Shown here one piece after another: positions 1 through 64,000 of a DNA stretch of 64,000 bases (positions are counted from its first letter, which is position 1; every line of letters begins with the position of its first letter). This DNA is from Zobellia alginiliquefaciens. Lineage in GTDB: Bacteria; Bacteroidota; Bacteroidia; Flavobacteriales; Flavobacteriaceae. The position numbers and the translations under genes are program-made. Under the pieces are notes generated by a model. The model saw nothing but the letters and a program-made list of their open reading frames with translations, was not told where the DNA came from and did not search any database. Location: assembly GCF_029323795.1 (NCBI RefSeq), contig NZ_CP119758.1:868001-932000 (forward strand), read 5' to 3'.

Positions 1-231
1 GTATCACTAAATGAAGCCTTACGTCTAGAAAACAAAAACCGTGGCAAGGGTACTTGGGCCAACACCCGTATTCTAATTTATCTGGTCATTATAACCGTCA
101 TTATATTCATTGGTTTAGGAAAGCCGGAACTACTAAAAGATTTTGAAACCCTGGTGGGCACACTGGGCGGACTAGGCGTTTTAATCCCCCTAATTAGCAA
201 ATTATTGGCCTCTGGAGGTCAAAAATTATAA
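1..231 (+). CDS. C-terminal end of a small membrane protein (5' truncated)
   Basis: The window opens inside this reading frame, which runs 76 codons to a TAA at 229-231. Two hydrophobic stretches are visible, one around residues 25-41 (ILIYLVIITVIIFIGLG) and one around 52-70 rich in G, L and I, separated by a short polar segment. It therefore ends as a two-helix membrane protein or domain. The family was not recognised. The matrixin-like protease gene starts 18 bases downstream on the same strand, so the two may be co-transcribed. The start and the rest of the protein lie outside the window. Confidence 0.6.
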   Translation, partial: VSLNEALRLENKNRGKGTWANTRILIYLVIITVIIFIGLGKPELLKDFETLVGTLGGLGVLIPLISKLLASGGQKL

Positions 232-249
232 TAACTAAATACACATATC

Positions 250-1023
250 ATGGGAAAGAAAACAAATTCACAAGAGCTATTCGCTCAAAAAAGCAAAGAA
301 GAATTAATGGAAAACGGGCAATCTGGCGTACACATGTACGGAGATAACTTTATTTGTGCCACGGACCGCTCGGGACATTCCACCCCGGGTGACCGATCTC
401 CGCTTGAAATTTTGGTGGACGCCAGTGAAGGGTTCATTCCTCTTTGGGCACAACATCAGGTTTTACGTTGGACTTTTGACGAAACTGCCTTATATTATTA
501 TCAGAACCCTGAAGGTATAAAAACCTATGTTCGGGAATTGTTGGGTGAGGCGTTATTGGGTTGGGGCGATGCGGTACCCGTTCGTTTTAGTGAGAATGCG
601 GACAATTCCGATTTTCAGATACACGTGTCGCCGTCCGATAATTGTAATGCCCACGGATGCGTTTTGGCAAGTGCCTTTTTTCCGGATAGTGGAAGACATC
701 AATTGGTGATATATCCAAAAATGTTCGAACAGAGTAAACAAGAACAATTAGAGACCATGATGCACGAATTGGGTCATATTTTTGGGCTTCGCCATTTTTT
801 CGCAAAAATCAGTGAACAGGCATGGCCATCGGAAATATTTGGCGAACACAAACCTTTTTCTATCATGAATTACGGTGCAGAAAGTATGATGACCGAAGAA
901 GATATCAGGGATTTAAAAAAGCTCTATGAAATGGCCTGGAACAAATGTATAGTGGATATTAATGGTACACCCATTCATTTGGTCATGCCTTTTCATACCA
1001 TCAACACGGCTGTTGTGGTATAA
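250..1023 (+). CDS. Matrixin-like zinc metalloprotease without signal peptide
   Basis: 257 aa. Residues 172-182 read HELGHIFGLRH, the extended HExxHxxGxxH zinc site of metzincins, with H172, H176 and H182 as expected ligands and E173 as the catalytic base. SIMNYG at 204-209 fits the methionine turn. The layout matches matrixin-like (M10A) catalytic domains, but there is no recognisable pro-peptide cysteine switch. The N-terminus (MGKKTNSQEL) is polar, so Sec export is not predicted. It is followed 31 bases later by an exported beta-barrel-like protein and lies near a run of other leaderless proteases. Its substrate is unknown. Intracellular proteolysis or non-classical release are both possible inferences. 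Confidence 0.8.
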   Translation: MGKKTNSQELFAQKSKEELMENGQSGVHMYGDNFICATDRSGHSTPGDRSPLEILVDASEGFIPLWAQHQVLRWTFDETALYYYQNPEGIKTYVRELLGEALLGWGDAVPVRFSENADNSDFQIHVSPSDNCNAHGCVLASAFFPDSGRHQLVIYPKMFEQSKQEQLETMMHELGHIFGLRHFFAKISEQAWPSEIFGEHKPFSIMNYGAESMMTEEDIRDLKKLYEMAWNKCIVDINGTPIHLVMPFHTINTAVVV

Positions 1024-1054
1024 CAGACAAAACTATATCCTAAAAGAACCCCTC

Positions 1055-2383
1055 ATGAAAAAAATAATACTAATAGTATGGTTTATGTGCCTCTTTTATT
1101 CTTCAATTGAGGCACAGGAAACCATTACGTTCAAAGCCGATTTGGCAAAAAAAGAATTAGAACATGTAAGTACGGACGACCTTAATGCGAATGAGTTTTA
1201 TGATTTAAAAATCTTAGGTATCAACACTGCCTTTGTTGAGATTGTGGTTGAAACTACGGATTACAGTTTAACCTCCAGCACACCGGATTTACTAAAATCG
1301 CTTTTACTTAAAATTCCTGATTCCGGTATTTTAGGTTTTATATCCCAAGAAAGTTCTGGCCCCAAATATAACCTTGTTTACAAGCAGGCGTTAGAACATG
1401 TTAAAAAACTCGATTCACTTACTGAACGTGCCAATGCCCTTTATGAAGTCTCCAATGACAATGCGGAATTTAGAACACTGGATATGGTGAAAGGCATTCA
1501 AAAGAAAGCTCAACTTCATTTACGGGAACTCAGCCAAGTTTTTAATAGAACTGCAGATATCCTAAAACCCAAAAATGTAGATTATGATGTCTTGAGAAAC
1601 AATGTGGCCCAATCCTACCATTACATTCAAAGTGCAAAACACTATTATAAAACGCTGATCGAGAACTCTGACCTGAGTATAGATTCTAGTGTGGCCAATG
1701 AATTAATTCTATACTCTTCCTATTTGGAAGTGCTGAGCGAAACTATAGATTTGGAAACCAGTTTAAGGTATTTTGATTTTCTTGTGGGTTCTACGGAGAT
1801 GAAGAACTACGAGCAATTTCCAGAATTACTAAAGGCATCTAAAGACGTTATGGAAGCAAAAATAACGCTGATCAATACGTTTACGAACGATACTATTTTT
1901 ACTAAAAAAATCGACTTTTTCACAAAGAAAGGTGGTTTTAAGTTCGATTTTTCAACGGGATTCTTTTATAACAACCTCAACGAAAAGTCGTACTATTTGG
2001 AAAGTCAGGATGATGGCCGAAACCAAATATTGGAAGAAAACGGAAGTAATTTTGATGTTGCCATTGGAGCATTAGCTCATTTCAGTTATCAATTTAAAGC
2101 AGACCTACGAGGTGGACTGAACGCCGGCGCTGCGGTATCTCCTTTGGATGGCATTACCCGATATCTATTCGGGGCTGGAGTATTAATCGGCAGAGAGCAG
2201 CTCATAGGCATAAACGCCGGAGCTTCGTTAGCGCGACTAGATGTACTCTCTAATAGTATTGAAAGGGAAAATGGAAATTTGTACGTTCCAGCAGAATCCA
2301 CCGCAGTCCCCACTTATAAAAAATCCGAATGGGGCCTCTATGTTGGACTTACCTATAATCTTACCCGAGAGCGAAAAAAATAA
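1055..2383 (+). CDS. Exported protein with helical N-terminal part and C-terminal outer-membrane barrel-like part
   Basis: 442 aa from the ATG at 1055. An in-frame start at 962 would overlap the upstream gene and add 31 residues ahead of a good signal peptide (MKKIILIVWFMCLFYSSIEA, cleavage near A-Q), so it was not used. Residues about 30-280 look mostly helical and charged. Residues about 285-442 alternate aromatic and polar residues, with glycine-rich strands (TGFFYNN, GGLNAGAAV, LFGAGVLIG) and an ending of GLYVGLTYNL, typical of a small outer-membrane barrel. The family was not recognised. It lies just downstream of the metalloprotease gene. Its stop codon is 3 bases from the stop of the convergent gene at 2387. 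Confidence 0.7.
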   Translation: MKKIILIVWFMCLFYSSIEAQETITFKADLAKKELEHVSTDDLNANEFYDLKILGINTAFVEIVVETTDYSLTSSTPDLLKSLLLKIPDSGILGFISQESSGPKYNLVYKQALEHVKKLDSLTERANALYEVSNDNAEFRTLDMVKGIQKKAQLHLRELSQVFNRTADILKPKNVDYDVLRNNVAQSYHYIQSAKHYYKTLIENSDLSIDSSVANELILYSSYLEVLSETIDLETSLRYFDFLVGSTEMKNYEQFPELLKASKDVMEAKITLINTFTNDTIFTKKIDFFTKKGGFKFDFSTGFFYNNLNEKSYYLESQDDGRNQILEENGSNFDVAIGALAHFSYQFKADLRGGLNAGAAVSPLDGITRYLFGAGVLIGREQLIGINAGASLARLDVLSNSIERENGNLYVPAESTAVPTYKKSEWGLYVGLTYNLTRERKK

Positions 2384-2386
2384 AAG

Positions 2387-2836
2387 TTACGTATCCAACT
2401 CCGGATACAATTGCTTTGCTTTTGCAGCAATACCCTGCAATTCGCCTGAAGACATTTCCATTTCCAGACCCCGATTTTCCGTTGACTTATTTTGACCGCC
2501 TTCCGCTTGCATGATCATTGCACCAAGAACGAGTCCCTTATTGTGCTCCGCTACTTTCTCGTCTTTGATTTTTTCCTTTTGTTCCTCTACTTCCTTCTTT
2601 TCGGTTTCCGCTTTTTCCGCTCGTTGTCGGTTCACTTCTTTTCCGAATAGAAACCCCACCGCGGCAAAAACAATGGCCTCTACCCCCGAAAACAAATAGA
2701 TCAACCGACTCCAACTGGGGTCGCCACTATCTACCCTTCCTATTAAAAAATAAATAAAGAAGCCGTAGGCAATGAGCAAAGCTATAGCAATCACAAACTG
2801 CATATTAGCTATTGTAGTCACGTTATTCTTGTTCAT
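2387..2836 (-). CDS. Two-helix membrane protein with charged coiled-coil tail
   Basis: 149 aa. Hydrophobic segments at about residues 11-33 (FVIAIALLIAYGFFIYFLIG) and 47-65 (a GVEAIVFAAVGFLFG core) are followed by a highly charged stretch at about 68-100, rich in E, K, Q and R, that should form a coiled coil. The tail then holds GLVLGAMIMQAEGG and ends soluble. No family was recognised. It is the last gene of the minus-strand hydrolase run, 44 bases after the M19-like gene, so it is probably made with those enzymes and could anchor a complex at the membrane (inference). Confidence 0.6.
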   Translation of the reverse strand: MNKNNVTTIANMQFVIAIALLIAYGFFIYFLIGRVDSGDPSWSRLIYLFSGVEAIVFAAVGFLFGKEVNRQRAEKAETEKKEVEEQKEKIKDEKVAEHNKGLVLGAMIMQAEGGQNKSTENRGLEMEMSSGELQGIAAKAKQLYPELDT

Positions 2837-2880
2837 CTTGTTTTTATTATTCTTAAGAGAAATTTTCTTTTGTCATCACA

Positions 2881-4665
2881 TTAATCAACTAGCTCCACAT
2901 TAGGTGCTTCATTGCTAGATATTATCCTGGAAAAGTTATCTCCCAAAAATTTTGACCCGTTTATATACAGTATCTTCCTCACCACCTTCTCCAAATCTTT
3001 TTTCTTCTTGGTAAATTCAAACAGGTCATTGGTACCCCCGTTTACTTTCTGATATTCCTTGGCAGCCACGGGCAGCCATTTCATCAAACAAGCTTCTAAA
3101 TTTTTCAAATTTCTACTATCGCTACAAACTCTTAAGGGCTCAATAAACCCATCAAAATCACTACCAATGCAAATGTATTCTTCGGCTGAATCTTTATGTG
3201 AGGTCTTTAGACCGATAACCGCCAAAATATGAACGATATTAAAACAAAGACTCAATGGATGTAGCTCTCGTCGGTTCGGTTCTAGCCAAGACTCTTGGGC
3301 CCGTATTTCTTCGGCGGTAGCATACTCCAGAAGTCGTATACTTTTATAGGGAAAAAAATGGATGAAATCCGGAGTGGTCAGAAACTCACAATTATCCTTT
3401 TCGTTCATAAAATTGGAATCATAGCCCAAAACATCTACATCTAGACTCACACCTATAAGTCCTCCGCTATTGGCTATTTCAATAATATCCTCATCCATTA
3501 AATTAATCGTATTCGGATTGAAATTAAATCCCTTTTTATCATTTGCTCCCCAATAACCCGCTTCTTTTGGCCGGGTATACGTTTTGATGGTTTTTATACC
3601 TTGATCAACATGGTTTTTGCATTTTTCAACCTCAAGGTTATGTTTCCATCCATTGATAGAATAACCGGTTACCCCAACGTGAGACGCTATTAACGGTATT
3701 TTTTCAAAACCTTCTTTTCTTCGGAACTCATATAAATCTTCACGAGATTTTAAACTCAAATAGGTAACATCAATGAACACCGGAGCAGATTGCATGACTA
3801 CTTCACTCTTACCTTTCTTTTTAGTGAGCGTTTTGTTATCAGCGTCTTCCGCTTCAATTTGCAACGTAGAGGCCCGTTTGATCACTTCTTTACCAAGCTC
3901 GGTCAACCCATTGCCAAATGGATAAAATGAAGGATGCTTCATAGATTTTGTTCCAAAAGCATGTGTAGCCAAATGTTGTTCGGGAATATGGGTCTGTTGA
4001 GCGAGCGTTAGATAAAGAACTTCTAATTTGTTCTCTCTCATTTTGTCAACCAACGACTCCAGAACATCGGCAGGGTTCTTAGATGGGATTGTACTCGGAT
4101 CATAAAAATCACCCTTCGTAAAATTTTCAAACTTATCATACTCTAAAGCATTTCCTATTTTTTTCATACAAAGGTTATGTCCTCCTCCGATAGCAAAAAC
4201 CAAGTTCAGTACAGATTCGTTGAGCTCGTGGGTATTATCCCGGTTTAGATATTTAATATCACATTTTTCCTTAAGGTCTATATACTGCTGTATTTCTTTA
4301 AGCAGCAGATTAAGATAAGATACCTTGCCTTCTTTGACCATCTCAAAATATTGATCGTCAATAGGCTTTTTCAGGCCACTTTTTAAAATATCGGTAAAGA
4401 AGCCTTTACTTGAAGCCATACCAAATTGCAAAGCGCTTACGGATGCTACCCCAAAACGAACCATGCCTTCGTTTAGATAATCAATACAACTTTGGCTCTC
4501 TAACTTTCTTAGTACCGTTTCGTTGGTATAATCTTTAAAATCTTTGGACATTGAGACCGGACCTACCAGGTCTTCAAGCCTATTCTTTGTGGATGGTTCT
4601 TTAGGTTTAAGAGCTAGATGGTTTTTAGCCAGTGGATGAATATGTAGGTCAAAGTAATTGTTCAT
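2881..4665 (-). CDS. Membrane-dipeptidase-like (peptidase M19 / amidohydrolase superfamily) enzyme, unusually long
   Basis: 594 aa, clearly longer than usual M19 dipeptidases (about 330-420 aa). The N-terminus has DLHIHP (H8 and H10), a two-histidine metal site on the first barrel strand. ASHVGVTG near 327-334 fits the metal-ligand histidine of the SH/N motif, and ICIGSDFDGF near 498-507 is the hallmark GSDFDG of renal-dipeptidase-like enzymes. Extra sequence at about 100-300 is unassigned. Classical M19 enzymes cleave dipeptides; specificity here is unknown. There is no signal peptide. It starts 12 bases after the trypsin-subtilase gene in the same apparent operon. Family placement is moderately sure; the exact reaction is not. 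Confidence 0.65.
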   Translation of the reverse strand: MNNYFDLHIHPLAKNHLALKPKEPSTKNRLEDLVGPVSMSKDFKDYTNETVLRKLESQSCIDYLNEGMVRFGVASVSALQFGMASSKGFFTDILKSGLKKPIDDQYFEMVKEGKVSYLNLLLKEIQQYIDLKEKCDIKYLNRDNTHELNESVLNLVFAIGGGHNLCMKKIGNALEYDKFENFTKGDFYDPSTIPSKNPADVLESLVDKMRENKLEVLYLTLAQQTHIPEQHLATHAFGTKSMKHPSFYPFGNGLTELGKEVIKRASTLQIEAEDADNKTLTKKKGKSEVVMQSAPVFIDVTYLSLKSREDLYEFRRKEGFEKIPLIASHVGVTGYSINGWKHNLEVEKCKNHVDQGIKTIKTYTRPKEAGYWGANDKKGFNFNPNTINLMDEDIIEIANSGGLIGVSLDVDVLGYDSNFMNEKDNCEFLTTPDFIHFFPYKSIRLLEYATAEEIRAQESWLEPNRRELHPLSLCFNIVHILAVIGLKTSHKDSAEEYICIGSDFDGFIEPLRVCSDSRNLKNLEACLMKWLPVAAKEYQKVNGGTNDLFEFTKKKKDLEKVVRKILYINGSKFLGDNFSRIISSNEAPNVELVD

Positions 4666-4677
4666 GACATTGAATTT

Positions 4678-7437
4678 TTAGTTGAAACTTTCGAAGTATA
4701 CTTTCAGTAATCTTTCGGTTTGATCTTCATCAAACTGATCATAGCTCTCAAAAACTTTATTTACCGGTCTTCCTGTCATGGCCGCTACACTTATCCGTGC
4801 TCTTTCGGTCAGCGCTTCCTGAGCCGTTGTACTTTCAAAACCAGGAGTTAATTTTTTCCTTGCCGTATTCCATAAAAAGTGTACCGTTTCCCGAACGCCC
4901 AAATCCCACTGAGCGGACTTTTCTTTACCACGATAGGCATGTTCCAGACTTTTAAACATCTCTTCAATTTCGTTTGGCTTGACGGGCATTTTTTCTTTCA
5001 GCAATTTTTCTACGTCTAAAATACCGGCACCAAATCGTTCTTCATCCCACTTACCGCCGTTATGGTTAGGGTCTTTTTCTGCGGTAGCCTTTACATGTTT
5101 TCTAAACAATTCAACAATTTGCCAGGGTTCTTTCACATGCTTTTTAAGAAAATCGGAATGCTGGGCTTTCCATAAAGCAGCAGCAGAGGCAACATGTGGC
5201 GTCGCATAACTGGTACCGGATCCAAAGACCATAATATCTTCTTGGCGTTTGTTCTTAAAAGGAACATACACATCTTCGCCGGGTGCAGCAATATCTACTG
5301 CCGGACCATACGAAGTATACCGCCAAGGCTCATTATTAGGATTTGTTGCGGCCACTGCAATCGTACCCGGATACACCGCAGGAGCAATTACGGATTCTAC
5401 CATATTGCCCGCTGCACAGACCCAAATGATTCCCCGTTCATAGGCCGTTTTCGCAATACTATAAATCATAGGTCTCGGGTAACTGCCCATGCACATAAAT
5501 ATGATATCAGCTTCGGAGTTTATGGCTTGAGAAACCGCATTGAACAAATTCCGCCCTCTACCGATCAAAATTACCGATTTAGAAATCCGGTACGGAATTA
5601 CCTTTACCAAAGCCTTGTCATCTTCACTGACCACCACCCCTTGGTTTCCATCATTTTTAATGGCACCGTTAGAACGTTTTCCAACTACAATACTTGCGGT
5701 TCGCGTGCCGTGGCCCGGTTGCCGCAATACCCCTACGCTCATTTCATCACGAGCATCTTCGCCATCAATAAAATCTTCGTCCTGCAGTAAATTATAACCG
5801 TCCATAACCTTGGAATGGTCCGTGTAGCCCGTGTCCAATTGAACGAGTTTTACGTTTTTACCGTTTGCCGCTATTCCGTCCAAGTTTACCTTAGACAATT
5901 TTACGGCTGCCCGGTTCCACTCTCTGTATTCTTGACTTTTTCCATTTTGGATCAGGTCTTTTACGAGATGGGCATTGGCCCATTTTATTTTAAAGTCGCC
6001 TTCACTTTTATCCCAATCCGCAGTCCCGTCATCCAAAGATTCCAAGCTCTCATTTCTAGACCATCGCCCGTAATGCCCCGGTTTAATATCCGTTGACATT
6101 TCTAGATCAGGAGTACAGGTTTCAATCTGTGGAAGTCCCTCTAGATCGGCGGCCACTTCCCACGGACTTTTTTCTGATTCTACATGGATGTAAAAAAAGT
6201 TGCGGTGCGCCTTTTCCGTGGACATGGGGTATAACGGTTCGCTCAAAACAAGCCCCGGCACTAAACTGCTGGCGTTCTCCTTCCAATCATTTTGCATCTC
6301 TTTTACCTCGGAAAGTTGAATCTCAAAATATTGGGTTTGCGTAGACGTGCTCTCTGAACGATTCATAACATACGGTTTTGATGGTGCGGTTCTATTTTCG
6401 GTATGAACAGGAGTTGAATTTGTATTTACATCTACAATACCCACCAAAGACGACTTGTATTTTTCCATTGTTTTGCTGACGGGAATTTTCGCAATCATAG
6501 TCAGAATACTGCTAATGCGAATGCCTTCGTTCCCCATCCAGTCTATCATATTATCCGGGTCTCCGGGTTGTACTACGGATCCGTCTTTTCTTAGCCATTG
6601 TCCGTGCCTATTTTTTCGGGGTACGGCGCTGTGGTGCAGGGCCACTACTTCGCCGGTTCCTAAACCAAGGACCATACTACCGGACGAACCGGGAAGTGTA
6701 TCCGATTCGTAAATGAGAAAATCACCCTTAAGCACCAGCATGCGGATGTCTTTCATGACTATTTTCTTGTAATCCCCTTTCGGATGCTGCACGATTGCAC
6801 AGTTCTCACCATCAATGATCTTACCCAATTTTTTATCCAATCGGGCGACAGGAAAATTACTGATGGGTGTGCCCTCATTCGAAACTTTCTCCACGGCAAC
6901 AATAGTAAAATCCAGACCGCTATACGGGTCACCGGCATCTTTTTTGTAATGCGATGTCATAAAGAATTCCTCTGGCAATAGATTGAAACTTTCCGATTTA
7001 TTAGGATTTCCAAATTGATCTAACTCGTAGTTGAACTGAATGGTAGAATTGCTTGCCGTTTCCGCAGTTCCCAATACATGGTTGTTGGTAAGAATGAGGT
7101 TCGGGGCGATTAAAAATCCAGTACCGTGACCTGTGTTGCCCAACCTGGAATTGGTGGTGATCCTACCCACGGCCCGAGACAGTTCTACGATACGCTGAAT
7201 AATACGAATATCCTGAAAATTGGCTTCCCCGTTAATGCGTTCCAGTGCCTGAAGTTCCGCTGTTCCTTCTCGGGAAATACGATTGGACAATCGCTCGGTA
7301 TCGGTTTGAATTTCAGATAGTTCTACTTTCCCCTGGCGTACATGGGTGATATCCGTTTTTATGCGATCGATGTCGTTTAGGACACTCGCATAATTTGAAT
7401 ACGACTCTTCGGCCAATTCCCTTAGTTTATCATCCAT
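4678..7437 (-). CDS. Double serine protease: N-terminal trypsin-like domain fused to a C-terminal subtilase
   Basis: 919 aa. Residues 1-95 are helical and charged. A trypsin-like domain at about 95-320 shows GTGFLIAPNLILTNNHV (H120), LDFTIV (D176) and LPGSSGS (S252), a complete catalytic triad. A linker at about 330-480 includes a possible inhibitor-like or adaptor segment. An S8 subtilisin domain at about 500-810 shows LVQLDTGYTDH (D535), GHGTRTA (H576), AAGN (N678, oxyanion) and GTSYATPH (S743), also complete. The final 100 residues are helical. There is no signal peptide, unlike most secreted subtilases. It lies mid-operon between the amidase and the M19-like gene. A proteolytic cascade within one chain is a reasonable inference; targets are unknown. 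Confidence 0.85.
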   Translation of the reverse strand: MDDKLRELAEESYSNYASVLNDIDRIKTDITHVRQGKVELSEIQTDTERLSNRISREGTAELQALERINGEANFQDIRIIQRIVELSRAVGRITTNSRLGNTGHGTGFLIAPNLILTNNHVLGTAETASNSTIQFNYELDQFGNPNKSESFNLLPEEFFMTSHYKKDAGDPYSGLDFTIVAVEKVSNEGTPISNFPVARLDKKLGKIIDGENCAIVQHPKGDYKKIVMKDIRMLVLKGDFLIYESDTLPGSSGSMVLGLGTGEVVALHHSAVPRKNRHGQWLRKDGSVVQPGDPDNMIDWMGNEGIRISSILTMIAKIPVSKTMEKYKSSLVGIVDVNTNSTPVHTENRTAPSKPYVMNRSESTSTQTQYFEIQLSEVKEMQNDWKENASSLVPGLVLSEPLYPMSTEKAHRNFFYIHVESEKSPWEVAADLEGLPQIETCTPDLEMSTDIKPGHYGRWSRNESLESLDDGTADWDKSEGDFKIKWANAHLVKDLIQNGKSQEYREWNRAAVKLSKVNLDGIAANGKNVKLVQLDTGYTDHSKVMDGYNLLQDEDFIDGEDARDEMSVGVLRQPGHGTRTASIVVGKRSNGAIKNDGNQGVVVSEDDKALVKVIPYRISKSVILIGRGRNLFNAVSQAINSEADIIFMCMGSYPRPMIYSIAKTAYERGIIWVCAAGNMVESVIAPAVYPGTIAVAATNPNNEPWRYTSYGPAVDIAAPGEDVYVPFKNKRQEDIMVFGSGTSYATPHVASAAALWKAQHSDFLKKHVKEPWQIVELFRKHVKATAEKDPNHNGGKWDEERFGAGILDVEKLLKEKMPVKPNEIEEMFKSLEHAYRGKEKSAQWDLGVRETVHFLWNTARKKLTPGFESTTAQEALTERARISVAAMTGRPVNKVFESYDQFDEDQTERLLKVYFESFN

Positions 7438-7461
7438 GATTTGCTGCGTTACAAGTGGTTA

Positions 7462-8478
7462 TTAATTGTCAATCAACTCTAAATCCTCCGCATAATTTTC
7501 CAATACGGCTTTGTTCAATTCGTTGGGAGCTCCCATAGTCACAGATTCGAGCTCTGCGTAATCCAGTTCAAAATTTTGGTATGCGGTATGGAGTCCGTTC
7601 AACATTTCTATGAACTCGGGTTGCGGAAAGCAATCCGTTTTATCCGTTCTTACATTGCAGTGCGTCCATATGCCCGGTGCGCCGTTTTGGGCTTCTTCAC
7701 TTATAGCAAACCAAGAACTATCGTATTTGAGGTTTTTTATGGGAATGTCAAAAATTGTAGCCAGTGTGAGGATCAATCGCTCACATTCTTTGATCTGTTT
7801 ATCGGTGTATTTTTGAAAATACTGATGCCCTCTCCACGGCGTATTCAACTGACAAACCTCAGACTCCGGCACGGCTATTTTCTTGGAGTTACTCTGAAAA
7901 TAAAACTGACCGTCACTGCTTTTTTTCAAATGCCCCAATGAGCAGATTTCAATACCTATAGATTTTTGGTTGAGCAGTTTATTGTTTTTTAATTTAGTAC
8001 CTAAATGATGCGCCCAATACATCTCATTGAACGCTCGGTACGTGACCCCATCAAATAGATCATCGCCTTCCAAGGACTTTCTACCGATAACAAAAGAGGT
8101 GCCTACCCTATTTAAAGTCCCCGGTTTATTATCGTTTTCCCACCAACCAATGGTATAATCAGGTCTGTGCAATCCTGCCGTATGGTGTAAATAGATGGTG
8201 TCTTTCTCCGTGTAGTCGTGCATCCACTCATCATCTTCAAGGATATAATCTGTGGTGCCCCAGCCAAAATCATAGCCGGTAAGCATTAATTTCTGCCAAG
8301 TGTTTTTGCCTACAATTCCATCTACACCTAGAAAATTGGCACGTTGAAACTGTACCACTTTATCATGTGTAAGTGCATCAAAATCCGAAGAAATTTCCAG
8401 TGGATACCCTGACCGCCCCAATAGTTTTTTCAAGAATGAAACGGAGGAATCAAAACTGCCTTTACGCAATGTTTTCAT
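7462..8478 (-). CDS. Peptidoglycan-binding N-acetylmuramoyl-L-alanine amidase (Amidase_2 type)
   Basis: 338 aa. Residues 8-65 form a PG_binding_1 module (ending VDGIVGKNTWQKL). An amidase_2/PGRP-like domain follows at about 90-295: IYLHHTAG (H98/H99), IGIEICSLG, WTHCNV (H273) and DKTDC (D282) fit the zinc-ligand and active-site positions. Such enzymes cut the bond between muramic acid and the stem peptide. No signal peptide is visible (MKTLRKGSFD), so reaching the wall would need lysis, a dedicated secretion route or uptake of substrate. It is 24 bases upstream of the double-protease gene and 42 bases after the V8-like protease gene, so probably one transcript. Confidence 0.8.
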   Translation of the reverse strand: MKTLRKGSFDSSVSFLKKLLGRSGYPLEISSDFDALTHDKVVQFQRANFLGVDGIVGKNTWQKLMLTGYDFGWGTTDYILEDDEWMHDYTEKDTIYLHHTAGLHRPDYTIGWWENDNKPGTLNRVGTSFVIGRKSLEGDDLFDGVTYRAFNEMYWAHHLGTKLKNNKLLNQKSIGIEICSLGHLKKSSDGQFYFQSNSKKIAVPESEVCQLNTPWRGHQYFQKYTDKQIKECERLILTLATIFDIPIKNLKYDSSWFAISEEAQNGAPGIWTHCNVRTDKTDCFPQPEFIEMLNGLHTAYQNFELDYAELESVTMGAPNELNKAVLENYAEDLELIDN

Positions 8479-8520
8479 ACTTTTTGTTTTTGAGATTAGA
8501 AATGAGCTATGCCTACGGGT

Positions 8521-9276
8521 TTACCAATTGGCAACCCCGTCAATAAATTCCTGATACAGATCCGAGGACTTGTTAGGGCAACCTCCATAGTTGTGAATGC
8601 CAACACCAATACACCTGTTCCTCAAAAGCGGACTCCCACTTTGCCCTCCAAACGTATCCGCTTGGTATAAAAACCGGCCGTTCTGTTTCACCAATGTATC
8701 GGACATTTTATATTGAAAAATACCATTATCGCGATCCGCAGGATACCCACAGATTTCACCAATATTGGGGTCTTCCATAGCTGGAGTAATGAAATGGTTA
8801 TGGCATACCGGTCTATTCAACTTAATGGCACCCATATCATATCGTGTGGAGGAATCATCTATCCATCCTCTAGTGGCCATCAATTCTGTAGCCTCGTACC
8901 TGCCGTAGGGTTCCGAAAACCCGCATTTACCGGGTATCACAATAATAGAAGTTTTCCATCCGCCAGTGCTTTTTCCGTACACGCAATGGCCAGCCGTGTA
9001 CAAACGGTCACCGGCCACCAACCAACCAGAACCCACATAATTGAGACCGTTTGCCGCTTTCATGTACAGTTTGCAAATGGCCATATAGGGCATTTGCAAG
9101 GTTGCCAATACTTTTTGGCGCTGGTCAATTCCGCAAACGGATTCGTTAGATAAATCTTCGTCACGCTCGATCCATGATTGTAGGGTGATTTCTTTCTCGT
9201 CTATGGGTTGTTTTTCATCATTCATTCGGTGAAAAACAAGCTCTTTTTCTCGTTCAGGTGCTAATACTTCTGCCAT
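8521..9276 (-). CDS. V8/trypsin-like serine protease, leaderless
   Basis: 251 aa. The catalytic triad is visible: LYTAGHCV (H97), RYDMGAIKL (D147) and GGQSGSPL (S213), in the spacing of glutamyl-endopeptidase/V8-like members of family S1. Cysteines near 118, 158, 176, 222 and 233 could form disulfides, which would suit an extracytoplasmic protein. Even so, the first 60 residues are acidic and polar (MAEVLAPERE) with no signal peptide. They may be a pro-segment. It is first in the five-gene minus-strand run. No promoter box was found with confidence upstream. Confidence 0.8.
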   Translation of the reverse strand: MAEVLAPEREKELVFHRMNDEKQPIDEKEITLQSWIERDEDLSNESVCGIDQRQKVLATLQMPYMAICKLYMKAANGLNYVGSGWLVAGDRLYTAGHCVYGKSTGGWKTSIIVIPGKCGFSEPYGRYEATELMATRGWIDDSSTRYDMGAIKLNRPVCHNHFITPAMEDPNIGEICGYPADRDNGIFQYKMSDTLVKQNGRFLYQADTFGGQSGSPLLRNRCIGVGIHNYGGCPNKSSDLYQEFIDGVANW

Positions 9277-9740
9277 AACTATATCGGTTTTTTTAATGAA
9301 CTTGCTATGATATGCCCGTAACTACGAGCCTCGCAAAACATCTAATCTCTGGGGGAAGTGGTGCCCATCTTGAACATGATGTTCAGAACAAGGCTAGATA
9401 GGTATACAATTGCAATGCGAAAAAAATGTCTTTCTGACGGGGGAAGTTCTTGAACCAAATACTTTTACCTGCCAAATTACAACTCAATTTTGGCAGGATG
9501 CATTAGGTAAGTACGCCTTAAAATGTGCTTACTTTATCTTATATAATAAATCTACTAACCAACTGAGGTATAGCCAGTTTAAATTGTATAAGTGGTATGT
9601 ATTTATGTATAAATGACAGATTTATCCTATAAAATATTTCTGTTATTTCGATTAAGAGAATGCTGAACTAGAATTTAAAAGAATTAAAAGCCCAGTTCAA
9701 GAACCGAATATTTGAATAGCCAGAAATCAGCAACCCGCAA
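9277..9740. other. Intergenic region without a recognised gene
   Basis: These 464 bases separate the start of the minus-strand protease run from the stop of the TolC gene. A 68-codon plus-strand frame at 9410-9616 has no family resemblance, no clear ribosome-binding context and base composition like spacer DNA. The region should contain the promoter for the protease run, but no TAnnTTTG box on the minus strand was convincing. Confidence 0.5.
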
Positions 9741-11147
9741 TTACAGATTTTTAGGGTTGATACCAATAGAATTAAAAAGCTTCGCTTTGGCGGAATAAAA
9801 TTTGTTCTGCACGGCATTTCTTTTCAACTCGGCGTCTATGAGTTTGCTTTCCCGTGAATTGACCAAGAACAAAGAACTCTCCCCAAAACCGAACTTCCGC
9901 TCTTCCGCCGAAACCATGGTGCTGTAATTGAACACCACATCATCTATTAAAATATTTTGTTTCTGGAACGATTCCAGCTCGCGGTACAGACCTACAATTT
10001 TGTTTTTGATGCGTATTTCGGCATCGTCCAGCTCAAACTCGGCATTCTCTAGTTTTAGTTTTGCCAGTTTTAGGTCGCCTCGTTCTTTCCTGAGAAAAAG
10101 AGGCAAGCTAAAGGCAACCCCACCTTTATAGGCTTCGGTGGTATAACTGGAAATATATTCCGGTTGCTCGGTTAGAAAATTATACTGCAATTCTATTTTG
10201 GGCAACAGTTTATTCGCTTTTAGGCGCTTTGCGACGGTGAGCTCATCCACTTTATATTCTAGCGATTTCAGTTTCGGGTGATTTTCCATGGTAAAACTGT
10301 CCAAGGGCTTCCCCATAATTTCCAGGGTTTTGTCAATATCACCGCTTAAATCGGTTTCTGGAATTACATGGGCTTGTAGTTCTACGGGCAGGTTATCGCC
10401 CATCCATAGAAAATTGGAAAGCTCCAGTGCACTTTTCATAAAACGCACCTTTGCCTGCTCTAGGTTCAGCTCTCGATCTTGCATGGCAATTTTGGCCTCC
10501 ACGGTATCTATCGCGGCCACTTCACCTGCTTGCGCACTCTTTTTTACCGCTTCAAAACGGACGGAGGCATTCGATAAAAAATCTTGGTACACCTGCGCAT
10601 CTTGGTACGCGTGCACCCAATCAAAATAGGCCAATGACGCCTCAAAAAGAATAGCGTTTACCTGCAAATCCCGCTCTACGGCAGAACGCTGTTTAAAAAT
10701 TTTCGCCTGTTTTAAGGTGGCCATACGCTCATTTATCCAAAGCCCCTGCCCTACGGACACGGATACTCCGGCACTATAGAGTCCGTCTTCCGGCACTGTA
10801 CTTTCCGGGTTCAAATAGGTGCCCTCGTTCTGTTCAAAATTCCCTTTTAGCTCCACACCGTACCAAGTAGGAATCTTAAAAGTGGCATTCAGGCGGTCAT
10901 AATATTCCGTGCCCTTAAATTCCTTGCGGTCATAATCTACTTCTACTTTTGGGTCAAAACCACCATGTGCGCCCATAAGCGTGGCCTGACCGATATCAAT
11001 ATTCAATTGGGCCTGTTTAGCGATCGGGTGGAACTTTTTTACGTACCCCAGATATTCATTAAAACTTAAAAGTACCTCTTCGGTTTGTTGGGACTGCAAA
11101 CCGCCATAACAAAGAACGAAGAAGCAAAACAGTAATTTCCTCATCAT
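9741..11147 (-). CDS. TolC-family outer membrane efflux protein
   Basis: 468 aa with a signal peptide (MMRKLLFCFFVLCYGGLQSQ). The protein shows the long alternating helical and amphipathic pattern of TolC-type channels, including an ATLMGAHGGFDPKVEVDYDR segment near the start and a helical stretch ENAEFELDDAEIRIKNKI near 370. Length is normal for the family. Its start overlaps the stop of the HlyD gene by 4 bases, so it is translationally coupled with the adaptor and should form the outer-membrane duct of the exporter. It is the last gene of the TetR-ABC-HlyD-TolC operon. Confidence 0.85.
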   Translation of the reverse strand: MMRKLLFCFFVLCYGGLQSQQTEEVLLSFNEYLGYVKKFHPIAKQAQLNIDIGQATLMGAHGGFDPKVEVDYDRKEFKGTEYYDRLNATFKIPTWYGVELKGNFEQNEGTYLNPESTVPEDGLYSAGVSVSVGQGLWINERMATLKQAKIFKQRSAVERDLQVNAILFEASLAYFDWVHAYQDAQVYQDFLSNASVRFEAVKKSAQAGEVAAIDTVEAKIAMQDRELNLEQAKVRFMKSALELSNFLWMGDNLPVELQAHVIPETDLSGDIDKTLEIMGKPLDSFTMENHPKLKSLEYKVDELTVAKRLKANKLLPKIELQYNFLTEQPEYISSYTTEAYKGGVAFSLPLFLRKERGDLKLAKLKLENAEFELDDAEIRIKNKIVGLYRELESFQKQNILIDDVVFNYSTMVSAEERKFGFGESSLFLVNSRESKLIDAELKRNAVQNKFYSAKAKLFNSIGINPKNL

Positions 11148-12499
11148 TTTGTCTTTTTTGAGTCCGTTGTTGTGGGCTGATAATAGTTAGGCGGAAAACC
11201 GTTGATCTGTCGCCATAGTTCATACCAAATAGGCACATCGTCCAAAAGTGAAATGGTAGTGGCGCCTGACCCCACACGAATATTCTCCGGCCACGGCTCC
11301 GCTTCAGGGTCCGAATCCGGTGCTACCAACACCCGGTATTTTCCGTTGACATCTATAAACGTTTCCACAGCTACAATTTCACCGCCAAAAGTACCGTAGG
11401 AGGCATTGGGCCAACCGCTGAATACAATGGCGGGCCAACCGTCAAACTGAATGCGGACTTTCTCCCCCACATGCACCAAAGGCAAATCCAAAGGCGCTAC
11501 AAAAGTCTCCACGGCCATATCAAATTCGGAAGGCATAATGCCCACCAAACGATCGCCTTCTTTAAAACTCTCGCCAATACCGCCTTGCACCGCTTTGTTG
11601 ATATATCCGTTCTGGGGCGCTTTTATATAGTACATACCGGTACGCACCTCATAATTGGCATACTGGTTTTGCAGTTTGCTCACCTGTGCCTCGGAATCAA
11701 ACTGGTTGGACTTTGCGGTAAACATATCGCTCTCCGCTTTTGAAATCTTATCCGTGTACGATACCCGCACCCTATTGATTTCCATTTCGGCATTGAGCAC
11801 ATCGTTTTTAGCGGCCAGCAGCTTATTTTCTTGGGAAATCAGCTTTGCTTGGCTCTCTTGCAATTTTAATCGTTTTTCCTCCACATCGGTCATTGCTTTT
11901 AGGCCTTCGCTCTGTAGTTGCTCGGTACGCCCATATTGCCGCTCCGCAATGCTCAGGTTGGTACGTGCCGCTTCCAGATCTATGCTATCGCTCTTTACTT
12001 TTAACTTGGCCTGTAACAATTTGTTCCGTACCTGTTCCAGCTTCAAATTACGTTCGTTGCCCAAGGCCGCAATCTGGTTGTTCAATGACTTGATCTTACT
12101 CTGGTAGGATTCAACGGATCTATTTTTTGCCTGTATCTGCTGGTCCGTTCGCTCCATCAGCTTGGGATCAAAATACTCGTTTTTCACTTCAGAAATATGT
12201 AAGATGGTATCTCCCTTTTCCACATAATCCCCTTCCTGAACATACCACTTTTCAATACGGCCTGGAATGGGCGATTGTATGCTCTGCGGCCTGTGCTCCG
12301 GGCTTAAGGTGGTGAGACTACCGGTGCCACGCACACTTTGCGTCCACGGTAAAAAGAGCAGCACAAAAGCAAAAAGTGCCGACCCTAATAAAAAGCGGTT
12401 AAAATGCTTGTAGTGCCGCTGATGAAAAACACGTTCGGTAGATTTAAACCCGTGCAGTTCTATTCTTTGGTTCAGTGGATTTTTAGATATATTCAGCAT
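11144..12499 (-). CDS. HlyD-family membrane fusion (periplasmic adaptor) protein
   Basis: 451 aa from the ATG at 12499. A longer in-frame start at 12604 would run well into the ABC gene and was rejected. One transmembrane segment near residues 34-52 (LLGSALFAFVLLFLPW) is followed by a lipoyl/barrel-sandwich half-motif (IQSPIPGRIEKWYVQEGDYVEKGD). A long coiled coil comes next at about 110-275, then the second half (YYIKAPQNGYINKAVQGGIGESFKEGD) and a beta-barrel part. This is the HlyD/EmrA architecture of inner-membrane adaptors. It starts 8 bases after the ABC gene stop and overlaps the TolC start. Confidence 0.85.
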   Translation of the reverse strand: MLNISKNPLNQRIELHGFKSTERVFHQRHYKHFNRFLLGSALFAFVLLFLPWTQSVRGTGSLTTLSPEHRPQSIQSPIPGRIEKWYVQEGDYVEKGDTILHISEVKNEYFDPKLMERTDQQIQAKNRSVESYQSKIKSLNNQIAALGNERNLKLEQVRNKLLQAKLKVKSDSIDLEAARTNLSIAERQYGRTEQLQSEGLKAMTDVEEKRLKLQESQAKLISQENKLLAAKNDVLNAEMEINRVRVSYTDKISKAESDMFTAKSNQFDSEAQVSKLQNQYANYEVRTGMYYIKAPQNGYINKAVQGGIGESFKEGDRLVGIMPSEFDMAVETFVAPLDLPLVHVGEKVRIQFDGWPAIVFSGWPNASYGTFGGEIVAVETFIDVNGKYRVLVAPDSDPEAEPWPENIRVGSGATTISLLDDVPIWYELWRQINGFPPNYYQPTTTDSKKTK

Positions 12500-12507
12500 A
12501 GCATTTC

Positions 12508-14172
12508 TTAGGTTATGGAAACAAGTTGCCCCTGGTTCAACGTAATTATGCGGTGGCATCCCTTCACCCACCTTAGGTCTTGGCTTACGACTACCAATGC
12601 CCACGGATTGGCCTTGTCTGACAGGAATTTCATGATGCGCTCACTCTCGGTCTCATCAAACTGGTCCAACGGATCGTCCAACAAAAGTAATTTTGGCATT
12701 TGCACAATGCTACGCGCCAAAACAATCTTACGGGAAATGGTATACGGTATGTGCTGCCCTTCCGGGTAAATAATGGTATTGAGCCCCTTGGGCTGTTCTT
12801 TTATAAACTGGAGCAAGCCAATATTCTCCAATACCCAATGCAGGTCTACATGGGGTATATCCTTATTCCCAAAAGTGATATTCTCCAGAATAGTACCCTC
12901 AAACGGACTATCCTCTGCAATACACTGCCCCAGATAGGACCTATAGTGGTTGGGTTTAATGCCCTTTAATGAAAAATCATTGGCGTAGATACTCCCTTCG
13001 GTGGGTTCTATAATTCCGGTGATCAACCGTAATAAGGTAGATTTTCCGGAACCGTTCTCCCCTATCACCAGCTGGCGGCTACCCGGTTCTATTTTGAGCG
13101 AAATATCATTAAGAATATTCTTTTTGCTCGGGGTCCCAAAAGAAACCTTATCCAGCTCCACGGTTAACTCATCGTCATCGTTCAAGGGTTGTTCCCCGTC
13201 CTGTTCTTCCAGCTCCTTATCTACCACCTGCCCAATTTTCTCCAGTGAGGTCAGCAGATCATAGAAGGTCTCAAAACCGCGTATCAGTTTTTCTACGGAA
13301 GTAATTACCAATAGAATAATAATTTCCGCCGCTACAAACTGCCCAATGTTCATTTCTTGGTTCAGCACCAACAGTCCGCCTATTAAGAGTAGACCTGCGG
13401 TAACCAATACCTTAAAACCTACCATTTGCACAAACTGCATGAGCAATACCCTAAAGTGATTTTCCCTGGATTTCAGGTACTCCGTCACCAGATTATCGTT
13501 CTTGTCTACCGCCAGACTGGTTCTACCGGAAAGTTTAAAACTGACTTGCGACCGCGCCACTTCCTGGATCCAGTGTGCCACTTTGTATTTCAATTTGGAT
13601 TCATCAAGACTGGTATCCATTCCCTTTTGTACCGTAAAACGGAAAACCAGATAGACCAACAATATGAGAAGTATCCCGTAAATAATAAAAAACGGGTGAT
13701 AGAAGGACAGCAACAACAGCCCAAAAATAATCTGCAGCATGGCCGCCGGCACGTCCAGCAGGAGTTTGGAAAGTCCCTTTTGTACGGTAATGGTATCAAA
13801 AAAACGGTTGGCCAGTTCCGGTGGATAAAAATCGCGCAGCTCGCTCATTTTTATTTTTGGAAAACGGTAGGTAAACTCAAACGAGGCCCGCGTAAATATC
13901 TTTTGCTGCATATTCTCTACAATACGTATTTGCATGATCTGCAGAATGCCCGCAAAAGCAACGCCGCCCGTTACCAAAACCACCAGTATGATCCATGAGG
14001 TACTGATTTCGGCGCCCTGTATAAGGTTAATGATGGATTGGATACCCAACGGAAGCGATAGGTTTACCAGTCCGGCAAATATGGCATAATAAAAGACCTG
14101 GAGCACATCTCTTTTGTCCAGTTTCAGCAACCCCATTAAACGTTGCCATGAGGTAATAATTTTTTTAGCCAT
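12508..14172 (-). CDS. ABC exporter (fused membrane and ATPase domains) with a degenerate nucleotide-binding domain
   Basis: 554 aa. A six-helix exporter membrane domain covers residues about 20-310, and the ATPase domain about 335-554. Walker A is intact (GENGSGKST, 371-379), as is the Q-loop glutamine (Q416). Other motifs have drifted: the signature region reads IPYTISRKIVLARS (about 475-488) in place of LSGGQ, Walker B is LLLLDDPLD with D500 where the catalytic glutamate normally is, and the switch histidine is Q531 (VVVSQD). ATP may bind, but hydrolysis should be weak or atypical. It is encoded with HlyD and TolC, so it is probably the motor or a regulated gate of a tripartite exporter. 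The substrate is unknown. Confidence 0.8.
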   Translation of the reverse strand: MAKKIITSWQRLMGLLKLDKRDVLQVFYYAIFAGLVNLSLPLGIQSIINLIQGAEISTSWIILVVLVTGGVAFAGILQIMQIRIVENMQQKIFTRASFEFTYRFPKIKMSELRDFYPPELANRFFDTITVQKGLSKLLLDVPAAMLQIIFGLLLLSFYHPFFIIYGILLILLVYLVFRFTVQKGMDTSLDESKLKYKVAHWIQEVARSQVSFKLSGRTSLAVDKNDNLVTEYLKSRENHFRVLLMQFVQMVGFKVLVTAGLLLIGGLLVLNQEMNIGQFVAAEIIILLVITSVEKLIRGFETFYDLLTSLEKIGQVVDKELEEQDGEQPLNDDDELTVELDKVSFGTPSKKNILNDISLKIEPGSRQLVIGENGSGKSTLLRLITGIIEPTEGSIYANDFSLKGIKPNHYRSYLGQCIAEDSPFEGTILENITFGNKDIPHVDLHWVLENIGLLQFIKEQPKGLNTIIYPEGQHIPYTISRKIVLARSIVQMPKLLLLDDPLDQFDETESERIMKFLSDKANPWALVVVSQDLRWVKGCHRIITLNQGQLVSIT

Positions 14173-14851
14173 GCGGTTTTATGTTTAAAGAATTAAATAC
14201 CAGTTGTGTAAAGTAGTGGGTTGGGTCGCCGTTTTCGTGGCAATCGGTCAAAGAGGCAAAGTGGTCCTTTAGAAAATGCTGGTGCAACGAGCCTTCCAGT
14301 ACCGTACTTGCCAAACTGTTGGGGTACGCATAGGCAGGGTCTACGCCCGTTACCATGGCGCTCAAACGGCTTACCAATCTTTTATAGATTACAAAATACC
14401 CTTCTTTGTTCTCCATATCCACTTCTTTGGTGAGGTAGGATTTGGAATACTCGTTAATGACAATTTTGCTCAAAAGCTCCTCGTTAATGTGCGAAAAATC
14501 AGAATCTACCTGTGTGGGGCGTATCACCACCGCCAAGGCTTTTTTAAGCTTCTCACGGGTATCCTGTACGTTGTGCGTTGCGAACACCAACCTATATTCT
14601 ACCCAGCCCCAGTACCAAGACGCCAGATACAATAACAATTTGTGCTTGTTTTCAAAATAGCGGTAAATGGAACTTTCGTTACTTTTTAATCGTAGCCCCA
14701 GTTTTTTAAAATTGAAGCTATCAAAACCTATTTCATTAATCAGCAAGATGCTTTCTTCCACAATGCGTTTGCCCAAAGTGGTGGACTCTGGGTTTTTGAT
14801 ATAGATTTTTTCGTTTATGCCGATTTTAACCGACTGTAATAACTGATCCAT
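14165..14851 (-). CDS. TetR-family transcriptional regulator
   Basis: 228 aa from the ATG at 14851; an upstream in-frame ATG at 14893 would extend into the probable promoter. The N-terminal helix-turn-helix is seen at about residues 30-70 (LLINEIGFDSFNFKKLGLRL, then SIYRYFENKHKLL), with the YRYFENK stretch typical of TetR recognition helices. The C-terminal helical part would bind ligand. It overlaps the ABC gene by 8 bases, so it is first in the exporter operon and probably represses it in response to an exported compound (inference). A palindrome just upstream is a plausible operator. Confidence 0.8.
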   Translation of the reverse strand: MDQLLQSVKIGINEKIYIKNPESTTLGKRIVEESILLINEIGFDSFNFKKLGLRLKSNESSIYRYFENKHKLLLYLASWYWGWVEYRLVFATHNVQDTREKLKKALAVVIRPTQVDSDFSHINEELLSKIVINEYSKSYLTKEVDMENKEGYFVIYKRLVSRLSAMVTGVDPAYAYPNSLASTVLEGSLHQHFLKDHFASLTDCHENGDPTHYFTQLVFNSLNIKPHG

Positions 14852-14933
14852 ACTACCTAAATTTAAAGTTGAGATGTACCGTATTGCACACATACGTGTT
14901 GAGGTCGTACGGTTGAGATATGCAATACACTCA

Positions 14934-14954
14934 CAAATTTAATAGTATTACTAT
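14934..14954 (-). promoter_or_regulatory. Candidate promoter and TetR operator upstream of the exporter operon
   Basis: On the minus strand a TAAATTTG box (14934-14941) matches the Bacteroidetes -7 consensus TAnnTTTG. Immediately upstream of it is a 13-base palindrome, ATAGTATTACTAT (14942-14954). A repressor bound there would sit between the -7 and -33 elements. A second pair, GTATTGCA at 14881-14888 and TGCAATAC at 14921-14928, lies in the leader. No clear -33 TTTG was found. Assignment to the TetR protein is by position only. Confidence 0.4.
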
Positions 14955-15657
14955 CATATTTTAATAGTTTAACTTTTATTTTAGACGCTATTGCTATTAT
15001 TTGTAGCTGATATACTATGAAAAGTAGAATGCCAATTTGATTTTATTAGGCCGATAAAAACGAGATACATTGTTCACCCCTCCCACTACAAACCATTGAG
15101 AACCCTTAAAAATATAGTAGTACGAAGGATTTACGATACAGCGGATGACCACCGAAACCCCACTGAAGCTTTCCAAAACCCTCCCATAAAACCGAAGCTT
15201 TACGCTTTTGTGTAAAAATTTATTAAAGTGGCAAGAAAACACGGTCTATGTCGATAAATTCGTACGTTTTGTCGAATAACTGTCAGAATACCAGCAATTG
15301 TAAAACTGACACTTGCTTTTTAGATTGGGATTTTGCGATATTTAGAAACTGTAGGAAAAGGATGTTGGGGTTTGAGTGAAAAATAAAAATGATACTATGA
15401 GTTACAACACTCGTTTTCGTTTAGATTTTAATCCTGTTTTTTTTGAGATTACGCTTTTACGTAAGGCTGTACAATTCAAAACGGAGATATTTGTTGTGCA
15501 TGGTTTGACCATCTCAATTTTCACGAAAGCAGGAATGGGTAAATACGACCAAAAATACCTATGAATACTAAAAAAGTAATTTATTTAACCCTAAATATTA
15601 TGGTTATGCGACATATGCCTTGTATCCAGTAGTTGGCGATAATTAAAAAACAAAAGT
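14955..15657. other. Intergenic boundary of the AT-rich accessory region
   Basis: About 700 bases with no supported gene. Short frames at 15015-15242 (minus) and 15376-15564 (plus) have no recognisable features. The end of the stretch (around 15630-15645) carries AGTTGGCGATAATT just before the next gene, one of the GTTG-containing junction sequences discussed for this region. Composition becomes AT-rich from here to about 22 kb. Confidence 0.4.
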
Positions 15658-16326
15658 ATGGGGGAAGGCATAAAACAATTTTTCATCGATAATCAATCCT
15701 CAATTATCGTTTCTCTAATAATAGGAGCAATCTTCTTTATTCTTGGACCACTTGGACTTTGGTTTAGTGGTAAAAAAGTAAAGAAAGAAAAAATTAATAA
15801 GGCAAAATCTGATTTTTTAGATTTGGTAGAAAGTATGCTTGTAAATAAAGAGAACATCACTATTTCAAAGCTTGTCACTTTGTTCGGAGCAATAGAACGC
15901 CAAAATGGAATAAGCTTAGGATTGGACTCAGACATAAACAACTTACTCGAAGACCTTTCTTTAAGATTTGCTCGATCCAAACACCTTTCCTCTGAGCAGA
16001 AAAACACATATTCAGACGAAATTGATGGGCTGATTAAACAATTATCTAAAGTAGACGATGAAGATTCCCAAACAGTTATAAGGGAATTACCTAAATCCGT
16101 TAGATCAATAGTAAATGAAATTAGGAAGGAAGCCGAAAGTTCTAATTCTGACAAACTAATTGAGAAGATTGACTTATTAGAAAAACATTTAACTAAACCT
16201 TCTGACCCATTCCTGAGAATGATTACGATTTTACGTGAGACACCTAAATTAAATGCTTGGATATCAATATATTATGTGGCAACAATAGTTATTGTGTTCA
16301 TTATACAATACCTACTAGAAAAATAA
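15658..16326 (+). CDS. Membrane protein with N- and C-terminal helices, unknown function
   Basis: 222 aa. A hydrophobic segment at about 15-36 (IIVSLIIGAIFFILGPLGLW) and another at the C-terminus (about 202-219, YYVATIVIVFIIQYLL) flank a soluble, charged, mainly helical middle of about 160 residues. No family was recognised. It is first in the AT-rich accessory stretch and is separated from the kinase gene by an 88-base spacer carrying an imperfect inverted repeat. It may therefore be an independent accessory unit and not part of a kinase operon. Confidence 0.55.
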   Translation: MGEGIKQFFIDNQSSIIVSLIIGAIFFILGPLGLWFSGKKVKKEKINKAKSDFLDLVESMLVNKENITISKLVTLFGAIERQNGISLGLDSDINNLLEDLSLRFARSKHLSSEQKNTYSDEIDGLIKQLSKVDDEDSQTVIRELPKSVRSIVNEIRKEAESSNSDKLIEKIDLLEKHLTKPSDPFLRMITILRETPKLNAWISIYYVATIVIVFIIQYLLEK

Positions 16327-16414
16327 CTAGCGTCAACAAAATGTATAAATCTTGCTCCCATTCGGGAAGTCAACGCTTCATACATAAAACGTTGTAGCCA
16401 ACTAAAAGAAACAT
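16327..16414. repeat. Imperfect inverted repeat, cassette-junction-like spacer
   Basis: The spacer starts right after the stop codon with TAACTAGCGTCAAC and ends just before the next gene with ACGTTGTAGCCAAC. Between them, CAACAAAATGTATAAA on the left can pair imperfectly with TTCATACATAAAACGTTG on the right (ATGTAT pairs with ATACAT, and CAAC with GTTG at the outer ends). This is the general design of attC-like folded recombination sites, but no integron integrase is visible and the boxes do not match the canonical GTTRRRY exactly. The hairpin is seen; the cassette role is inference. Confidence 0.35.
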
Positions 16415-17479
16415 ATGGAAAATAATGCTGCACATGGATTACTTAATAAAGTCTTAGATAATAACTGGAAGGTAATTCGTAAAATAGAAAGAGAACCAAA
16501 TCAATCTGGTTCTAATTTTTCTGTAGGCTATATAGTAAAAAAAAATGAAGAAGAATGTTTTTTAAAAGCATTCGACTTTGCTGGTTTTTTATCAATTGCG
16601 AGTCCCCAAAATATGGGTGATGAAATTAATGTGGTTGATGTAATGAATGAAATGACTACAGCATTTATATATGAAAGAGATTTATCTCAACATTGTAAAG
16701 ACAAGTACGTAACAAAAGTATCTGTCGTTAGAGAATCTGGACAAGTATTTGTTGAAGGAAATGCCATCCCTGTTGTGCCATATTTAATCTTCGATTTAGC
16801 AGAAGGAGATATTAGAAAACAACTTAATTTTTCTTCTGAGCTAGATAATGCTTGGAAATTAAAATCATTACATGATGTAGCAGTAGGATTAAGACAATTA
16901 CACCAGATAGAAGTCTCACATCAAGATTTAAAGCCTTCAAACGTTTTAGTCTTCAATTCAGAAAGTAAGATAGGAGATTTAGGTCGCTCAATGTGTAAAG
17001 ACATAGATGGACCATATAACAAACAAATTTTTACTGGTGATTGGACATATGCACCGCCTGAAATGATGTATAGATATTATGAAAGAGATTGGAATAAAAG
17101 GGTTTTTGCAACAGATTGTTATTTACTTGGAAGTTTAATGACCTTTTATTTCTCAGGTATAAGCATGACTGCATTGTTGAGAAAACATCTGCCTGATGAA
17201 TTTAGTTGGGAACAATGGAGAGGTAGTTTTGAGGATTTAGTTCCATATCTCGAAAATGCCTTCACTAGTTCTTTAGAAGAATTTGAAAAAAATATTAATC
17301 GAGAGGATTTAAAAGGAGAATTAAAAATTTTAGTCCAATATTTATGTCAACCTTTTCCAGATAAACGAGGACACTCTAAAAACGTTCGCAGTAAAACAAA
17401 TCAATATAATCTTGAGCGATTTATTGCTACTTTAGATTTATTAAGACGTAAATCAGAAATTAAACTTAAAAACGTATAA
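16415..17479 (+). CDS. Serine/threonine protein kinase
   Basis: 354 aa, soluble. Kinase motifs in order: an N-lobe with FLKAFDF (K51 as the ATP lysine), the catalytic loop VSHQDLKPSN (168-176, H169, D171 and N176 fitting HRDLKPxN), the metal-binding IGDLGRS (D188, with DLG in place of DFG), and APPEMM (213-218) as the APE motif. A conserved D follows in FATDCYLLG. All key residues are present, so it is probably active. There is no membrane segment, PASTA repeat or sensor domain. The downstream TPR gene begins 3 bases after its stop, so the two are almost surely co-expressed. The TPR protein may be substrate, partner or scaffold (inference). Confidence 0.8.
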   Translation: MENNAAHGLLNKVLDNNWKVIRKIEREPNQSGSNFSVGYIVKKNEEECFLKAFDFAGFLSIASPQNMGDEINVVDVMNEMTTAFIYERDLSQHCKDKYVTKVSVVRESGQVFVEGNAIPVVPYLIFDLAEGDIRKQLNFSSELDNAWKLKSLHDVAVGLRQLHQIEVSHQDLKPSNVLVFNSESKIGDLGRSMCKDIDGPYNKQIFTGDWTYAPPEMMYRYYERDWNKRVFATDCYLLGSLMTFYFSGISMTALLRKHLPDEFSWEQWRGSFEDLVPYLENAFTSSLEEFEKNINREDLKGELKILVQYLCQPFPDKRGHSKNVRSKTNQYNLERFIATLDLLRRKSEIKLKNV

Positions 17480-17482
17480 CTC

Positions 17483-19039
17483 TTGGCAAATTTATTTATA
17501 AATAAAGATAGAAGAGTTATTCCTAACTGGAGAAGTTTTGGAAAAACCTCTGTACTCGGTGAATTAACCTCGTTTCAGAATAATTGGTCAGAAAAACCTT
17601 TAGAGGTTGGTATTGAGGATTATTTAATCGATTGGCGTTTAAACAAAACCACAGTTCATGCGTCAGATTTGCTTAGTGCATCAATCGTAAATAACTACAC
17701 AGAAGAAAATGAAGTAATTGAAGCAGCTAAATTTATTCTAAAGAACAAGCTAAATGCTACTTTTTCTCAAATTGAATTAGCCAATAGAATTTTAAGCAAA
17801 AAAGCAATTTTTGACCCTAGTTTAAATCTTGAGTCAATTAATCTGAATGACATTAATTCAATCATTAATATAGAAGCTACAAAATTAAAAATCAGAGAGA
17901 CAAAAAAGTTAATCACAAAATACCCTTTTAACGCTATTTTTTATGTTGAACTTTCCAGATATTATTCAATACTAGGACAAGAGGAAAAATCTATAGAATC
18001 TATGCAAACAGCACTTCATTTGGCAAGTGACAATAGGTTTGTTTTAAGAAGTGCATCTAGACTTTTCGCTCATGTTAATTATAATGATAATGAGTATTTA
18101 GATTATGTGCTATTAAAATTAAGAAAATCAACTTTAACTAAAAAAGACCCTTGGCTTCTATCCGCTGAAATATCCCTATCTACATTGCGTGGCAGAAGTT
18201 CAAATTTAATTAAAAATGGAATTCAGTTAATAAATTCAAAAAACAATGCCCCTTTTAGTTATAGCGAATTAGCAAGTGCTATAGGAACAGAAGAACTTCT
18301 TTCTGGTAGTCATAAAAAAAGTAAACTATTATTTAATCAAGCTTTGATTTCACCAAATGATAATTCACTAGCTCAAATAGAATGGGCATCATCAAAGGAT
18401 TATAGGATTAAAGTTGACTCAAGTTCTTTAAATATAAAAATGAATCATGAAGCATTAGCATTAGAAAATTACCAAGAAGGAGAATACAATTTAGCTGTTT
18501 CTAATGCAACAAAATGGCTTAAAGACATGCCTTTTTCCAAGCGACCGGTTATGTTTGGTTCTAACATTGCAACCACTATTCTTAAAGACAATAATAAATC
18601 TATTTCCATTCTTAAAACTGGATTAATTAGTCACCCAAATGACCCACAAATAATAAATAATTTGGCTTACGCATATGCGTTAGATAATAAACCAGATATT
18701 GCTCTAGAAGAACTAGATAAATTAAAGGAAACCAATTATGAAAAAACTACTCAAGCTTGTTTAATCGCCACAAAAGGTTTAGCTCAATTTAGAAAAGGCC
18801 AATATGAATTAGGAAGAGAAAATTACTTGCGTGCAATGGAAATTACTAAAGATATTAATGATAAAGAATTAAACTGGATTGCAATATTAAACTATGCTCG
18901 TGAAGAAATTATGGCAAAGTCGGTTTATGCTAATGATGTTATGAATGCTGTATCAAAAATACCAAATATAGAATCGAATGTAGAGGTTTCGACTTTAAAG
19001 AAAGAAGTAATTGAATTATACGATACTGAAAAACAATAA
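17483..19039 (+). CDS. TPR-repeat protein paired with the kinase (TTG start)
   Basis: 518 aa. The only start near the kinase stop is TTG at 17483; the next in-frame methionine is about 170 codons in, so a TTG start is the most likely reading. Tetratricopeptide-like helical pairs are visible at about 155-190 (FYVELSRYYSILGQEEKSIE), 328-360 (ALENYQEGEYNLAVSNA), 388-415 (IINNLAYAYALDNKPDIALE) and 425-455 (GLAQFRKGQYELGRENY). The first 150 residues are of unknown fold. There is no signal peptide or membrane helix. It is AT-rich in codon use, like its neighbours. A scaffold or effector for the kinase is inferred from the 3-base gap. Confidence 0.65.
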   Translation: MANLFINKDRRVIPNWRSFGKTSVLGELTSFQNNWSEKPLEVGIEDYLIDWRLNKTTVHASDLLSASIVNNYTEENEVIEAAKFILKNKLNATFSQIELANRILSKKAIFDPSLNLESINLNDINSIINIEATKLKIRETKKLITKYPFNAIFYVELSRYYSILGQEEKSIESMQTALHLASDNRFVLRSASRLFAHVNYNDNEYLDYVLLKLRKSTLTKKDPWLLSAEISLSTLRGRSSNLIKNGIQLINSKNNAPFSYSELASAIGTEELLSGSHKKSKLLFNQALISPNDNSLAQIEWASSKDYRIKVDSSSLNIKMNHEALALENYQEGEYNLAVSNATKWLKDMPFSKRPVMFGSNIATTILKDNNKSISILKTGLISHPNDPQIINNLAYAYALDNKPDIALEELDKLKETNYEKTTQACLIATKGLAQFRKGQYELGRENYLRAMEITKDINDKELNWIAILNYAREEIMAKSVYANDVMNAVSKIPNIESNVEVSTLKKEVIELYDTEKQ

Positions 19040-19262
19040 CTGGCTACACTCAACCTAAAAAAATATCTAATTAACATTATGTATTCAAACACACAAAAAC
19101 CTGACTAACTGACTACAAACGAATACCGAATCAGTAATTTATCAATTTTAAGGTATCTATTTAAAGCTTTAAATTGAGTAACAAGCACAAAACCTATAAG
19201 CAATAGCGCCCTGTGAGATGCTACTACTCATAGCCAGAAGGTCGCCAGCAAGCTAAACCAAA

Positions 19263-20015
19263 ATGAATAAAAGTAAGATTTTTAATGCTATCGAACAATC
19301 AAGCAAAAAGATTTTTGCCGGAAAAGACGGACTGATAAAAAGAATGAAGTCAGCTAAAAACTATGTGGCGAACGAAAATCTAACCGAATGGGCATTTTCT
19401 AAATTAGTAGCGACAGAAAATTTTGACATTAATTATGGTTCGTCCTCAAAACCTTTTTTCTATTCACATAACTTTGTTAACATTTTAGAAATTGACGACG
19501 ACAATTTCAAGAATGATGTCATTGAGAAGTTCTTTAAATGGTCTTACAAAATTGATTATATCGATTTACGAAAAAAATTCAATTCTGACCAAAAGAACAA
19601 AAAACGATTCGAGCTTTTACTACATATCGATTTAGTTCCTGAAAAAATCAAACGAAAACAAAACTTTTCTGCCAATAATCAAGATGAGTTTTTTGAAGGC
19701 TTTAAGCGAGAAATCAAAACAGAAAACAGTTACAGAAGTCGAAAATTAGTAAAACTTGCAAAAGAGAAATACGGAACTGACTGCTATGTTTGCGGATTTA
19801 ATTTCGGGAAAATATATGGTCAGCACGGTAAAGATTTTATTGAGATTCATCATTTAGTACCCATCGAAAACGGAATAAGGAAATCGACTATAGATGATGT
19901 TGTTACAGTTTGCTCGAATTGTCATCGAATGTTGCACAAAGGAAACACAATGTTATCGGTAGAGTATTTAAAAGAAATAGTTGAAAATGAGAACAAGCCC
20001 GCAGATAACAAATAA
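19263..20015 (+). CDS. HNH endonuclease (McrA-like)
   Basis: 250 aa. The C-terminal HNH domain is complete: CYVC (C174, C177), a DFIEIHHLVP core (H196, H197), VTVCSNCHRMLH (C217, C220, H221, H225), the zinc-stabilised beta-beta-alpha-metal fold seen in McrA-type nucleases. The N-terminal 150 residues are lysine-rich and unassigned; they may recognise DNA. Such proteins are often modification-dependent restriction enzymes, and no methyltransferase is encoded beside it, which would suit that role (inference). The 223-base spacer before it contains AT-rich sequence and a short GC-richer stretch near 19205-19255, without a recognised gene. Confidence 0.75.
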   Translation: MNKSKIFNAIEQSSKKIFAGKDGLIKRMKSAKNYVANENLTEWAFSKLVATENFDINYGSSSKPFFYSHNFVNILEIDDDNFKNDVIEKFFKWSYKIDYIDLRKKFNSDQKNKKRFELLLHIDLVPEKIKRKQNFSANNQDEFFEGFKREIKTENSYRSRKLVKLAKEKYGTDCYVCGFNFGKIYGQHGKDFIEIHHLVPIENGIRKSTIDDVVTVCSNCHRMLHKGNTMLSVEYLKEIVENENKPADNK

Positions 20016-20032
20016 AACTAATCAACAAACCG

Positions 20033-20671
20033 ATGTCAAAAATCACCAACTGCCCAAACTGTAAAGCGGAATTAAATAATGGTCTGTTTTCAAATACTAA
20101 ATTATTAAATGATATATAAATAAGTATTATAAACGAATATAATGACACAGAAGCTGATGGATATTGTACAAAGTGTGGAAATGAACTTTACGACCTGCAT
20201 GTGAAAACAATGACAGCGGAAAGAAATAAATTGACCAAGTATCTTAAAGACAATATTGCGGCAGTTCCTGTAATTTCTACTCATTCTCCACTTAATTGGG
20301 ATTATAAAGTTTTAGGTATGGTCACCGGTCAATCTACAACTGGTACTGGAGTTGTTTCTGAATTTACCTCATCTTTCACTGATTTTTTTGGCGCTCAATC
20401 TGGTAGGTATAACCAAAAGTTAAAGGCGGGCGAAAACATGTGTTTTAGTCAATTAAGACTACAAGCCTTAGACCTAGGCGGCAATGCTGTTATCGCAACC
20501 GATATAGATTATTCAGAAATTGGAGGAACCAAGGGAATGCTAATGGTATGTATGGCAGGCACAGCTATTCAACTTAATAATATTAACATTCTCGAGAAGA
20601 AAACTTCCGATATAATCGAAAAACTTTCCTCAATAAATGAAAGGCATCGTAGATTGATGAAGTACGGATGA
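20033..20671 (+). pseudogene. Zinc-ribbon plus YbjQ-like (UPF0145) protein interrupted by one in-frame stop
   Basis: Starting at the ATG at 20033, the frame reads CPNC at residues 7-10, meets TAA at 20117-20119 (codon 29), then continues in the same frame through GYCTKCGNELYDL, the second half of a zinc ribbon, into the open part. That part is a YbjQ-type domain (about residues 75-185: YKVLGMVTGQS, GNAVIATDIDYSEIGG, MLMVCMAGTAIQL). The two cysteine pairs only make sense together, so the TAA looks like a recent nonsense change. A shortened product could start near 20201 (156 aa) and keep the YbjQ domain. Reading error, true mutation or readthrough cannot be told apart here. Confidence 0.65.
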
Positions 20672-20681
20672 ATAAAAGACC

Positions 20682-20712
20682 CCGCGAGCGCGAGCGTCCC
20701 GCTCGTGCCAAA
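20682..20712. repeat. GC-rich hairpin, REP-like
   Basis: In an AT-rich surrounding, this stretch is very GC-rich. CGAGCG (20691-20696) and CGCTCG (20700-20705) form a perfect 6-base stem around TCC, preceded by another GCGAGCG. It resembles short palindromic repeats found scattered in flavobacterial genomes. It could also act as a terminator for the preceding gene, but no T-run follows. Confidence 0.4.
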
Positions 20713-20799
20713 CCTAATGGAATAACCAACTTGAAAACACAAGATATACCAACTCCTTTTTATAGACCAGACCTTAAGCTATAATTTGAACAAACACAA

Positions 20800-21858
20800 A
20801 TGGCAAGAATTTATGGAACCATAGAATCATTGAAATCCTTAAAATCCGCATTAGAGGATAAAGGAGTTTCAAGGTTTAGTTCTGTAAAAGAAATTAAGGG
20901 TTTTTTGGCTAATTATAAGTCAGAAATACAATCAATTCTTGATGACACTTCAAAGCAGTTAGAAGCAGAATATGTTAAGACTTGCAATAACTTAGAGCTT
21001 ATAACCCAGAAAAAAATTGAAATAATCAATTTTAAGGAAGAGTCAATACACAATAAAATCAACGAAATACAGCGGAAAATTGATGTAATCCAAAATAAGA
21101 ACGGAGCTAACTTTTTAAACAAAATACTGTCAAGTATCAATCTCTTCTTTCTAAAAAAAGAATCCAATCGTTATCAAAAAAAAACAACCGAACTGGCAAA
21201 TTCAGCTCTTAAAAATATATCTAGAAGTATTGAAAATGACGAAGCTTTTATAAGAGAATATGAAATGGAAAAAACTTTCCTAATTGAAAAAAGAGCGAAT
21301 CCTAATATTAAAAAATTAGAGTATACCCTGAGTGTAATAGAAAGTTCAAGAAATCTAATTTCGGGGGCAATTGGGGAAAATTTAGTCGTTAAGGAAATAA
21401 AAAAACTATCTGATGATTATGTTTTAATTAATGACTTTAGCTTAAATTTTTCTCCTCCTATATTTTACAAAAAACAGAATCAAAGAATCTATTCCATACA
21501 AATTGACCATCTTTTGATATGTAAAGCAGGTATTTTTATAATTGAAACAAAAAACTGGAGTACCTCATCAGTAGAGTCCATCAGTTTAAGGTCACCAATT
21601 GAACAAATAGAAAGGGCAAATTTTGCGCTTTACATCCATATTTCGGAACACATAACTTTAAATGGACATCATTGGGGAGAACAACAAATTCCAATACGAA
21701 ATCTTATTGTTATGATCAATAACAAACCAAAAGGTGAGTTCAAATATGTAAAAGTTAAACTCTTAAATGAAATGAACGATTACATAAAATATTTTGAGCC
21801 TGTCTTAACGGAAAACCAAGTAAACAGCATAACTAATATTTTAAATAGATATAAATAG
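20800..21858 (+). CDS. NERD-domain (nuclease-related) protein with N-terminal coiled coil
   Basis: 352 aa. Residues about 40-165 are charged helices likely to form a coiled coil. Residues about 183-300 form a NERD domain: ISGAIGENLVV (E193), QIDHLLICKAGIFIIETKNW with D236, E249 and K251, the D-ExK pattern of restriction-endonuclease-like folds. The catalytic residues appear intact. NERD proteins are thought to act on nucleic acids, but activities are rarely proven. It stands alone between the GC-rich hairpin and an orphan gene. Presence with an HNH enzyme suggests a defence or mobile context (inference). Confidence 0.75.
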   Translation: MARIYGTIESLKSLKSALEDKGVSRFSSVKEIKGFLANYKSEIQSILDDTSKQLEAEYVKTCNNLELITQKKIEIINFKEESIHNKINEIQRKIDVIQNKNGANFLNKILSSINLFFLKKESNRYQKKTTELANSALKNISRSIENDEAFIREYEMEKTFLIEKRANPNIKKLEYTLSVIESSRNLISGAIGENLVVKEIKKLSDDYVLINDFSLNFSPPIFYKKQNQRIYSIQIDHLLICKAGIFIIETKNWSTSSVESISLRSPIEQIERANFALYIHISEHITLNGHHWGEQQIPIRNLIVMINNKPKGEFKYVKVKLLNEMNDYIKYFEPVLTENQVNSITNILNRYK

Positions 21859-21932
21859 TATTGCACTCGAACCAACTCGCTCCACAAACAAACTTGTAAC
21901 CACCAGATAGATTAAACCTTCACAATCCACCC

Positions 21933-22412
21933 ATGAACCTCTTAGATTTACTTTTCGGCAAAAAGAAAACCGTAAACGACCCTGTTTTAGGTCTCATAAA
22001 AAGTGAACGAATTAAAGGTGAGAACCACACCAAATCCTATTCATGGTATGCCGGTTATTTAATGCCCAATGCTCCTGAAAAATCTTCGGTAGTACTGCAG
22101 GGAAATAACAGAGCACCGAACCCAGCTCAGCTCCATGAGATAAAGTACATCTTGGACAACTTGGACTCGCTCTATCTAAAAGTGGATGAGAAACTGGCCC
22201 ATGAGGCCAAAAACCAAACGCTACCAGAACGGGAAGCCTTTAAGAATTGGAGGAACTTTTTCTATCTAGGCGCTATTCATCCCGCCAATCTAGATACGAG
22301 CCTAAATTTTGAATTGGGCTTTGACCCCATTGATAGGGAAGCTAACGGGTATATGAGTTTTACGTATGCCAACAGGGAATTAACGGAAATGTACGGGGAG
22401 GCGCCTAAATAA
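21933..22412 (+). CDS. Conserved-looking small soluble protein of unknown function
   Basis: 159 aa. There is no signal peptide and no membrane helix. It contains SYSWYAGYLMPNA near 35-47, a helical stretch QLHEIKYILDNLDSLYLKVDEKL near 80-102, and an acidic C-terminal part (FELGFDPIDREANGYMSFTYANREL). No family was recognised. Codon use is less AT-rich than the kinase-TPR genes. It marks the right edge of the accessory stretch and may belong to the host backbone. Confidence 0.5.
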   Translation: MNLLDLLFGKKKTVNDPVLGLIKSERIKGENHTKSYSWYAGYLMPNAPEKSSVVLQGNNRAPNPAQLHEIKYILDNLDSLYLKVDEKLAHEAKNQTLPEREAFKNWRNFFYLGAIHPANLDTSLNFELGFDPIDREANGYMSFTYANRELTEMYGEAPK

Positions 22413-22862
22413 ATAAAAGCTTTGGGTGATAAAACCACGCAGACAAGGAAGTATTTTACATATCTACTTCTTTTAAGCATGATCGTAGTACTTCATTGTC
22501 ACCAGATCTTCTGTCTAAATAAACGTTTAACTTACCGATTCACTGCTTAAATTTACATTTTCTGACAAAATAGATAGTTTTAAATTTATTTATTTCAACA
22601 AAACCGGTTGTATTAAGGAATAGAATGTAGAATCTAATTCTTGTTGCCTTACCACTTTTTGTAGACTTCCTCAAAATGGTTAGACATTGCTCAAACTGCA
22701 TTCCCTTGAAACATTTCCAACTTCATAAAACACCCTCCAAAAACCAAAAGATAAAACCCTATTTTTTGCTAATTCAAATTTTTAGTGTCTATTTACAGCT
22801 GTGACCTTTAAAAACATATAAAATGTGCTTTTAGGGTCCAAACTCAACAAAAACACTAAAAA
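22413..22862. other. Intergenic region upstream of the PL7 lyase
   Basis: About 450 bases without a supported gene. It holds GTCTAAATAAAC at 22513-22524, a 12-mer that also occurs in the promoter region of the siderophore receptor (25759-25770). It has no TTGGTAAACCAA-type operator like those of the downstream alginate locus. No convincing TAnnTTTG box was found. Confidence 0.4.
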
Positions 22863-23942
22863 ATGCACAAAAAAACACTAAAACACGTCTTAAAACCTAT
22901 TGTAACGGTAGCCTTGACCCTAGCACTCACCAGTTGCTTGGACAAAGCCAAAAAGACGGAACAGACCACAACATCAGAAGAAGAAACGGCAGAAGCCACC
23001 ACCTACCCAAGTGATGTCATCCCTTTTATGGATGAATGGAAAATCCTTTTAGGCGATGGCACCACATCCGATGAGCTGGTAGACTATGAAAAGAAAGATT
23101 TCTTCTATGTAGAAAATGATGGCACCGCCAATTGGGTGGTCTATAAAACACCAAATTCCGGAATAACCTCAAGAACCTCTAGCAATACCCGAACGGAACT
23201 GGGCCAAAAGGAACATTGGATTCCGGAAACGGGCGGCAAACTAACAGGCACGCTAAAAGTGCAGCATGTCTCCACTTCCGGTGATGCACGGGTTGCGGCA
23301 TCGTACTCGGTAGTCGTAGGCCAAATTCACAGTGATGAAGGCCACGAAAACGAACCGATAAAAATCTTTTATAAAAAATTTCCCGGCCACACCAAAGGTT
23401 CCGTTTTCTGGAACTATGAAATTAATACAGCAGGCGACAACTCCAAACGATGGGATTATTCTTCTGCGGTCTGGGGCCATGATATGTCCGTTGTTGGGCC
23501 AAGCCCCACCGAATACCCTGAAGAGCCACAAGACGGCATTGCCCTGGGCGAGGAGTTCAGTTATGAAATAAACGTCTACAAAGGCATCATGTACCTTACT
23601 TTTGAAAGTGAAGGCCATGAGACGGTAAAATTCACCAAGAACCTATTGGAATCCGAATATGTAACTCCCTCCGATATTCCACAGCAAATACGAACGCTAT
23701 ACGCTTCCATAGGCCGTGATGGTACGGAGCGCGAGAATGCCTACGCGGGAGAAATCAATTATTTTAAACAAGGGGCGTACAACCAGACGAACGGTAAAAA
23801 CCCAGAGGACAATATTGTTTGGTATACGGGTTCTGAAACCTACGGCGGTGATATAGAAAAGCAATACGCCAACGGTTGCTATGCAGAAGTATGGTTTAAA
23901 AATGCTACGGTAGGTGCGGGTACGCCTCCGGAAACGGAGTAG
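22863..23942 (+). CDS. PL7 family alginate lyase, surface lipoprotein
   Basis: 359 aa. A lipoprotein signal ends in LALTSC (C25). The PL7 motifs are complete: RTELG (110-114), QIH (154-156) and YFKQGAYNQ (300-308), with the catalytic H156 and Y307-type residues in place. The jelly-roll lyase cuts alginate by beta-elimination. In characterised PL7 enzymes, QIH tends to go with activity on guluronate-containing blocks. Residues 26-50 are a threonine/glutamate-rich linker. No carbohydrate-binding module is present. It is 60 bases upstream of a PhoD-like gene and about 30 kb from the main alginate locus, without that locus's operator, so it may be regulated separately. Confidence 0.9.
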   Translation: MHKKTLKHVLKPIVTVALTLALTSCLDKAKKTEQTTTSEEETAEATTYPSDVIPFMDEWKILLGDGTTSDELVDYEKKDFFYVENDGTANWVVYKTPNSGITSRTSSNTRTELGQKEHWIPETGGKLTGTLKVQHVSTSGDARVAASYSVVVGQIHSDEGHENEPIKIFYKKFPGHTKGSVFWNYEINTAGDNSKRWDYSSAVWGHDMSVVGPSPTEYPEEPQDGIALGEEFSYEINVYKGIMYLTFESEGHETVKFTKNLLESEYVTPSDIPQQIRTLYASIGRDGTERENAYAGEINYFKQGAYNQTNGKNPEDNIVWYTGSETYGGDIEKQYANGCYAEVWFKNATVGAGTPPETE

Positions 23943-24002
23943 TTCTGGATTAGAAAAATTACCGATCAGAGAAACCATAATTTAAAATTGCACCCCTTAC
24001 CC

Positions 24003-25409
24003 ATGAGACTATTATTGACCCTGCTCCTATTTGGCATTACCGGTGGTTACGCACAACAGAATTCCGAGGTTTATTTTACTACCGGTTTCAAAATTGGGGA
24101 AGTCACCGATTCTTCGGCGGTTCTTCTTACTCGGCTTTGTAAATCGCCAGAGCCGGTAGCGGTATATCATGAGCAACAAGATAAGGTATTCCATCCGCCC
24201 AAAGATTTTGACGATAGCATGCCCATATCCAAAATGGAAGGGGCTGTAGCAGGTTCTGCGGGTCAGGTGCAAGTCATTTTAATTTCAAATGACACCACGA
24301 TCACTACGGATTGGGAAAATGTATCCGCCTATAAGGATTTTACTTTTAAGCGAAGTTTTAATGGGCTGCATCCCCATACCCAATACACGGTACAAATTAC
24401 AGGACGAAAGCATAAAGAAGCTCCCGTGGCTACTATTCAGGGAAAGTTCACAACGGCTCCTTTGGCAAATGAGGCCGTACCGCTATTATTTACAGCTTCT
24501 ACTTGTCAGTATTATTGGTCGCATGATGATCCCAAGCGTGGTTTTAAAATTTACGATAGTATGCTGAAGCTGAATCCGTTGTTTCATTGCCAAACCGGAG
24601 ATTATGTGTATTATGACAAACCCGGGCCTATGGCAACCACGGTGGAACTAGCACGGCATAAGTGGCATGCCATGAACTCATGGCCCTCTTTAGCCGATTT
24701 TTACAGGAACACGCCCGCTTACCTTCAAAAGGACGATCATGATCTATTGAAAGATGATGCCAACCCGTATTCCACCTCTTTTGGGGATTTAAGTTATGAA
24801 GACGGACTGGCCATCTGGCGCGAGCAAGTACCGATTATTGACCAGCCCTACCGCACTTTTAGATGGGGCAAAGACCTACAGATCTGGAATGTTGAAGTAC
24901 GGGAATTCAGAAGCGATAACAAATCTCCCGATGGAAAGGAAAAAACCATTTGGGGCAAGGAGCAAATTGCGTGGTTCAAACAAACTCTAGAAGCTTCGGA
25001 TGCGACTTTTAAAATTCTGGTCTCCCCTACTCCCGTGGTGGGGCCGGACCGCTCCAAAGGTAAATTTGATAATCACTCCAATGAATCCTTCGCCACAGAA
25101 GGAAAATGGTTGCGCGCTTACCTGGCAAAGCAAAATGTATTTGTAATCAATGGCGATAGGCATTGGCAGTATGCTTCCGTAGACCCAAAAACCGGACTAC
25201 GGGAATTTAGCCAAGGTCCCGTAAGCTCCTACCATGCGCAAGGTTGGGACCCAAAAGACAAACGCCCCGAGCACAAATTTCTACGTGTAGATGGCGGCTT
25301 TTTAGCCGTGAAAGTATACCGGGAAAAAACTGAGGCTGTCATAGAATTCATCCATTATGATGTGGAGGGCAACGTAGTGAACACGGAAGTGATCAAAGAG
25401 AAGGTCTAA
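24003..25409 (+). CDS. PhoD-like alkaline phosphatase / phosphodiesterase
   Basis: 468 aa from the ATG at 24003; an in-frame TTG at 23988 lies before the signal peptide (MRLLLTLLLFGITGGYAQ) and was not used. A PhoD-type N-terminal beta domain (GEVTDSSAVLLTRL) precedes the metallophosphatase core: TASTCQ, FHCQTGDYVYYD, KDDHDLLKDD and NGDRHWQYAS fit the metal-binding aspartate, asparagine and histidine positions. It is exported to the periplasm or cell surface. Such enzymes release phosphate from phosphodiesters or monoesters. A strong hairpin terminator follows. Co-transcription with PL7 is possible given the 60-base gap. Confidence 0.8.
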   Translation: MRLLLTLLLFGITGGYAQQNSEVYFTTGFKIGEVTDSSAVLLTRLCKSPEPVAVYHEQQDKVFHPPKDFDDSMPISKMEGAVAGSAGQVQVILISNDTTITTDWENVSAYKDFTFKRSFNGLHPHTQYTVQITGRKHKEAPVATIQGKFTTAPLANEAVPLLFTASTCQYYWSHDDPKRGFKIYDSMLKLNPLFHCQTGDYVYYDKPGPMATTVELARHKWHAMNSWPSLADFYRNTPAYLQKDDHDLLKDDANPYSTSFGDLSYEDGLAIWREQVPIIDQPYRTFRWGKDLQIWNVEVREFRSDNKSPDGKEKTIWGKEQIAWFKQTLEASDATFKILVSPTPVVGPDRSKGKFDNHSNESFATEGKWLRAYLAKQNVFVINGDRHWQYASVDPKTGLREFSQGPVSSYHAQGWDPKDKRPEHKFLRVDGGFLAVKVYREKTEAVIEFIHYDVEGNVVNTEVIKEKV

Positions 25410-25448
25410 ACTTTCCTTCCCATTAAATTTTGATGATTACACTCTACT

Positions 25449-25472
25449 AAACGCATCCCAAGGGGTGCGTTT
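25449..25472 (+). terminator. Intrinsic terminator after the PhoD-like gene
   Basis: AAACGCATCCC and GGGGTGCGTTT form an 11-base stem (one T-G pair) around a 2-base AA loop, 40 bases after the stop codon, followed by a T-rich stretch (AATCTTTTAC). This is a good Rho-independent terminator on the plus strand. Confidence 0.75.
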
Positions 25473-25679
25473 AATCTTTTACTCGATAACCGAGATTACA
25501 TGCTCCAAGGCTTGCCTCGAAATCAAAATGTATTCCTTTTAATACCTCGTGAGCTTGCCCCGAGGTCGTTTACCACACCTGATTTTTGCGGTAAAAGGGG
25601 CTTCAACTTCAGTTTTTGGAGGTATATATCTTGAAATGAAATCGATTTAGCAACACAAAACCAAGCAGTTATATTTTAC

Positions 25680-25767
25680 TATTTAGATTTAATATAAATA
25701 ATTTGGCAAATTGAATGTTGGTAGATACATTTGTCGAAAATCCAGCTATCTATATTAAGTCTAAATA
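25680..25767 (+). promoter_or_regulatory. Promoter of the siderophore receptor, bracketed by an inverted repeat
   Basis: TTTG at 25702-25705 and TACATTTG at 25726-25733 are separated by 20 bases, a near-ideal Bacteroidetes promoter (TTTG-N19-TAnnTTTG). It is bracketed by TATTTAGATTTAA (25680-25692) and TTAAGTCTAAATA (25755-25767), inverted copies matching at 12 of 13 positions. They may be half-sites of an iron-responsive regulator; that role is inference. Confidence 0.6.
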
Positions 25768-25773
25768 AACTTC

Positions 25774-28173
25774 ATGAAATATTTTATATCCTGCTTAACC
25801 CTACTGTTGCTGTCTCACTATAGTTTTTCACAAAGCCCCACACTCCGTGGAACCGTAACCGACAACAACAATGCTCCATTAATGGGCGTAAATGTGCTTA
25901 TCAAAAACACCTTAAAAGGTACCCAAACCGATGATCAAGGTGCTTTTGAAATCAATAGCCTTTCCAATGGTGATTACGTCCTTTCCCTTTCATATATGGG
26001 TTTTAAGACCCAAGAAGTTAAATTCTCCATTACGGACCATCAAAGTGTAGACCTCCCTACCATTGTGCTGTACGAAGGAAATGAAATCTTAAGCGAAGTT
26101 ATTGTAGAAGCGCAACGCCGCAACAAGTTCTCGCGAAAAGAAACGGCCTATGTCTCTAAAATGCCGTTAAAGAATATTGAGAATCCGCAGGTATACAACA
26201 CCATTACCAATCAAATACTGATTTCCCAATCCGTAAACACCTTTTCAGATGCTTTGGCAAATGCCGCCGGTATCTCGCAATTGTGGTCCTCCACGGGCCG
26301 TAGTGGCGATGGTGCAGGGTATTATTCTAGCCGTGGTTTTGCAGTGCAGCCGCAATTGGTAAACGGTGTGGCCGGTATTACCAATGGTTTTATCAACCCG
26401 TCTAACGTAGAACGTGTTGAAGTGATCAAAGGGCCGTCCGGAACTTTATTCGGTAGTACAGTTACCTCATATGGCGGTCTCATAAACATCGTTACCAAAA
26501 AACCGTACAATAGTACCGGTGGAGAAATAACGGTATCCGGAGGTTCCAATGATTTTGCAAAACTGAATGTAGACGTTAATATTTCCGATGGTGAAAAGCT
26601 ATCCTTTCGTTTAAACGGCGGTTTCCAAAAAGACAATAGTTTTCAGGATGCCGGGTTTAAAAAGTCGGTTTTTATAGCGCCTTCGCTTTCCTATAAGGTG
26701 AACAACAAGCTCTCGCTGAACTTTTCCTATGAAGCCTCGGGCAACGAACAGACCAATGAAACTTTCTTGTTCTTAAACCGATATGGTCCTCTAGCCTTTA
26801 ATTCTATTGATGATCTCAACTACGACACCAATTTATCCTTCACCAATAATGATGTGACCATAGACAATATTACACAGAATTACAGGGGAGAAATCGCTTG
26901 GAAAATAACGGATAACTGGTCTTCCCAAACCCTAATTGCCGGCGGTCTGGCAAAATCACTGGGGTATTATACCTATTTATGGAATTTTGCCGATTACACG
27001 GACCCGGCCGCTCCTGTAGGGACGGAGAATTTTAGTTTGAACGTACAGGACACGGACTCCAGAACAAAGACCTTAAACCTACAACAGAACTTTAACGGCA
27101 CCTTTCACCTAGGCGATCTAGAGAACAAATTGCTGGTAGGTTTTGATTATTTGGATTCTAAAATTATTGATAACAGCTCTAATTGGGGCTATCTGCATTC
27201 CATAAACCTGCAGGGCGACCTTATCTATGGTGAACCGGAAATCAGTGCCGAAAATTTACGTACTGCTTTGTCCGGTTCCGGAAATGTGGATAGTGATGTG
27301 CGACAGAATATATTTGGTGCGTACATCTCCGATGTGATCCATATTATACCTTCCTTATCCGTTATGGCCAGTGTACGTTATGACCGATTTGATTACGAAG
27401 GCGACCAGCAGACCGATACGGACGATGACACCGAATATACGGAGTCTACTTTCTCTCCTAAATTCGGGATTGTTTTTCAACCTATTCTTAATGAACTGTC
27501 CATTTTTGCCAATTACCAAAACGGCTTTTCTTATGTAAATCCACAATACATTACCGACTTTGCCACGGGCGATGTTACCTTACAATCGTATGACGTGGAA
27601 GAAGCGAACCAGTTTGAAGTTGGGGTGAAATCCAGTTTATTCCACAATAAATTAGAGGCCACGGCCAGCTATTACAACATAAACGTAGACAATAAATATT
27701 ACTGGGCAACGCAAACACAAGACCTAGAAATCAACAGTCAGGGTATTGAACTTGAAGTAAATGCCAACCCCATTGAAGGTCTAAACATCCACACCGGTTT
27801 TAGTTACAACGATTCCGAAATTACAGATTCACCTTCCGCCCCAGGTTTAGAAGGCAATAGATATGGCGAATCCGGTCCGGAAATCACCTATAATTTTTGG
27901 ACGGACTATAAGTTTCTTAAGAACTTTGGTGTAGGAGCCGGATTTAATGGTGCTTCGGAATATGATACCATGACAGATTACAAATCGGTTACGGGTAGTT
28001 TTTACATCCCTTCGTATACCATTGTCAATGCATCGGTATATTATGAAACCGATCGTTACAGGTTTAGCATTAAAGGTAATAACTTAGCGGACACCTCTTA
28101 TTATTCCGGTTGGAGTACGGTAACGCCACAACAAAGAAGAACGATATTAGGTACGCTCAGTTTTAAATTTTAA
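25774..28173 (+). CDS. TonB-dependent siderophore-type receptor
   Basis: 799 aa with a signal peptide (MKYFISCLTLLLLSHYSFSQ). A carboxypeptidase-regulatory-like domain (residues about 22-105, LRGTVTDNNNAPLMGVNVLI) precedes the plug (about 125-235, with VERVEVIKGPSGTLFGS and GGLINIVTKKP). A 22-strand barrel follows, ending in RRTILGTLSFKF with the usual terminal aromatic residue. The plug resembles FecA/FhuA-type siderophore receptors and not SusC. It is followed by a PepSY-type membrane protein, a frequent iron-uptake pairing. Substrate is not known from sequence. Confidence 0.9.
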   Translation: MKYFISCLTLLLLSHYSFSQSPTLRGTVTDNNNAPLMGVNVLIKNTLKGTQTDDQGAFEINSLSNGDYVLSLSYMGFKTQEVKFSITDHQSVDLPTIVLYEGNEILSEVIVEAQRRNKFSRKETAYVSKMPLKNIENPQVYNTITNQILISQSVNTFSDALANAAGISQLWSSTGRSGDGAGYYSSRGFAVQPQLVNGVAGITNGFINPSNVERVEVIKGPSGTLFGSTVTSYGGLINIVTKKPYNSTGGEITVSGGSNDFAKLNVDVNISDGEKLSFRLNGGFQKDNSFQDAGFKKSVFIAPSLSYKVNNKLSLNFSYEASGNEQTNETFLFLNRYGPLAFNSIDDLNYDTNLSFTNNDVTIDNITQNYRGEIAWKITDNWSSQTLIAGGLAKSLGYYTYLWNFADYTDPAAPVGTENFSLNVQDTDSRTKTLNLQQNFNGTFHLGDLENKLLVGFDYLDSKIIDNSSNWGYLHSINLQGDLIYGEPEISAENLRTALSGSGNVDSDVRQNIFGAYISDVIHIIPSLSVMASVRYDRFDYEGDQQTDTDDDTEYTESTFSPKFGIVFQPILNELSIFANYQNGFSYVNPQYITDFATGDVTLQSYDVEEANQFEVGVKSSLFHNKLEATASYYNINVDNKYYWATQTQDLEINSQGIELEVNANPIEGLNIHTGFSYNDSEITDSPSAPGLEGNRYGESGPEITYNFWTDYKFLKNFGVGAGFNGASEYDTMTDYKSVTGSFYIPSYTIVNASVYYETDRYRFSIKGNNLADTSYYSGWSTVTPQQRRTILGTLSFKF

Positions 28174-28185
28174 AGTACGATTCAT

Positions 28186-28211
28186 AAAGGCAACCCCAGT
28201 GGGTTGTCTTT
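28186..28211 (+). terminator. Hairpin between the receptor and the PepSY gene
   Basis: AAAGGCAACCC and GGGTTGTCTTT pair almost perfectly around a short CAGT loop, 13 bases after the receptor stop and 13 bases before the next start. It could terminate part of the transcripts, lowering expression of the downstream gene relative to the receptor. Confidence 0.55.
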
Positions 28212-28223
28212 AAAATTACAGGT

Positions 28224-29369
28224 ATGACTTTTAAAAAATTCGCATTTCAATTACATAAAATCTTAGGTCTAACCACAGGTATTGTGGTCTTTATTGTGGC
28301 CATAACCGGTTGCTGTTGGTCCTTTAGAGAAGAAATTGAAAGTACGTATGATCAGTATAAAAAAGTGGAACCGCAGAACCAAGCTATCCTAACGCCCACC
28401 CAAGCCAAGGAAATTGCCCAAAATGTTCTCCCAGATCATCATGTTCACGGTACGCTCTTTAAAAAGGCAGATGATGCCGTGGAGGTTATTTTTTACGACG
28501 CGGAACCGGAGTTTTACCAGAGTGTATTCCTTAATCCATATTCGGGAGAAGTGATACAGGTAGATGATCATCTGACCGGATTTTTTGCCTTTATTTTAAA
28601 GGGACATATGCGACTGTGGTTGCCCAAAGAAATTGGCGAGCAAGTGGTAGGTGCCTCTATTCTGATTTTCATTTTTATTATCATTTCCGGATTTATTATT
28701 TGGCTTCCGAAAAAGCGCAAAAACTTAAAACAGCGTCTAAAATTCGATTGGAAAAAGTCCACGCGCTGGAAACGCAAAAACTTTGATTTGCACACTGTAG
28801 TAGGGTTTTATATCTGTTCCCTGGCCTTGATTTTGGCCTTCACCGGTTCTATGATGTCCTACAATTGGTTGATGTACGGCGTATATAAATCCATAGGTGG
28901 AGATAAGGAAGCTGCTTTTATTATTCCTGAAAATACCAGTGAACCGTTAACGGACAGCACAGCAAAACCCATGGATAGGTTGATTGTAAAGTTGATGGAA
29001 GAATCTCCAGAAGCAACTGCCTACGAACTGCACTACCCTAGTTCTGAAAACGAAAGTATCTACGTTGAAGTCTCCAATAGTGAAAGCTTGTTCTACGATG
29101 CCGATTATCGGTTTTTTGACCAAAACACGCTAGAAGAAATAGAAACACCCAGCATTTACGGCAAATACAAAAATGGCAAAATAGCTGATAAGATTTTGAG
29201 GATGAACTATGACATTCATATTGGTGCCATAGGTGGTCTTCCCGGAAAAATCATTGCCTTTCTAGTAAGCCTTTTAACGGCGACCCTACCTGTAACGGGC
29301 GTACTTTTATGGTACGGCAGGAACTATAAGAAAAAAGAAAATAGGACCGCCATTCTTCAACAGAGTTAA
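28224..29369 (+). CDS. PepSY-associated inner-membrane protein (iron-regulated PiuB type)
   Basis: 381 aa. It has four hydrophobic segments, at about 13-35 (ILGLTTGIVVFIVAITGCCW), 140-162 (ASILIFIFIIISGFIIWLP), 190-215 (HTVVGFYICSLALILAFTGS) and 335-362, with PepSY-like periplasmic portions between them. The histidines in QLHKILG, LKGHMRLWLP, LHTVVGF and YDIHIGAIGG are placed as in this family, which may carry out ferric-siderophore reduction (family knowledge, not proven). It is downstream of the siderophore receptor, so it is probably part of iron acquisition. Confidence 0.8.
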   Translation: MTFKKFAFQLHKILGLTTGIVVFIVAITGCCWSFREEIESTYDQYKKVEPQNQAILTPTQAKEIAQNVLPDHHVHGTLFKKADDAVEVIFYDAEPEFYQSVFLNPYSGEVIQVDDHLTGFFAFILKGHMRLWLPKEIGEQVVGASILIFIFIIISGFIIWLPKKRKNLKQRLKFDWKKSTRWKRKNFDLHTVVGFYICSLALILAFTGSMMSYNWLMYGVYKSIGGDKEAAFIIPENTSEPLTDSTAKPMDRLIVKLMEESPEATAYELHYPSSENESIYVEVSNSESLFYDADYRFFDQNTLEEIETPSIYGKYKNGKIADKILRMNYDIHIGAIGGLPGKIIAFLVSLLTATLPVTGVLLWYGRNYKKKENRTAILQQS

Positions 29370-29609
29370 GTCACTTTAACTTACCAACATCAAACCTAAC
29401 CTATTGCACGAAGTTTGATATAAACGAACTCATTATCCATCCGATAAATAATGGGCATGTACTTAGGTGTGCCCAAAATTACATACTTTAACTGCCCTAA
29501 CACCTGATTTTAAACTGTTACGGCAGAAATGACGGCTAAATGACGTTAGCAAGACGCAAGGTTTTACTTGGATTCAAAATACTTTTACACCAAACAAAAT
29601 CATAAAAAA

Positions 29610-30194
29610 ATGAAGGACGAAAGTTTAGCAACAAGGGTAAAAGAAATGCGAAGTCAACAGGGTATGACCCAAGAGGAATTAGCCGAAAAATCAGGACTAA
29701 GTTTAAGAACTGTACAAAGAATTGAAAACAATGAAACCGAACCAAGAGGCGATTCCCTAAAAAGATTAGCAATCGCTCTGAACACCACTCCTGATGATAT
29801 CATAGATTGGAAAATACAGGAAGACAAAGGCTATTTGATTTTGATGACGGTTTCGGCCGTTGGATTTCTATTTTTTCCAATCTTAGGAATCATTCTTCCC
29901 CTTATATTTTGGGTGCTCAAAAAAGATAAAATAAAACATGCAAATGAATTGGGAAAATCCATCCTCAATTTTGAAATCACCTGGACGCTCCTATTTTTCC
30001 TGTATATATTCTTGACCGTTTCTGCAATTTTTAGCGGGATACTCCAGCGCATATCACCTATAACAATGCTATTCTTTTACATGCCTCTAGGACTGTTATA
30101 CCTTTATAACCTTGTTATTATCGTGGTAAATGCCATACGCGTATCACAATCGAAAAAGGCCAAATTCATACCCGCTTTTAAGATGCTCAAATAA
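29610..30194 (+). CDS. XRE-type HTH regulator fused to a DUF4870-like membrane domain
   Basis: 194 aa from the ATG at 29610; an in-frame TTG at 29568 has no support. Residues about 8-62 form a classic HTH_3 domain (MTQEELAEKSGLSLRTVQRIENNETEP). Residues about 78-185 hold four hydrophobic segments of DUF4870-like arrangement (LILMTVSAVGFLFFPILGIILP and others). Membrane-tethered XRE proteins of this type are common in flavobacteria; their targets are mostly unknown. Its stop is 3 bases from the stop of the convergent phosphoesterase gene. Confidence 0.75.
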   Translation: MKDESLATRVKEMRSQQGMTQEELAEKSGLSLRTVQRIENNETEPRGDSLKRLAIALNTTPDDIIDWKIQEDKGYLILMTVSAVGFLFFPILGIILPLIFWVLKKDKIKHANELGKSILNFEITWTLLFFLYIFLTVSAIFSGILQRISPITMLFFYMPLGLLYLYNLVIIVVNAIRVSQSKKAKFIPAFKMLK

Positions 30195-30197
30195 AAG

Positions 30198-32012
30198 TCA
30201 GTTCCGCAACAGTCCCCCTGTTTTTAAATCGATACTAAAATTAACGGCAGGCTCTCCTTCCATCTGTTTTTTGAAGATGACGGCGAATTGTTTTAGGGCT
30301 GTGTTTTCAGTGTGCTCAGACCACTTTTTCAATACAAACCGGTACCCTTTTAAACGTTGGGAATCCATATCTCGTTTGGCGAGTTCATCTCCGTTTTTAA
30401 ACTTGTAAAAGTCAACAATAAGGTCCATTCCTTGCCAAGATGAGAAATCTTCTATGGTCAATTCTTCTTTTTGAAGCTCAGCCTTAATTTTTTCTTCGGA
30501 ATTTGAAGCGGTCAAAAGCTCCCAACCATTATGGTTGAGCAACTGCTGAACGAGTTCTTCCGGCCAATCGCTAGGTAAGAATCGTAAGCGTACCAATTCT
30601 TGCAAGTGCGTTTTGGTATAGTCTAAATACGATGCCGTGGAAAGGATATCCTTTTCCCATACCTCATCGTCAAAATGAGAAGCTAGAAAATCATGTTCCC
30701 TTTCATACGCACCAAAGAAAGTATCGTACCCTTTTACCTCATCCAGAACCACGGTTTCCACCTCCATTTGAGTCGGGTTCTTGATGGTTATAATTTTATA
30801 CGCGGGCACGTAGGCCGCCAAAGACGGACTCTGAATATTTACCAACGTATTTCCTTTTTTAGTGGTGAACACCCCTGTATCGTTCAAATGCATATGACCG
30901 CCTACATGGACTTTTAGGCCAATATCGGCAAAGGTCTCCCCTACTAAATCCGACGGAATGCGGTGTGCTTGAAAGGCCTTTTCACCAAACAAGGCCGCAA
31001 TGTCTTTGGAAGCACCGTCGTTAAAATCCACCATGGGATAATGACTATAGGCAATAAGGGTTTTTCCCAGTCGGTTTGCTTCTTTGACCACGTTTTCCGT
31101 CCAACGGATAAGATGTTTTTTGTGCGTCAATACTTCGTTGTAACCAATACCGGCACCGCTAAAACCTCCATCTTCTTTGGGCAGGTATACATTGGCGTCC
31201 AAAGCCAATAACCAAAGTCCGTCTACTGGCTCCACCACATAACTCACATCTGGCAAAAGGACCTCAGACGTCTCTAAACGGTAATTTCTACGCGCTAAAT
31301 CGGAAGCTGTTTTTGCTTTTTCAAAAGTATACTCTTCAACCGAATATTCAGAAAACGGAGTGGACCAAAAAAGATAGTTCTCTTTTGGAAAAAAACCATG
31401 ATTACGCAGCTCTTGCACCATATCTGCATAGCCCCATTCTTTTAAATCGGTAACCACTTGGGTGGGGTTTTGATATTCCTCGTTCGCCCTATATTTTCCC
31501 ACCTCGCTCATGAGTGGCTGGGCTTTTCCGTTCGCCCCTAAAAAATCGGACTTCCCGCCTTCATCACCAAAAGGAGTGGTGGGGTCGTGATTTCCGTTAA
31601 TGAGAAAGAATTCTATATCATGTTCACCAGCGTAACGGTCCAATATTTTTCTTAGCCCTTTAATATGCAATGGCTGACCATCATCACTAAAATCCCCGGG
31701 CAAAGCAATGGTTTTTATTCCTTTGGCCACCGCATCGTCCAAAGCGGCAAAAAAGGCAAAATAGTTCTCATTGAAAAGTCGCGTAGAATGCAGTTGTGCA
31801 TTCATAGTTCTTAGTAACGAACTTCGGTTTTGCACACTATCGTAAATGCCTTTAAAATCGCTGTCGTCTAGGTTGGGATAGACATCGGCAAAATGGATAT
31901 CCGCCATAAAAGCGACCTTAATTTCTTTCTGTGGGTTTTCCTTTTGAGACGGCTCTGTTTTGCATCCGCACAAAGCGAAAACCAACAGGTAGGGCATTAC
32001 TTTTCTAAACAT
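30198..32012 (-). CDS. Calcineurin-like metallophosphoesterase lipoprotein
   Basis: 604 aa with a lipoprotein signal (LVFALCGC, C17). Metallophosphoesterase motifs appear in order: FMADIH (D38, H40), LPGDFSDDG (GD), INGNHDP (GNHD), AYSHYPM and VGGHMHLND (GHxH), so the dimetal site is complete. The C-terminal 200 residues are helical and unassigned. It starts 5 bases after the PI-PLC-like gene stop, and together with SusC/SusD suggests breakdown of phosphate esters released outside the cell. Substrate is unknown. Confidence 0.85.
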   Translation of the reverse strand: MFRKVMPYLLVFALCGCKTEPSQKENPQKEIKVAFMADIHFADVYPNLDDSDFKGIYDSVQNRSSLLRTMNAQLHSTRLFNENYFAFFAALDDAVAKGIKTIALPGDFSDDGQPLHIKGLRKILDRYAGEHDIEFFLINGNHDPTTPFGDEGGKSDFLGANGKAQPLMSEVGKYRANEEYQNPTQVVTDLKEWGYADMVQELRNHGFFPKENYLFWSTPFSEYSVEEYTFEKAKTASDLARRNYRLETSEVLLPDVSYVVEPVDGLWLLALDANVYLPKEDGGFSGAGIGYNEVLTHKKHLIRWTENVVKEANRLGKTLIAYSHYPMVDFNDGASKDIAALFGEKAFQAHRIPSDLVGETFADIGLKVHVGGHMHLNDTGVFTTKKGNTLVNIQSPSLAAYVPAYKIITIKNPTQMEVETVVLDEVKGYDTFFGAYEREHDFLASHFDDEVWEKDILSTASYLDYTKTHLQELVRLRFLPSDWPEELVQQLLNHNGWELLTASNSEEKIKAELQKEELTIEDFSSWQGMDLIVDFYKFKNGDELAKRDMDSQRLKGYRFVLKKWSEHTENTALKQFAVIFKKQMEGEPAVNFSIDLKTGGLLRN

Positions 32013-32017
32013 TCTTT

Positions 32018-33088
32018 TTACTCTCGGATTCTTTCGTAACTGTTGTTTTCAAAACTAACTTTAAAATCGGACTTAAAAAGCGTGCTGGGCAAGTAATAAT
32101 CCGTAGTGATTATCTGTGCCCCCGATGCTTTTGCTTTTTCAAACCGATTGTAATCATTATCCCTAGCTTCCTGAGTGTTGGCATCTGCCCGCGTGCGCAC
32201 CATATACCCCAAACTCACCAATTTTTTAATTTGTTCAAAACTCTCAATTGGGTCGTTTAGAATCCGGAAAGCGGCAGTTGGGTTTCCTTCTTCTTGATTG
32301 ACGAACAAAGCAGCGCCCTTTAAATTGGAGTAACTGGACAAATAGGTTTCCATTTTTTTTCCACCTTCATCCAAAACAAATAAAAACCGATTCTGTACTT
32401 TGTTCAATTGCGGCCAACCTTGTTCCAAAACCGCTTCCTCTAACGTATCAAAATCACCTCGTACCAAATCAGGGGTTACCAAACGTTCCTGGGAAAAAAC
32501 CGCTAAGATTTCCGCATTCAGATTTTTTAGAGCTTCCGCATCAAACGGCAATGGTTTTCTCGTATCCGGTATTTCACTGTCTTTTGTATTGATAGTGATG
32601 ATAATTGGGTTATGCCCTTCGTTGGCATCGGACCATGATTTTAGCTCCTTTAAAGCCTCCTTAAACACCAATTGATGGCTTCTAAAGTCAATCTCCTGTA
32701 CATGAAAAACTTTTAAACCCGGTGTTTGTAGCTTTTGCTCCTCATCAAAAGGCATGGGTTCGGCACCCGCAGCTTTCACAATTTCCAATCCTTTTGGGTT
32801 GGAATAATACCCACCTTCCGGATCATGAAAAACATCCAGTTCCAAACTGCGCAGACCTAACTCCAACTGTTCCGAAAGAGATATATGCTCATACTCCAAT
32901 CCACTTAAAGCAGGGTTCTTTTGCAACAAATATTCAAACAACGGTTTTTCAATGGCCACCTTATAGCTGTTGTGGCTACCGATGACCTGAATATCCGTCA
33001 TCTTAAGGTTCTCTTTTTGTTCCGGCAATGTTGTATTGACGAAAAATGCCGTCAATACCAATGAGATTAGAAGGTACATAGTTTTCAT
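32018..33088 (-). CDS. PI-PLC-like phosphodiesterase (calcium-dependent phospholipase C type)
   Basis: 356 aa with an N-terminal hydrophobic export signal (MYLLISLVLTAFFVNTT). Motifs of the PLC-like TIM barrel are seen: VIGSHNSYK (first catalytic histidine), GLRSLELDVFHDPEGG (metal-binding E and D), VFHVQEIDF (second histidine) and the late IITTDYYLP strand. This matches bacterial PF16670-like calcium-dependent PI-PLCs more than the classical Bacillus type. It would cleave a phosphodiester head group, for example from phosphoinositides or glycerophosphodiesters (inference). It is downstream of SusD after a strong terminator and directly coupled to the phosphoesterase gene. Confidence 0.75.
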   Translation of the reverse strand: MKTMYLLISLVLTAFFVNTTLPEQKENLKMTDIQVIGSHNSYKVAIEKPLFEYLLQKNPALSGLEYEHISLSEQLELGLRSLELDVFHDPEGGYYSNPKGLEIVKAAGAEPMPFDEEQKLQTPGLKVFHVQEIDFRSHQLVFKEALKELKSWSDANEGHNPIIITINTKDSEIPDTRKPLPFDAEALKNLNAEILAVFSQERLVTPDLVRGDFDTLEEAVLEQGWPQLNKVQNRFLFVLDEGGKKMETYLSSYSNLKGAALFVNQEEGNPTAAFRILNDPIESFEQIKKLVSLGYMVRTRADANTQEARDNDYNRFEKAKASGAQIITTDYYLPSTLFKSDFKVSFENNSYERIRE

Positions 33089-33147
33089 ATAGATTGGATT
33101 AAGATGTGTTCTCTTTAAATTATTTTTTAGACCTTGAATTTAGTGTG

Positions 33148-33181
33148 AAAAAAAGCGGCAAGAAAGTTTATTTCTTGCCGC
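33148..33181 (-). terminator. Perfect intrinsic terminator after the SusD gene
   Basis: GCGGCAAGAAA and TTTCTTGCCGC (33155-33181) are a perfect 11-base inverted repeat with a 5-base loop. On the minus strand it is followed by a run of seven T. It lies between the SusD stop and the PI-PLC start, so it should stop or thin out transcription from the SusCD genes. Confidence 0.85.
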
Positions 33182-33206
33182 ATCTTCTTTATTCCTTTAA
33201 AAGGAA

Positions 33207-34952
33207 TTAATAGCCAGGATTCTGCACCAAAAAGCCCTGCTCACTTGAAGCTCCATCCATTGCTTTTTGAGGAATAGGGAACAACCTTTTGTTTACATCG
33301 GTATCGGTCTTACCCGTCCAGCTGTCTTCATATTTACCGAAACGTATTTGGTAGTTTCTTCTGAAACCTTCCCAATACAATTCAAATCCGGTTTCACGGA
33401 ACAAGATATCCAAATCAATGGCATCCAACGGCTGTGGAATTTGCTCTGGGCGCGCAGTTCTTGACGTTCTTAAAGTATTGATATCCGCCAATGCACCTGC
33501 ATTATCGCCATTTCTCAATTTCGCTTCGGCACGCATCAAATAAATCTCACCCAAACGGATCAAAACCAAGTCTACGCTACTGTTCGTACAACAGTTTGGT
33601 GCGGTGTGACTGAACTGGTATTTTGAGAAACGGTAACCTGTGTTGTGCAAACTACCTTCATCAGAAAAATCAACTTCTAGATTATGATCTACATAACGAA
33701 TGTCCGCACCACTACTTCTTTTGTTGATAACCGGGTAAATTCTTACCGTACCGTCATCACAAGTTAAAACATTACCGCCTTCATCTTTTCTAGGTCCCCA
33801 AATAATACCACGGATAATACCACGGTCTACTTCAAAATCTTGTGCTTCCACACAGTAATAGTGTTCCGAATCGTTAGTAGGATTCACTCCCGTTAAATCT
33901 TGAAGCTCCTCTGGAATGATGGTATTCGTTTGAGAAAAACGCGCATCCGCATCCGCAGGATCAACAGAGCCGTAAGCATCTACCCAAGTCTGATAAAAAT
34001 CAGAAGTAGCCGCTACCGCATCCGTTCCACGCGTACTTGGGAATTCAGGTCTTGGAATCTGGTCACCGGACATTGACCAGTAGGCCCAACGGCTATGCTC
34101 CGTTTGTAAAACCCCTCTTTGATCCAGCGCAAAAATAAGCTCAGGATTGGTGTTGTTATCGTCATTGAACAATTCAAAATATTCAGCGGATAACGCATAC
34201 GGTCCGGAAATGATATCGCTCGTATACTCAATAACCTTATCCATATCCTCAGTGGTGAAATTTGGTGTTCCGTAAGGGTCACGATAAACGGCAGCATTCA
34301 AATACAAACGTGCCAATAAAGCACTAACCGCATCTTTATTCAAACGGCCTGGGCCTTTTTCCGTACTGATAACATCAACAACGGATAAAAGTTCACCTTC
34401 TACATAATCGATAGCATCTTGCCCTCTTAAAATTTCAGAGATTTCATCTGAACTGGTTTTCTTAAAAACGAGACCCCAGTTATCCAAAGTAAGCATATTT
34501 AAATACGCTTTCATGGCGATCATTTCGTACAAGGCCGCTTGTGCTTCGGCATCACCGGCCTCCGCTTCCGGACGTAACCTTTCTTCTGCTAAAACCGCTC
34601 TGGAAATGGTCAAAGTAATATTCGTCCAAGCATCGGATACCAAACCGTTACCGGGCGTCATAAGGTGTTGGTGGACCGCAATAAATTTACCGCCGTCAAA
34701 CCAATCCGTTCCACCACGATATGGGAGAATACCTTCATCCGAAGCTACTTCTTGCAGTCCAAAATTAACGGTGTGCAGCCATACGTTTCTAAGCATACCG
34801 TATACTGGAGCGATGGATCCACTAACCACTTCGGCCTCACCGGTTCCGGTCAACGACTCATCAAGAATCTCTTCTTCTAAATCCGTACAGCTAAGAAATG
34901 CGAGCACCATTATAGCTACCGGCCATATTCTATAAACTATTCTATTTTTCAT
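33207..34952 (-). CDS. SusD/RagB-family surface nutrient-binding lipoprotein
   Basis: 581 aa with a lipoprotein signal (VLAFLSC, C22) followed by acidic residues (TDLEEEI) that fit a Bacteroidetes surface-export signal. SusD-type TPR-like helices are visible (AYLNMLTLDNWGLVF, LNKDAVSALLARLYLNAA), and the C-terminal RagB block is complete (LVLIRLGEIYLMRAEAKLRNGD, ETGFELYWEGFRRNYQIRFG, ending FLVQNPGY). It is 48 bases downstream of its SusC partner. The two form an outer-membrane uptake complex. Because the downstream genes encode phosphoesterases and not glycan lyases, the ligand may be a phosphorylated compound. Confidence 0.9.
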   Translation of the reverse strand: MKNRIVYRIWPVAIMVLAFLSCTDLEEEILDESLTGTGEAEVVSGSIAPVYGMLRNVWLHTVNFGLQEVASDEGILPYRGGTDWFDGGKFIAVHQHLMTPGNGLVSDAWTNITLTISRAVLAEERLRPEAEAGDAEAQAALYEMIAMKAYLNMLTLDNWGLVFKKTSSDEISEILRGQDAIDYVEGELLSVVDVISTEKGPGRLNKDAVSALLARLYLNAAVYRDPYGTPNFTTEDMDKVIEYTSDIISGPYALSAEYFELFNDDNNTNPELIFALDQRGVLQTEHSRWAYWSMSGDQIPRPEFPSTRGTDAVAATSDFYQTWVDAYGSVDPADADARFSQTNTIIPEELQDLTGVNPTNDSEHYYCVEAQDFEVDRGIIRGIIWGPRKDEGGNVLTCDDGTVRIYPVINKRSSGADIRYVDHNLEVDFSDEGSLHNTGYRFSKYQFSHTAPNCCTNSSVDLVLIRLGEIYLMRAEAKLRNGDNAGALADINTLRTSRTARPEQIPQPLDAIDLDILFRETGFELYWEGFRRNYQIRFGKYEDSWTGKTDTDVNKRLFPIPQKAMDGASSEQGFLVQNPGY

Positions 34953-35000
34953 TTTATTTTGTTTTTCTAAGTGATATAAAAGCTATCGTTTGTTTTCCTT

Positions 35001-38000
35001 TTAGAACGTTACGTTAAGACCTACCATGAACGTTCTTGCTCTTGGATATGTAAAACGGTCGATTCCGAAAGTTTGAATTCCCCCATCCGTTGTACCTGTG
35101 TTTACTTCTGGATCAAACCCTGAATAATCAGTAATTACAAAAAGGTTTTGACCGGTTACCGAAAAGCGTATATTCTGTACGGCATTTCCAAATCCGATTT
35201 TATCCGGATTAAGATTGTAGCCCAAAGTGGCATTGTTCAATCGTAAGAAGGAACCATCCTCCAAGTAACGTGTAGAGACCGTATTAGAGTTATTAGGAGA
35301 CTCACTTGGAAACTCCGTAGCAAAATCCGTACTGTTGTTGGATCTAGACAATTGTGCCTTGCTAAAAAGGGTCATAGTGGTATGGTTATAAATCTCGTTA
35401 CCGGAAACCCCGTTGAAATTCAAACCAAGGTCTAGCTCTTTGTACTTAAAGTTCATGTAAAAAGCATAGATCAAATCAGGAATAGCACTACCTACAACGC
35501 TACGGTCATCATCTAAAACTTCTCCGTCTCCATTGATATCCTTAAACTTATTTAGACCATCTTCTCCAATACCATCAAATGTTAACATGTAGAAAGCTCC
35601 AATAGATTCATTGTTGATGTAGCCGTTAATGGTAGCATCCGTTTGACCGGAACCTTGAGCGGCACCTGTTGTCAAAACCGAGTATGGTGAATCTTTCACC
35701 TCATTTTGAATATAGGTTATGTTACCCCCAATGTTATACGAGAAATCTCGTGTAGCATCACTGTTGTAATCCAAGCCAAACTCTATACCTGAGTTGTGGA
35801 TTTCCATATCCTCAATATTACTCCAATACGTAGATGTAGGTTCCACTGGGTCTGCAGGAACAACTTCCAACAGAATATTAGTAGACTTTTTATTGAAGTA
35901 ATCCAAGGTGCCGGTCAATCGGTAATTGAAAAGTGCAAAATCGATACCCAAATCTATTTGAGTAGAAACTTCCCATTGTAAATCCGGATTTGCCAAACGT
36001 GTAAATACAATTCCGTATGGATACCCATCTATAGAAGTGGCATCGGTATCGATTGGATAGGTGCTTAAACTCTCGCCACCAGTCACCAATCTATCTTCTG
36101 CAAAACTAGCTTTAGTAATTTTTGAAGGAATTTCTTGGTTACCCGTTTTACCCCAGCTGGCACGTAATTTTAAATTATCGAACATCGAGTCTGCCATAAA
36201 AGCTTCATTACTGATGTTCCAACCCAAAGCAAACGATGGGAAGTATCCGTATTTATTGTTCACTCCAAATTTTGAAGAACCATCCGCACGGAAAGTAGCC
36301 GTAGCCAAATACCTATCGTCATAGGTATAGTTTAACCTTCCGAAATACGATTGCAATTCATTTTTTTCAGCCGCAGAACTTACTGAGGTAGGATATTCAT
36401 CCGTACTCGTCTGATCTTGGTATTTCGGTTCGATGTTGTTGTTCGCAAAACCTCTGTATGAAAATATTCTAGTTTCATCTTCGAACTTCTGGTACGAATG
36501 CCCCGCTAAAACAATGAGGTTGTGCACACCTTTTTCCCAAGTGTAGGTAAGTGTATTTTCAACGAGTTGATTGGTATTGGTACTGATTTCACTTTCCAGT
36601 GAACCGTCCGAAACATTCGACTCGTTCACAACCGATGGAAATGGTCTATATTGTCTATCTCTGTTCGTAGCGGAGTAATCAACGCCAAGGTTCAGTTTGT
36701 ACACAAAGCCATCTACTAGAGTTACAGATGGAGAAATACCTGCTAAAATACGGTTGTTGACGGATGTATCGCTATAAAGGTCATAACGCGCCACCGGATT
36801 CAAAGCGTTAGTGTTCAACAAGGTGGGTTCACCGTTGGTGTACGGAGCAATGGTTGGGTTTAAACTCAACATATCGCTAATGGTAGAATTGATATCCGGC
36901 CTCAAGTTTTCGGTATGGGAAGCCGTAATATTATAATCTACGTTTAACCGACCACCAAATGCTTTTTGGTTCATGTTCAGTTTACCCGAGTATCTTTTTA
37001 AATCACTGTTTTTCAAAATACCTTCTTGATCTTGGTACCCTGCAGATGCGAAGTACGAAAACTTCTCACTTGTGGCTCCGCTCATTGAAAAGTTCACGTT
37101 TTGCGAAAGTCCGGTTTGGGTCAATTCGTCCTGCCAATCGGTATTCGCTCCAAAATCTTCAAGCGTTCCACCAGCGGCAACCACCTCTCTTCTAAAATCA
37201 TCGGCACCAAAAACATCTATTGTATTTGCCATAGAAGCCATAGCCGAAGACACAGAAAAGTTCATTTCGGTTTTCCCGGATTTTCCCCTTTTGGTCGTAA
37301 TTACCACAACCCCGTTCGAAGCTCTAGAACCATAAACCGCAGTGGCACTGGCATCCTTTAAAACATCGATACTTTCAATATCGTTGGGGTTCAAAAAGTT
37401 CAATGGGTTGGTGGCAACACCTGTAGAGGAATTATCCAGTAAGAACCCATCCACAACATAAAGTGGCTGCGTACCTGATCGTAAACTACCAATACCCCTA
37501 ATAATAACATTTTGAGAAGCACCGGGCTCTCCACTTGTGGCGGCGATGTTTACACCTGCCATTTTACCTTGTAAAAGTTCGCCTGGGTTGGCAACTACAC
37601 CTTGGTTAAAATCTTCACTTTTTACGGAAGCGATGGCACCTGTAATATCCGATCGCTTTTGCGTACCGTAACCTACTACCACCACATCTTCTAATTGTGT
37701 AGCATCTGGATCAAGTTGTACGTTTAAATTGGATTGACCGTTTACGGATACTTCTTTTGTTGAATATCCTAAATAAGAAACAACAAGCACGGCATTTTCC
37801 GAAGCGTTGATGGTATAGTTACCATCAAAATCTGTGGTTGTTCCGTTGGTAGTACCTTTTTCAAGTACGGTCGCACCCGGTAACGGTGTGCCAGTTTCGT
37901 CTGTAACTACACCGGAAATAGTTTGTTGTACGGGCTTTAAACTACGGTTGGTTGTAAACACCGTACTTTCCTTGCCATTAGTAGCAAATGAATCGGAAGG

Positions 38001-38078
38001 ACCGGCACTGAACCCCGCCCATGTTACGAACCATACCGAAGCACAGACGATTTTTGAAAATCGGATTTTTGAATACAT
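35001..38078 (-). CDS. SusC/RagA-family TonB-dependent transporter
   Basis: 1025 aa with an N-terminal export signal of slightly unusual form (VCASVWFVTWAGFSAG). A carboxypeptidase-like domain (about 55-130, ISGVVTDETGTPLPGATVLEKG) is followed by the SusC signature DVVVVGYGTQKRSDITGAI, a plug with GIGSLRSGTQPLYVVDGFLL and SIDVLKDASATAVYGSRASNGVVVI parts, and a large barrel ending FMVGLNVTF. Length is normal for SusC. It is first in the minus-strand operon with SusD. A region of nearly 500 bases upstream separates it from the divergent hydrolase gene. Confidence 0.92.
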   Translation of the reverse strand: MYSKIRFSKIVCASVWFVTWAGFSAGPSDSFATNGKESTVFTTNRSLKPVQQTISGVVTDETGTPLPGATVLEKGTTNGTTTDFDGNYTINASENAVLVVSYLGYSTKEVSVNGQSNLNVQLDPDATQLEDVVVVGYGTQKRSDITGAIASVKSEDFNQGVVANPGELLQGKMAGVNIAATSGEPGASQNVIIRGIGSLRSGTQPLYVVDGFLLDNSSTGVATNPLNFLNPNDIESIDVLKDASATAVYGSRASNGVVVITTKRGKSGKTEMNFSVSSAMASMANTIDVFGADDFRREVVAAGGTLEDFGANTDWQDELTQTGLSQNVNFSMSGATSEKFSYFASAGYQDQEGILKNSDLKRYSGKLNMNQKAFGGRLNVDYNITASHTENLRPDINSTISDMLSLNPTIAPYTNGEPTLLNTNALNPVARYDLYSDTSVNNRILAGISPSVTLVDGFVYKLNLGVDYSATNRDRQYRPFPSVVNESNVSDGSLESEISTNTNQLVENTLTYTWEKGVHNLIVLAGHSYQKFEDETRIFSYRGFANNNIEPKYQDQTSTDEYPTSVSSAAEKNELQSYFGRLNYTYDDRYLATATFRADGSSKFGVNNKYGYFPSFALGWNISNEAFMADSMFDNLKLRASWGKTGNQEIPSKITKASFAEDRLVTGGESLSTYPIDTDATSIDGYPYGIVFTRLANPDLQWEVSTQIDLGIDFALFNYRLTGTLDYFNKKSTNILLEVVPADPVEPTSTYWSNIEDMEIHNSGIEFGLDYNSDATRDFSYNIGGNITYIQNEVKDSPYSVLTTGAAQGSGQTDATINGYINNESIGAFYMLTFDGIGEDGLNKFKDINGDGEVLDDDRSVVGSAIPDLIYAFYMNFKYKELDLGLNFNGVSGNEIYNHTTMTLFSKAQLSRSNNSTDFATEFPSESPNNSNTVSTRYLEDGSFLRLNNATLGYNLNPDKIGFGNAVQNIRFSVTGQNLFVITDYSGFDPEVNTGTTDGGIQTFGIDRFTYPRARTFMVGLNVTF

Positions 38079-38559
38079 AAATTAAAGTGTTGAATTATTT
38101 AGATTGCTCGAAATTTCAGAATCTAGGTTTATAGGTTCTTTTCTGGCGCAAAACTATTTTATTTGAAGACCGGCATTGTTAAGAGACCTTTAGCAATACA
38201 TTAACTACCCTCTAACGTTTTGACCTAATGTTAGAAGATTGTTACTTTTTTTGTAGGACTTACTAAAGCAGATAAATTGCGTAGTCTTTGCTGAATCTAT
38301 AAAGATGAAATGTCCTACGATTGTTTTTAGACTAAATACAAATCCTCCTATGGACATATAAAAAGGCAAAAGCGCCAATATTTAGTTGCACTTAGGGTCT
38401 GCATAAAATAAATGTACTTCGTATCTTTAAAAGGTTTTTTGTTTCATGAAATAGATCAATTAGTTAGGCCGATCAAACAGAGACCAATAACTCCCCCATA
38501 AAACACAACTAGCAACAACCAAAAGGTTCATATGTACATGTTGAACCGACCAACCTATT
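38079..38559. other. Divergent promoter region between SusC and the beta-lactamase-like gene
   Basis: About 480 bases without a supported gene. On the minus strand TAGTTTTG (38149-38156) fits the -7 consensus for the SusC gene, though no clear -33 was seen. TTTAGACTAAA (38326-38336) is a perfect 11-base palindrome around a central A; it shares the TTTAGA core with the repeat around the siderophore receptor promoter. Whether one regulator binds both is open. Confidence 0.4.
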
Positions 38560-39591
38560 ATGACCAAGAAAAAATCAAAACGCATCCTGCAGATCGTACT
38601 ACTCGTAGGCACCATAGTTTCCTTATTCTTTGTTCCGTGGCTTTTGGTCAAGGCATGGATACTTCCTTTACCCGATTCAGTTCAAGAACAATTAGACGAA
38701 GCTGTTGACCATGGATTTGACGGAGTGGTCGTTTACGTTGATAAAGCCGGTCAACCACCTGGCTACTACGCTTCTGGTTGGCATAACCGAGATACTAAAA
38801 TACCAGCAAAACCTAAAGCGCTCTTTAAGATTGCAAGCATTAGCAAACTTTATAATGTTGTAGTACTTACTAAATTGGTACACAATGGGCGTCTTTCCCT
38901 GGATAAAACCATTGCGGATTATTTACCGGACCTGAGGGGAAGAATAGAAAATGCCGACAAGATTACGCTGCGCTTAATGGTACAACACAGAAGCGGTATA
39001 CCCAATTTTACGGACGCGCCTAATTTTTGGTCCGCCCCAACAGAAACTTTTGACGAAAGTCTAGCCTTGATTTTGGACAAGCCTGCCAATTTTGAACCTG
39101 GCGAGGACTATGAATATTGCAACACCAATTATCTTTTGCTCAATAAAATTATGGACAATGAGCTAGGTTATGCTAATTTTCAATTTCTTAAAGAAGAAGT
39201 TTTAGTGCCACTAAATCTTACCCACACCTACAATTCCCTAAAGGAAGTGAATTTGGATAATGTAATGAGCGGATATCACGTTGGACACCCTCTTGATTTA
39301 AAAGAAGACGGAAGCGAACACGGTATGCTGACCACAGGAGAAGATTTGGGTATTTTCTTAAGGGCGTTGAACGATGGTTCATTCTTCAAGCCTGAAGAGC
39401 AGGAGATATATGCTTCCATTTATGAGTATGAACATGGGGGTTGGATTCCGGGATACCAGAGTTTTGCAGCATATGACAAAGACAGTGATGCCGTAGTTAT
39501 TGCTTTTTACAGCACCACTGATTCTGAATTGTACAATTGGAACTTATCAGAAATCATAAATAACAGGATCTTTAAAATACTTAAGAAGTAA
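38560..39591 (+). CDS. Membrane-anchored serine beta-lactamase-like hydrolase
   Basis: 343 aa. A transmembrane anchor lies at about 10-33 (LQIVLLVGTIVSLFFVPWLL). The class C beta-lactamase / DD-peptidase-like fold has SISK at 93-96 as the SxxK nucleophile motif, YCN at 186-188 as YxN, and HGGW near 295 in the place of the KTG box. These residues are complete for the broad beta-lactamase-related (PF00144) family, whose members range from DD-peptidases to esterases. No resistance role should be assumed. It stands alone between divergent and convergent neighbours. Confidence 0.8.
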   Translation: MTKKKSKRILQIVLLVGTIVSLFFVPWLLVKAWILPLPDSVQEQLDEAVDHGFDGVVVYVDKAGQPPGYYASGWHNRDTKIPAKPKALFKIASISKLYNVVVLTKLVHNGRLSLDKTIADYLPDLRGRIENADKITLRLMVQHRSGIPNFTDAPNFWSAPTETFDESLALILDKPANFEPGEDYEYCNTNYLLLNKIMDNELGYANFQFLKEEVLVPLNLTHTYNSLKEVNLDNVMSGYHVGHPLDLKEDGSEHGMLTTGEDLGIFLRALNDGSFFKPEEQEIYASIYEYEHGGWIPGYQSFAAYDKDSDAVVIAFYSTTDSELYNWNLSEIINNRIFKILKK

Positions 39592-39752
39592 AAAACCTAT
39601 TTTGTTCAGCTAAGCATCAATGGCAACACCGTAATTTTTCGCTTAATTTTTGAGATTGTTTTTCAAGTCTGTAAAAGCGTTGTTTCTATTATTGTGTTTC
39701 TTAGTTTCCGTTGGTGTGGAGTGAAACTGGTAACCGTATCAAGAAAATAGAT

Positions 39753-39884
39753 TTACAACGGCACCTCATGATTCAATACCCGAGTAATAAAAAAAACGGT
39801 TAATGAGATAACCATACATACTACACCCGCTAAAATATCTTCATTTGCAACGCCACGTATCAACTTTGTATACAATGCTTTCAT
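39753..39884 (-). CDS. Possible 43-aa single-helix membrane peptide
   Basis: On the minus strand an ATG at 39884 opens 43 codons to TAA. The product starts MKALYTKLIRGVANED, has one hydrophobic helix ILAGVVCMVISLTVFFITRVL and ends NHEVPL. A positively charged N-terminus, one well-formed helix and a polar tail are what one expects of a real small membrane protein. It lies in a 480-base gap that otherwise holds no gene. There is no family match from memory, so this is a candidate only. Confidence 0.4.
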   Translation of the reverse strand: MKALYTKLIRGVANEDILAGVVCMVISLTVFFITRVLNHEVPL

Positions 39885-40073
39885 ACTACATAATTTTCTA
39901 CAAAGTTCTCGCTAAATAAGTGCACACAGGCAGAAAATCGATAAACGGAGCGTGTAACCGGTTAAGGCTTATCATCTAATTACATCATCTAAAATAATAT
40001 ACTTTGTGCCGATTTTATTGTTTTTGAAAAACAAGAAGCCACAAAATCGGGCAGTTATCATCTTATTATAGTG

Positions 40074-40997
40074 TTAGAAGAAACGAGGTGACTTTAATCG
40101 GTTTAATCGAGAAATCCATTGGTAACGCAAGAATATCTCATGTGTACCGGTGTTGTAATTACCCAAACCACTTGTGGAATAATCATAGGCGTAACCGATA
40201 TTGAATTGCGGTGAAATCTGCAATCCGAAAACACCTGCCAAAGAGTCGTCCCACCTATAGTTGATTCCTAAAGTGAATTTCTCATAGAACATAAAATTCG
40301 CAGATACATCTACCGAAACCGGAGCTCCTATTACCTGTTTCACAAAGAAAGAAGGCTTAAATTTTATTTGATCGTTCAAATCCATCACATAGCCCCCAAT
40401 GAAATTAAAATGAATCTCTTCATCAGTGGTCTGCTCAATTTCGTTATCATAATGCTCCGATGGAAAAAGATTCGGTACCGAAAAACCAAAATAGGCTTTT
40501 TCACTATAATAGAACGCACCGACACCGATGGACGGAAACAACTTTCCTTTTATATTTTCATTGAACTGTACATCATCTTGATCTCTTCTTATACCACGCG
40601 AAAAGTCCAAATTAAAAACCCGCACCCCTGCTTTGAGTCCTAATCCGAGTCGGTCTCCCTTTCGGTTGATTACCAATTGGTGCGCGTAGTTACCATCAAC
40701 ATAAGTTTCTGTAGCGGGTCCCAATTCATCTTGAATCAAAGAAAGGCCCAGTCCATCAAACTTCCCAACAGGGGTATCCATTCCGAAGGTAATCGTTTTG
40801 GGCGCACCTTCTATGCCTGCCCATTGTGATCTGTACAAGGTCAATAACGTCAAGTGGCCCCTTGAACCTGCATAACCAGCATTTACACTAAGCGGATTGT
40901 ATTGGTATTGCGTATACTGAGGATCTTGCTGACCCCAAACGCAATCCGTAAAGAACCACAGGCAAATGCATATTTTAAATAAATGATTTACTTTCAT
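40074..40997 (-). CDS. PorP/SprF-family type IX secretion-associated outer membrane protein
   Basis: 307 aa with a signal peptide (ICICLWFFTDCVWG). The start of the mature part, QQDPQYTQYQYNPLSVNAGYAGSRG, is the hallmark of the family, followed by LTLLTLYRSQWAGIEGAPKT and a small barrel. PorP/SprF proteins are encoded next to T9SS type B cargo proteins such as SprB and are needed for their secretion or surface attachment. Here the 3056-aa cargo gene is 9 bases upstream on the same strand, so this is its likely partner. Confidence 0.9.
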   Translation of the reverse strand: MKVNHLFKICICLWFFTDCVWGQQDPQYTQYQYNPLSVNAGYAGSRGHLTLLTLYRSQWAGIEGAPKTITFGMDTPVGKFDGLGLSLIQDELGPATETYVDGNYAHQLVINRKGDRLGLGLKAGVRVFNLDFSRGIRRDQDDVQFNENIKGKLFPSIGVGAFYYSEKAYFGFSVPNLFPSEHYDNEIEQTTDEEIHFNFIGGYVMDLNDQIKFKPSFFVKQVIGAPVSVDVSANFMFYEKFTLGINYRWDDSLAGVFGLQISPQFNIGYAYDYSTSGLGNYNTGTHEIFLRYQWISRLNRLKSPRFF

Positions 40998-41006
40998 TTT
41001 GTCTTT

Positions 41007-44000
41007 TTATCTACTGATATATAACCATCCTGATTTTGGTGATGTTGTACCGTCACCAAGCTCCAAGGTGTAATAATACGTTCCTACAGGAAGCTGATCC
41101 GAAGAATCTAATTTAGCCCTGTCCAATGACCTCCCGTCCCATGTATTGTCATAACCGATCGTGGTAAAGACCATGGTGCCCCATCGGTTATAAACCGTTA
41201 ACACGTTGTCCGGGTACTGCTCTATACATTCGATGTAGAAAATATCGTTGGCACCATCACCGTTTGGTGAAAATTCATTGTACACCGTAAGACAGCTAGA
41301 TTGGGTTACTTCTGGCGTAGCCTCTGCCCTATCGTTATCCATATTTAAATCGATTTGATCTACGTAAATCAGTTCGGCAACATTGGTATAATCATCAACA
41401 TCGGTTACTGTTACAGTCATTTCTAAGTTAGCCTCGGTATCAACAGGCAACGAAGGAATTTCCCAAGTGGATGTGGTTTCGTTATACGCACCATAATCCG
41501 CCGTATGGCTTACCAACTCATAACCGGAAGGCAAGACATCTTCAATACCGATGTTCGTAGCCTCGTAAGCATCATTGTTGCCCACAATTACCCTAAACAC
41601 TACCGTATCGCCGTGAAAGGTCTGTGACTTATCTACCATTTTACTGATTTCTAAATCTACACTTGGCGCATTTATGATGTGCAATACCTCATCGTCTTCA
41701 CTCTGATCGCCATCGTCATTATTCGGCGTTGAATCTGGATCAAACTGGTCCATTGCGGTAATTTGAGCGATATTGTCATATTCGCCAATAGCATTTGTAG
41801 GGGCGTTCAGGGTTACCTCATAACTCAAGGTTTGACTTCCGACAGCTACTGTAGCGATTGACCAAGTAATGGTATTACCTGAAACCACACCGCCATTGTT
41901 TACCGTACCCAACGTATAGCCAATTGGCAGTATATCCTCTACCGAAACATTAGTTGCAATACCAGGACCGTTATTTGTTACCGTCACTTCAAAAGTGACC
42001 GTATCGCCTGCATTTGGTGTTGGATTTGATGCTGCGCTCAAGTTTTTAGATAGGCTCAGATCTGCAGGAATCAAAACAATTTCTGCATTGTCTTCATCAT
42101 CTTCACTTTGATCGCCATCATCATTATTAGGACTTGAATCCGGATCCAACTGATCAACTGCCGTAATTTGTACCGAGTTGAAATATTCGCCATCGGTATT
42201 CGTAGGCACATTGATAGTCACTTCAAAAGTCAACGTTTGGCTCGTACCACCAGGTACCGTAAGTCCGTTCCAGCTGATGGTATTTCCAGTTTGGGTTCCT
42301 CCATCGTTAATGGTCGTTACCGTAAATCCGGAAGGCACGTAGTTTTCGAGTGCAATGCCCGTAGCATCATCGGTGCTGTTATTGATAATCTCAATTGAAA
42401 AAGTTAACGTATCACCAGGGTTACCGGAGTCCGGGTTAACTGTATTCACAATTTCCAAATCCGAAGATTGTAAACGCATGGAAACAGCATCCTCATCATC
42501 TTCACTCTGATCACCATCGTCATTATTAGGGGCAGAATCTGGATCATATTGATCAACAGTTGTCACCTGAACCGTATTTAAATATTCATCTACTACGTTC
42601 GTTGGATTATTTACCGTCGCTTCGTAAGTCAATGTCGTTGTTGTTCCATTTGGAATAGTCAACCCTGACCAGGTGATGGTATTTCCACTTTGCGTACCCG
42701 CATCGTTTATCGTAGAAACGGTAAAACCAACCGGAACTATATTTTCTAGGGATACGTTCGTAGCATCGTCCGGACCATTGTTTTGAACGGTTACCGTCAA
42801 TATCACCGTATCACCAGGATTTCCGCTAGGCTGAGAAATGGTATTCGTTACCTCTAGATCCGCCACTTGTGGAACAACCTCAGCAGAAGCTTCGTCATCT
42901 TCACTTTGGTCACCATCATCATTATTCGGAGTAGAATCAGAATCGAAATTCGTAGCCGAAGTCACCTGCGCAATATTATAATATTCGTTAGGTGTAGCTG
43001 TTGGGGCATTCACCGTTGCAGAAATAGCAATAGTAACTGAATTTCCGTTGGTCAATGTGGGTAATGTCCAGTCTCCCGAAACCGCATCATAGGTTCCATT
43101 TCCAGCGCCACCAGTATCAACTGTATACGTGTATCCCGCAGGAAGTACATCATTTATAACCGTTCCACCACTATCATCACTAGGACCATCATTATAAGCC
43201 GTTAAGGTAAATATTACCGTATCGCCCACATTAGGCGCAGCATCATCAACGATTTTTTCAATTCGAATATCGGAAGTTGCATTCACGGTAATCGTAACGC
43301 TATCGGTATTTTCACAAGTATTTCCATCGGTACCGATTACGGTATATGTGGTCGTTACTAGCGGATAGACTGTATCACCATCGGTTACACCATTATCCCA
43401 CATATAGGAAGTCGCTCCGGAGCCTGTCAAAGTAACTGGTTCCCCTGCGTTTATAGTCGTGGTAGTCGCATTTGCCACTACATTTGGCAATGGATGAATC
43501 GTTAAGGAAACCGCTGTTCTATTGAAACTTGTACACGCCGAAGTATCGTCACTGCTTTCCGCATAATAGGTTACATTACCCACTGCATCAAGAATTGGGT
43601 TGGCTACAACAGTACCACCAGTTGGGGCATTGTACCAAACTATAGTTGATCCTGCAGGCGCAGTTGCCGTAGCGGTCAATGTCTGTGTTGGGCTGGCATC
43701 ACATTCAACCTGATCACCACCACTAATCGGGTCGGCCGGAGTTGCTTCAATGCTCAAAGAAACAGCTGTTCTGGTGCTACTGATACAGTTGGTCACATTC
43801 TCTACACTTTCCGCATAGAAAATAACTGTTCCCACAATAGATAAAGAGGGGTCGGCAACAACACTTCCGCCTGTTGGTGCATCGTACCAAACAACAGTGG
43901 CATCGGCAGGAGGCGTAGCCGTAGCAGTCAATGTTTGAATCGGATTTTGTTCACATTCCGTTTGGTCACCTCCACTAGTTGGTGCATCCACAACCGGACA

Positions 44001-47000
44001 ACTACAATCTGGTGCCGTAACCGCTAATGTTTGCGTACAGGTATTTGGTGCCGTAACCGTTAGCGTAATATTATTACCGGCAGTAACTCCTGAAATTGTC
44101 CAGTTATTTCCACCATTATCCACTACCGTGCCTTCCGTAGAAGTTACCGTTCCTTCGCTCACATCAACGGAAACCGAATAGGTCAATAAGTCCGGTGCAC
44201 AAGTTGCGGCAGTAGCTACTGTAATATCCGGTGTATCTTGAATGGTTAAGCTCACCGGTGTTCTGGTAAAACTGGCACAAGAAGTTGAATTATTTTCACT
44301 CTCCGCAAAGTAGGTTACAGAACCTACCATGTTCAATGTTGGACTGGCAACTACGTTTCCGCCCGTTGCGGCATCGTACCATACCACACTTGCACCCGCA
44401 GGCGCAGTTGCCGTAGCGGTCAAAGTTTGAATAGGGCTGGTCTCACATTCGGTTTGATCACCTCCACTGGTTGGTGGAGCTGGCGCGGGTTGAATGGTAA
44501 GCGAAACGGCTGTTCTTGTTAAACTCGTACATGAAGTTGTGCTGTTTTCGCTCTGCGCATAATATGTTATTGTCCCGACAGTATTGCGGGTTGGGCTAGC
44601 AACGACATTTCCACCTGTAGGTGCATCATACCAAACTACAGTTGAACCTGCTGGTGCTGTTGCCGTAGCCGTTAAAGTTTGAATTGGGTTTTGCTCACAT
44701 TCCGTTTGATCACCTCCACTGGTTGGCGCACTTGGTGCCGCATCAATGGTTAAGACCACCGCCGTTCTAGTGCTACTCACACAGTTGGTTACGTTATCTC
44801 GACTCTCCGCATAATAGGTTGCCGATCCTGTGGTACTCAAAGATGGGTCCGCAATTACATTTCCACCTGTTGGTGCATCATACCATACTACAGTTGCATC
44901 TGCAGGTGATGTTGCCATAGCGGTCAATGTTTGGATAGGATTTTGCTCACATTCCGTTTGATCACCTCCACTGGTTGGAGCTGCAACCACCGGACAACTA
45001 CAGTCCGGAGCTGTAATATCTAAAGTTCGTATACATGCATTTGGGGCCGTAACCGTCAATGTAATATCGTTACCGGAAGTAATACCCGAGATGGTCCAAT
45101 TGTTTCCTCCATTATCTACTACCGTGCCTTCGGTTGAAGTTACCGTACCTTCACTGACATCAACGGAAACCGAATAGGTCAATAAGTCCGGTGCACAGCT
45201 TGCCGCTGTTGCAACCGTGATATCGGGTGTATCTTGAATGGTTAAGCTCACCGGTGTTCTAGTGAAACTAGGGCAAGAAGTACTATTATCACTACTTTCC
45301 GCATAATAGGTTACCGTCCCAACTGAATTTAAAGTTGGACTAGCAATAATATTTCCGCCGGTCGCGGCATCATACCACACCACACTTGAACCTGCTGGAG
45401 CGGTTGCCGTAGCGGTTAAAGTTTGAATAGGTGTAGCCTCACATTCCGTTTGGTCACCGCCACTTATTGGGGCATTTGGCGTTTCATTTATTGTCAATAT
45501 CACAGCAGTTCGCGTAGCACTCACACAATTGGTTACGTTTTGTACGCTTTCCGCATAATAGGTTACCGTGCCAACCGTATTTAAAGTAGGACTGGCAACT
45601 ACGGTTCCGCCGGTTGGAGCATCGTACCAAACCACAGTTGCATTTGCAGGCGGCGTTGCGGTAGCTGTTAAAGTTTGAATTGGATTTTGTTCACATTCCG
45701 TTTGGTCACCTCCGCTTGTTGGCGCATCTACTACCGGACAATTACAATCTGGCGCTGTAACCGTTATAGATTCCGAACAAGAATTGGCCGCCGTTGTGGT
45801 TACCGTAATATCGTTTCCTGCGGGGATGTTGGAAATCGTCCAGTTGTTACCTCCGTTATCCGTAACTGTTCCTTCCGTGGATGTCACGGTTCCGTTGCTC
45901 ACATCTACCGATACGGAATAAGTTGAAAGGTCAGCGGAACAACTGGCACCACCCGCACTTTCCGTAATGGTAGGTGTATCTTGGATAGTTAGTACCACAG
46001 CTGTTCTGCTCGTACTCACACATGATGTTGAATTATTTTCACTCTCCGCAAAGTACGTAACTGTTCCTACCGTATTTAAAGTGGGACTCGCAACTACGGT
46101 TCCGCCGGTAGCGGCAGTATACCAAACTACACTGGACCCAGAAGGTGCCGTGGCTGTTGCGGTTAACGTTTGAATAGGATTGGTCTCACATTCTGTTTGA
46201 TCACCTCCGCTAGTTGGAGCAGCAGGGTTTGGTTCTATGGTTAATACTACTGCTGTTCTTGTATGACTGACACAGCTTGTACCATCATCTTGACTTTCTG
46301 CATAGAATGTACTGGTTCCTACTGTATTTCTTGTTGGACTTGCCACGACATTTCCACCCGTTGCCGCATCATACCATACCACGGAAGTTCCTGGTGCACT
46401 TGTTGCAGTAGCCGTTAAGGTTTGAATAGGATTTGCTTCACACTCCGTTTGGTCACCTCCACTTGATGGTGCCGCAGGAGCCGCTTGAATCGTTAGGTTA
46501 ACAGCTGTTCTTGTTGTACTTGTACATCCATTTACATCATCAACACTTTCGGCATAATAGGTAGTTGAACCCACCATATTCCATATAGGACTGGCAACTA
46601 CGTTACCACTAGAAGCAGCATCGTACCACACCACACTTGCACCTGCAGGGGCAGTTGCTGTTGCCGTTAAAGTCTGAATCGGATTTTGTTCACATTCCGT
46701 TTGGTCGCCTCCACTGGTTGGAGCATTTACCGTTGGGCAAGCACAATTTGGCGCATTGATGCTGATAACATCCGTACACGAATTTGCATCCGTAACAGTC
46801 ACCGTTATATCATTTCCGGAAGGTATTGCAGAAATCGTCCAGTTATTCCCACCGTTATCGGTTACCGTTCCTTCGGTTGAAGTTACCGTACCTCTATCCA
46901 CATCAACAGAAACTGAATACGTAGATAGGTCTGCGGAACAGGTTTGCGAACTAGGCGTAACCGCAATTGTTGGATTGGGATGCATCGTAAGTGTTACCGC

Positions 47001-50000
47001 TGTTCTTGTTTCGCTTACACAACCACTACTTATTGTTCTGCTTTCTGCATAGTAGGTTACGTTTCCAACCATATTCAATGTTGGGCTTCCTACTACACTA
47101 CCACCTGTAGCAGTAGTATACCAAACCACCGTTGCACCTGCCGGTGGAGTAGCCGTGGCGGTCATAGTTTGCGTAGGACTAGCTTCACATTCCGTTTGAT
47201 CGCCTCCACTTGTTGGAGCAACAGGAATAGGATCGATAGTTAGTGTTACTGCAGTTCTTGATAGCGAAGTACAAGACGTACTGTTATTTTGACTTTCAGC
47301 ATAATAGGTAACCGAACCAACTGAACTCCATTGCGGACTAGCCACAACATTACCCGCCGTAGGCGCATCATACCAAGTCAATGTAAAACCTGATGGTACC
47401 GTTGCTGTTGCCGTTAAAGTCTGAATGGGATTTTGCTCACATTCCGTTTGGTCGCCTCCACTGGTTGGTGGGGCCGGTGCAGGTTGAATAGTTAGTGAAA
47501 CCGCTGTTCGTGTTAAACTAGGACAACCTGTAATATCATCTTGACTTTCAGCATAATAAATTTCAGTACCCACCGAACTCCAATCTGGACTGGCGACTAC
47601 GTTACCTCCAGAGGCAGCATCATACCACACTACAGTTGATCCGGAAGGTGCCGTTGCCGTAGCCGTTAAAGTTTGAATAGGGTTTTCTTCGCATTCCGTT
47701 TGATCGCCTCCACTTGTTGGTGCTACGGGTGCAGGTTGAATCGTTAAGGTTACTGCAGTTCTGCCTACACTTGGACATCCGTTTACGGTATCATTACTTT
47801 CTGCATAATAGGTTATTGTTCCTACTGCGTTTAATGTGGGGCTTGCAACGACATTCCCGCCTGTGGCAGCATCATACCAAATGATACTTGCTCCAGATGG
47901 TGCTGTTGCCGTAGCGGTTAAGGTTTGTATCGGGTCTTCTTCACATTCCGTTTGATCGCCTCCACTCGTAGGAACAGGTGGCGCCGTGTTAACCGTTAAG
48001 ACCGCTTCGTTTGAAGTTGCGTCCGGACAGCTCGCAGCAGGACTCGTCCCGATTGCACGATACCTGTTGCCGCTCATAGCCAAGGTTACATTGGTTACGG
48101 TAAGCGTATTTGTTGTTACTCCACTATGTGGTGCCGTATTTGTTAGGTCATTCCAATTAGAGCCATCAAACAGTTGCCATTGAATAACACCTGACCCTGA
48201 CGCCGCTACATTAAAAGTAACAGTACCGCCTTCACAAATCGCTTCGTTCGTTGGTTGAGTGGTTATCGTAGGAGCATCATACACATTGATATTCAACCTT
48301 CTTCTTGGCCCTTCACAAGTAGCACTTCCATTTACTGTGGATTGTGTTACCCAAAAGGATTGTTGTCCTGCTGTTGACGTATCAGGAGTAGTCGTTCCTG
48401 GAATTTCATTTCCACCCGTTGCCGCATCATACCATCTTAAATTTGTTCCTGTTGCATGCGAATCTAATTGTGCGGAAGCATCACCGATACAATAATCAAC
48501 TGGTGAATTCACCGTGGGTGCCGTTGGTATGGCATAAACTATTACATCTATTTGTGTTCGTTCACTTTCACATGTGGTAGAATCATCTATTTGGCTCACG
48601 TAATACGAGGTTGTTCCTGCAGCTGCCGTACTTGGCGTAGGCGCCGAACCACTAGCGCTTCCTCCGGTTGCTACCGTGTACCATTGTAAGGTATGGCCGG
48701 AAAGGGCCGTTGCCACTAACGGTGTTGGTGTTTCCCCAACGCAATATTCTATTGGGCTGTCAGCCGTTGGTGGAGCAGGTCGTGGTATTTGGTAAAGGTC
48801 AATTGACAAAAAATCTTCACTGGTACACCCATTAGAATTTTGGGAATACACCGTGTAATTTCTAAAAAAATCAGCAGAAGCTGGTGCTGTGTAGGTCGTA
48901 ACACCACTCGCTACCAAATCTCCGTTCCCGTCATACCAATTAGCTGTTTCTCCGCCTGCAACATCTACGGTTACGGACATTTCAGGAGGTGTATCCCCTT
49001 CGCAATAAATGTATTCCGTTGAACCTGATGGTGGGTCTACATCATTCTCTACAGTAATATTAAAAGACCTTTCTGAAAAATTACCAGAAGCATCTCTTAC
49101 AGTATATCTAATAGTAGTAGTACCAATATCAAACTGATCACCGCTGTCAAGTCCGGTTCCATCTGTTCTAAAAATCACATAATCCGCTAATTCACAACTC
49201 GTATCATTAATATTCGTAACAACGGTTCCAGGAATCAACAAATTATCTAGATAAGCTTCCATACCTGTATTGAACAATGCGGAAGATGAATATCTTATCC
49301 TAATTTGATAATTTCCGATTAAGTTAAAAGGAATAATTTCTTGTTGAACCCCTGTTGTCGTGTAAGTCTTACTAAAATAATCAGTAGTAACCGTATTTCC
49401 ATCCTCATCCAATACATCTAAATGAATAGAAGGAGAGTTTGTGACTGCAGATATACTATGAGAAAAAGTAATTTCTCCAAAGCCATTGAAGTAAAAAACT
49501 GGCGTTGTCATTGAACTTGCAAAAAAGGTATTACTAGATATTCCAGTGGAAACTAGATTACGGGAACCATTTATTTGGCCGCCATTAGTAATGGATGAAC
49601 GAACAAACGTATAACACTGATTAATAGCCGCCTCAAAATCTTGAAGTACAGGAGCTTCCCCTTCTCCAGGAGGACAGTTATCCGAAGCTGTAGGTTCTGT
49701 CCATGTATGTGGGGCAGTACAGGTATTAGGATCTGCAGTTAAGGTTACATCAGTAGGAAAAGTATCAAAAACGGGACCTTGGTTATCATCTACAGTTACA
49801 TTAAAGGAGCAAGTAGCTATATTACCTCCGGCATCTTCCGCCCTATATATTACAGCAGTAGTTCCTGGCAGAAAAGAATCTCCAGGACTATAATTGCTCG
49901 TTACGCTTACCGCATCGGCAGAAGCAGTGGGAGGTGTCCACGTAACTACAGCGCTACATTCATCAGTTGTATAGGTTACGACAACATCAGAAGGCGGACA

Positions 50001-50177
50001 ATTAGAAAACGTTGGAGGTGCATCGACTGAAACTTCATTCGGAAAAAAAGCTTCGCCATTGTTAACGGGTGTTTTCTCTACAAATTCAATATTCGTAGAA
50101 AAACTAGATAAACTTGCCAGAAGCAAGATAACAAAGAACAATCTTGGTAGGTTTCGCATAGTTATGTAAAACTTCAT
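41007..50177 (-). CDS. Giant repetitive surface protein with T9SS type B (CHU_C-like) sorting domain
   Basis: 3056 aa from 50177; a second in-frame ATG at 50159 (MRNLPRLFFVILLLASLSS) gives an equally good signal peptide. Domains: HYR repeat (about 52-135); a second HYR (about 135-385) split by a jelly-roll-like insertion of about 150 residues; Ig-like modules (about 385-730); 14 copies of an about 80-residue module starting SGGDQTECE (about 730-2230), broken up by four different spacer modules; five DUF11 repeats (about 2290-2960) with acidic linkers DSTPNNDDGDQSEDDE; and the C-terminal sorting domain (FSPNGDGANDIFYI, YNRWGTMVF, LPVGTYYYTLELGDG). It is probably a secreted adhesin or gliding-related protein, exported through T9SS with the adjacent PorP/SprF. 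Confidence 0.9.
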   Translation of the reverse strand: MKFYITMRNLPRLFFVILLLASLSSFSTNIEFVEKTPVNNGEAFFPNEVSVDAPPTFSNCPPSDVVVTYTTDECSAVVTWTPPTASADAVSVTSNYSPGDSFLPGTTAVIYRAEDAGGNIATCSFNVTVDDNQGPVFDTFPTDVTLTADPNTCTAPHTWTEPTASDNCPPGEGEAPVLQDFEAAINQCYTFVRSSITNGGQINGSRNLVSTGISSNTFFASSMTTPVFYFNGFGEITFSHSISAVTNSPSIHLDVLDEDGNTVTTDYFSKTYTTTGVQQEIIPFNLIGNYQIRIRYSSSALFNTGMEAYLDNLLIPGTVVTNINDTSCELADYVIFRTDGTGLDSGDQFDIGTTTIRYTVRDASGNFSERSFNITVENDVDPPSGSTEYIYCEGDTPPEMSVTVDVAGGETANWYDGNGDLVASGVTTYTAPASADFFRNYTVYSQNSNGCTSEDFLSIDLYQIPRPAPPTADSPIEYCVGETPTPLVATALSGHTLQWYTVATGGSASGSAPTPSTAAAGTTSYYVSQIDDSTTCESERTQIDVIVYAIPTAPTVNSPVDYCIGDASAQLDSHATGTNLRWYDAATGGNEIPGTTTPDTSTAGQQSFWVTQSTVNGSATCEGPRRRLNINVYDAPTITTQPTNEAICEGGTVTFNVAASGSGVIQWQLFDGSNWNDLTNTAPHSGVTTNTLTVTNVTLAMSGNRYRAIGTSPAASCPDATSNEAVLTVNTAPPVPTSGGDQTECEEDPIQTLTATATAPSGASIIWYDAATGGNVVASPTLNAVGTITYYAESNDTVNGCPSVGRTAVTLTIQPAPVAPTSGGDQTECEENPIQTLTATATAPSGSTVVWYDAASGGNVVASPDWSSVGTEIYYAESQDDITGCPSLTRTAVSLTIQPAPAPPTSGGDQTECEQNPIQTLTATATVPSGFTLTWYDAPTAGNVVASPQWSSVGSVTYYAESQNNSTSCTSLSRTAVTLTIDPIPVAPTSGGDQTECEASPTQTMTATATPPAGATVVWYTTATGGSVVGSPTLNMVGNVTYYAESRTISSGCVSETRTAVTLTMHPNPTIAVTPSSQTCSADLSTYSVSVDVDRGTVTSTEGTVTDNGGNNWTISAIPSGNDITVTVTDANSCTDVISINAPNCACPTVNAPTSGGDQTECEQNPIQTLTATATAPAGASVVWYDAASSGNVVASPIWNMVGSTTYYAESVDDVNGCTSTTRTAVNLTIQAAPAAPSSGGDQTECEANPIQTLTATATSAPGTSVVWYDAATGGNVVASPTRNTVGTSTFYAESQDDGTSCVSHTRTAVVLTIEPNPAAPTSGGDQTECETNPIQTLTATATAPSGSSVVWYTAATGGTVVASPTLNTVGTVTYFAESENNSTSCVSTSRTAVVLTIQDTPTITESAGGASCSADLSTYSVSVDVSNGTVTSTEGTVTDNGGNNWTISNIPAGNDITVTTTAANSCSESITVTAPDCNCPVVDAPTSGGDQTECEQNPIQTLTATATPPANATVVWYDAPTGGTVVASPTLNTVGTVTYYAESVQNVTNCVSATRTAVILTINETPNAPISGGDQTECEATPIQTLTATATAPAGSSVVWYDAATGGNIIASPTLNSVGTVTYYAESSDNSTSCPSFTRTPVSLTIQDTPDITVATAASCAPDLLTYSVSVDVSEGTVTSTEGTVVDNGGNNWTISGITSGNDITLTVTAPNACIRTLDITAPDCSCPVVAAPTSGGDQTECEQNPIQTLTAMATSPADATVVWYDAPTGGNVIADPSLSTTGSATYYAESRDNVTNCVSSTRTAVVLTIDAAPSAPTSGGDQTECEQNPIQTLTATATAPAGSTVVWYDAPTGGNVVASPTRNTVGTITYYAQSENSTTSCTSLTRTAVSLTIQPAPAPPTSGGDQTECETSPIQTLTATATAPAGASVVWYDAATGGNVVASPTLNMVGSVTYFAESENNSTSCASFTRTPVSLTIQDTPDITVATAATCAPDLLTYSVSVDVSEGTVTSTEGTVVDNGGNNWTISGVTAGNNITLTVTAPNTCTQTLAVTAPDCSCPVVDAPTSGGDQTECEQNPIQTLTATATPPADATVVWYDAPTGGSVVADPSLSIVGTVIFYAESVENVTNCISSTRTAVSLSIEATPADPISGGDQVECDASPTQTLTATATAPAGSTIVWYNAPTGGTVVANPILDAVGNVTYYAESSDDTSACTSFNRTAVSLTIHPLPNVVANATTTTINAGEPVTLTGSGATSYMWDNGVTDGDTVYPLVTTTYTVIGTDGNTCENTDSVTITVNATSDIRIEKIVDDAAPNVGDTVIFTLTAYNDGPSDDSGGTVINDVLPAGYTYTVDTGGAGNGTYDAVSGDWTLPTLTNGNSVTIAISATVNAPTATPNEYYNIAQVTSATNFDSDSTPNNDDGDQSEDDEASAEVVPQVADLEVTNTISQPSGNPGDTVILTVTVQNNGPDDATNVSLENIVPVGFTVSTINDAGTQSGNTITWSGLTIPNGTTTTLTYEATVNNPTNVVDEYLNTVQVTTVDQYDPDSAPNNDDGDQSEDDEDAVSMRLQSSDLEIVNTVNPDSGNPGDTLTFSIEIINNSTDDATGIALENYVPSGFTVTTINDGGTQTGNTISWNGLTVPGGTSQTLTFEVTINVPTNTDGEYFNSVQITAVDQLDPDSSPNNDDGDQSEDDEDNAEIVLIPADLSLSKNLSAASNPTPNAGDTVTFEVTVTNNGPGIATNVSVEDILPIGYTLGTVNNGGVVSGNTITWSIATVAVGSQTLSYEVTLNAPTNAIGEYDNIAQITAMDQFDPDSTPNNDDGDQSEDDEVLHIINAPSVDLEISKMVDKSQTFHGDTVVFRVIVGNNDAYEATNIGIEDVLPSGYELVSHTADYGAYNETTSTWEIPSLPVDTEANLEMTVTVTDVDDYTNVAELIYVDQIDLNMDNDRAEATPEVTQSSCLTVYNEFSPNGDGANDIFYIECIEQYPDNVLTVYNRWGTMVFTTIGYDNTWDGRSLDRAKLDSSDQLPVGTYYYTLELGDGTTSPKSGWLYISR
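43500..47980 (-). repeat. Tandem coding repeats (14 Ig-like modules with spacers)
   Basis: Within the giant gene, units of roughly 240 bases repeat, each encoding SGGDQTECE, then IQTLTATAT, VVWYDA and VTYYAES blocks. The group sizes are 4, 3, 2, 3 and 2 copies, separated by four spacer modules of about 85 residues (each with TYSVSVDV and TEGTVTDNGGNNWTIS). Unit similarity at DNA level is high enough to make copy-number change by recombination likely. Confidence 0.85.
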
Positions 50178-50467
50178 GACATAGCCAAAATGTAATCCAA
50201 CCTTGGCCTATGTAGTTATACATAACGCAAATTCCGCATCCTAATATTTGTAAATCGTAAAATTGTTGTGAACGCAAGATAAAATGTTGTCATCTGGCAT
50301 TTTAAGTAGGTCTTATCATCAAAAAATTGTTAAATAAAGCCCCTAAAAACCAATCCCTCATCGATGAAATAATAAGTAACGGTATGAAAAAACCACTTTC
50401 AGATTTGTGTTGATTTATACCTTTACCACCTGTTAAAACGCTCCTCTAATTTACAGAATCACTTCAC

Positions 50468-51184
50468 CTAGTTTTGAGTGTCACTCCACTTTTCATAGCG
50501 TACTTTTTGCTCTTCGCTCGTTAATGGATACAAGCCCACTATAGATGTTCCGTTTTGAACCTCTTGCATCACATAATCTTCAAAACGTGTCATTTTTAGG
50601 CATTCATCCGCAACTTGATCCGCTATGTTTGCCGGTATGACCATAATTCCATCATCATCCCCTACAATATAATCGTCTGGAAATACGGCCACATCTCCGC
50701 AACCAATAGGTTCATTAATAGCAATGGCTTGGTGCAAAGTTAAATTGGTAGGTGCCGTAGGCCTATTGTGATAGGACGCAAAACTGAGGTCTGCAATTTC
50801 GGCAGAATCACGAAATCCACCGTCCGTAACTATACCTTCTACCCCACGCACCATTAAACGAGTTGCCAAAATAGAACCCGCAGAGGCAGCACGAGCATCT
50901 TTTCTACTATCTATGACCATAACATAGCCCGCAGGACATTCTTCTACCGCCACACGCTGCAAATGCTTGGGATCCCTAAACACCTCAATGGGATTTAAAT
51001 CTTCCCTAGCTGGAATATAACGTAACGTATATGCCTTACCTACCATAGTGGGTTTACCTTTCTTAAGAGGTTGGACGCCTTGAATAAATTGATTCCGGAG
51101 GCCTTTTTTAAATAGACAAGTGGCAATAGTTGCCGTGCTTACCATTCTTAATTTTTCCGTAGTGGTTTTTTCTTCTGTTGTCAT
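50468..51184 (-). CDS. RraA-like family protein (possible pyruvate-type aldolase)
   Basis: 238 aa, cytoplasmic. RraA/HMG-aldolase fold signatures are visible: GKAYTLRYIPARED, GYVMVIDSRKDARAASAGSILA, a GIVTDGGFRDSAEI motif with the conserved R-D pair, and DYIVGDDDGIMVIP near the end. The family includes RNase E inhibitor-like proteins, HMG/CHA aldolases that release pyruvate, and many of unknown activity; sequence alone cannot choose. It is 19 bases downstream of the TIM-barrel gene, so it shares its transcript. Its place in a uronate regulon favours a role in 2-keto sugar breakdown (inference). Confidence 0.75.
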   Translation of the reverse strand: MTTEEKTTTEKLRMVSTATIATCLFKKGLRNQFIQGVQPLKKGKPTMVGKAYTLRYIPAREDLNPIEVFRDPKHLQRVAVEECPAGYVMVIDSRKDARAASAGSILATRLMVRGVEGIVTDGGFRDSAEIADLSFASYHNRPTAPTNLTLHQAIAINEPIGCGDVAVFPDDYIVGDDDGIMVIPANIADQVADECLKMTRFEDYVMQEVQNGTSIVGLYPLTSEEQKVRYEKWSDTQN

Positions 51185-51203
51185 ATTTGATTTTGTAATT
51201 GGT

Positions 51204-52172
51204 TTATTCCGCTTTGCTCCAGGTATCCCTTAAAAAGACCAAGTCCTTTTTCATTTTAGCGTAAACTTCTTCCCTATTTATGGTAATCTCTGAAGCACCA
51301 TGCTCGGCACCTCCAAGATCATATTCTAAATGTAGCGATACCGGTACGTTTATTTTATACTTCTTAAGTAATGAAAAGTAGCGGGTAAAATTTACCATCC
51401 CCTCACCTAAAGGCGTATTGATAGGTTGCCACTTGCCTTCTTTCATTCCCCATTTAAAATCTTTTATTATAATGGACCTTATATAAGGGGCAATAAGCCG
51501 TAAATCCAATTCCCAACTCAAACCACCTTCGGCTACGGCATGGCGTATATCATATTGGCAACCCATATATTTGCTTTCCGAAGATGGTAATATGGGTGGC
51601 ATATCCCAAATAGGAGCACCAACATGGTTGCCTGCATGATTTTGATAGCAACCAACTAAATCCAGGTTTTCATTTACTGATTCGAGGTCACTAAAAAGTT
51701 TCCTATAGATTTTCTGACTCGCTTCTATGTTACGGTCCTCCGGGTAACTCAACCACCCAGTTCTATAGTGTGAGACTCCTAAACCACTGGCCGTTTCAAG
51801 TAGTTGCCTGTCGGTTACGTTCTTCCCATCAAGTACATTTGTGGTTATCATAGTAGACTTTAGTCCATGCTTTTTCATCGCAACTACGGCTTTAGGTAAG
51901 TCACGAGCCACATTTTCCGGTAGCACGTGCCCTTTTGGTCTTACGGTTAAATCCAAGCCGTCAAAACCAATTTCAGAAGCCACTTTGGCCATTTCATCAT
52001 AATCTAAAAATTGTAAATGCTTAGAGAATAAATGAACCTGAAGCCCTTTATTTAAAGGTTTGTACTTTAAATTAAAAGGATTTGCCAGGGGCATCAAAGG
52101 AACAGCCAAGGCTACGGAACTGGATTTCTTAATAAAATTTCTTCGATTCAAATAAGTTTTGTTTTTAGCCAT
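51204..52172 (-). CDS. Xylose-isomerase-like TIM-barrel sugar isomerase/epimerase with Tat signal
   Basis: 322 aa. A twin-arginine signal NRRNFIKKSSSVALAVPLMPLA lies at residues 8-29, so it is probably exported folded to the periplasm. The AP-endonuclease-2/xylose-isomerase-like barrel shows QVHLFSKHLQFL, IGFDGLDLTVRP, LVGCYQNHAGNHVG, QYDIRHAVAEGG, IIIKDFKWG and SLHLEYDLGG, with metal-ligand E, D and H positions in the last half. Many such proteins act on keto sugars or sugar acids. It diverges from the gluconokinase-like gene across a shared double operator. Confidence 0.8.
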   Translation of the reverse strand: MAKNKTYLNRRNFIKKSSSVALAVPLMPLANPFNLKYKPLNKGLQVHLFSKHLQFLDYDEMAKVASEIGFDGLDLTVRPKGHVLPENVARDLPKAVVAMKKHGLKSTMITTNVLDGKNVTDRQLLETASGLGVSHYRTGWLSYPEDRNIEASQKIYRKLFSDLESVNENLDLVGCYQNHAGNHVGAPIWDMPPILPSSESKYMGCQYDIRHAVAEGGLSWELDLRLIAPYIRSIIIKDFKWGMKEGKWQPINTPLGEGMVNFTRYFSLLKKYKINVPVSLHLEYDLGGAEHGASEITINREEVYAKMKKDLVFLRDTWSKAE

Positions 52173-52210
52173 AATGGGTTGGTTTTGAAAATGGATTTAA
52201 CACTTAACAT

Positions 52211-52262
52211 TTTGATAATGATCAAATATAACTATATTTGGTAAACCAATTTGGTAAACCAA
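52211..52262. promoter_or_regulatory. Divergent promoters with double TTGGTAAACCAA operator (site 1)
   Basis: Plus strand: TTTG (52211-52214), an 18-base gap, then TATATTTG (52233-52240) as -7 box, overlapping the first TTGGTAAACCAA (52238-52249); a second copy is at 52251-52262. Minus strand: TATATTTG (52223-52230) can serve the TIM-barrel gene, with the operators in its -33 region. A bound repressor should block both directions. The palindrome resembles UxuR/ExuR (GntR/FadR-type) hexuronate operators. Confidence 0.7.
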
Positions 52263-52273
52263 TTATTTAACAG

Positions 52274-52774
52274 ATGTATAAAAAAGAGAATTTTGTAATA
52301 GTTTTAGTGGGTGTTTGCGGTACAGGCAAGAGTATTGTGGGCGATAAAGTTGCTAGGAAACTAGATATTCCATTTTTTGATGCCGATGCTCTCTTCAACG
52401 AGCAACTTGCCTCGGATAAAAAAAATAGGACTGACGATTCCAGTACATGGTTATCAGCTATTACAAATTTAATTCAAGAGGAGTTTACCAAAAAAGGTTG
52501 TGTGGTATCCTGTTCAATTTTAAAGAAAGAACAGCGTTTACAACTTGCTGAAAATCTTGATTTAAATATTGACTGGGTATTTATGCGCGGTACCTATGAA
52601 AAAGTAAACGAACGTTTGGAAAAAGAACATGAACCGCACCAAACCTTATCTTCGCTGCAGTCTGACTTTGAGTCGCTAGAAATTCCTAAAAGGGCCCTTA
52701 CCGTAGATATTACAAATACCGACCAAGAAATAGTAGATACCATTTTAAAGTATTTAGCACGAAAGTATGGTTGA
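52274..52774 (+). CDS. Gluconokinase-like (GntK-type) carbohydrate kinase
   Basis: 166 aa, a usual size for GntK-type kinases. The P-loop is GVCGTGKS (residues 13-20), followed by FFDADALF, the substrate-side D motif, the VVSCSILKKEQR block matching VSCSALKxxYR, and WVFMRGTYEKVNERL. The LQSDFESLEIP segment matches the LxSQFxxLExP stretch of gluconokinases. Only about 34 bases lie between the -7 box and its ATG. In an alginate regulon it may phosphorylate 2-keto-3-deoxygluconate or a related sugar acid; the usual KDG kinase is a PfkB-type enzyme, so this is open. Confidence 0.75.
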   Translation: MYKKENFVIVLVGVCGTGKSIVGDKVARKLDIPFFDADALFNEQLASDKKNRTDDSSTWLSAITNLIQEEFTKKGCVVSCSILKKEQRLQLAENLDLNIDWVFMRGTYEKVNERLEKEHEPHQTLSSLQSDFESLEIPKRALTVDITNTDQEIVDTILKYLARKYG

Positions 52775-52818
52775 AGCTTTCTCCACTCTGTAGAAATCAG
52801 GATTATAATGCTCTATAA

Positions 52819-52871
52819 TTTGCACAATAGAAAAATATCTCTATTTTTGGTAAACCAAATTGGTTAACCAA
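52819..52871 (+). promoter_or_regulatory. Promoter of the PL17 gene with double operator (site 2)
   Basis: TTTG at 52819-52822 and TATTTTTG at 52842-52849 have exactly 19 bases between them. TTGGTAAACCAA (52847-52858) overlaps the -7 box, and the perfect palindrome TTGGTTAACCAA follows at 52860-52871. The transcript would have a leader of about 250 bases before the lyase start, with no gene recognised in it. Confidence 0.7.
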
Positions 52872-53116
52872 TTTAATCAAATGCAATAAATAAAAGTAAT
52901 ATTTACAATAATAGGACCATTAGCATTTAAATGGTCGCTGGTGACCCATTGAGAAATTCAAACGTAGGTCTTTAAAAAATTAGCGGTAATCAGCGACCAT
53001 AATTTTAAATTTAACTGAATTGAAGCTCCTACAAGTATTAAGATTACTTCAATGCTTAACTATCTATATCCGCTGAGAGTTAACCAAAAATAAGATTACG
53101 CCCAATATAACAAGAC

Positions 53117-55375
53117 ATGAGAATAGCCAAACATACAGCCATAATACCAGTATTAATCTGCCTTTTGTTGGTTATCTTTAATGCATACCCACAAGAACAC
53201 CCTAATTTAATTTTAACCAAAGAAGGGGTACAAAAAATAAGGGCGGAATTAGGCACTGTTCCTCTTTTTGATGCTACGCTAGAACAGGTAAAATCTGAGG
53301 TAGATGCAGAAATAGAGCTCGGTATCAAAACTCCTGTGCCCAAAGATTATTCCGGTGGTTATACACACGAACGCCACAAACGTAACTTTTTAATTCTTCA
53401 GAAAGCAGGTGTACTCTACCAGATTCTAGATGATGAAAAGTATGCCGTATACATTAAGGACATGTTGTTCCAATATGAAGGCATGTACAAAGATTTACCA
53501 GTACACCCACAAACAAGGTCGTATGCCAGAGGTAAGCTGTTTTGGCAATGCTTAAATGATTCCAATTGGCTGGTGTATGTTAGCCAGGCTTATGATTGCG
53601 TATATAATTATTTAACAAAAAAAGAACGCAAACAACTTGAAAAAAACCTATTTAGACCTTTTGCAGATTACATATCAATAGAAAATCCTCAGTTCTATAA
53701 TCGTGTTCACAACCATAGTACATGGGGCAATGCAGCTGTAGGTATGATCGGACTTGTTATGGGCGATGATGAATTGATACACCGAGCGCTCTTCGGGATA
53801 GAAGACGATGGGTTACCTATTGGCGCAAAAGACAATGATGGTGGTTTCATTAAAGTAGAAGGACAGGAAGTAGGGTTTCTTGCCAATGTAAACGAACCAT
53901 TTTCTCCCGAAGGATACTATACGGAAGGCCCCTATTACCAAAGATATGCCATGTATCCCTTCTTAATATTTGCCGAAGCGCTGCATAATGTAAAGCCAGA
54001 TGTAAAGATTTTTGAATACAAGGATAGTGTTTTGCTGAAATCGGTTGATGTGCTTATTAACCTTTCTGATGCCGATGGCGAATTTTTCCCCCTTAACGAT
54101 GCCCAAAAAGGCATGTCCTACAAGTCTAGGGAAGTAGTAACCGCTGTTGATATTGCTTATCACTATGGAGGTCACAACCCTCAATTATTAAGTATTGCAG
54201 AAGAACAAGATCAAGTGTTGTTAGATGATTCCGGGCTAGCTGTAGCGTTGGGCATAAGAGATGGAAAAGCAAAAACGTTCCAGAAAAAATCAATCAACCT
54301 AACCGATGGTGCCAATGGTGATGAAGGCGGCGTTGGCATATTACGATATGGCGATGAGGACATGACCTTGGTCTACAAATATGCCGCACAAGGCCTAAGT
54401 CATGGCCACTATGATAAACTTTCTTTTTCACTTTACGAAAATGGGTCAGAAATATTACAGGATTACGGACTCGCCCGTTTTGTAAATATTGAACAAAAAG
54501 GAGGTGGCAACTACCTTAAAGAAAACACCACTTGGGCCAAACAGACTATTGCGCATAATACTTTGGTTCAAAATGAAACCTCGCATTTTGGCGGGAAATA
54601 TGAAGTGGGCAGCAAACACCACTCGGAGCTATACTTTTTTGATGCATCCAATCCTGAAGTACAAGTAGTAAGCGCCAAAGAGACCAATGCCTATCCCGGA
54701 ACGGAAATGCAAAGAACCATGGCCATCATAAAAGCCGATGGATTTGAAAAACCCTTTTTACTGGATATCTTAAAAGTAGAATCAAAAACAGAGAATAAAT
54801 ACGATCTCCCCTTTTACTTTAACGGTCAAATAATGCAGACCAATTTTGACTTTACGACACCTAAAACCTTAGAACCCTTAGGTTCCGATAATGGCTACCA
54901 ACACCTTTGGACGGAAGGAATTGGTCAACCTAAAGAAAATAACTCCAAACTTAGCTGGCTAGAAAAAGGGCATTATTATACACTTACCACTACAAGCTCA
55001 AAAAATGATGAGCTCCGTTTTGTACGGATTGGCGCCAATGACCCTGAATTTAATTTAAGGAGAGATGCCGGTCTTGTCATCCGCAGAAAAAACACACAAA
55101 ACACAACCTTCGTTTCCGTGATAGAATCTCATGGAAATTATAGTCCAGTATCGGAATTCTCCGTTAATTCAAATAGTGCAATTTCGAAAATAGAAATTAT
55201 GTTAGATACCAAAGAGTACACATCAATACTGATAGAAACAAAATCCAATGGTGAGCAACTAATGTTATTAGTATCTAACAAAGATAAGGGCGCTGATAAA
55301 GAGCATATTTTAAAGATAAAGGAAATTGTATACCGTTGGACCGGTCCTTTTCAATTTGTTACTATCAAGAAGTAA
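53117..55375 (+). CDS. PL17 family oligoalginate lyase (heparinase II/III-like)
   Basis: 752 aa with a signal peptide (IIPVLICLLLVIFNAYPQ). An alpha/alpha-toroid at about 30-370 has HNHSTWGNAAVG (N199, H200) and YYTEGPYYQRYAMYPF (Y273/Y274). The C-terminal heparinase II/III beta-sandwich at about 395-740 has GLSHGHYDKLSF (H429, H431) and KQTIAHNTLVQNE. These fit the catalytic Tyr/His and Asn positions of PL17 exolytic alginate lyases. It releases unsaturated monouronate from alginate oligomers, probably in the periplasm. It is followed by a convergent KdgF-like gene whose product would process the released sugar. Confidence 0.92.
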   Translation: MRIAKHTAIIPVLICLLLVIFNAYPQEHPNLILTKEGVQKIRAELGTVPLFDATLEQVKSEVDAEIELGIKTPVPKDYSGGYTHERHKRNFLILQKAGVLYQILDDEKYAVYIKDMLFQYEGMYKDLPVHPQTRSYARGKLFWQCLNDSNWLVYVSQAYDCVYNYLTKKERKQLEKNLFRPFADYISIENPQFYNRVHNHSTWGNAAVGMIGLVMGDDELIHRALFGIEDDGLPIGAKDNDGGFIKVEGQEVGFLANVNEPFSPEGYYTEGPYYQRYAMYPFLIFAEALHNVKPDVKIFEYKDSVLLKSVDVLINLSDADGEFFPLNDAQKGMSYKSREVVTAVDIAYHYGGHNPQLLSIAEEQDQVLLDDSGLAVALGIRDGKAKTFQKKSINLTDGANGDEGGVGILRYGDEDMTLVYKYAAQGLSHGHYDKLSFSLYENGSEILQDYGLARFVNIEQKGGGNYLKENTTWAKQTIAHNTLVQNETSHFGGKYEVGSKHHSELYFFDASNPEVQVVSAKETNAYPGTEMQRTMAIIKADGFEKPFLLDILKVESKTENKYDLPFYFNGQIMQTNFDFTTPKTLEPLGSDNGYQHLWTEGIGQPKENNSKLSWLEKGHYYTLTTTSSKNDELRFVRIGANDPEFNLRRDAGLVIRRKNTQNTTFVSVIESHGNYSPVSEFSVNSNSAISKIEIMLDTKEYTSILIETKSNGEQLMLLVSNKDKGADKEHILKIKEIVYRWTGPFQFVTIKK

Positions 55376-55527
55376 CAAGAATATAAGTTCTTAGGGAAAG
55401 ATATGTATGAGAAACCATAAGATTTAACTAAGGTTTGAGGGTGTCTTCTATACTATTCAGCACCAAAGATGAACTAATTAGGGTTAACCTATACTACTTT
55501 TAAAATCCTATTTATTAATTTGAATTG

Positions 55528-55588
55528 ATTCTATAATTTGATTTTTAGACCTTATTCCAATAAGAGAATGAAAACCAAATTATAGAAT
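55528..55588. repeat. 13-base perfect inverted repeat with nested hairpin
   Basis: ATTCTATAATTTG (55528-55540) and CAAATTATAGAAT (55576-55588) are perfect inverse copies. Inside the loop, CTTATT (55551-55556) and AATAAG (55559-55564) form a second stem. It lies between convergent PL17 and KdgF-like genes, so it could be a bidirectional terminator, although no T-run adjoins it. Confidence 0.5.
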
Positions 55589-55663
55589 TTCTAGTTCTCC
55601 CTTCAAATAGTTTTTTGTAAAAAAGAGAATTCGTTATTTAAACTGAAGAGGTATTTTTTGATA

Positions 55664-56038
55664 CTACTTTTTGTCTCCAAAATAAGAGACCCCATCGCCA
55701 CTTAAAAAATCTTCTCTTACAGGGCTAAATGTATCGATCAACATTCCTTCTTCTAAACAAACTGCACTGTGTAACAAATTAGGTTCAATGTACACTCCGT
55801 CTCCCGCTTCTACAATTTTCTTTTCGCCATTAATTTCAAATTCAAATTTACCAGAAACACAGTAGGTAGCTTGTGTATGAAAATGTTGATGTGGCGCCCC
55901 TAATGCTCCTTTATCAAATTTCACTTTCACCATCATAATTTGGTTATCGTAACCCAAGAATTTCCTTGAAACTCCTCCTCCAAGTTCTTCCCAATCCATT
56001 TCTTTTGTGATGATGTATTTTTCACTAAATCGTTTCAT
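55664..56038 (-). CDS. kdgF: KdgF-like cupin (unsaturated monouronate linearisation)
   Basis: 124 aa, a single cupin, as expected for KdgF. Metal-binding positions are H50, H52 and Q56 (PHQHFHTQATY) and H90 (PNLLHSA), with the usual GDGVYIEP turn between. KdgF-type proteins speed conversion of 4,5-unsaturated uronates, released by alginate or pectin lyases, to the open-chain keto form. Placement beside PL17 supports this. There is no signal peptide. It is on the opposite strand to PL17, and no TTGGTAAACCAA site was found upstream, so it may have separate control. Confidence 0.8.
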   Translation of the reverse strand: MKRFSEKYIITKEMDWEELGGGVSRKFLGYDNQIMMVKVKFDKGALGAPHQHFHTQATYCVSGKFEFEINGEKKIVEAGDGVYIEPNLLHSAVCLEEGMLIDTFSPVREDFLSGDGVSYFGDKK

Positions 56039-56893
56039 TTTTTTATATGATTTTTTATGATACTAATTACCTAAGCAAGATAATTTATTTCGGATAATTA
56101 AAGAAGAAAAAGCTAGGAATTATAGGGGTTAAATCCATATATTTTTTCGTTTTTTAATTCTGAATGTCAATACTTTACATATATTTATATAATAAGCGGG
56201 AAATAGAAAATAAATATCCATAATTCAGCATTTAAAAACGGTTTTTTTGTGATTATATCATCTTAAAATCACCTTCTGTATTCCTATTAAAATCTTCTAA
56301 GTACCACTACTTTTTACCCAAAAGTAGCTGCCAAAAAATCCCCAATTGAAGACTTGTTACACGAAAAATTTAATCCAGAAATTAAAATTGCGATTGCATA
56401 GGTAAAATTTAACATTATAAAACAGCCTTTTGACATGGATTCTTTAGTCGAAAAAGCCCATTTGGTATGCAAAATCACACCTCCAAGGTATGATAAACCA
56501 ACTACCTTTAACGATAGTCATTACATTCACATTTACTACTTTTTCTATTGGAATCACACTCTAAACAGTCTGTACATAGAATGCTATTTTTCTATGGGTA
56601 TTTTTGGAGAACATTTCACATCAAAAGAGCTCAGAAGTCGTTTACTTTATGGGCTCTGCCCAAAATCAAAAGGCCGGTAAGTTCTCATTTACAAGGACTA
56701 AAAAGTGAGCTATATAAAATTGCATTTATCTGTTTAATTAATAAATTCTCACCTAAAAAGCATTTAATAACCCTCATTGGCAACAGCCCTGTTTTATTGC
56801 CAATTAGATAAATTAACATCTTACAAAATACTAGATACTCAAAATACCATTGTAATTTTTCTAATATTATTTTTTTTTAACAAAGTATTAAGT
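56039..56893. other. Long AT-rich intergenic region before the SusC operon
   Basis: About 850 bases with no supported gene. Frames of 81 and 87 codons at 56435-56680 and 56548-56811 overlap in different frames and lack family features. A short peptide-like stretch (KSPIEDLLHEKFNPEIKIAIA) can be read near 56325-56400 but has no start; it may be a decayed gene end. The region could hold an unseen small RNA. Confidence 0.4.
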
Positions 56894-56936
56894 TATATTT
56901 GGTAAACCAAATTGGTTAACCAGTATGGGAAACCAA
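56894..56936 (+). promoter_or_regulatory. Promoter of the alginate SusC operon with triple operator (site 3)
   Basis: TATATTTG (56894-56901) is the -7 box and overlaps TTGGTAAACCAA (56899-56910). Two more sites follow: TTGGTTAACCAG (56912-56923) and a weaker ATGGGAAACCAA (56925-56936). The -33 is not a clear TTTG; a T-run lies at the right distance. The leader to the SusC ATG is about 340 bases. Confidence 0.65.
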
Positions 56937-57240
56937 TTAAAAGATAGAACAACTAGCGAGTATTAATTAAAGAAATACCTAATGAAAGTATAAAGTACAC
57001 AGAAAAAAAAAAGGACGGGCGCACACCCATACTTATAATTCAAATTACTTCATTCTGAAGGGAAGTAATACTAAGAACACGTACAACTTACTATACAAGC
57101 TCATTACAAAAACACAAAATTCAGAGACGTTAATGAGCTACGTGCTTTAGTAAGTTGATGATCAAATGAGATTCGCAAACCTTCTCATTGAGGTGTCGGG
57201 CCTTAAACCGATGAACATTACTAACTTAACATTAACACAA

Positions 57241-60200
57241 ATGAATTTAAAAGCTAAACTAACGCTTATAGCATTATTGTGCTTCAATTTATCGCTATTC
57301 GCACAAGACAACTACTCGCTGTCAGGTACAGTTTCCGATGAGGACAATGTTCCAATACCAGGAGTAAACGTCATTATTAAAAACACCACAACAGGTACAT
57401 CTACAGATTTTGACGGAGTATTCCAAATAGAGGTTTCAGAAGGCGATCTTCTTCAATTTTCTTACATCGGCTATGTAACCCAGACCATTGCTATAACCGG
57501 TCAGGAAGAAGTATCGATTACCATGACAGAAGACGCCAGCCAACTAGAGGAAGTTGTTGTTGTAGGTTATGGTACTCAGAAAAAATCAACGCTTACCGGT
57601 TCAATATCTAAAGTTACCAACGAAACTCTAGATCAAATTGCAGTTTCAAGGGTAGATGATGCTCTTGTAGGGCAAGTGTCCGGTGTTAACATTCAAGCCA
57701 CCAATGCAGAAGCCGGTGGCGCACCTACTATTACTATTAGAGGTATTGGATCGGTAACAGCAGACTCAGGACCTGCGCTAGTGGTTGACGGGATAATTGT
57801 AAGTTCAGAATTCCTTGGAAACCTTGATATGAACGATGTTGAATCTTTTGAAATATTGAAAGATGCCGCATCTGCCGCTATTTATGGTAGTGAAGGTTCT
57901 AACGGGGTTATTTTAATTACAACTAAGAGCGGTAAGGCCGGGAAAACAAAATTTAGTTATCAGACCTACACCGGTTACAAAAACGCTCACAAAAGTGATG
58001 ACTACTCAAAAAGTGTTTCCGATTGGGCAGCAAAAGAATTGGCTGCAACCGGTACGCTTTCCAATGAAACACAATATGCACAACTCTTAGTTAGCACTAC
58101 AGGTGTTGATAGAGACTGGCAGGATGTTTTCTTTGATGGAGGAACGGTAACAAGTCATTCCCTATCCGCAAGAGGTGGCTCAGAGGATACGCAATTTAGT
58201 GCCTCTTTAAGGTACTTAAGTGATGAAGGTGTGGTTATAACAGATGACTATAAGTTATATACGGCCAGTTTAAAGGTTAACTCTAAAATAGGAGAAAAAC
58301 TAAAATTTGGACTTAGTGCTACACCGTCCTTTACAAAACAAAGACGTTTACCAACATCCATACACAACCCTATACGCCAGTCGCCTTGGTTGCCAATATA
58401 TCATACAGAAGAATCTCTTCAGTTTATTGACCGTAGCGCTTATCCAGACGTTGGAGTTGGAGATTACTTCTATGAAAATCACTTATTAAACTTAGATATT
58501 AATGGTGATGGAAGTACAAGCAGACCTCGTACTTCAGGAGATTCAAACCCGTACGCACAATATGTTGAAAGAGAACATTATGAGTACAACACCAAACTTT
58601 TTGGATCAACGTATTTAAGTTATGAAATTGCAGACGGTCTAACCGCCAGAACTTCATTAGGTGTAACTCTTGAGCAACGAAAGAGAACAAGATATGATGG
58701 TACCATGTATCATGCAAGTGGTAACAGTAATGCCGCTTACTATTTAGCAAATAGGTTTAGAAGTAGGTTGATTTCCGATAACACCTTAAACTACTCTAAA
58801 ACTTTTAATGACAAACATGATCTAAATCTACTTTTAGGTATGACCGCACAAAGAAGGGTATCGGAAGAAAGTATTACTACAGGTAGCGGATTTTCCAATG
58901 ACCTGTTGAAAAACTTCCAAGGTGCTACCCTAGTCGATATACCTACTGAAACCAATACAGAGTTAAAAAAGTTGGGTTATTTTGCTAGAGTAAACTATGC
59001 TTACCAAGGAAAATATTTATTCAATGCCTCTTTTAGACGTGACGGGAGCTCGGTTTTTGGAATCGACTCCAAATGGGGTAATTTCCCAGCAGCATCTATA
59101 GGTTGGAACGTTTCGAAAGAAAATTTCCTAGCGAACAGCAATGCTATAAACAATTTAAAATTCAGAGCTAGTTTTGGTCTTACCGGTGCAGAGAATTTTA
59201 ATGTGGGTGATGATGTTGTAAATTCATGGCCATATTTAGCGTTATTACAAAACTCCAACGCGGTTGATAACGGTAATGTAAATGCAGGTGTTTCACCACG
59301 GAACATTGCCAATGCTTTATTACAATGGGAAGCATCAGAAGAATTCTCTGTTGGATTGGATTACGGGTTTTTCACCAATAGAATTTCAGGTTCTTTGGAT
59401 TACTACAGAAGAACTAGTGATGAACTCTTATTAAACAACCCTGTATCTTACCTTACCGGTTTTAACAATGGTATAGTAAACTTAGGTAAAGTTCAAAATA
59501 GTGGATGGGAACTAGAGGTAAGAACCAAAAATATTGTTGGGGAGAAATTCTCTTGGAATTCAACTTTTATCGCCTCTACTAACAAAAATGAACTACTCGC
59601 TTTTGGAGATTCCAACAATGCATTAATTGAAGATGACTATGGTAGAAACTCTCAATGGATCAACAGAATAGGAGAACCTATATCTTCCTTCTGGGGTTAT
59701 GTTGTTGATGAAGAAGCTTTTGATGAAACTTCCTTTAGAACAACGTATGTAGATAGCCCTTGGAACAGAATTAATGGTCAATCAGATGATACTATTGTGA
59801 AAGATCTAAATGGCGATGGGCTAATTACAGAAGAGGATAAAACTATACTTGGAGATCCATATCCAGATTTGAACTATAGCTTTACAAATGAATTTAAAAT
59901 AGGAGATTTTGACTTCTCTCTTATGGTTCAAGGAAGCGTGGGTGGCCAGGTAAATAATATTGGTGACCAATATTTCTATAACTGGTTTGGTAACAGAACC
60001 AGAAGTGGTGGTGAAGCAGAAGCAGTTGCAAACGGTTTAGTACCCCATGAATCTTTTATTCAAGAAAAAGTATTGACCAGTGAGGTCATTGCAAGCTCAG
60101 ATTACTTTTCATTAAGAAACGTAAACGTTGGTTATAATTTCCCTGCAGATGTAACTACAAGATTAGGTTTAGAAGGTCTAAGACTTTACGCCACCGCTCA

Positions 60201-60345
60201 AAATCTAATTTACTTAACTGCAGATGATTACCATGGCTTCAACCCAGAACATGTTGATGGTAGTAACCCAAGAGCATATGGCTCGCAAAGAGCAGGAACA
60301 CCAATATTTAAGACGGTTACTTTTGGTCTAAACCTTGACTTTTAA
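57241..60345 (+). CDS. SusC/RagA-family TonB-dependent transporter of the alginate locus
   Basis: 1034 aa from the ATG at 57241, which begins a good signal peptide (MNLKAKLTLIALLCFNLSLFAQ); in-frame starts at 57166 and 57211 add only a non-signal extension. A carboxypeptidase-like domain (LSGTVSDEDNVPIPGVNVII), the SusC signature EVVVVGYGTQKKSTLTGSI, a plug (GIGSVTADSGPALVVDGIIV, LKDAASAAIYGSEGSNGVILI) and a barrel ending TVTFGLNLDF follow. It should import alginate oligosaccharides with SusD. The SusD start is 16 bases downstream of its stop. Regulated by the triple operator upstream (inference). Confidence 0.93.
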   Translation: MNLKAKLTLIALLCFNLSLFAQDNYSLSGTVSDEDNVPIPGVNVIIKNTTTGTSTDFDGVFQIEVSEGDLLQFSYIGYVTQTIAITGQEEVSITMTEDASQLEEVVVVGYGTQKKSTLTGSISKVTNETLDQIAVSRVDDALVGQVSGVNIQATNAEAGGAPTITIRGIGSVTADSGPALVVDGIIVSSEFLGNLDMNDVESFEILKDAASAAIYGSEGSNGVILITTKSGKAGKTKFSYQTYTGYKNAHKSDDYSKSVSDWAAKELAATGTLSNETQYAQLLVSTTGVDRDWQDVFFDGGTVTSHSLSARGGSEDTQFSASLRYLSDEGVVITDDYKLYTASLKVNSKIGEKLKFGLSATPSFTKQRRLPTSIHNPIRQSPWLPIYHTEESLQFIDRSAYPDVGVGDYFYENHLLNLDINGDGSTSRPRTSGDSNPYAQYVEREHYEYNTKLFGSTYLSYEIADGLTARTSLGVTLEQRKRTRYDGTMYHASGNSNAAYYLANRFRSRLISDNTLNYSKTFNDKHDLNLLLGMTAQRRVSEESITTGSGFSNDLLKNFQGATLVDIPTETNTELKKLGYFARVNYAYQGKYLFNASFRRDGSSVFGIDSKWGNFPAASIGWNVSKENFLANSNAINNLKFRASFGLTGAENFNVGDDVVNSWPYLALLQNSNAVDNGNVNAGVSPRNIANALLQWEASEEFSVGLDYGFFTNRISGSLDYYRRTSDELLLNNPVSYLTGFNNGIVNLGKVQNSGWELEVRTKNIVGEKFSWNSTFIASTNKNELLAFGDSNNALIEDDYGRNSQWINRIGEPISSFWGYVVDEEAFDETSFRTTYVDSPWNRINGQSDDTIVKDLNGDGLITEEDKTILGDPYPDLNYSFTNEFKIGDFDFSLMVQGSVGGQVNNIGDQYFYNWFGNRTRSGGEAEAVANGLVPHESFIQEKVLTSEVIASSDYFSLRNVNVGYNFPADVTTRLGLEGLRLYATAQNLIYLTADDYHGFNPEHVDGSNPRAYGSQRAGTPIFKTVTFGLNLDF

Positions 60346-60361
60346 TCTAAAAAAACAAAAA

Positions 60362-61807
60362 ATGAAACATATAAAATATTTAATTTTTGTCATAACAGTG
60401 TCCGTTTTTGTTTCTTGTGATACGGATGAATACTTAAACCCTCTGCCAGACACGGCAGTTGCAGTAGATGCTTTTTTCCAAACTGATTCAGATGTATTAG
60501 CTGGGGTGATAGGTATTTACGATGCCCTTCAGGGAGTAAATGAAAATACGACCAGTAATATTGGTGATGTTAACAGAGGCGTGCAATTTGAACACCTTTT
60601 AACCGAGCATAGAACCGATAATACCAGAAATGCTACGCTAGAAGGTTCAAAAGCCGACTTTCACAGGTATACCGTTAATGCAAACAATGTGGAGTCCGAA
60701 GATTATTACGCCTCTATGTACGAAGTTATTTTTAGAGCTAATAACATCCTGAACTTTATTGACATAGCAGATGCGAGTAACCAAGCAAAATATACAGCAG
60801 AAGCTAAATTTTTAAGAGCATATGCCTACTTTAAACTGGTTAGAATGTATAGTGATGTACCCTTAATTACTAGAGTTGTAGGTCCTACGGAAAATGAAGC
60901 TCTTTTTACGAGAACCCCGGTATCAGAGGTTTACACTCAAATTGTGGCAGACTTACAAGAAGCAGCAAGTGTATTGGACAACTCTTCCAAATCAAGAGCA
61001 TCTAGAGCTGCGGCACAGGGTATTCTGGCCAAGGTATACTTAACACAGCCAAATCCAAACTACACAGGTGCTCAACAGATGTGTGAAGCAGTCATTAATA
61101 GTGGAAACTTTAGTTTACAAAGCAACTATTCTGATGTTTTCTATTCCGAATTAAATGATGAAATTATTTTTGCTGTACAATATGTAACTGGTAATAGCCT
61201 TGAAAGTCAAAGTTTTTCTTCTGAATTTACTTCAGGAGGTAGACGTCAAGGTCAAGAAGATGGTCAGAATATTGTAAACGATAATCTTATAGAAGCATTT
61301 GAAGAAGCTGGAGGTAACAGAACCGAAGTTTCTTATTTTACATTTCCCGATGCAACAGAAGTTACAAAGTTCTTGCCTGAAGGATCTGACGTTACCGCTA
61401 CACCTCCAACCTATGGCGGAAGTTCTCGAGATGCGGGTAACGACTATATCGCCCTGCGTTACGCAGATGTACTATTGATGCATGTTGAAGCTATTATGGC
61501 CGGTGGTGAATCCACCAACAACGCTGCCGCCTTAAACTCTTTTCAAAAAGTAAGGGATAGAGCGGGCTTAACAGCTACTGTAAGCAATATTACCAAAGAC
61601 GAACTTCTACTCGAAAGAAGGGTAGAATTGGCCTTCGAAAACCAAAGATGGTTTGATTTGTTAAGGTTTGGTGTTGCCGATGCCGTTTTAAGTGCACATG
61701 CCACCGAGCTAGGTTACGCATTTGATGCCAGAAAATTGTTATTACCTATTCCGGCAAGAGAAATAAATATTAGTGGTGGCCTTTTGACCCAAAATCCAGG
61801 ATATTAA
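60362..61807 (+). CDS. SusD/RagB-family lipoprotein of the alginate locus
   Basis: 481 aa from the ATG at 60362; an in-frame TTG at 60335 overlaps SusC and precedes the signal. The lipoprotein signal ends VFVSC (C19) followed by DTDEY, fitting surface export. The SusD core is seen in AEAKFLRAYAYFKLVRMYSDVPLI, AAAQGILAKVYL, DYIALRYADVLLMHVEAIM, FQKVRDRAGL, ELLLERRVELAFENQRWFDLLRFG and a final LLTQNPGY. It caps the SusC transporter and binds alginate oligomers (inference from context). Confidence 0.92.
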   Translation: MKHIKYLIFVITVSVFVSCDTDEYLNPLPDTAVAVDAFFQTDSDVLAGVIGIYDALQGVNENTTSNIGDVNRGVQFEHLLTEHRTDNTRNATLEGSKADFHRYTVNANNVESEDYYASMYEVIFRANNILNFIDIADASNQAKYTAEAKFLRAYAYFKLVRMYSDVPLITRVVGPTENEALFTRTPVSEVYTQIVADLQEAASVLDNSSKSRASRAAAQGILAKVYLTQPNPNYTGAQQMCEAVINSGNFSLQSNYSDVFYSELNDEIIFAVQYVTGNSLESQSFSSEFTSGGRRQGQEDGQNIVNDNLIEAFEEAGGNRTEVSYFTFPDATEVTKFLPEGSDVTATPPTYGGSSRDAGNDYIALRYADVLLMHVEAIMAGGESTNNAAALNSFQKVRDRAGLTATVSNITKDELLLERRVELAFENQRWFDLLRFGVADAVLSAHATELGYAFDARKLLLPIPAREINISGGLLTQNPGY

Positions 61808-61825
61808 TACTCAAATACTTAAACA

Positions 61826-62641
61826 ATGTATAAAGAAAATATTTTCAAAAAAATAAAATTATTGCTCTTAGGTATAGTTACAACGGGTTCATTCATTAGT
61901 TGTGATGACAGTCTTTTTAGAGATGATTTACCAGATGCTAATTCCAAGGTAGACACCGTATTTCCAGAAGCTAATTTTGATTATACAGCAGACCAAGAAA
62001 ATTTTAAGGTCATAAATTTCACCGACCTTTCTAGTGAAGCATCAACCTATGCTTGGGATTTTGGAGGAGGAGCTACTTCCACAGAACAAGATCCTACCCA
62101 TACCTTTGATGGGGAAGGAGTATACCCTGTTACTTTTACAGCCAGTGATGGAAACAATGAATCTTCGTCAATTACCATAGATGTAGTTGTAGAAGATAAA
62201 CTAGTATCAGCTTTTGAATGTGCAGATTTTAATTGTGATCCAAGAACTCCTTGGGGAGGAGGACGTGGTACAAGTACATATTCAGGAAGTTCTTCACCAA
62301 CACCTCCAGAAGGAAACGGTGGTGCTAAGATTAGTAGCTCTTCACAATTTCTTGATCAAACCATATTAGTGCTTCCAGGCAGAACATATGAGATCACTTT
62401 TTGGTACGTAAGTAAGTCTAGTGGTACATCTGCAGGAACATTGCTAATTGAAGATGCAGACAATCCTGATGAGCCTGCATTCCTAAATCAGGAAATTCCA
62501 TTATCCTCAACTGCTAGCTCCTATGAGCCCATATCATTCCGGGTTGAAACAGGAGATGCAACGGAAAACATGAGATTTAATATTGAATATGCTGGCACTG
62601 AATCTAGGTTTTCTAAAATCAGCATAGAGCAGATTGAATAA
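61826..62641 (+). CDS. PKD-domain surface glycan-binding lipoprotein
   Basis: 271 aa. A lipoprotein signal ends GSFISC (C26) followed by DDSLFRDD. A PKD domain at about 47-120 has STYAWDFGGGATSTEQDPTHTF and GVYPVTFTASDG. After it comes a beta-sandwich module at about 130-271 (ILVLPGRTYEITFWYVSKSSG, YEPISFRVETGD), likely a carbohydrate-binding fold. It follows SusD by 18 bases and is a probable surface alginate-binding protein. A hairpin follows before the next lipoprotein gene. Confidence 0.8.
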   Translation: MYKENIFKKIKLLLLGIVTTGSFISCDDSLFRDDLPDANSKVDTVFPEANFDYTADQENFKVINFTDLSSEASTYAWDFGGGATSTEQDPTHTFDGEGVYPVTFTASDGNNESSSITIDVVVEDKLVSAFECADFNCDPRTPWGGGRGTSTYSGSSSPTPPEGNGGAKISSSSQFLDQTILVLPGRTYEITFWYVSKSSGTSAGTLLIEDADNPDEPAFLNQEIPLSSTASSYEPISFRVETGDATENMRFNIEYAGTESRFSKISIEQIE

Positions 62642-62659
62642 TCAATTCTAATGAAATAC

Positions 62660-62705
62660 TACTATAGGAATACATTCCTTTTATAAGAATTGTATTTCTA
62701 TAGTA
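62660..62705 (+). terminator. Long hairpin between the PKD lipoprotein and the next gene
   Basis: TACTATAGGAATACATTC (62660-62677) pairs with GAATTGTATTTCTATAGTA (62687-62705) with one bulge and one G-T pair, loop of 9. No long T-run follows, so partial termination or RNA stabilisation is more likely than a full stop. Confidence 0.45.
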
Positions 62706-62807
62706 ATTAATATCACAACAGATGTATTTGCCTTTGTTGCCATTTGTAAGCTTTACCCGGCATACTAATTCAACAAAGAGAAACAAACCACATAAAAAAG
62801 AAAAAAA

Positions 62808-64000
62808 ATGAATTTAATAAACAAAGGAATAAGTGTCTTGTTCATAACGGGCCTTATATGGTCATGTGAAGATGACGATTACACCACAATAGCCCCGGAA
62901 GCTTCATCTGGCGGTGAAACTATGAGCGTATTGTCTAGTTTTTCTGCTACTCCCGGTCCTGACGGAGATGGCAATGAAGATGGCACCTATATTACAGTAA
63001 CACCTGTTTCCGTTGGTGTTGATTCTTATATTGTAGATTTTGGTGACCCAGATAGTACTTCAGATGTTATTACTATATCCGAGCAAGGTGGTTCTGCTTC
63101 TTATGATTACCCTAACTCAGATGAAGAAGTTGAATACACCATAACCGTAACCACCAAAGCTGCTGGTCAGGATGATATTATCAAATCAGATGAGATTACA
63201 GTTACACACTCACCAAACGTTGTTGGATCAGCACCTGCTTCCCCTACAGGTAATCGTGCAGATGTGTTTGCCATCTTTAGTGACGGTATTGATTTTGACG
63301 GTGGCTTTCTTCCGTATGGAGAATCTTTGGATGCGATTGAGACCAATATTGTGACTACTACTGCCTCTGAAAATGAGGTAATTCAATATTCTAGATTAGG
63401 AGAAAACGATGCTGTTCTTTCCTTTGGAACGGAAGACAAGCCAGAAGAAATCATTGTGGCAGAAGCTTTTGCTGCCCCTGCAAATGATGATCCAGACGGT
63501 ATAGGAGCTACAGATATACATTTTGATGTATACTCCGATTTTGCTACCGGGATAGATAAATTAAAAATAACTTTGATAAACGACGATAGCGGAGATGAAT
63601 ACGTACTTGACGGCGTAGAATTGACAGACGGTGAATGGGCTAGCCTAGATTATGACTTGGCTACTGATTTTTCTGCTCCAGTTGTTAGAATTGACCAAAT
63701 AAAATTTGAACTTGGAACAGGTGGTACGGCCAATTCCAATGCTACAATTCATGTAGATAACATTTACCTTTCTAAAGACCCCACTTCTGAAATATTAAAC
63801 GGAGGTTTTGATCTAAGTACTGCTCAGTGGAAAATTGCTACACATACGGACGGGAACACAGATGCATTTAACGGTAGTTCGGACGGATCTTGGACCAACT
63901 ATGACGGTTCCGATAACGGAAGTAAAACACGTGGAGCAAAATGGTCTAGCAGTACTTCTGGAGGCCCGCTTAACAGTGCTAGCAGCAGATACGGTTACCA
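62808..64000 (+). CDS. Surface lipoprotein with beta-sandwich modules, 3' end outside window
   Basis: The frame from the ATG at 62808 stays open for 397 codons to the window edge. A lipoprotein signal ends GLIWSC (C20) followed by EDDD, an acidic surface-export signature. After it come a PKD- or Ig-like part (about 40-135: FSATPGPDGDGN, YIVDFGDPDSTSDVITISEQGG, YTITVTTKAAGQ). A larger beta-sandwich (about 140-330) then has DIHFDVYSDFATGIDKLKI and IDQIKFELGTGG, and a second module begins NGGFDLSTAQW near 330. It may be a binding protein or carry a catalytic domain further on. It is the fourth gene of the alginate SusCD operon. Confidence 0.75.
   Translation, partial: MNLINKGISVLFITGLIWSCEDDDYTTIAPEASSGGETMSVLSSFSATPGPDGDGNEDGTYITVTPVSVGVDSYIVDFGDPDSTSDVITISEQGGSASYDYPNSDEEVEYTITVTTKAAGQDDIIKSDEITVTHSPNVVGSAPASPTGNRADVFAIFSDGIDFDGGFLPYGESLDAIETNIVTTTASENEVIQYSRLGENDAVLSFGTEDKPEEIIVAEAFAAPANDDPDGIGATDIHFDVYSDFATGIDKLKITLINDDSGDEYVLDGVELTDGEWASLDYDLATDFSAPVVRIDQIKFELGTGGTANSNATIHVDNIYLSKDPTSEILNGGFDLSTAQWKIATHTDGNTDAFNGSSDGSWTNYDGSDNGSKTRGAKWSSSTSGGPLNSASSRYGY

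Follow-up and report, generated by a model that had tools for sequence, protein, structure and literature searches.

The window analysed here, a 64-kb stretch of the Zobellia alginiliquefaciens genome, contains an alginate utilization locus like those of Zobellia (passages of PMC8073546, section 7), the genes and control elements of which are listed in Table 1. A gluconokinase-like gene lies divergent from genes for a TIM-barrel and an RraA/aldolase-like protein and is followed by genes for a PL17-like lyase, a cupin protein, a SusC/SusD pair and a PKD-domain protein. Past the window end the locus continues with two PL7 genes, a PL6-type gene and genes encoding an MFS transporter, an SDR, a PfkB kinase and a LacI-family protein. 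The names gluconokinase, oligoalginate lyase, mannose-6-phosphate isomerase and KDG kinase are used for proteins that score below the curated NCBIfam cut-offs (678 bits against the olalg_lyase cut-off of 1400 for the PL17-like protein). On the other side, positions 41007-50177 encode a highly repetitive, probably secreted protein of 3056 amino acids, whose C-terminal end we take to resemble a type IX secretion signal.

Table 1. Genes, operators and promoter boxes of the alginate locus and regulon. Positions are window coordinates unless marked C1.
Feature	Position	Strand	Remarks
RraA/aldolase-like protein	50468..51184	-	PF03737
Xylose-isomerase-like TIM-barrel protein	51204..52172	-	PF01261
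Candidate divergent -7 box TATATTTG (TIM-barrel/RraA-like genes)	52223..52230	-	From sequence; seen in 8 Zobellia genomes
-7 box TATATTTG, gluconokinase-like promoter	52233..52240	+	TTG common with operator 1; upstream TTG at 52212, 18 nt off
Operator pair 1	52238..52262		Two exact copies, 13-bp step; ahead of gluconokinase-like gene, between divergent genes
Gluconokinase/shikimate-kinase-like P-loop kinase	52274..52774	+	Over Pfam SKI cut-off; under NCBIfam gluconokinase cut-offs
-7 box TATTTTTG, PL17 promoter	52842..52849	+	Upstream TTG at 52820, 19 nt off
Operator pair 2	52847..52871		Both copies exact; ahead of PL17
PL17-like oligoalginate lyase	53117..55375	+	Pfam Hepar_II_III_C and Alginate_lyase over cut-off
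Small cupin protein, KdgF-like	55664..56038	-	Profile search; name inferred from context
-7 box TATATTTG, susC promoter	56894..56901	+	40 upstream bases without TTG
Operator triple	56899..56936		Exact, one mismatch, two mismatches; ahead of susC
SusC-like TonB-dependent transporter	57166..60345	+	Profile search
SusD-like lipoprotein	60335..61807	+	Profile search
PKD-domain protein with carbohydrate-binding domain	61826..62641	+	Profile search
GntR/FCD regulator (ausR), copy 1	C1:934418-935164		PF00392 and PF07729 over Pfam cut-off
NRAMP1	C1:937638-938912 (L027:5638-6912)		Over Pfam Nramp cut-off
GntR/FCD regulator (ausR), copy 2	C1:939803-940531		PF00392 and PF07729 over Pfam cut-off
NRAMP2	C1:1650835-1652097 (L028:5836-7098)		Over Pfam Nramp cut-off; own operator array, -7 box on both edges

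Seven palindromes lie in tandem groups of two, two and three at 52.24, 52.85 and 56.90 kb, as the first-pass annotation had described. Five copies read exactly TTGGTWAACCAA (52238-52249, 52251-52262, 52847-52858, 52860-52871 and 56899-56910), the copy at 56912-56923 has one mismatch, and that at 56925-56936, which reads ATGGGAAACCAA, has two. The register within all three groups is exactly 13 bp per copy. The accompanying claim that the first copy overlaps a promoter element also stood, and at all three promoters a TAnnTTTG -7 box shares its TTTG with the first palindrome. The sigma-A promoter consensus of Bacteroidetes is TTTG at -33 and TAnnTTTG at -7 (passages of PMC6847099 and PMC9723704), and probable sigma-A promoters of F. 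johnsoniae have 4-5 nt between the -7 box and the start (PMC6847099, in part). By the F. johnsoniae rule, transcription would start near 52245, 52854 and 56906, and the window arrays are predicted to extend from the -7 box over the start into the leader.

The candidate divergent box beside operator pair 1 has its nearest upstream TTG within that pair, with a spacer of 16 nt compared to the usual 19. Eight of the nine Zobellia genomes, all but G398, were compared by eye, and all eight retain this box ahead of the gluconokinase-like gene; the divergent gene encodes a TIM-barrel protein in six of those eight and a KDG-kinase-like protein in two (L177 and L181). On these grounds, operator pair 1 may control two divergent promoters.

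The first-pass annotation had held that random occurrence of the motif across the genome would speak against a regulon, and for single copies the occurrence is indeed at chance level. Allowing two mismatches, 29 single motifs were seen in the window against 23.6 expected, and 18 of 100 shuffles reached 29. In the 5.07-Mb genome, single TTGGTWAACCAA with up to one mismatch gave 79 and 67 matches on the two strands and the reversed control 98 on each. Counts of single copies, no commoner than the reversed control, were therefore dropped as evidence. The 13-bp tandem form, on the other hand, is enriched, with 8 forward and 7 reverse matches at up to one mismatch (reversed control 0 and 0) and 13 on each strand at up to three (control 2 and 3). 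Exact single copies number 14 across the genome, counting each once, and 11 of them fall within tandem arrays. The other three, at genome positions 3036142 and 3296953 (both within ORFs) and at 4248889 (part of a more extended inverted repeat between genes), we discounted as terminator-like or chance occurrences.

Non-degenerate arrays start at seven places in the genome: the three of the window (C1 920238, 920847 and 924899, equal to window positions 52238, 52847 and 56899) and, in the genome search that the earlier reading had proposed, four more promoters of the same form at C1 939214, 1650794, 4704672 and 4707321. In all seven the -7 box lies at the edge that points upstream of the gene, and the array at C1 1650794 has one at both edges. 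A further array, at C1 2569879, has one mismatch and no -7 box and lies by a PL7 (Alginate_lyase2) gene. Degenerate arrays with two and three mismatches stand directly before both genes of the regulator described below (C1 934392 and 939760), the array at C1 934392, before the first copy, having no -7 box. Within the window the arrays head the gluconokinase-like gene, the PL17-like lyase gene and the SusC/SusD genes with the PKD-domain protein gene. Beyond it they head two genes for Pfam Chondroitinas_B lyases, which we take to be PL6, the second regulator copy and the PL7 gene, and another array heads an NRAMP-like transporter gene followed by a mannose-6-phosphate-isomerase-like gene. These results support the earlier suggestion that shared operators join PL17, SusCD and metabolic genes into one uronate-polysaccharide regulon. 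At one PL6-type lyase (C1:4702339-4704696, L033) the start given by the ORF caller overlaps the operator pair; the real start is probably an ATG a few bases past the array.

The first-pass annotation had also proposed looking for a GntR/FadR-type gene nearby. Two such genes were found inside the same alginate locus as the window arrays, at distances of 2.4 and 7.8 kb beyond the end of the window. Both encode the FadR-type architecture of an N-terminal GntR winged helix and a C-terminal FCD domain. The two copies are 86% identical, and proteins from five Zobellia records match the second copy at 87-92% identity. Six of nine Zobellia genomes have two ausR copies and three have one. Many FCD domains carry a metal site made up of an Asp and three His; D151, H155, H200 and H222 are invariant in 78 of 78 aligned AusR sequences (76 of the 77 loci described below, which gave sequence, and the two own copies), and from this motif we equate them with the FCD metal site. 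Duplication of AusR in the Zobellia alginate locus has been noted previously (PMC8073546, section 7, in part).

The regulator class originally put forward was that of the proteobacterial hexuronate repressors UxuR and ExuR, which as owners of the operators would sense galacturonate or glucuronate and not alginate products. These proteins belong to the same superfamily (GntR with FCD domain), and the operator that the first-pass annotation gave for them, TTGGTATACCAA, would resemble the present palindrome in its half-site TTGGT/ACCAA; the letters of TTGGTATACCAA were not found among the literature matches listed. The NCBIfam scan, which took in the second AusR copy, gave scores far under the cut-offs of both models, 63.3 bits for Uxu (cut-off 442) and 61.7 bits for ExuR (cut-off 396). 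LldR (120.6 bits), NanR (98.3) and PdhR (94.8) scored above these, still below their own cut-offs. What the arrays head, moreover, are PL17, PL7, PL6 and SusCD genes from a locus for alginate use, and an orthologue from the same genus is reported as an alginate repressor (passages of PMC7874173 and PMC8073546). We consider a hexuronate repressor of this type very improbable here; the class assignment was not upheld and the protein corresponds to AusR instead. AusR, a GntR/FadR-type repressor, is very probably the binder of the palindromes.

The triple array in the stretch C1:939214-939800 (L027:7214-7800), before the second ausR copy, resembles a susC promoter. In two other Zobellia loci (L044 and L046) some 4.6 kb of DNA that includes a SusC-like match separates the two halves of the stretch, and on this ground we propose that a second susCD pair has probably been lost here, leaving its promoter before the second ausR.

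To relate operators to regulator, one set of 397 family genomes was screened both for tandem arrays (up to one mismatch) and for AusR (E 1e-70 or better). Arrays occur in 101 genomes and AusR in 100, with both in 99, arrays only in two, AusR only in one and neither in 295; the reversed control pattern matches nine of the 397 (counted by eye). Relatives share descent, so that the Fisher value for the association overstates independence; at genus level, arrays are found in 75 and AusR in 73 of 237 genera. Two of the three mismatching genomes were resolved on renewed search, one (G094) having a 48%-identical AusR homologue just after its array and another (G025) having TGGTCAACCA-type arrays 8-13 kb away from the AusR gene. 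The third (G154) has one array, and no AusR homologue was found in it at E 1e-20.

Another regulator of the locus could in principle bind the palindromes, for example the LacI-family protein encoded at C1:942878-943912. A LacI gene was found in 29 of 77 AusR loci (25 above 150 bits; short loci may miss some), compared with arrays in 68 of the 77, and the arrays track AusR across genomes. We give next to no credence to such a binder.

These 77 named loci, up to about 20.7 kb long, were retrieved via the regulator alone. They hold 102 arrays, and in nine loci no array was found at the threshold used. Copies less than 60 bp apart are separated by 13 bp in 142 cases and by 26 bp, the ends of triples, in 40, with spacings of 11, 18 and 33 bp once each. 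Read along the direction of the AusR gene, the -7 box lies at the upstream edge of 92 arrays, at the opposite edge of one and at neither edge of ten. The operator is palindromic, so the opposite edge serves as an internal control. Of 15631 TTGG sites elsewhere in the AusR loci, 469 have TAnnT directly before them. In 61% of the 92 contexts the box is preceded by a TTG at a distance of 17-20 nt (shuffled mean 5.7%, largest 13%). SusC is the nearest matched gene behind 68 of 97 plus-strand boxed arrays, our own genome included. The arrays, their register, their overlap with the -7 box, their conservation and their co-occurrence with AusR can be read from the DNA itself. The gluconokinase-like gene was found in one of the 77 loci; it has its own array in the eight Zobellia genomes compared, of nine, and the PfkB sugar kinase gene is found in the locus besides it.

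We think it highly likely that the palindromes are operators at which AusR would cover the -7 box and the start of transcription until alginate breakdown products release it. For binding, occlusion, effector and derepression we infer this by following AusR of Zobellia galactanivorans. One AusR dimer would occupy each 12-bp palindrome, two or three sites being adjacent at the fixed 13-bp step. A step of this length corresponds to roughly one and a quarter turns of the helix and would therefore place neighbouring dimers on turned faces of the DNA. The TTTG of the sigma-A box at -7 falls within the first site, and the remaining sites extend over the predicted start and on into the leader. The sigma factor and an AusR dimer at the first site would compete for common bases, in keeping with repression by occlusion. 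Once bound, AusR would exclude RNA polymerase from the promoters of the gluconokinase-like gene, PL17 and susCD, as the first-pass annotation expected of a bound protein. At the promoter of the gluconokinase-like gene it may in addition overlie the -33 region that belongs to the divergent TIM-barrel/RraA promoter. Alginate breakdown products would then be taken up by the FCD domain, AusR would leave its sites, and the gene set would be switched on. It is reported that AusR no longer binds when intermediates of alginate degradation are present (among passages of PMC7874173, PMC8286568 and PMC9296495).

AusR might instead activate transcription at these sites, or form a roadblock for polymerase that is already elongating, without its task being to hide the -7 box. 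The predicted start is followed downstream by the second and third copies, and the degenerate arrays right before both ausR coding regions have a first site without a -7 box. Against this, the TTTG of the box is within the first site in 92 of 102 arrays, a position suiting occlusion, and AusR is reported as a repressor (PMC7874173, in part). Action of either kind seems improbable to us, and we retain occlusion by AusR as the proposed mechanism.

The functions of the two NRAMP-like regulon members are less clear. Both proteins exceed the cut-off of the NCBIfam Nramp_1 model, named divalent metal transporter, which counts for metal transport. When NRAMP1 was aligned to a solved transporter, however, the DPGN motif of TM1 was found changed to GTGS and the MPH motif of TM6 to MAS; NRAMP2 has, by eye, GTGS at TM1 and VFS at TM6. 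These changed metal motifs count against metal transport. A tentative reading, which we regard as possible and rather unlikely, is that these transporters were recruited to carry an organic alginate product (for instance an unsaturated uronate or keto-deoxy sugar acid), and not metal, over the inner membrane. If this is true, AusR operators expose regulon members outside the classical alginate genes. NRAMP1-like genes above 150 bits occur in 13 of the 77 AusR loci. One of the literature matches listed has a supplementary legend naming an Nramp gene in the alginolytic systems of Alteromonas sp. 76-1, and the main text of PMC5613140 contains none of the terms gluconokinase, shikimate, Nramp, GntR, palindrom- or AusR.

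The fusion of promoter and operator, TATATTTGGTAAACCAA followed by more copies at 13-bp steps, has so constant a form and so tight a link to AusR that the DNA sequence is enough to propose alginate regulons in marine Flavobacteriaceae, even for members remote from the main locus. The published AusR model thereby becomes testable across genera. The arrays also offer a clean example of a repressor site that uses bases of the unusual Bacteroidetes -7 box. The primary study of the AusR regulon, in Zobellia galactanivorans DsijT, is reportedly that of Dudek et al. 2020 (NAR 48:7786); this paper lay outside our literature search, in which the operator letters matched only unrelated papers.

The boxes described here match the consensus of Bacteroidetes sigma-A promoters, and at arrays of the AusR loci the upstream TTG peaks at 19 nt. 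They differ from such promoters in that the TTTG doubles as operator bases. UxuR and ExuR of proteobacteria have the same GntR/FCD architecture; their models' cut-offs are missed, and the genes concerned are alginate genes here and hexuronate genes there. The closest likeness is to the AusR regulon described in Zobellia galactanivorans (passages of PMC7874173, PMC8286568 and PMC9296495, and of PMC8073546, section 7), and it is well supported that the present case is a further instance, in another Zobellia genome, of the AusR system described in that sister species and not a new kind. In both, a GntR-family repressor is encoded within the alginate locus, and its reported or, here, proposed targets are lyase, SusCD and uronate genes. 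The operators of Z. galactanivorans occur in one to three tandem copies, and here pairs and triples are found at the promoters of alginate genes. The present genome differs in that its regulator is duplicated.
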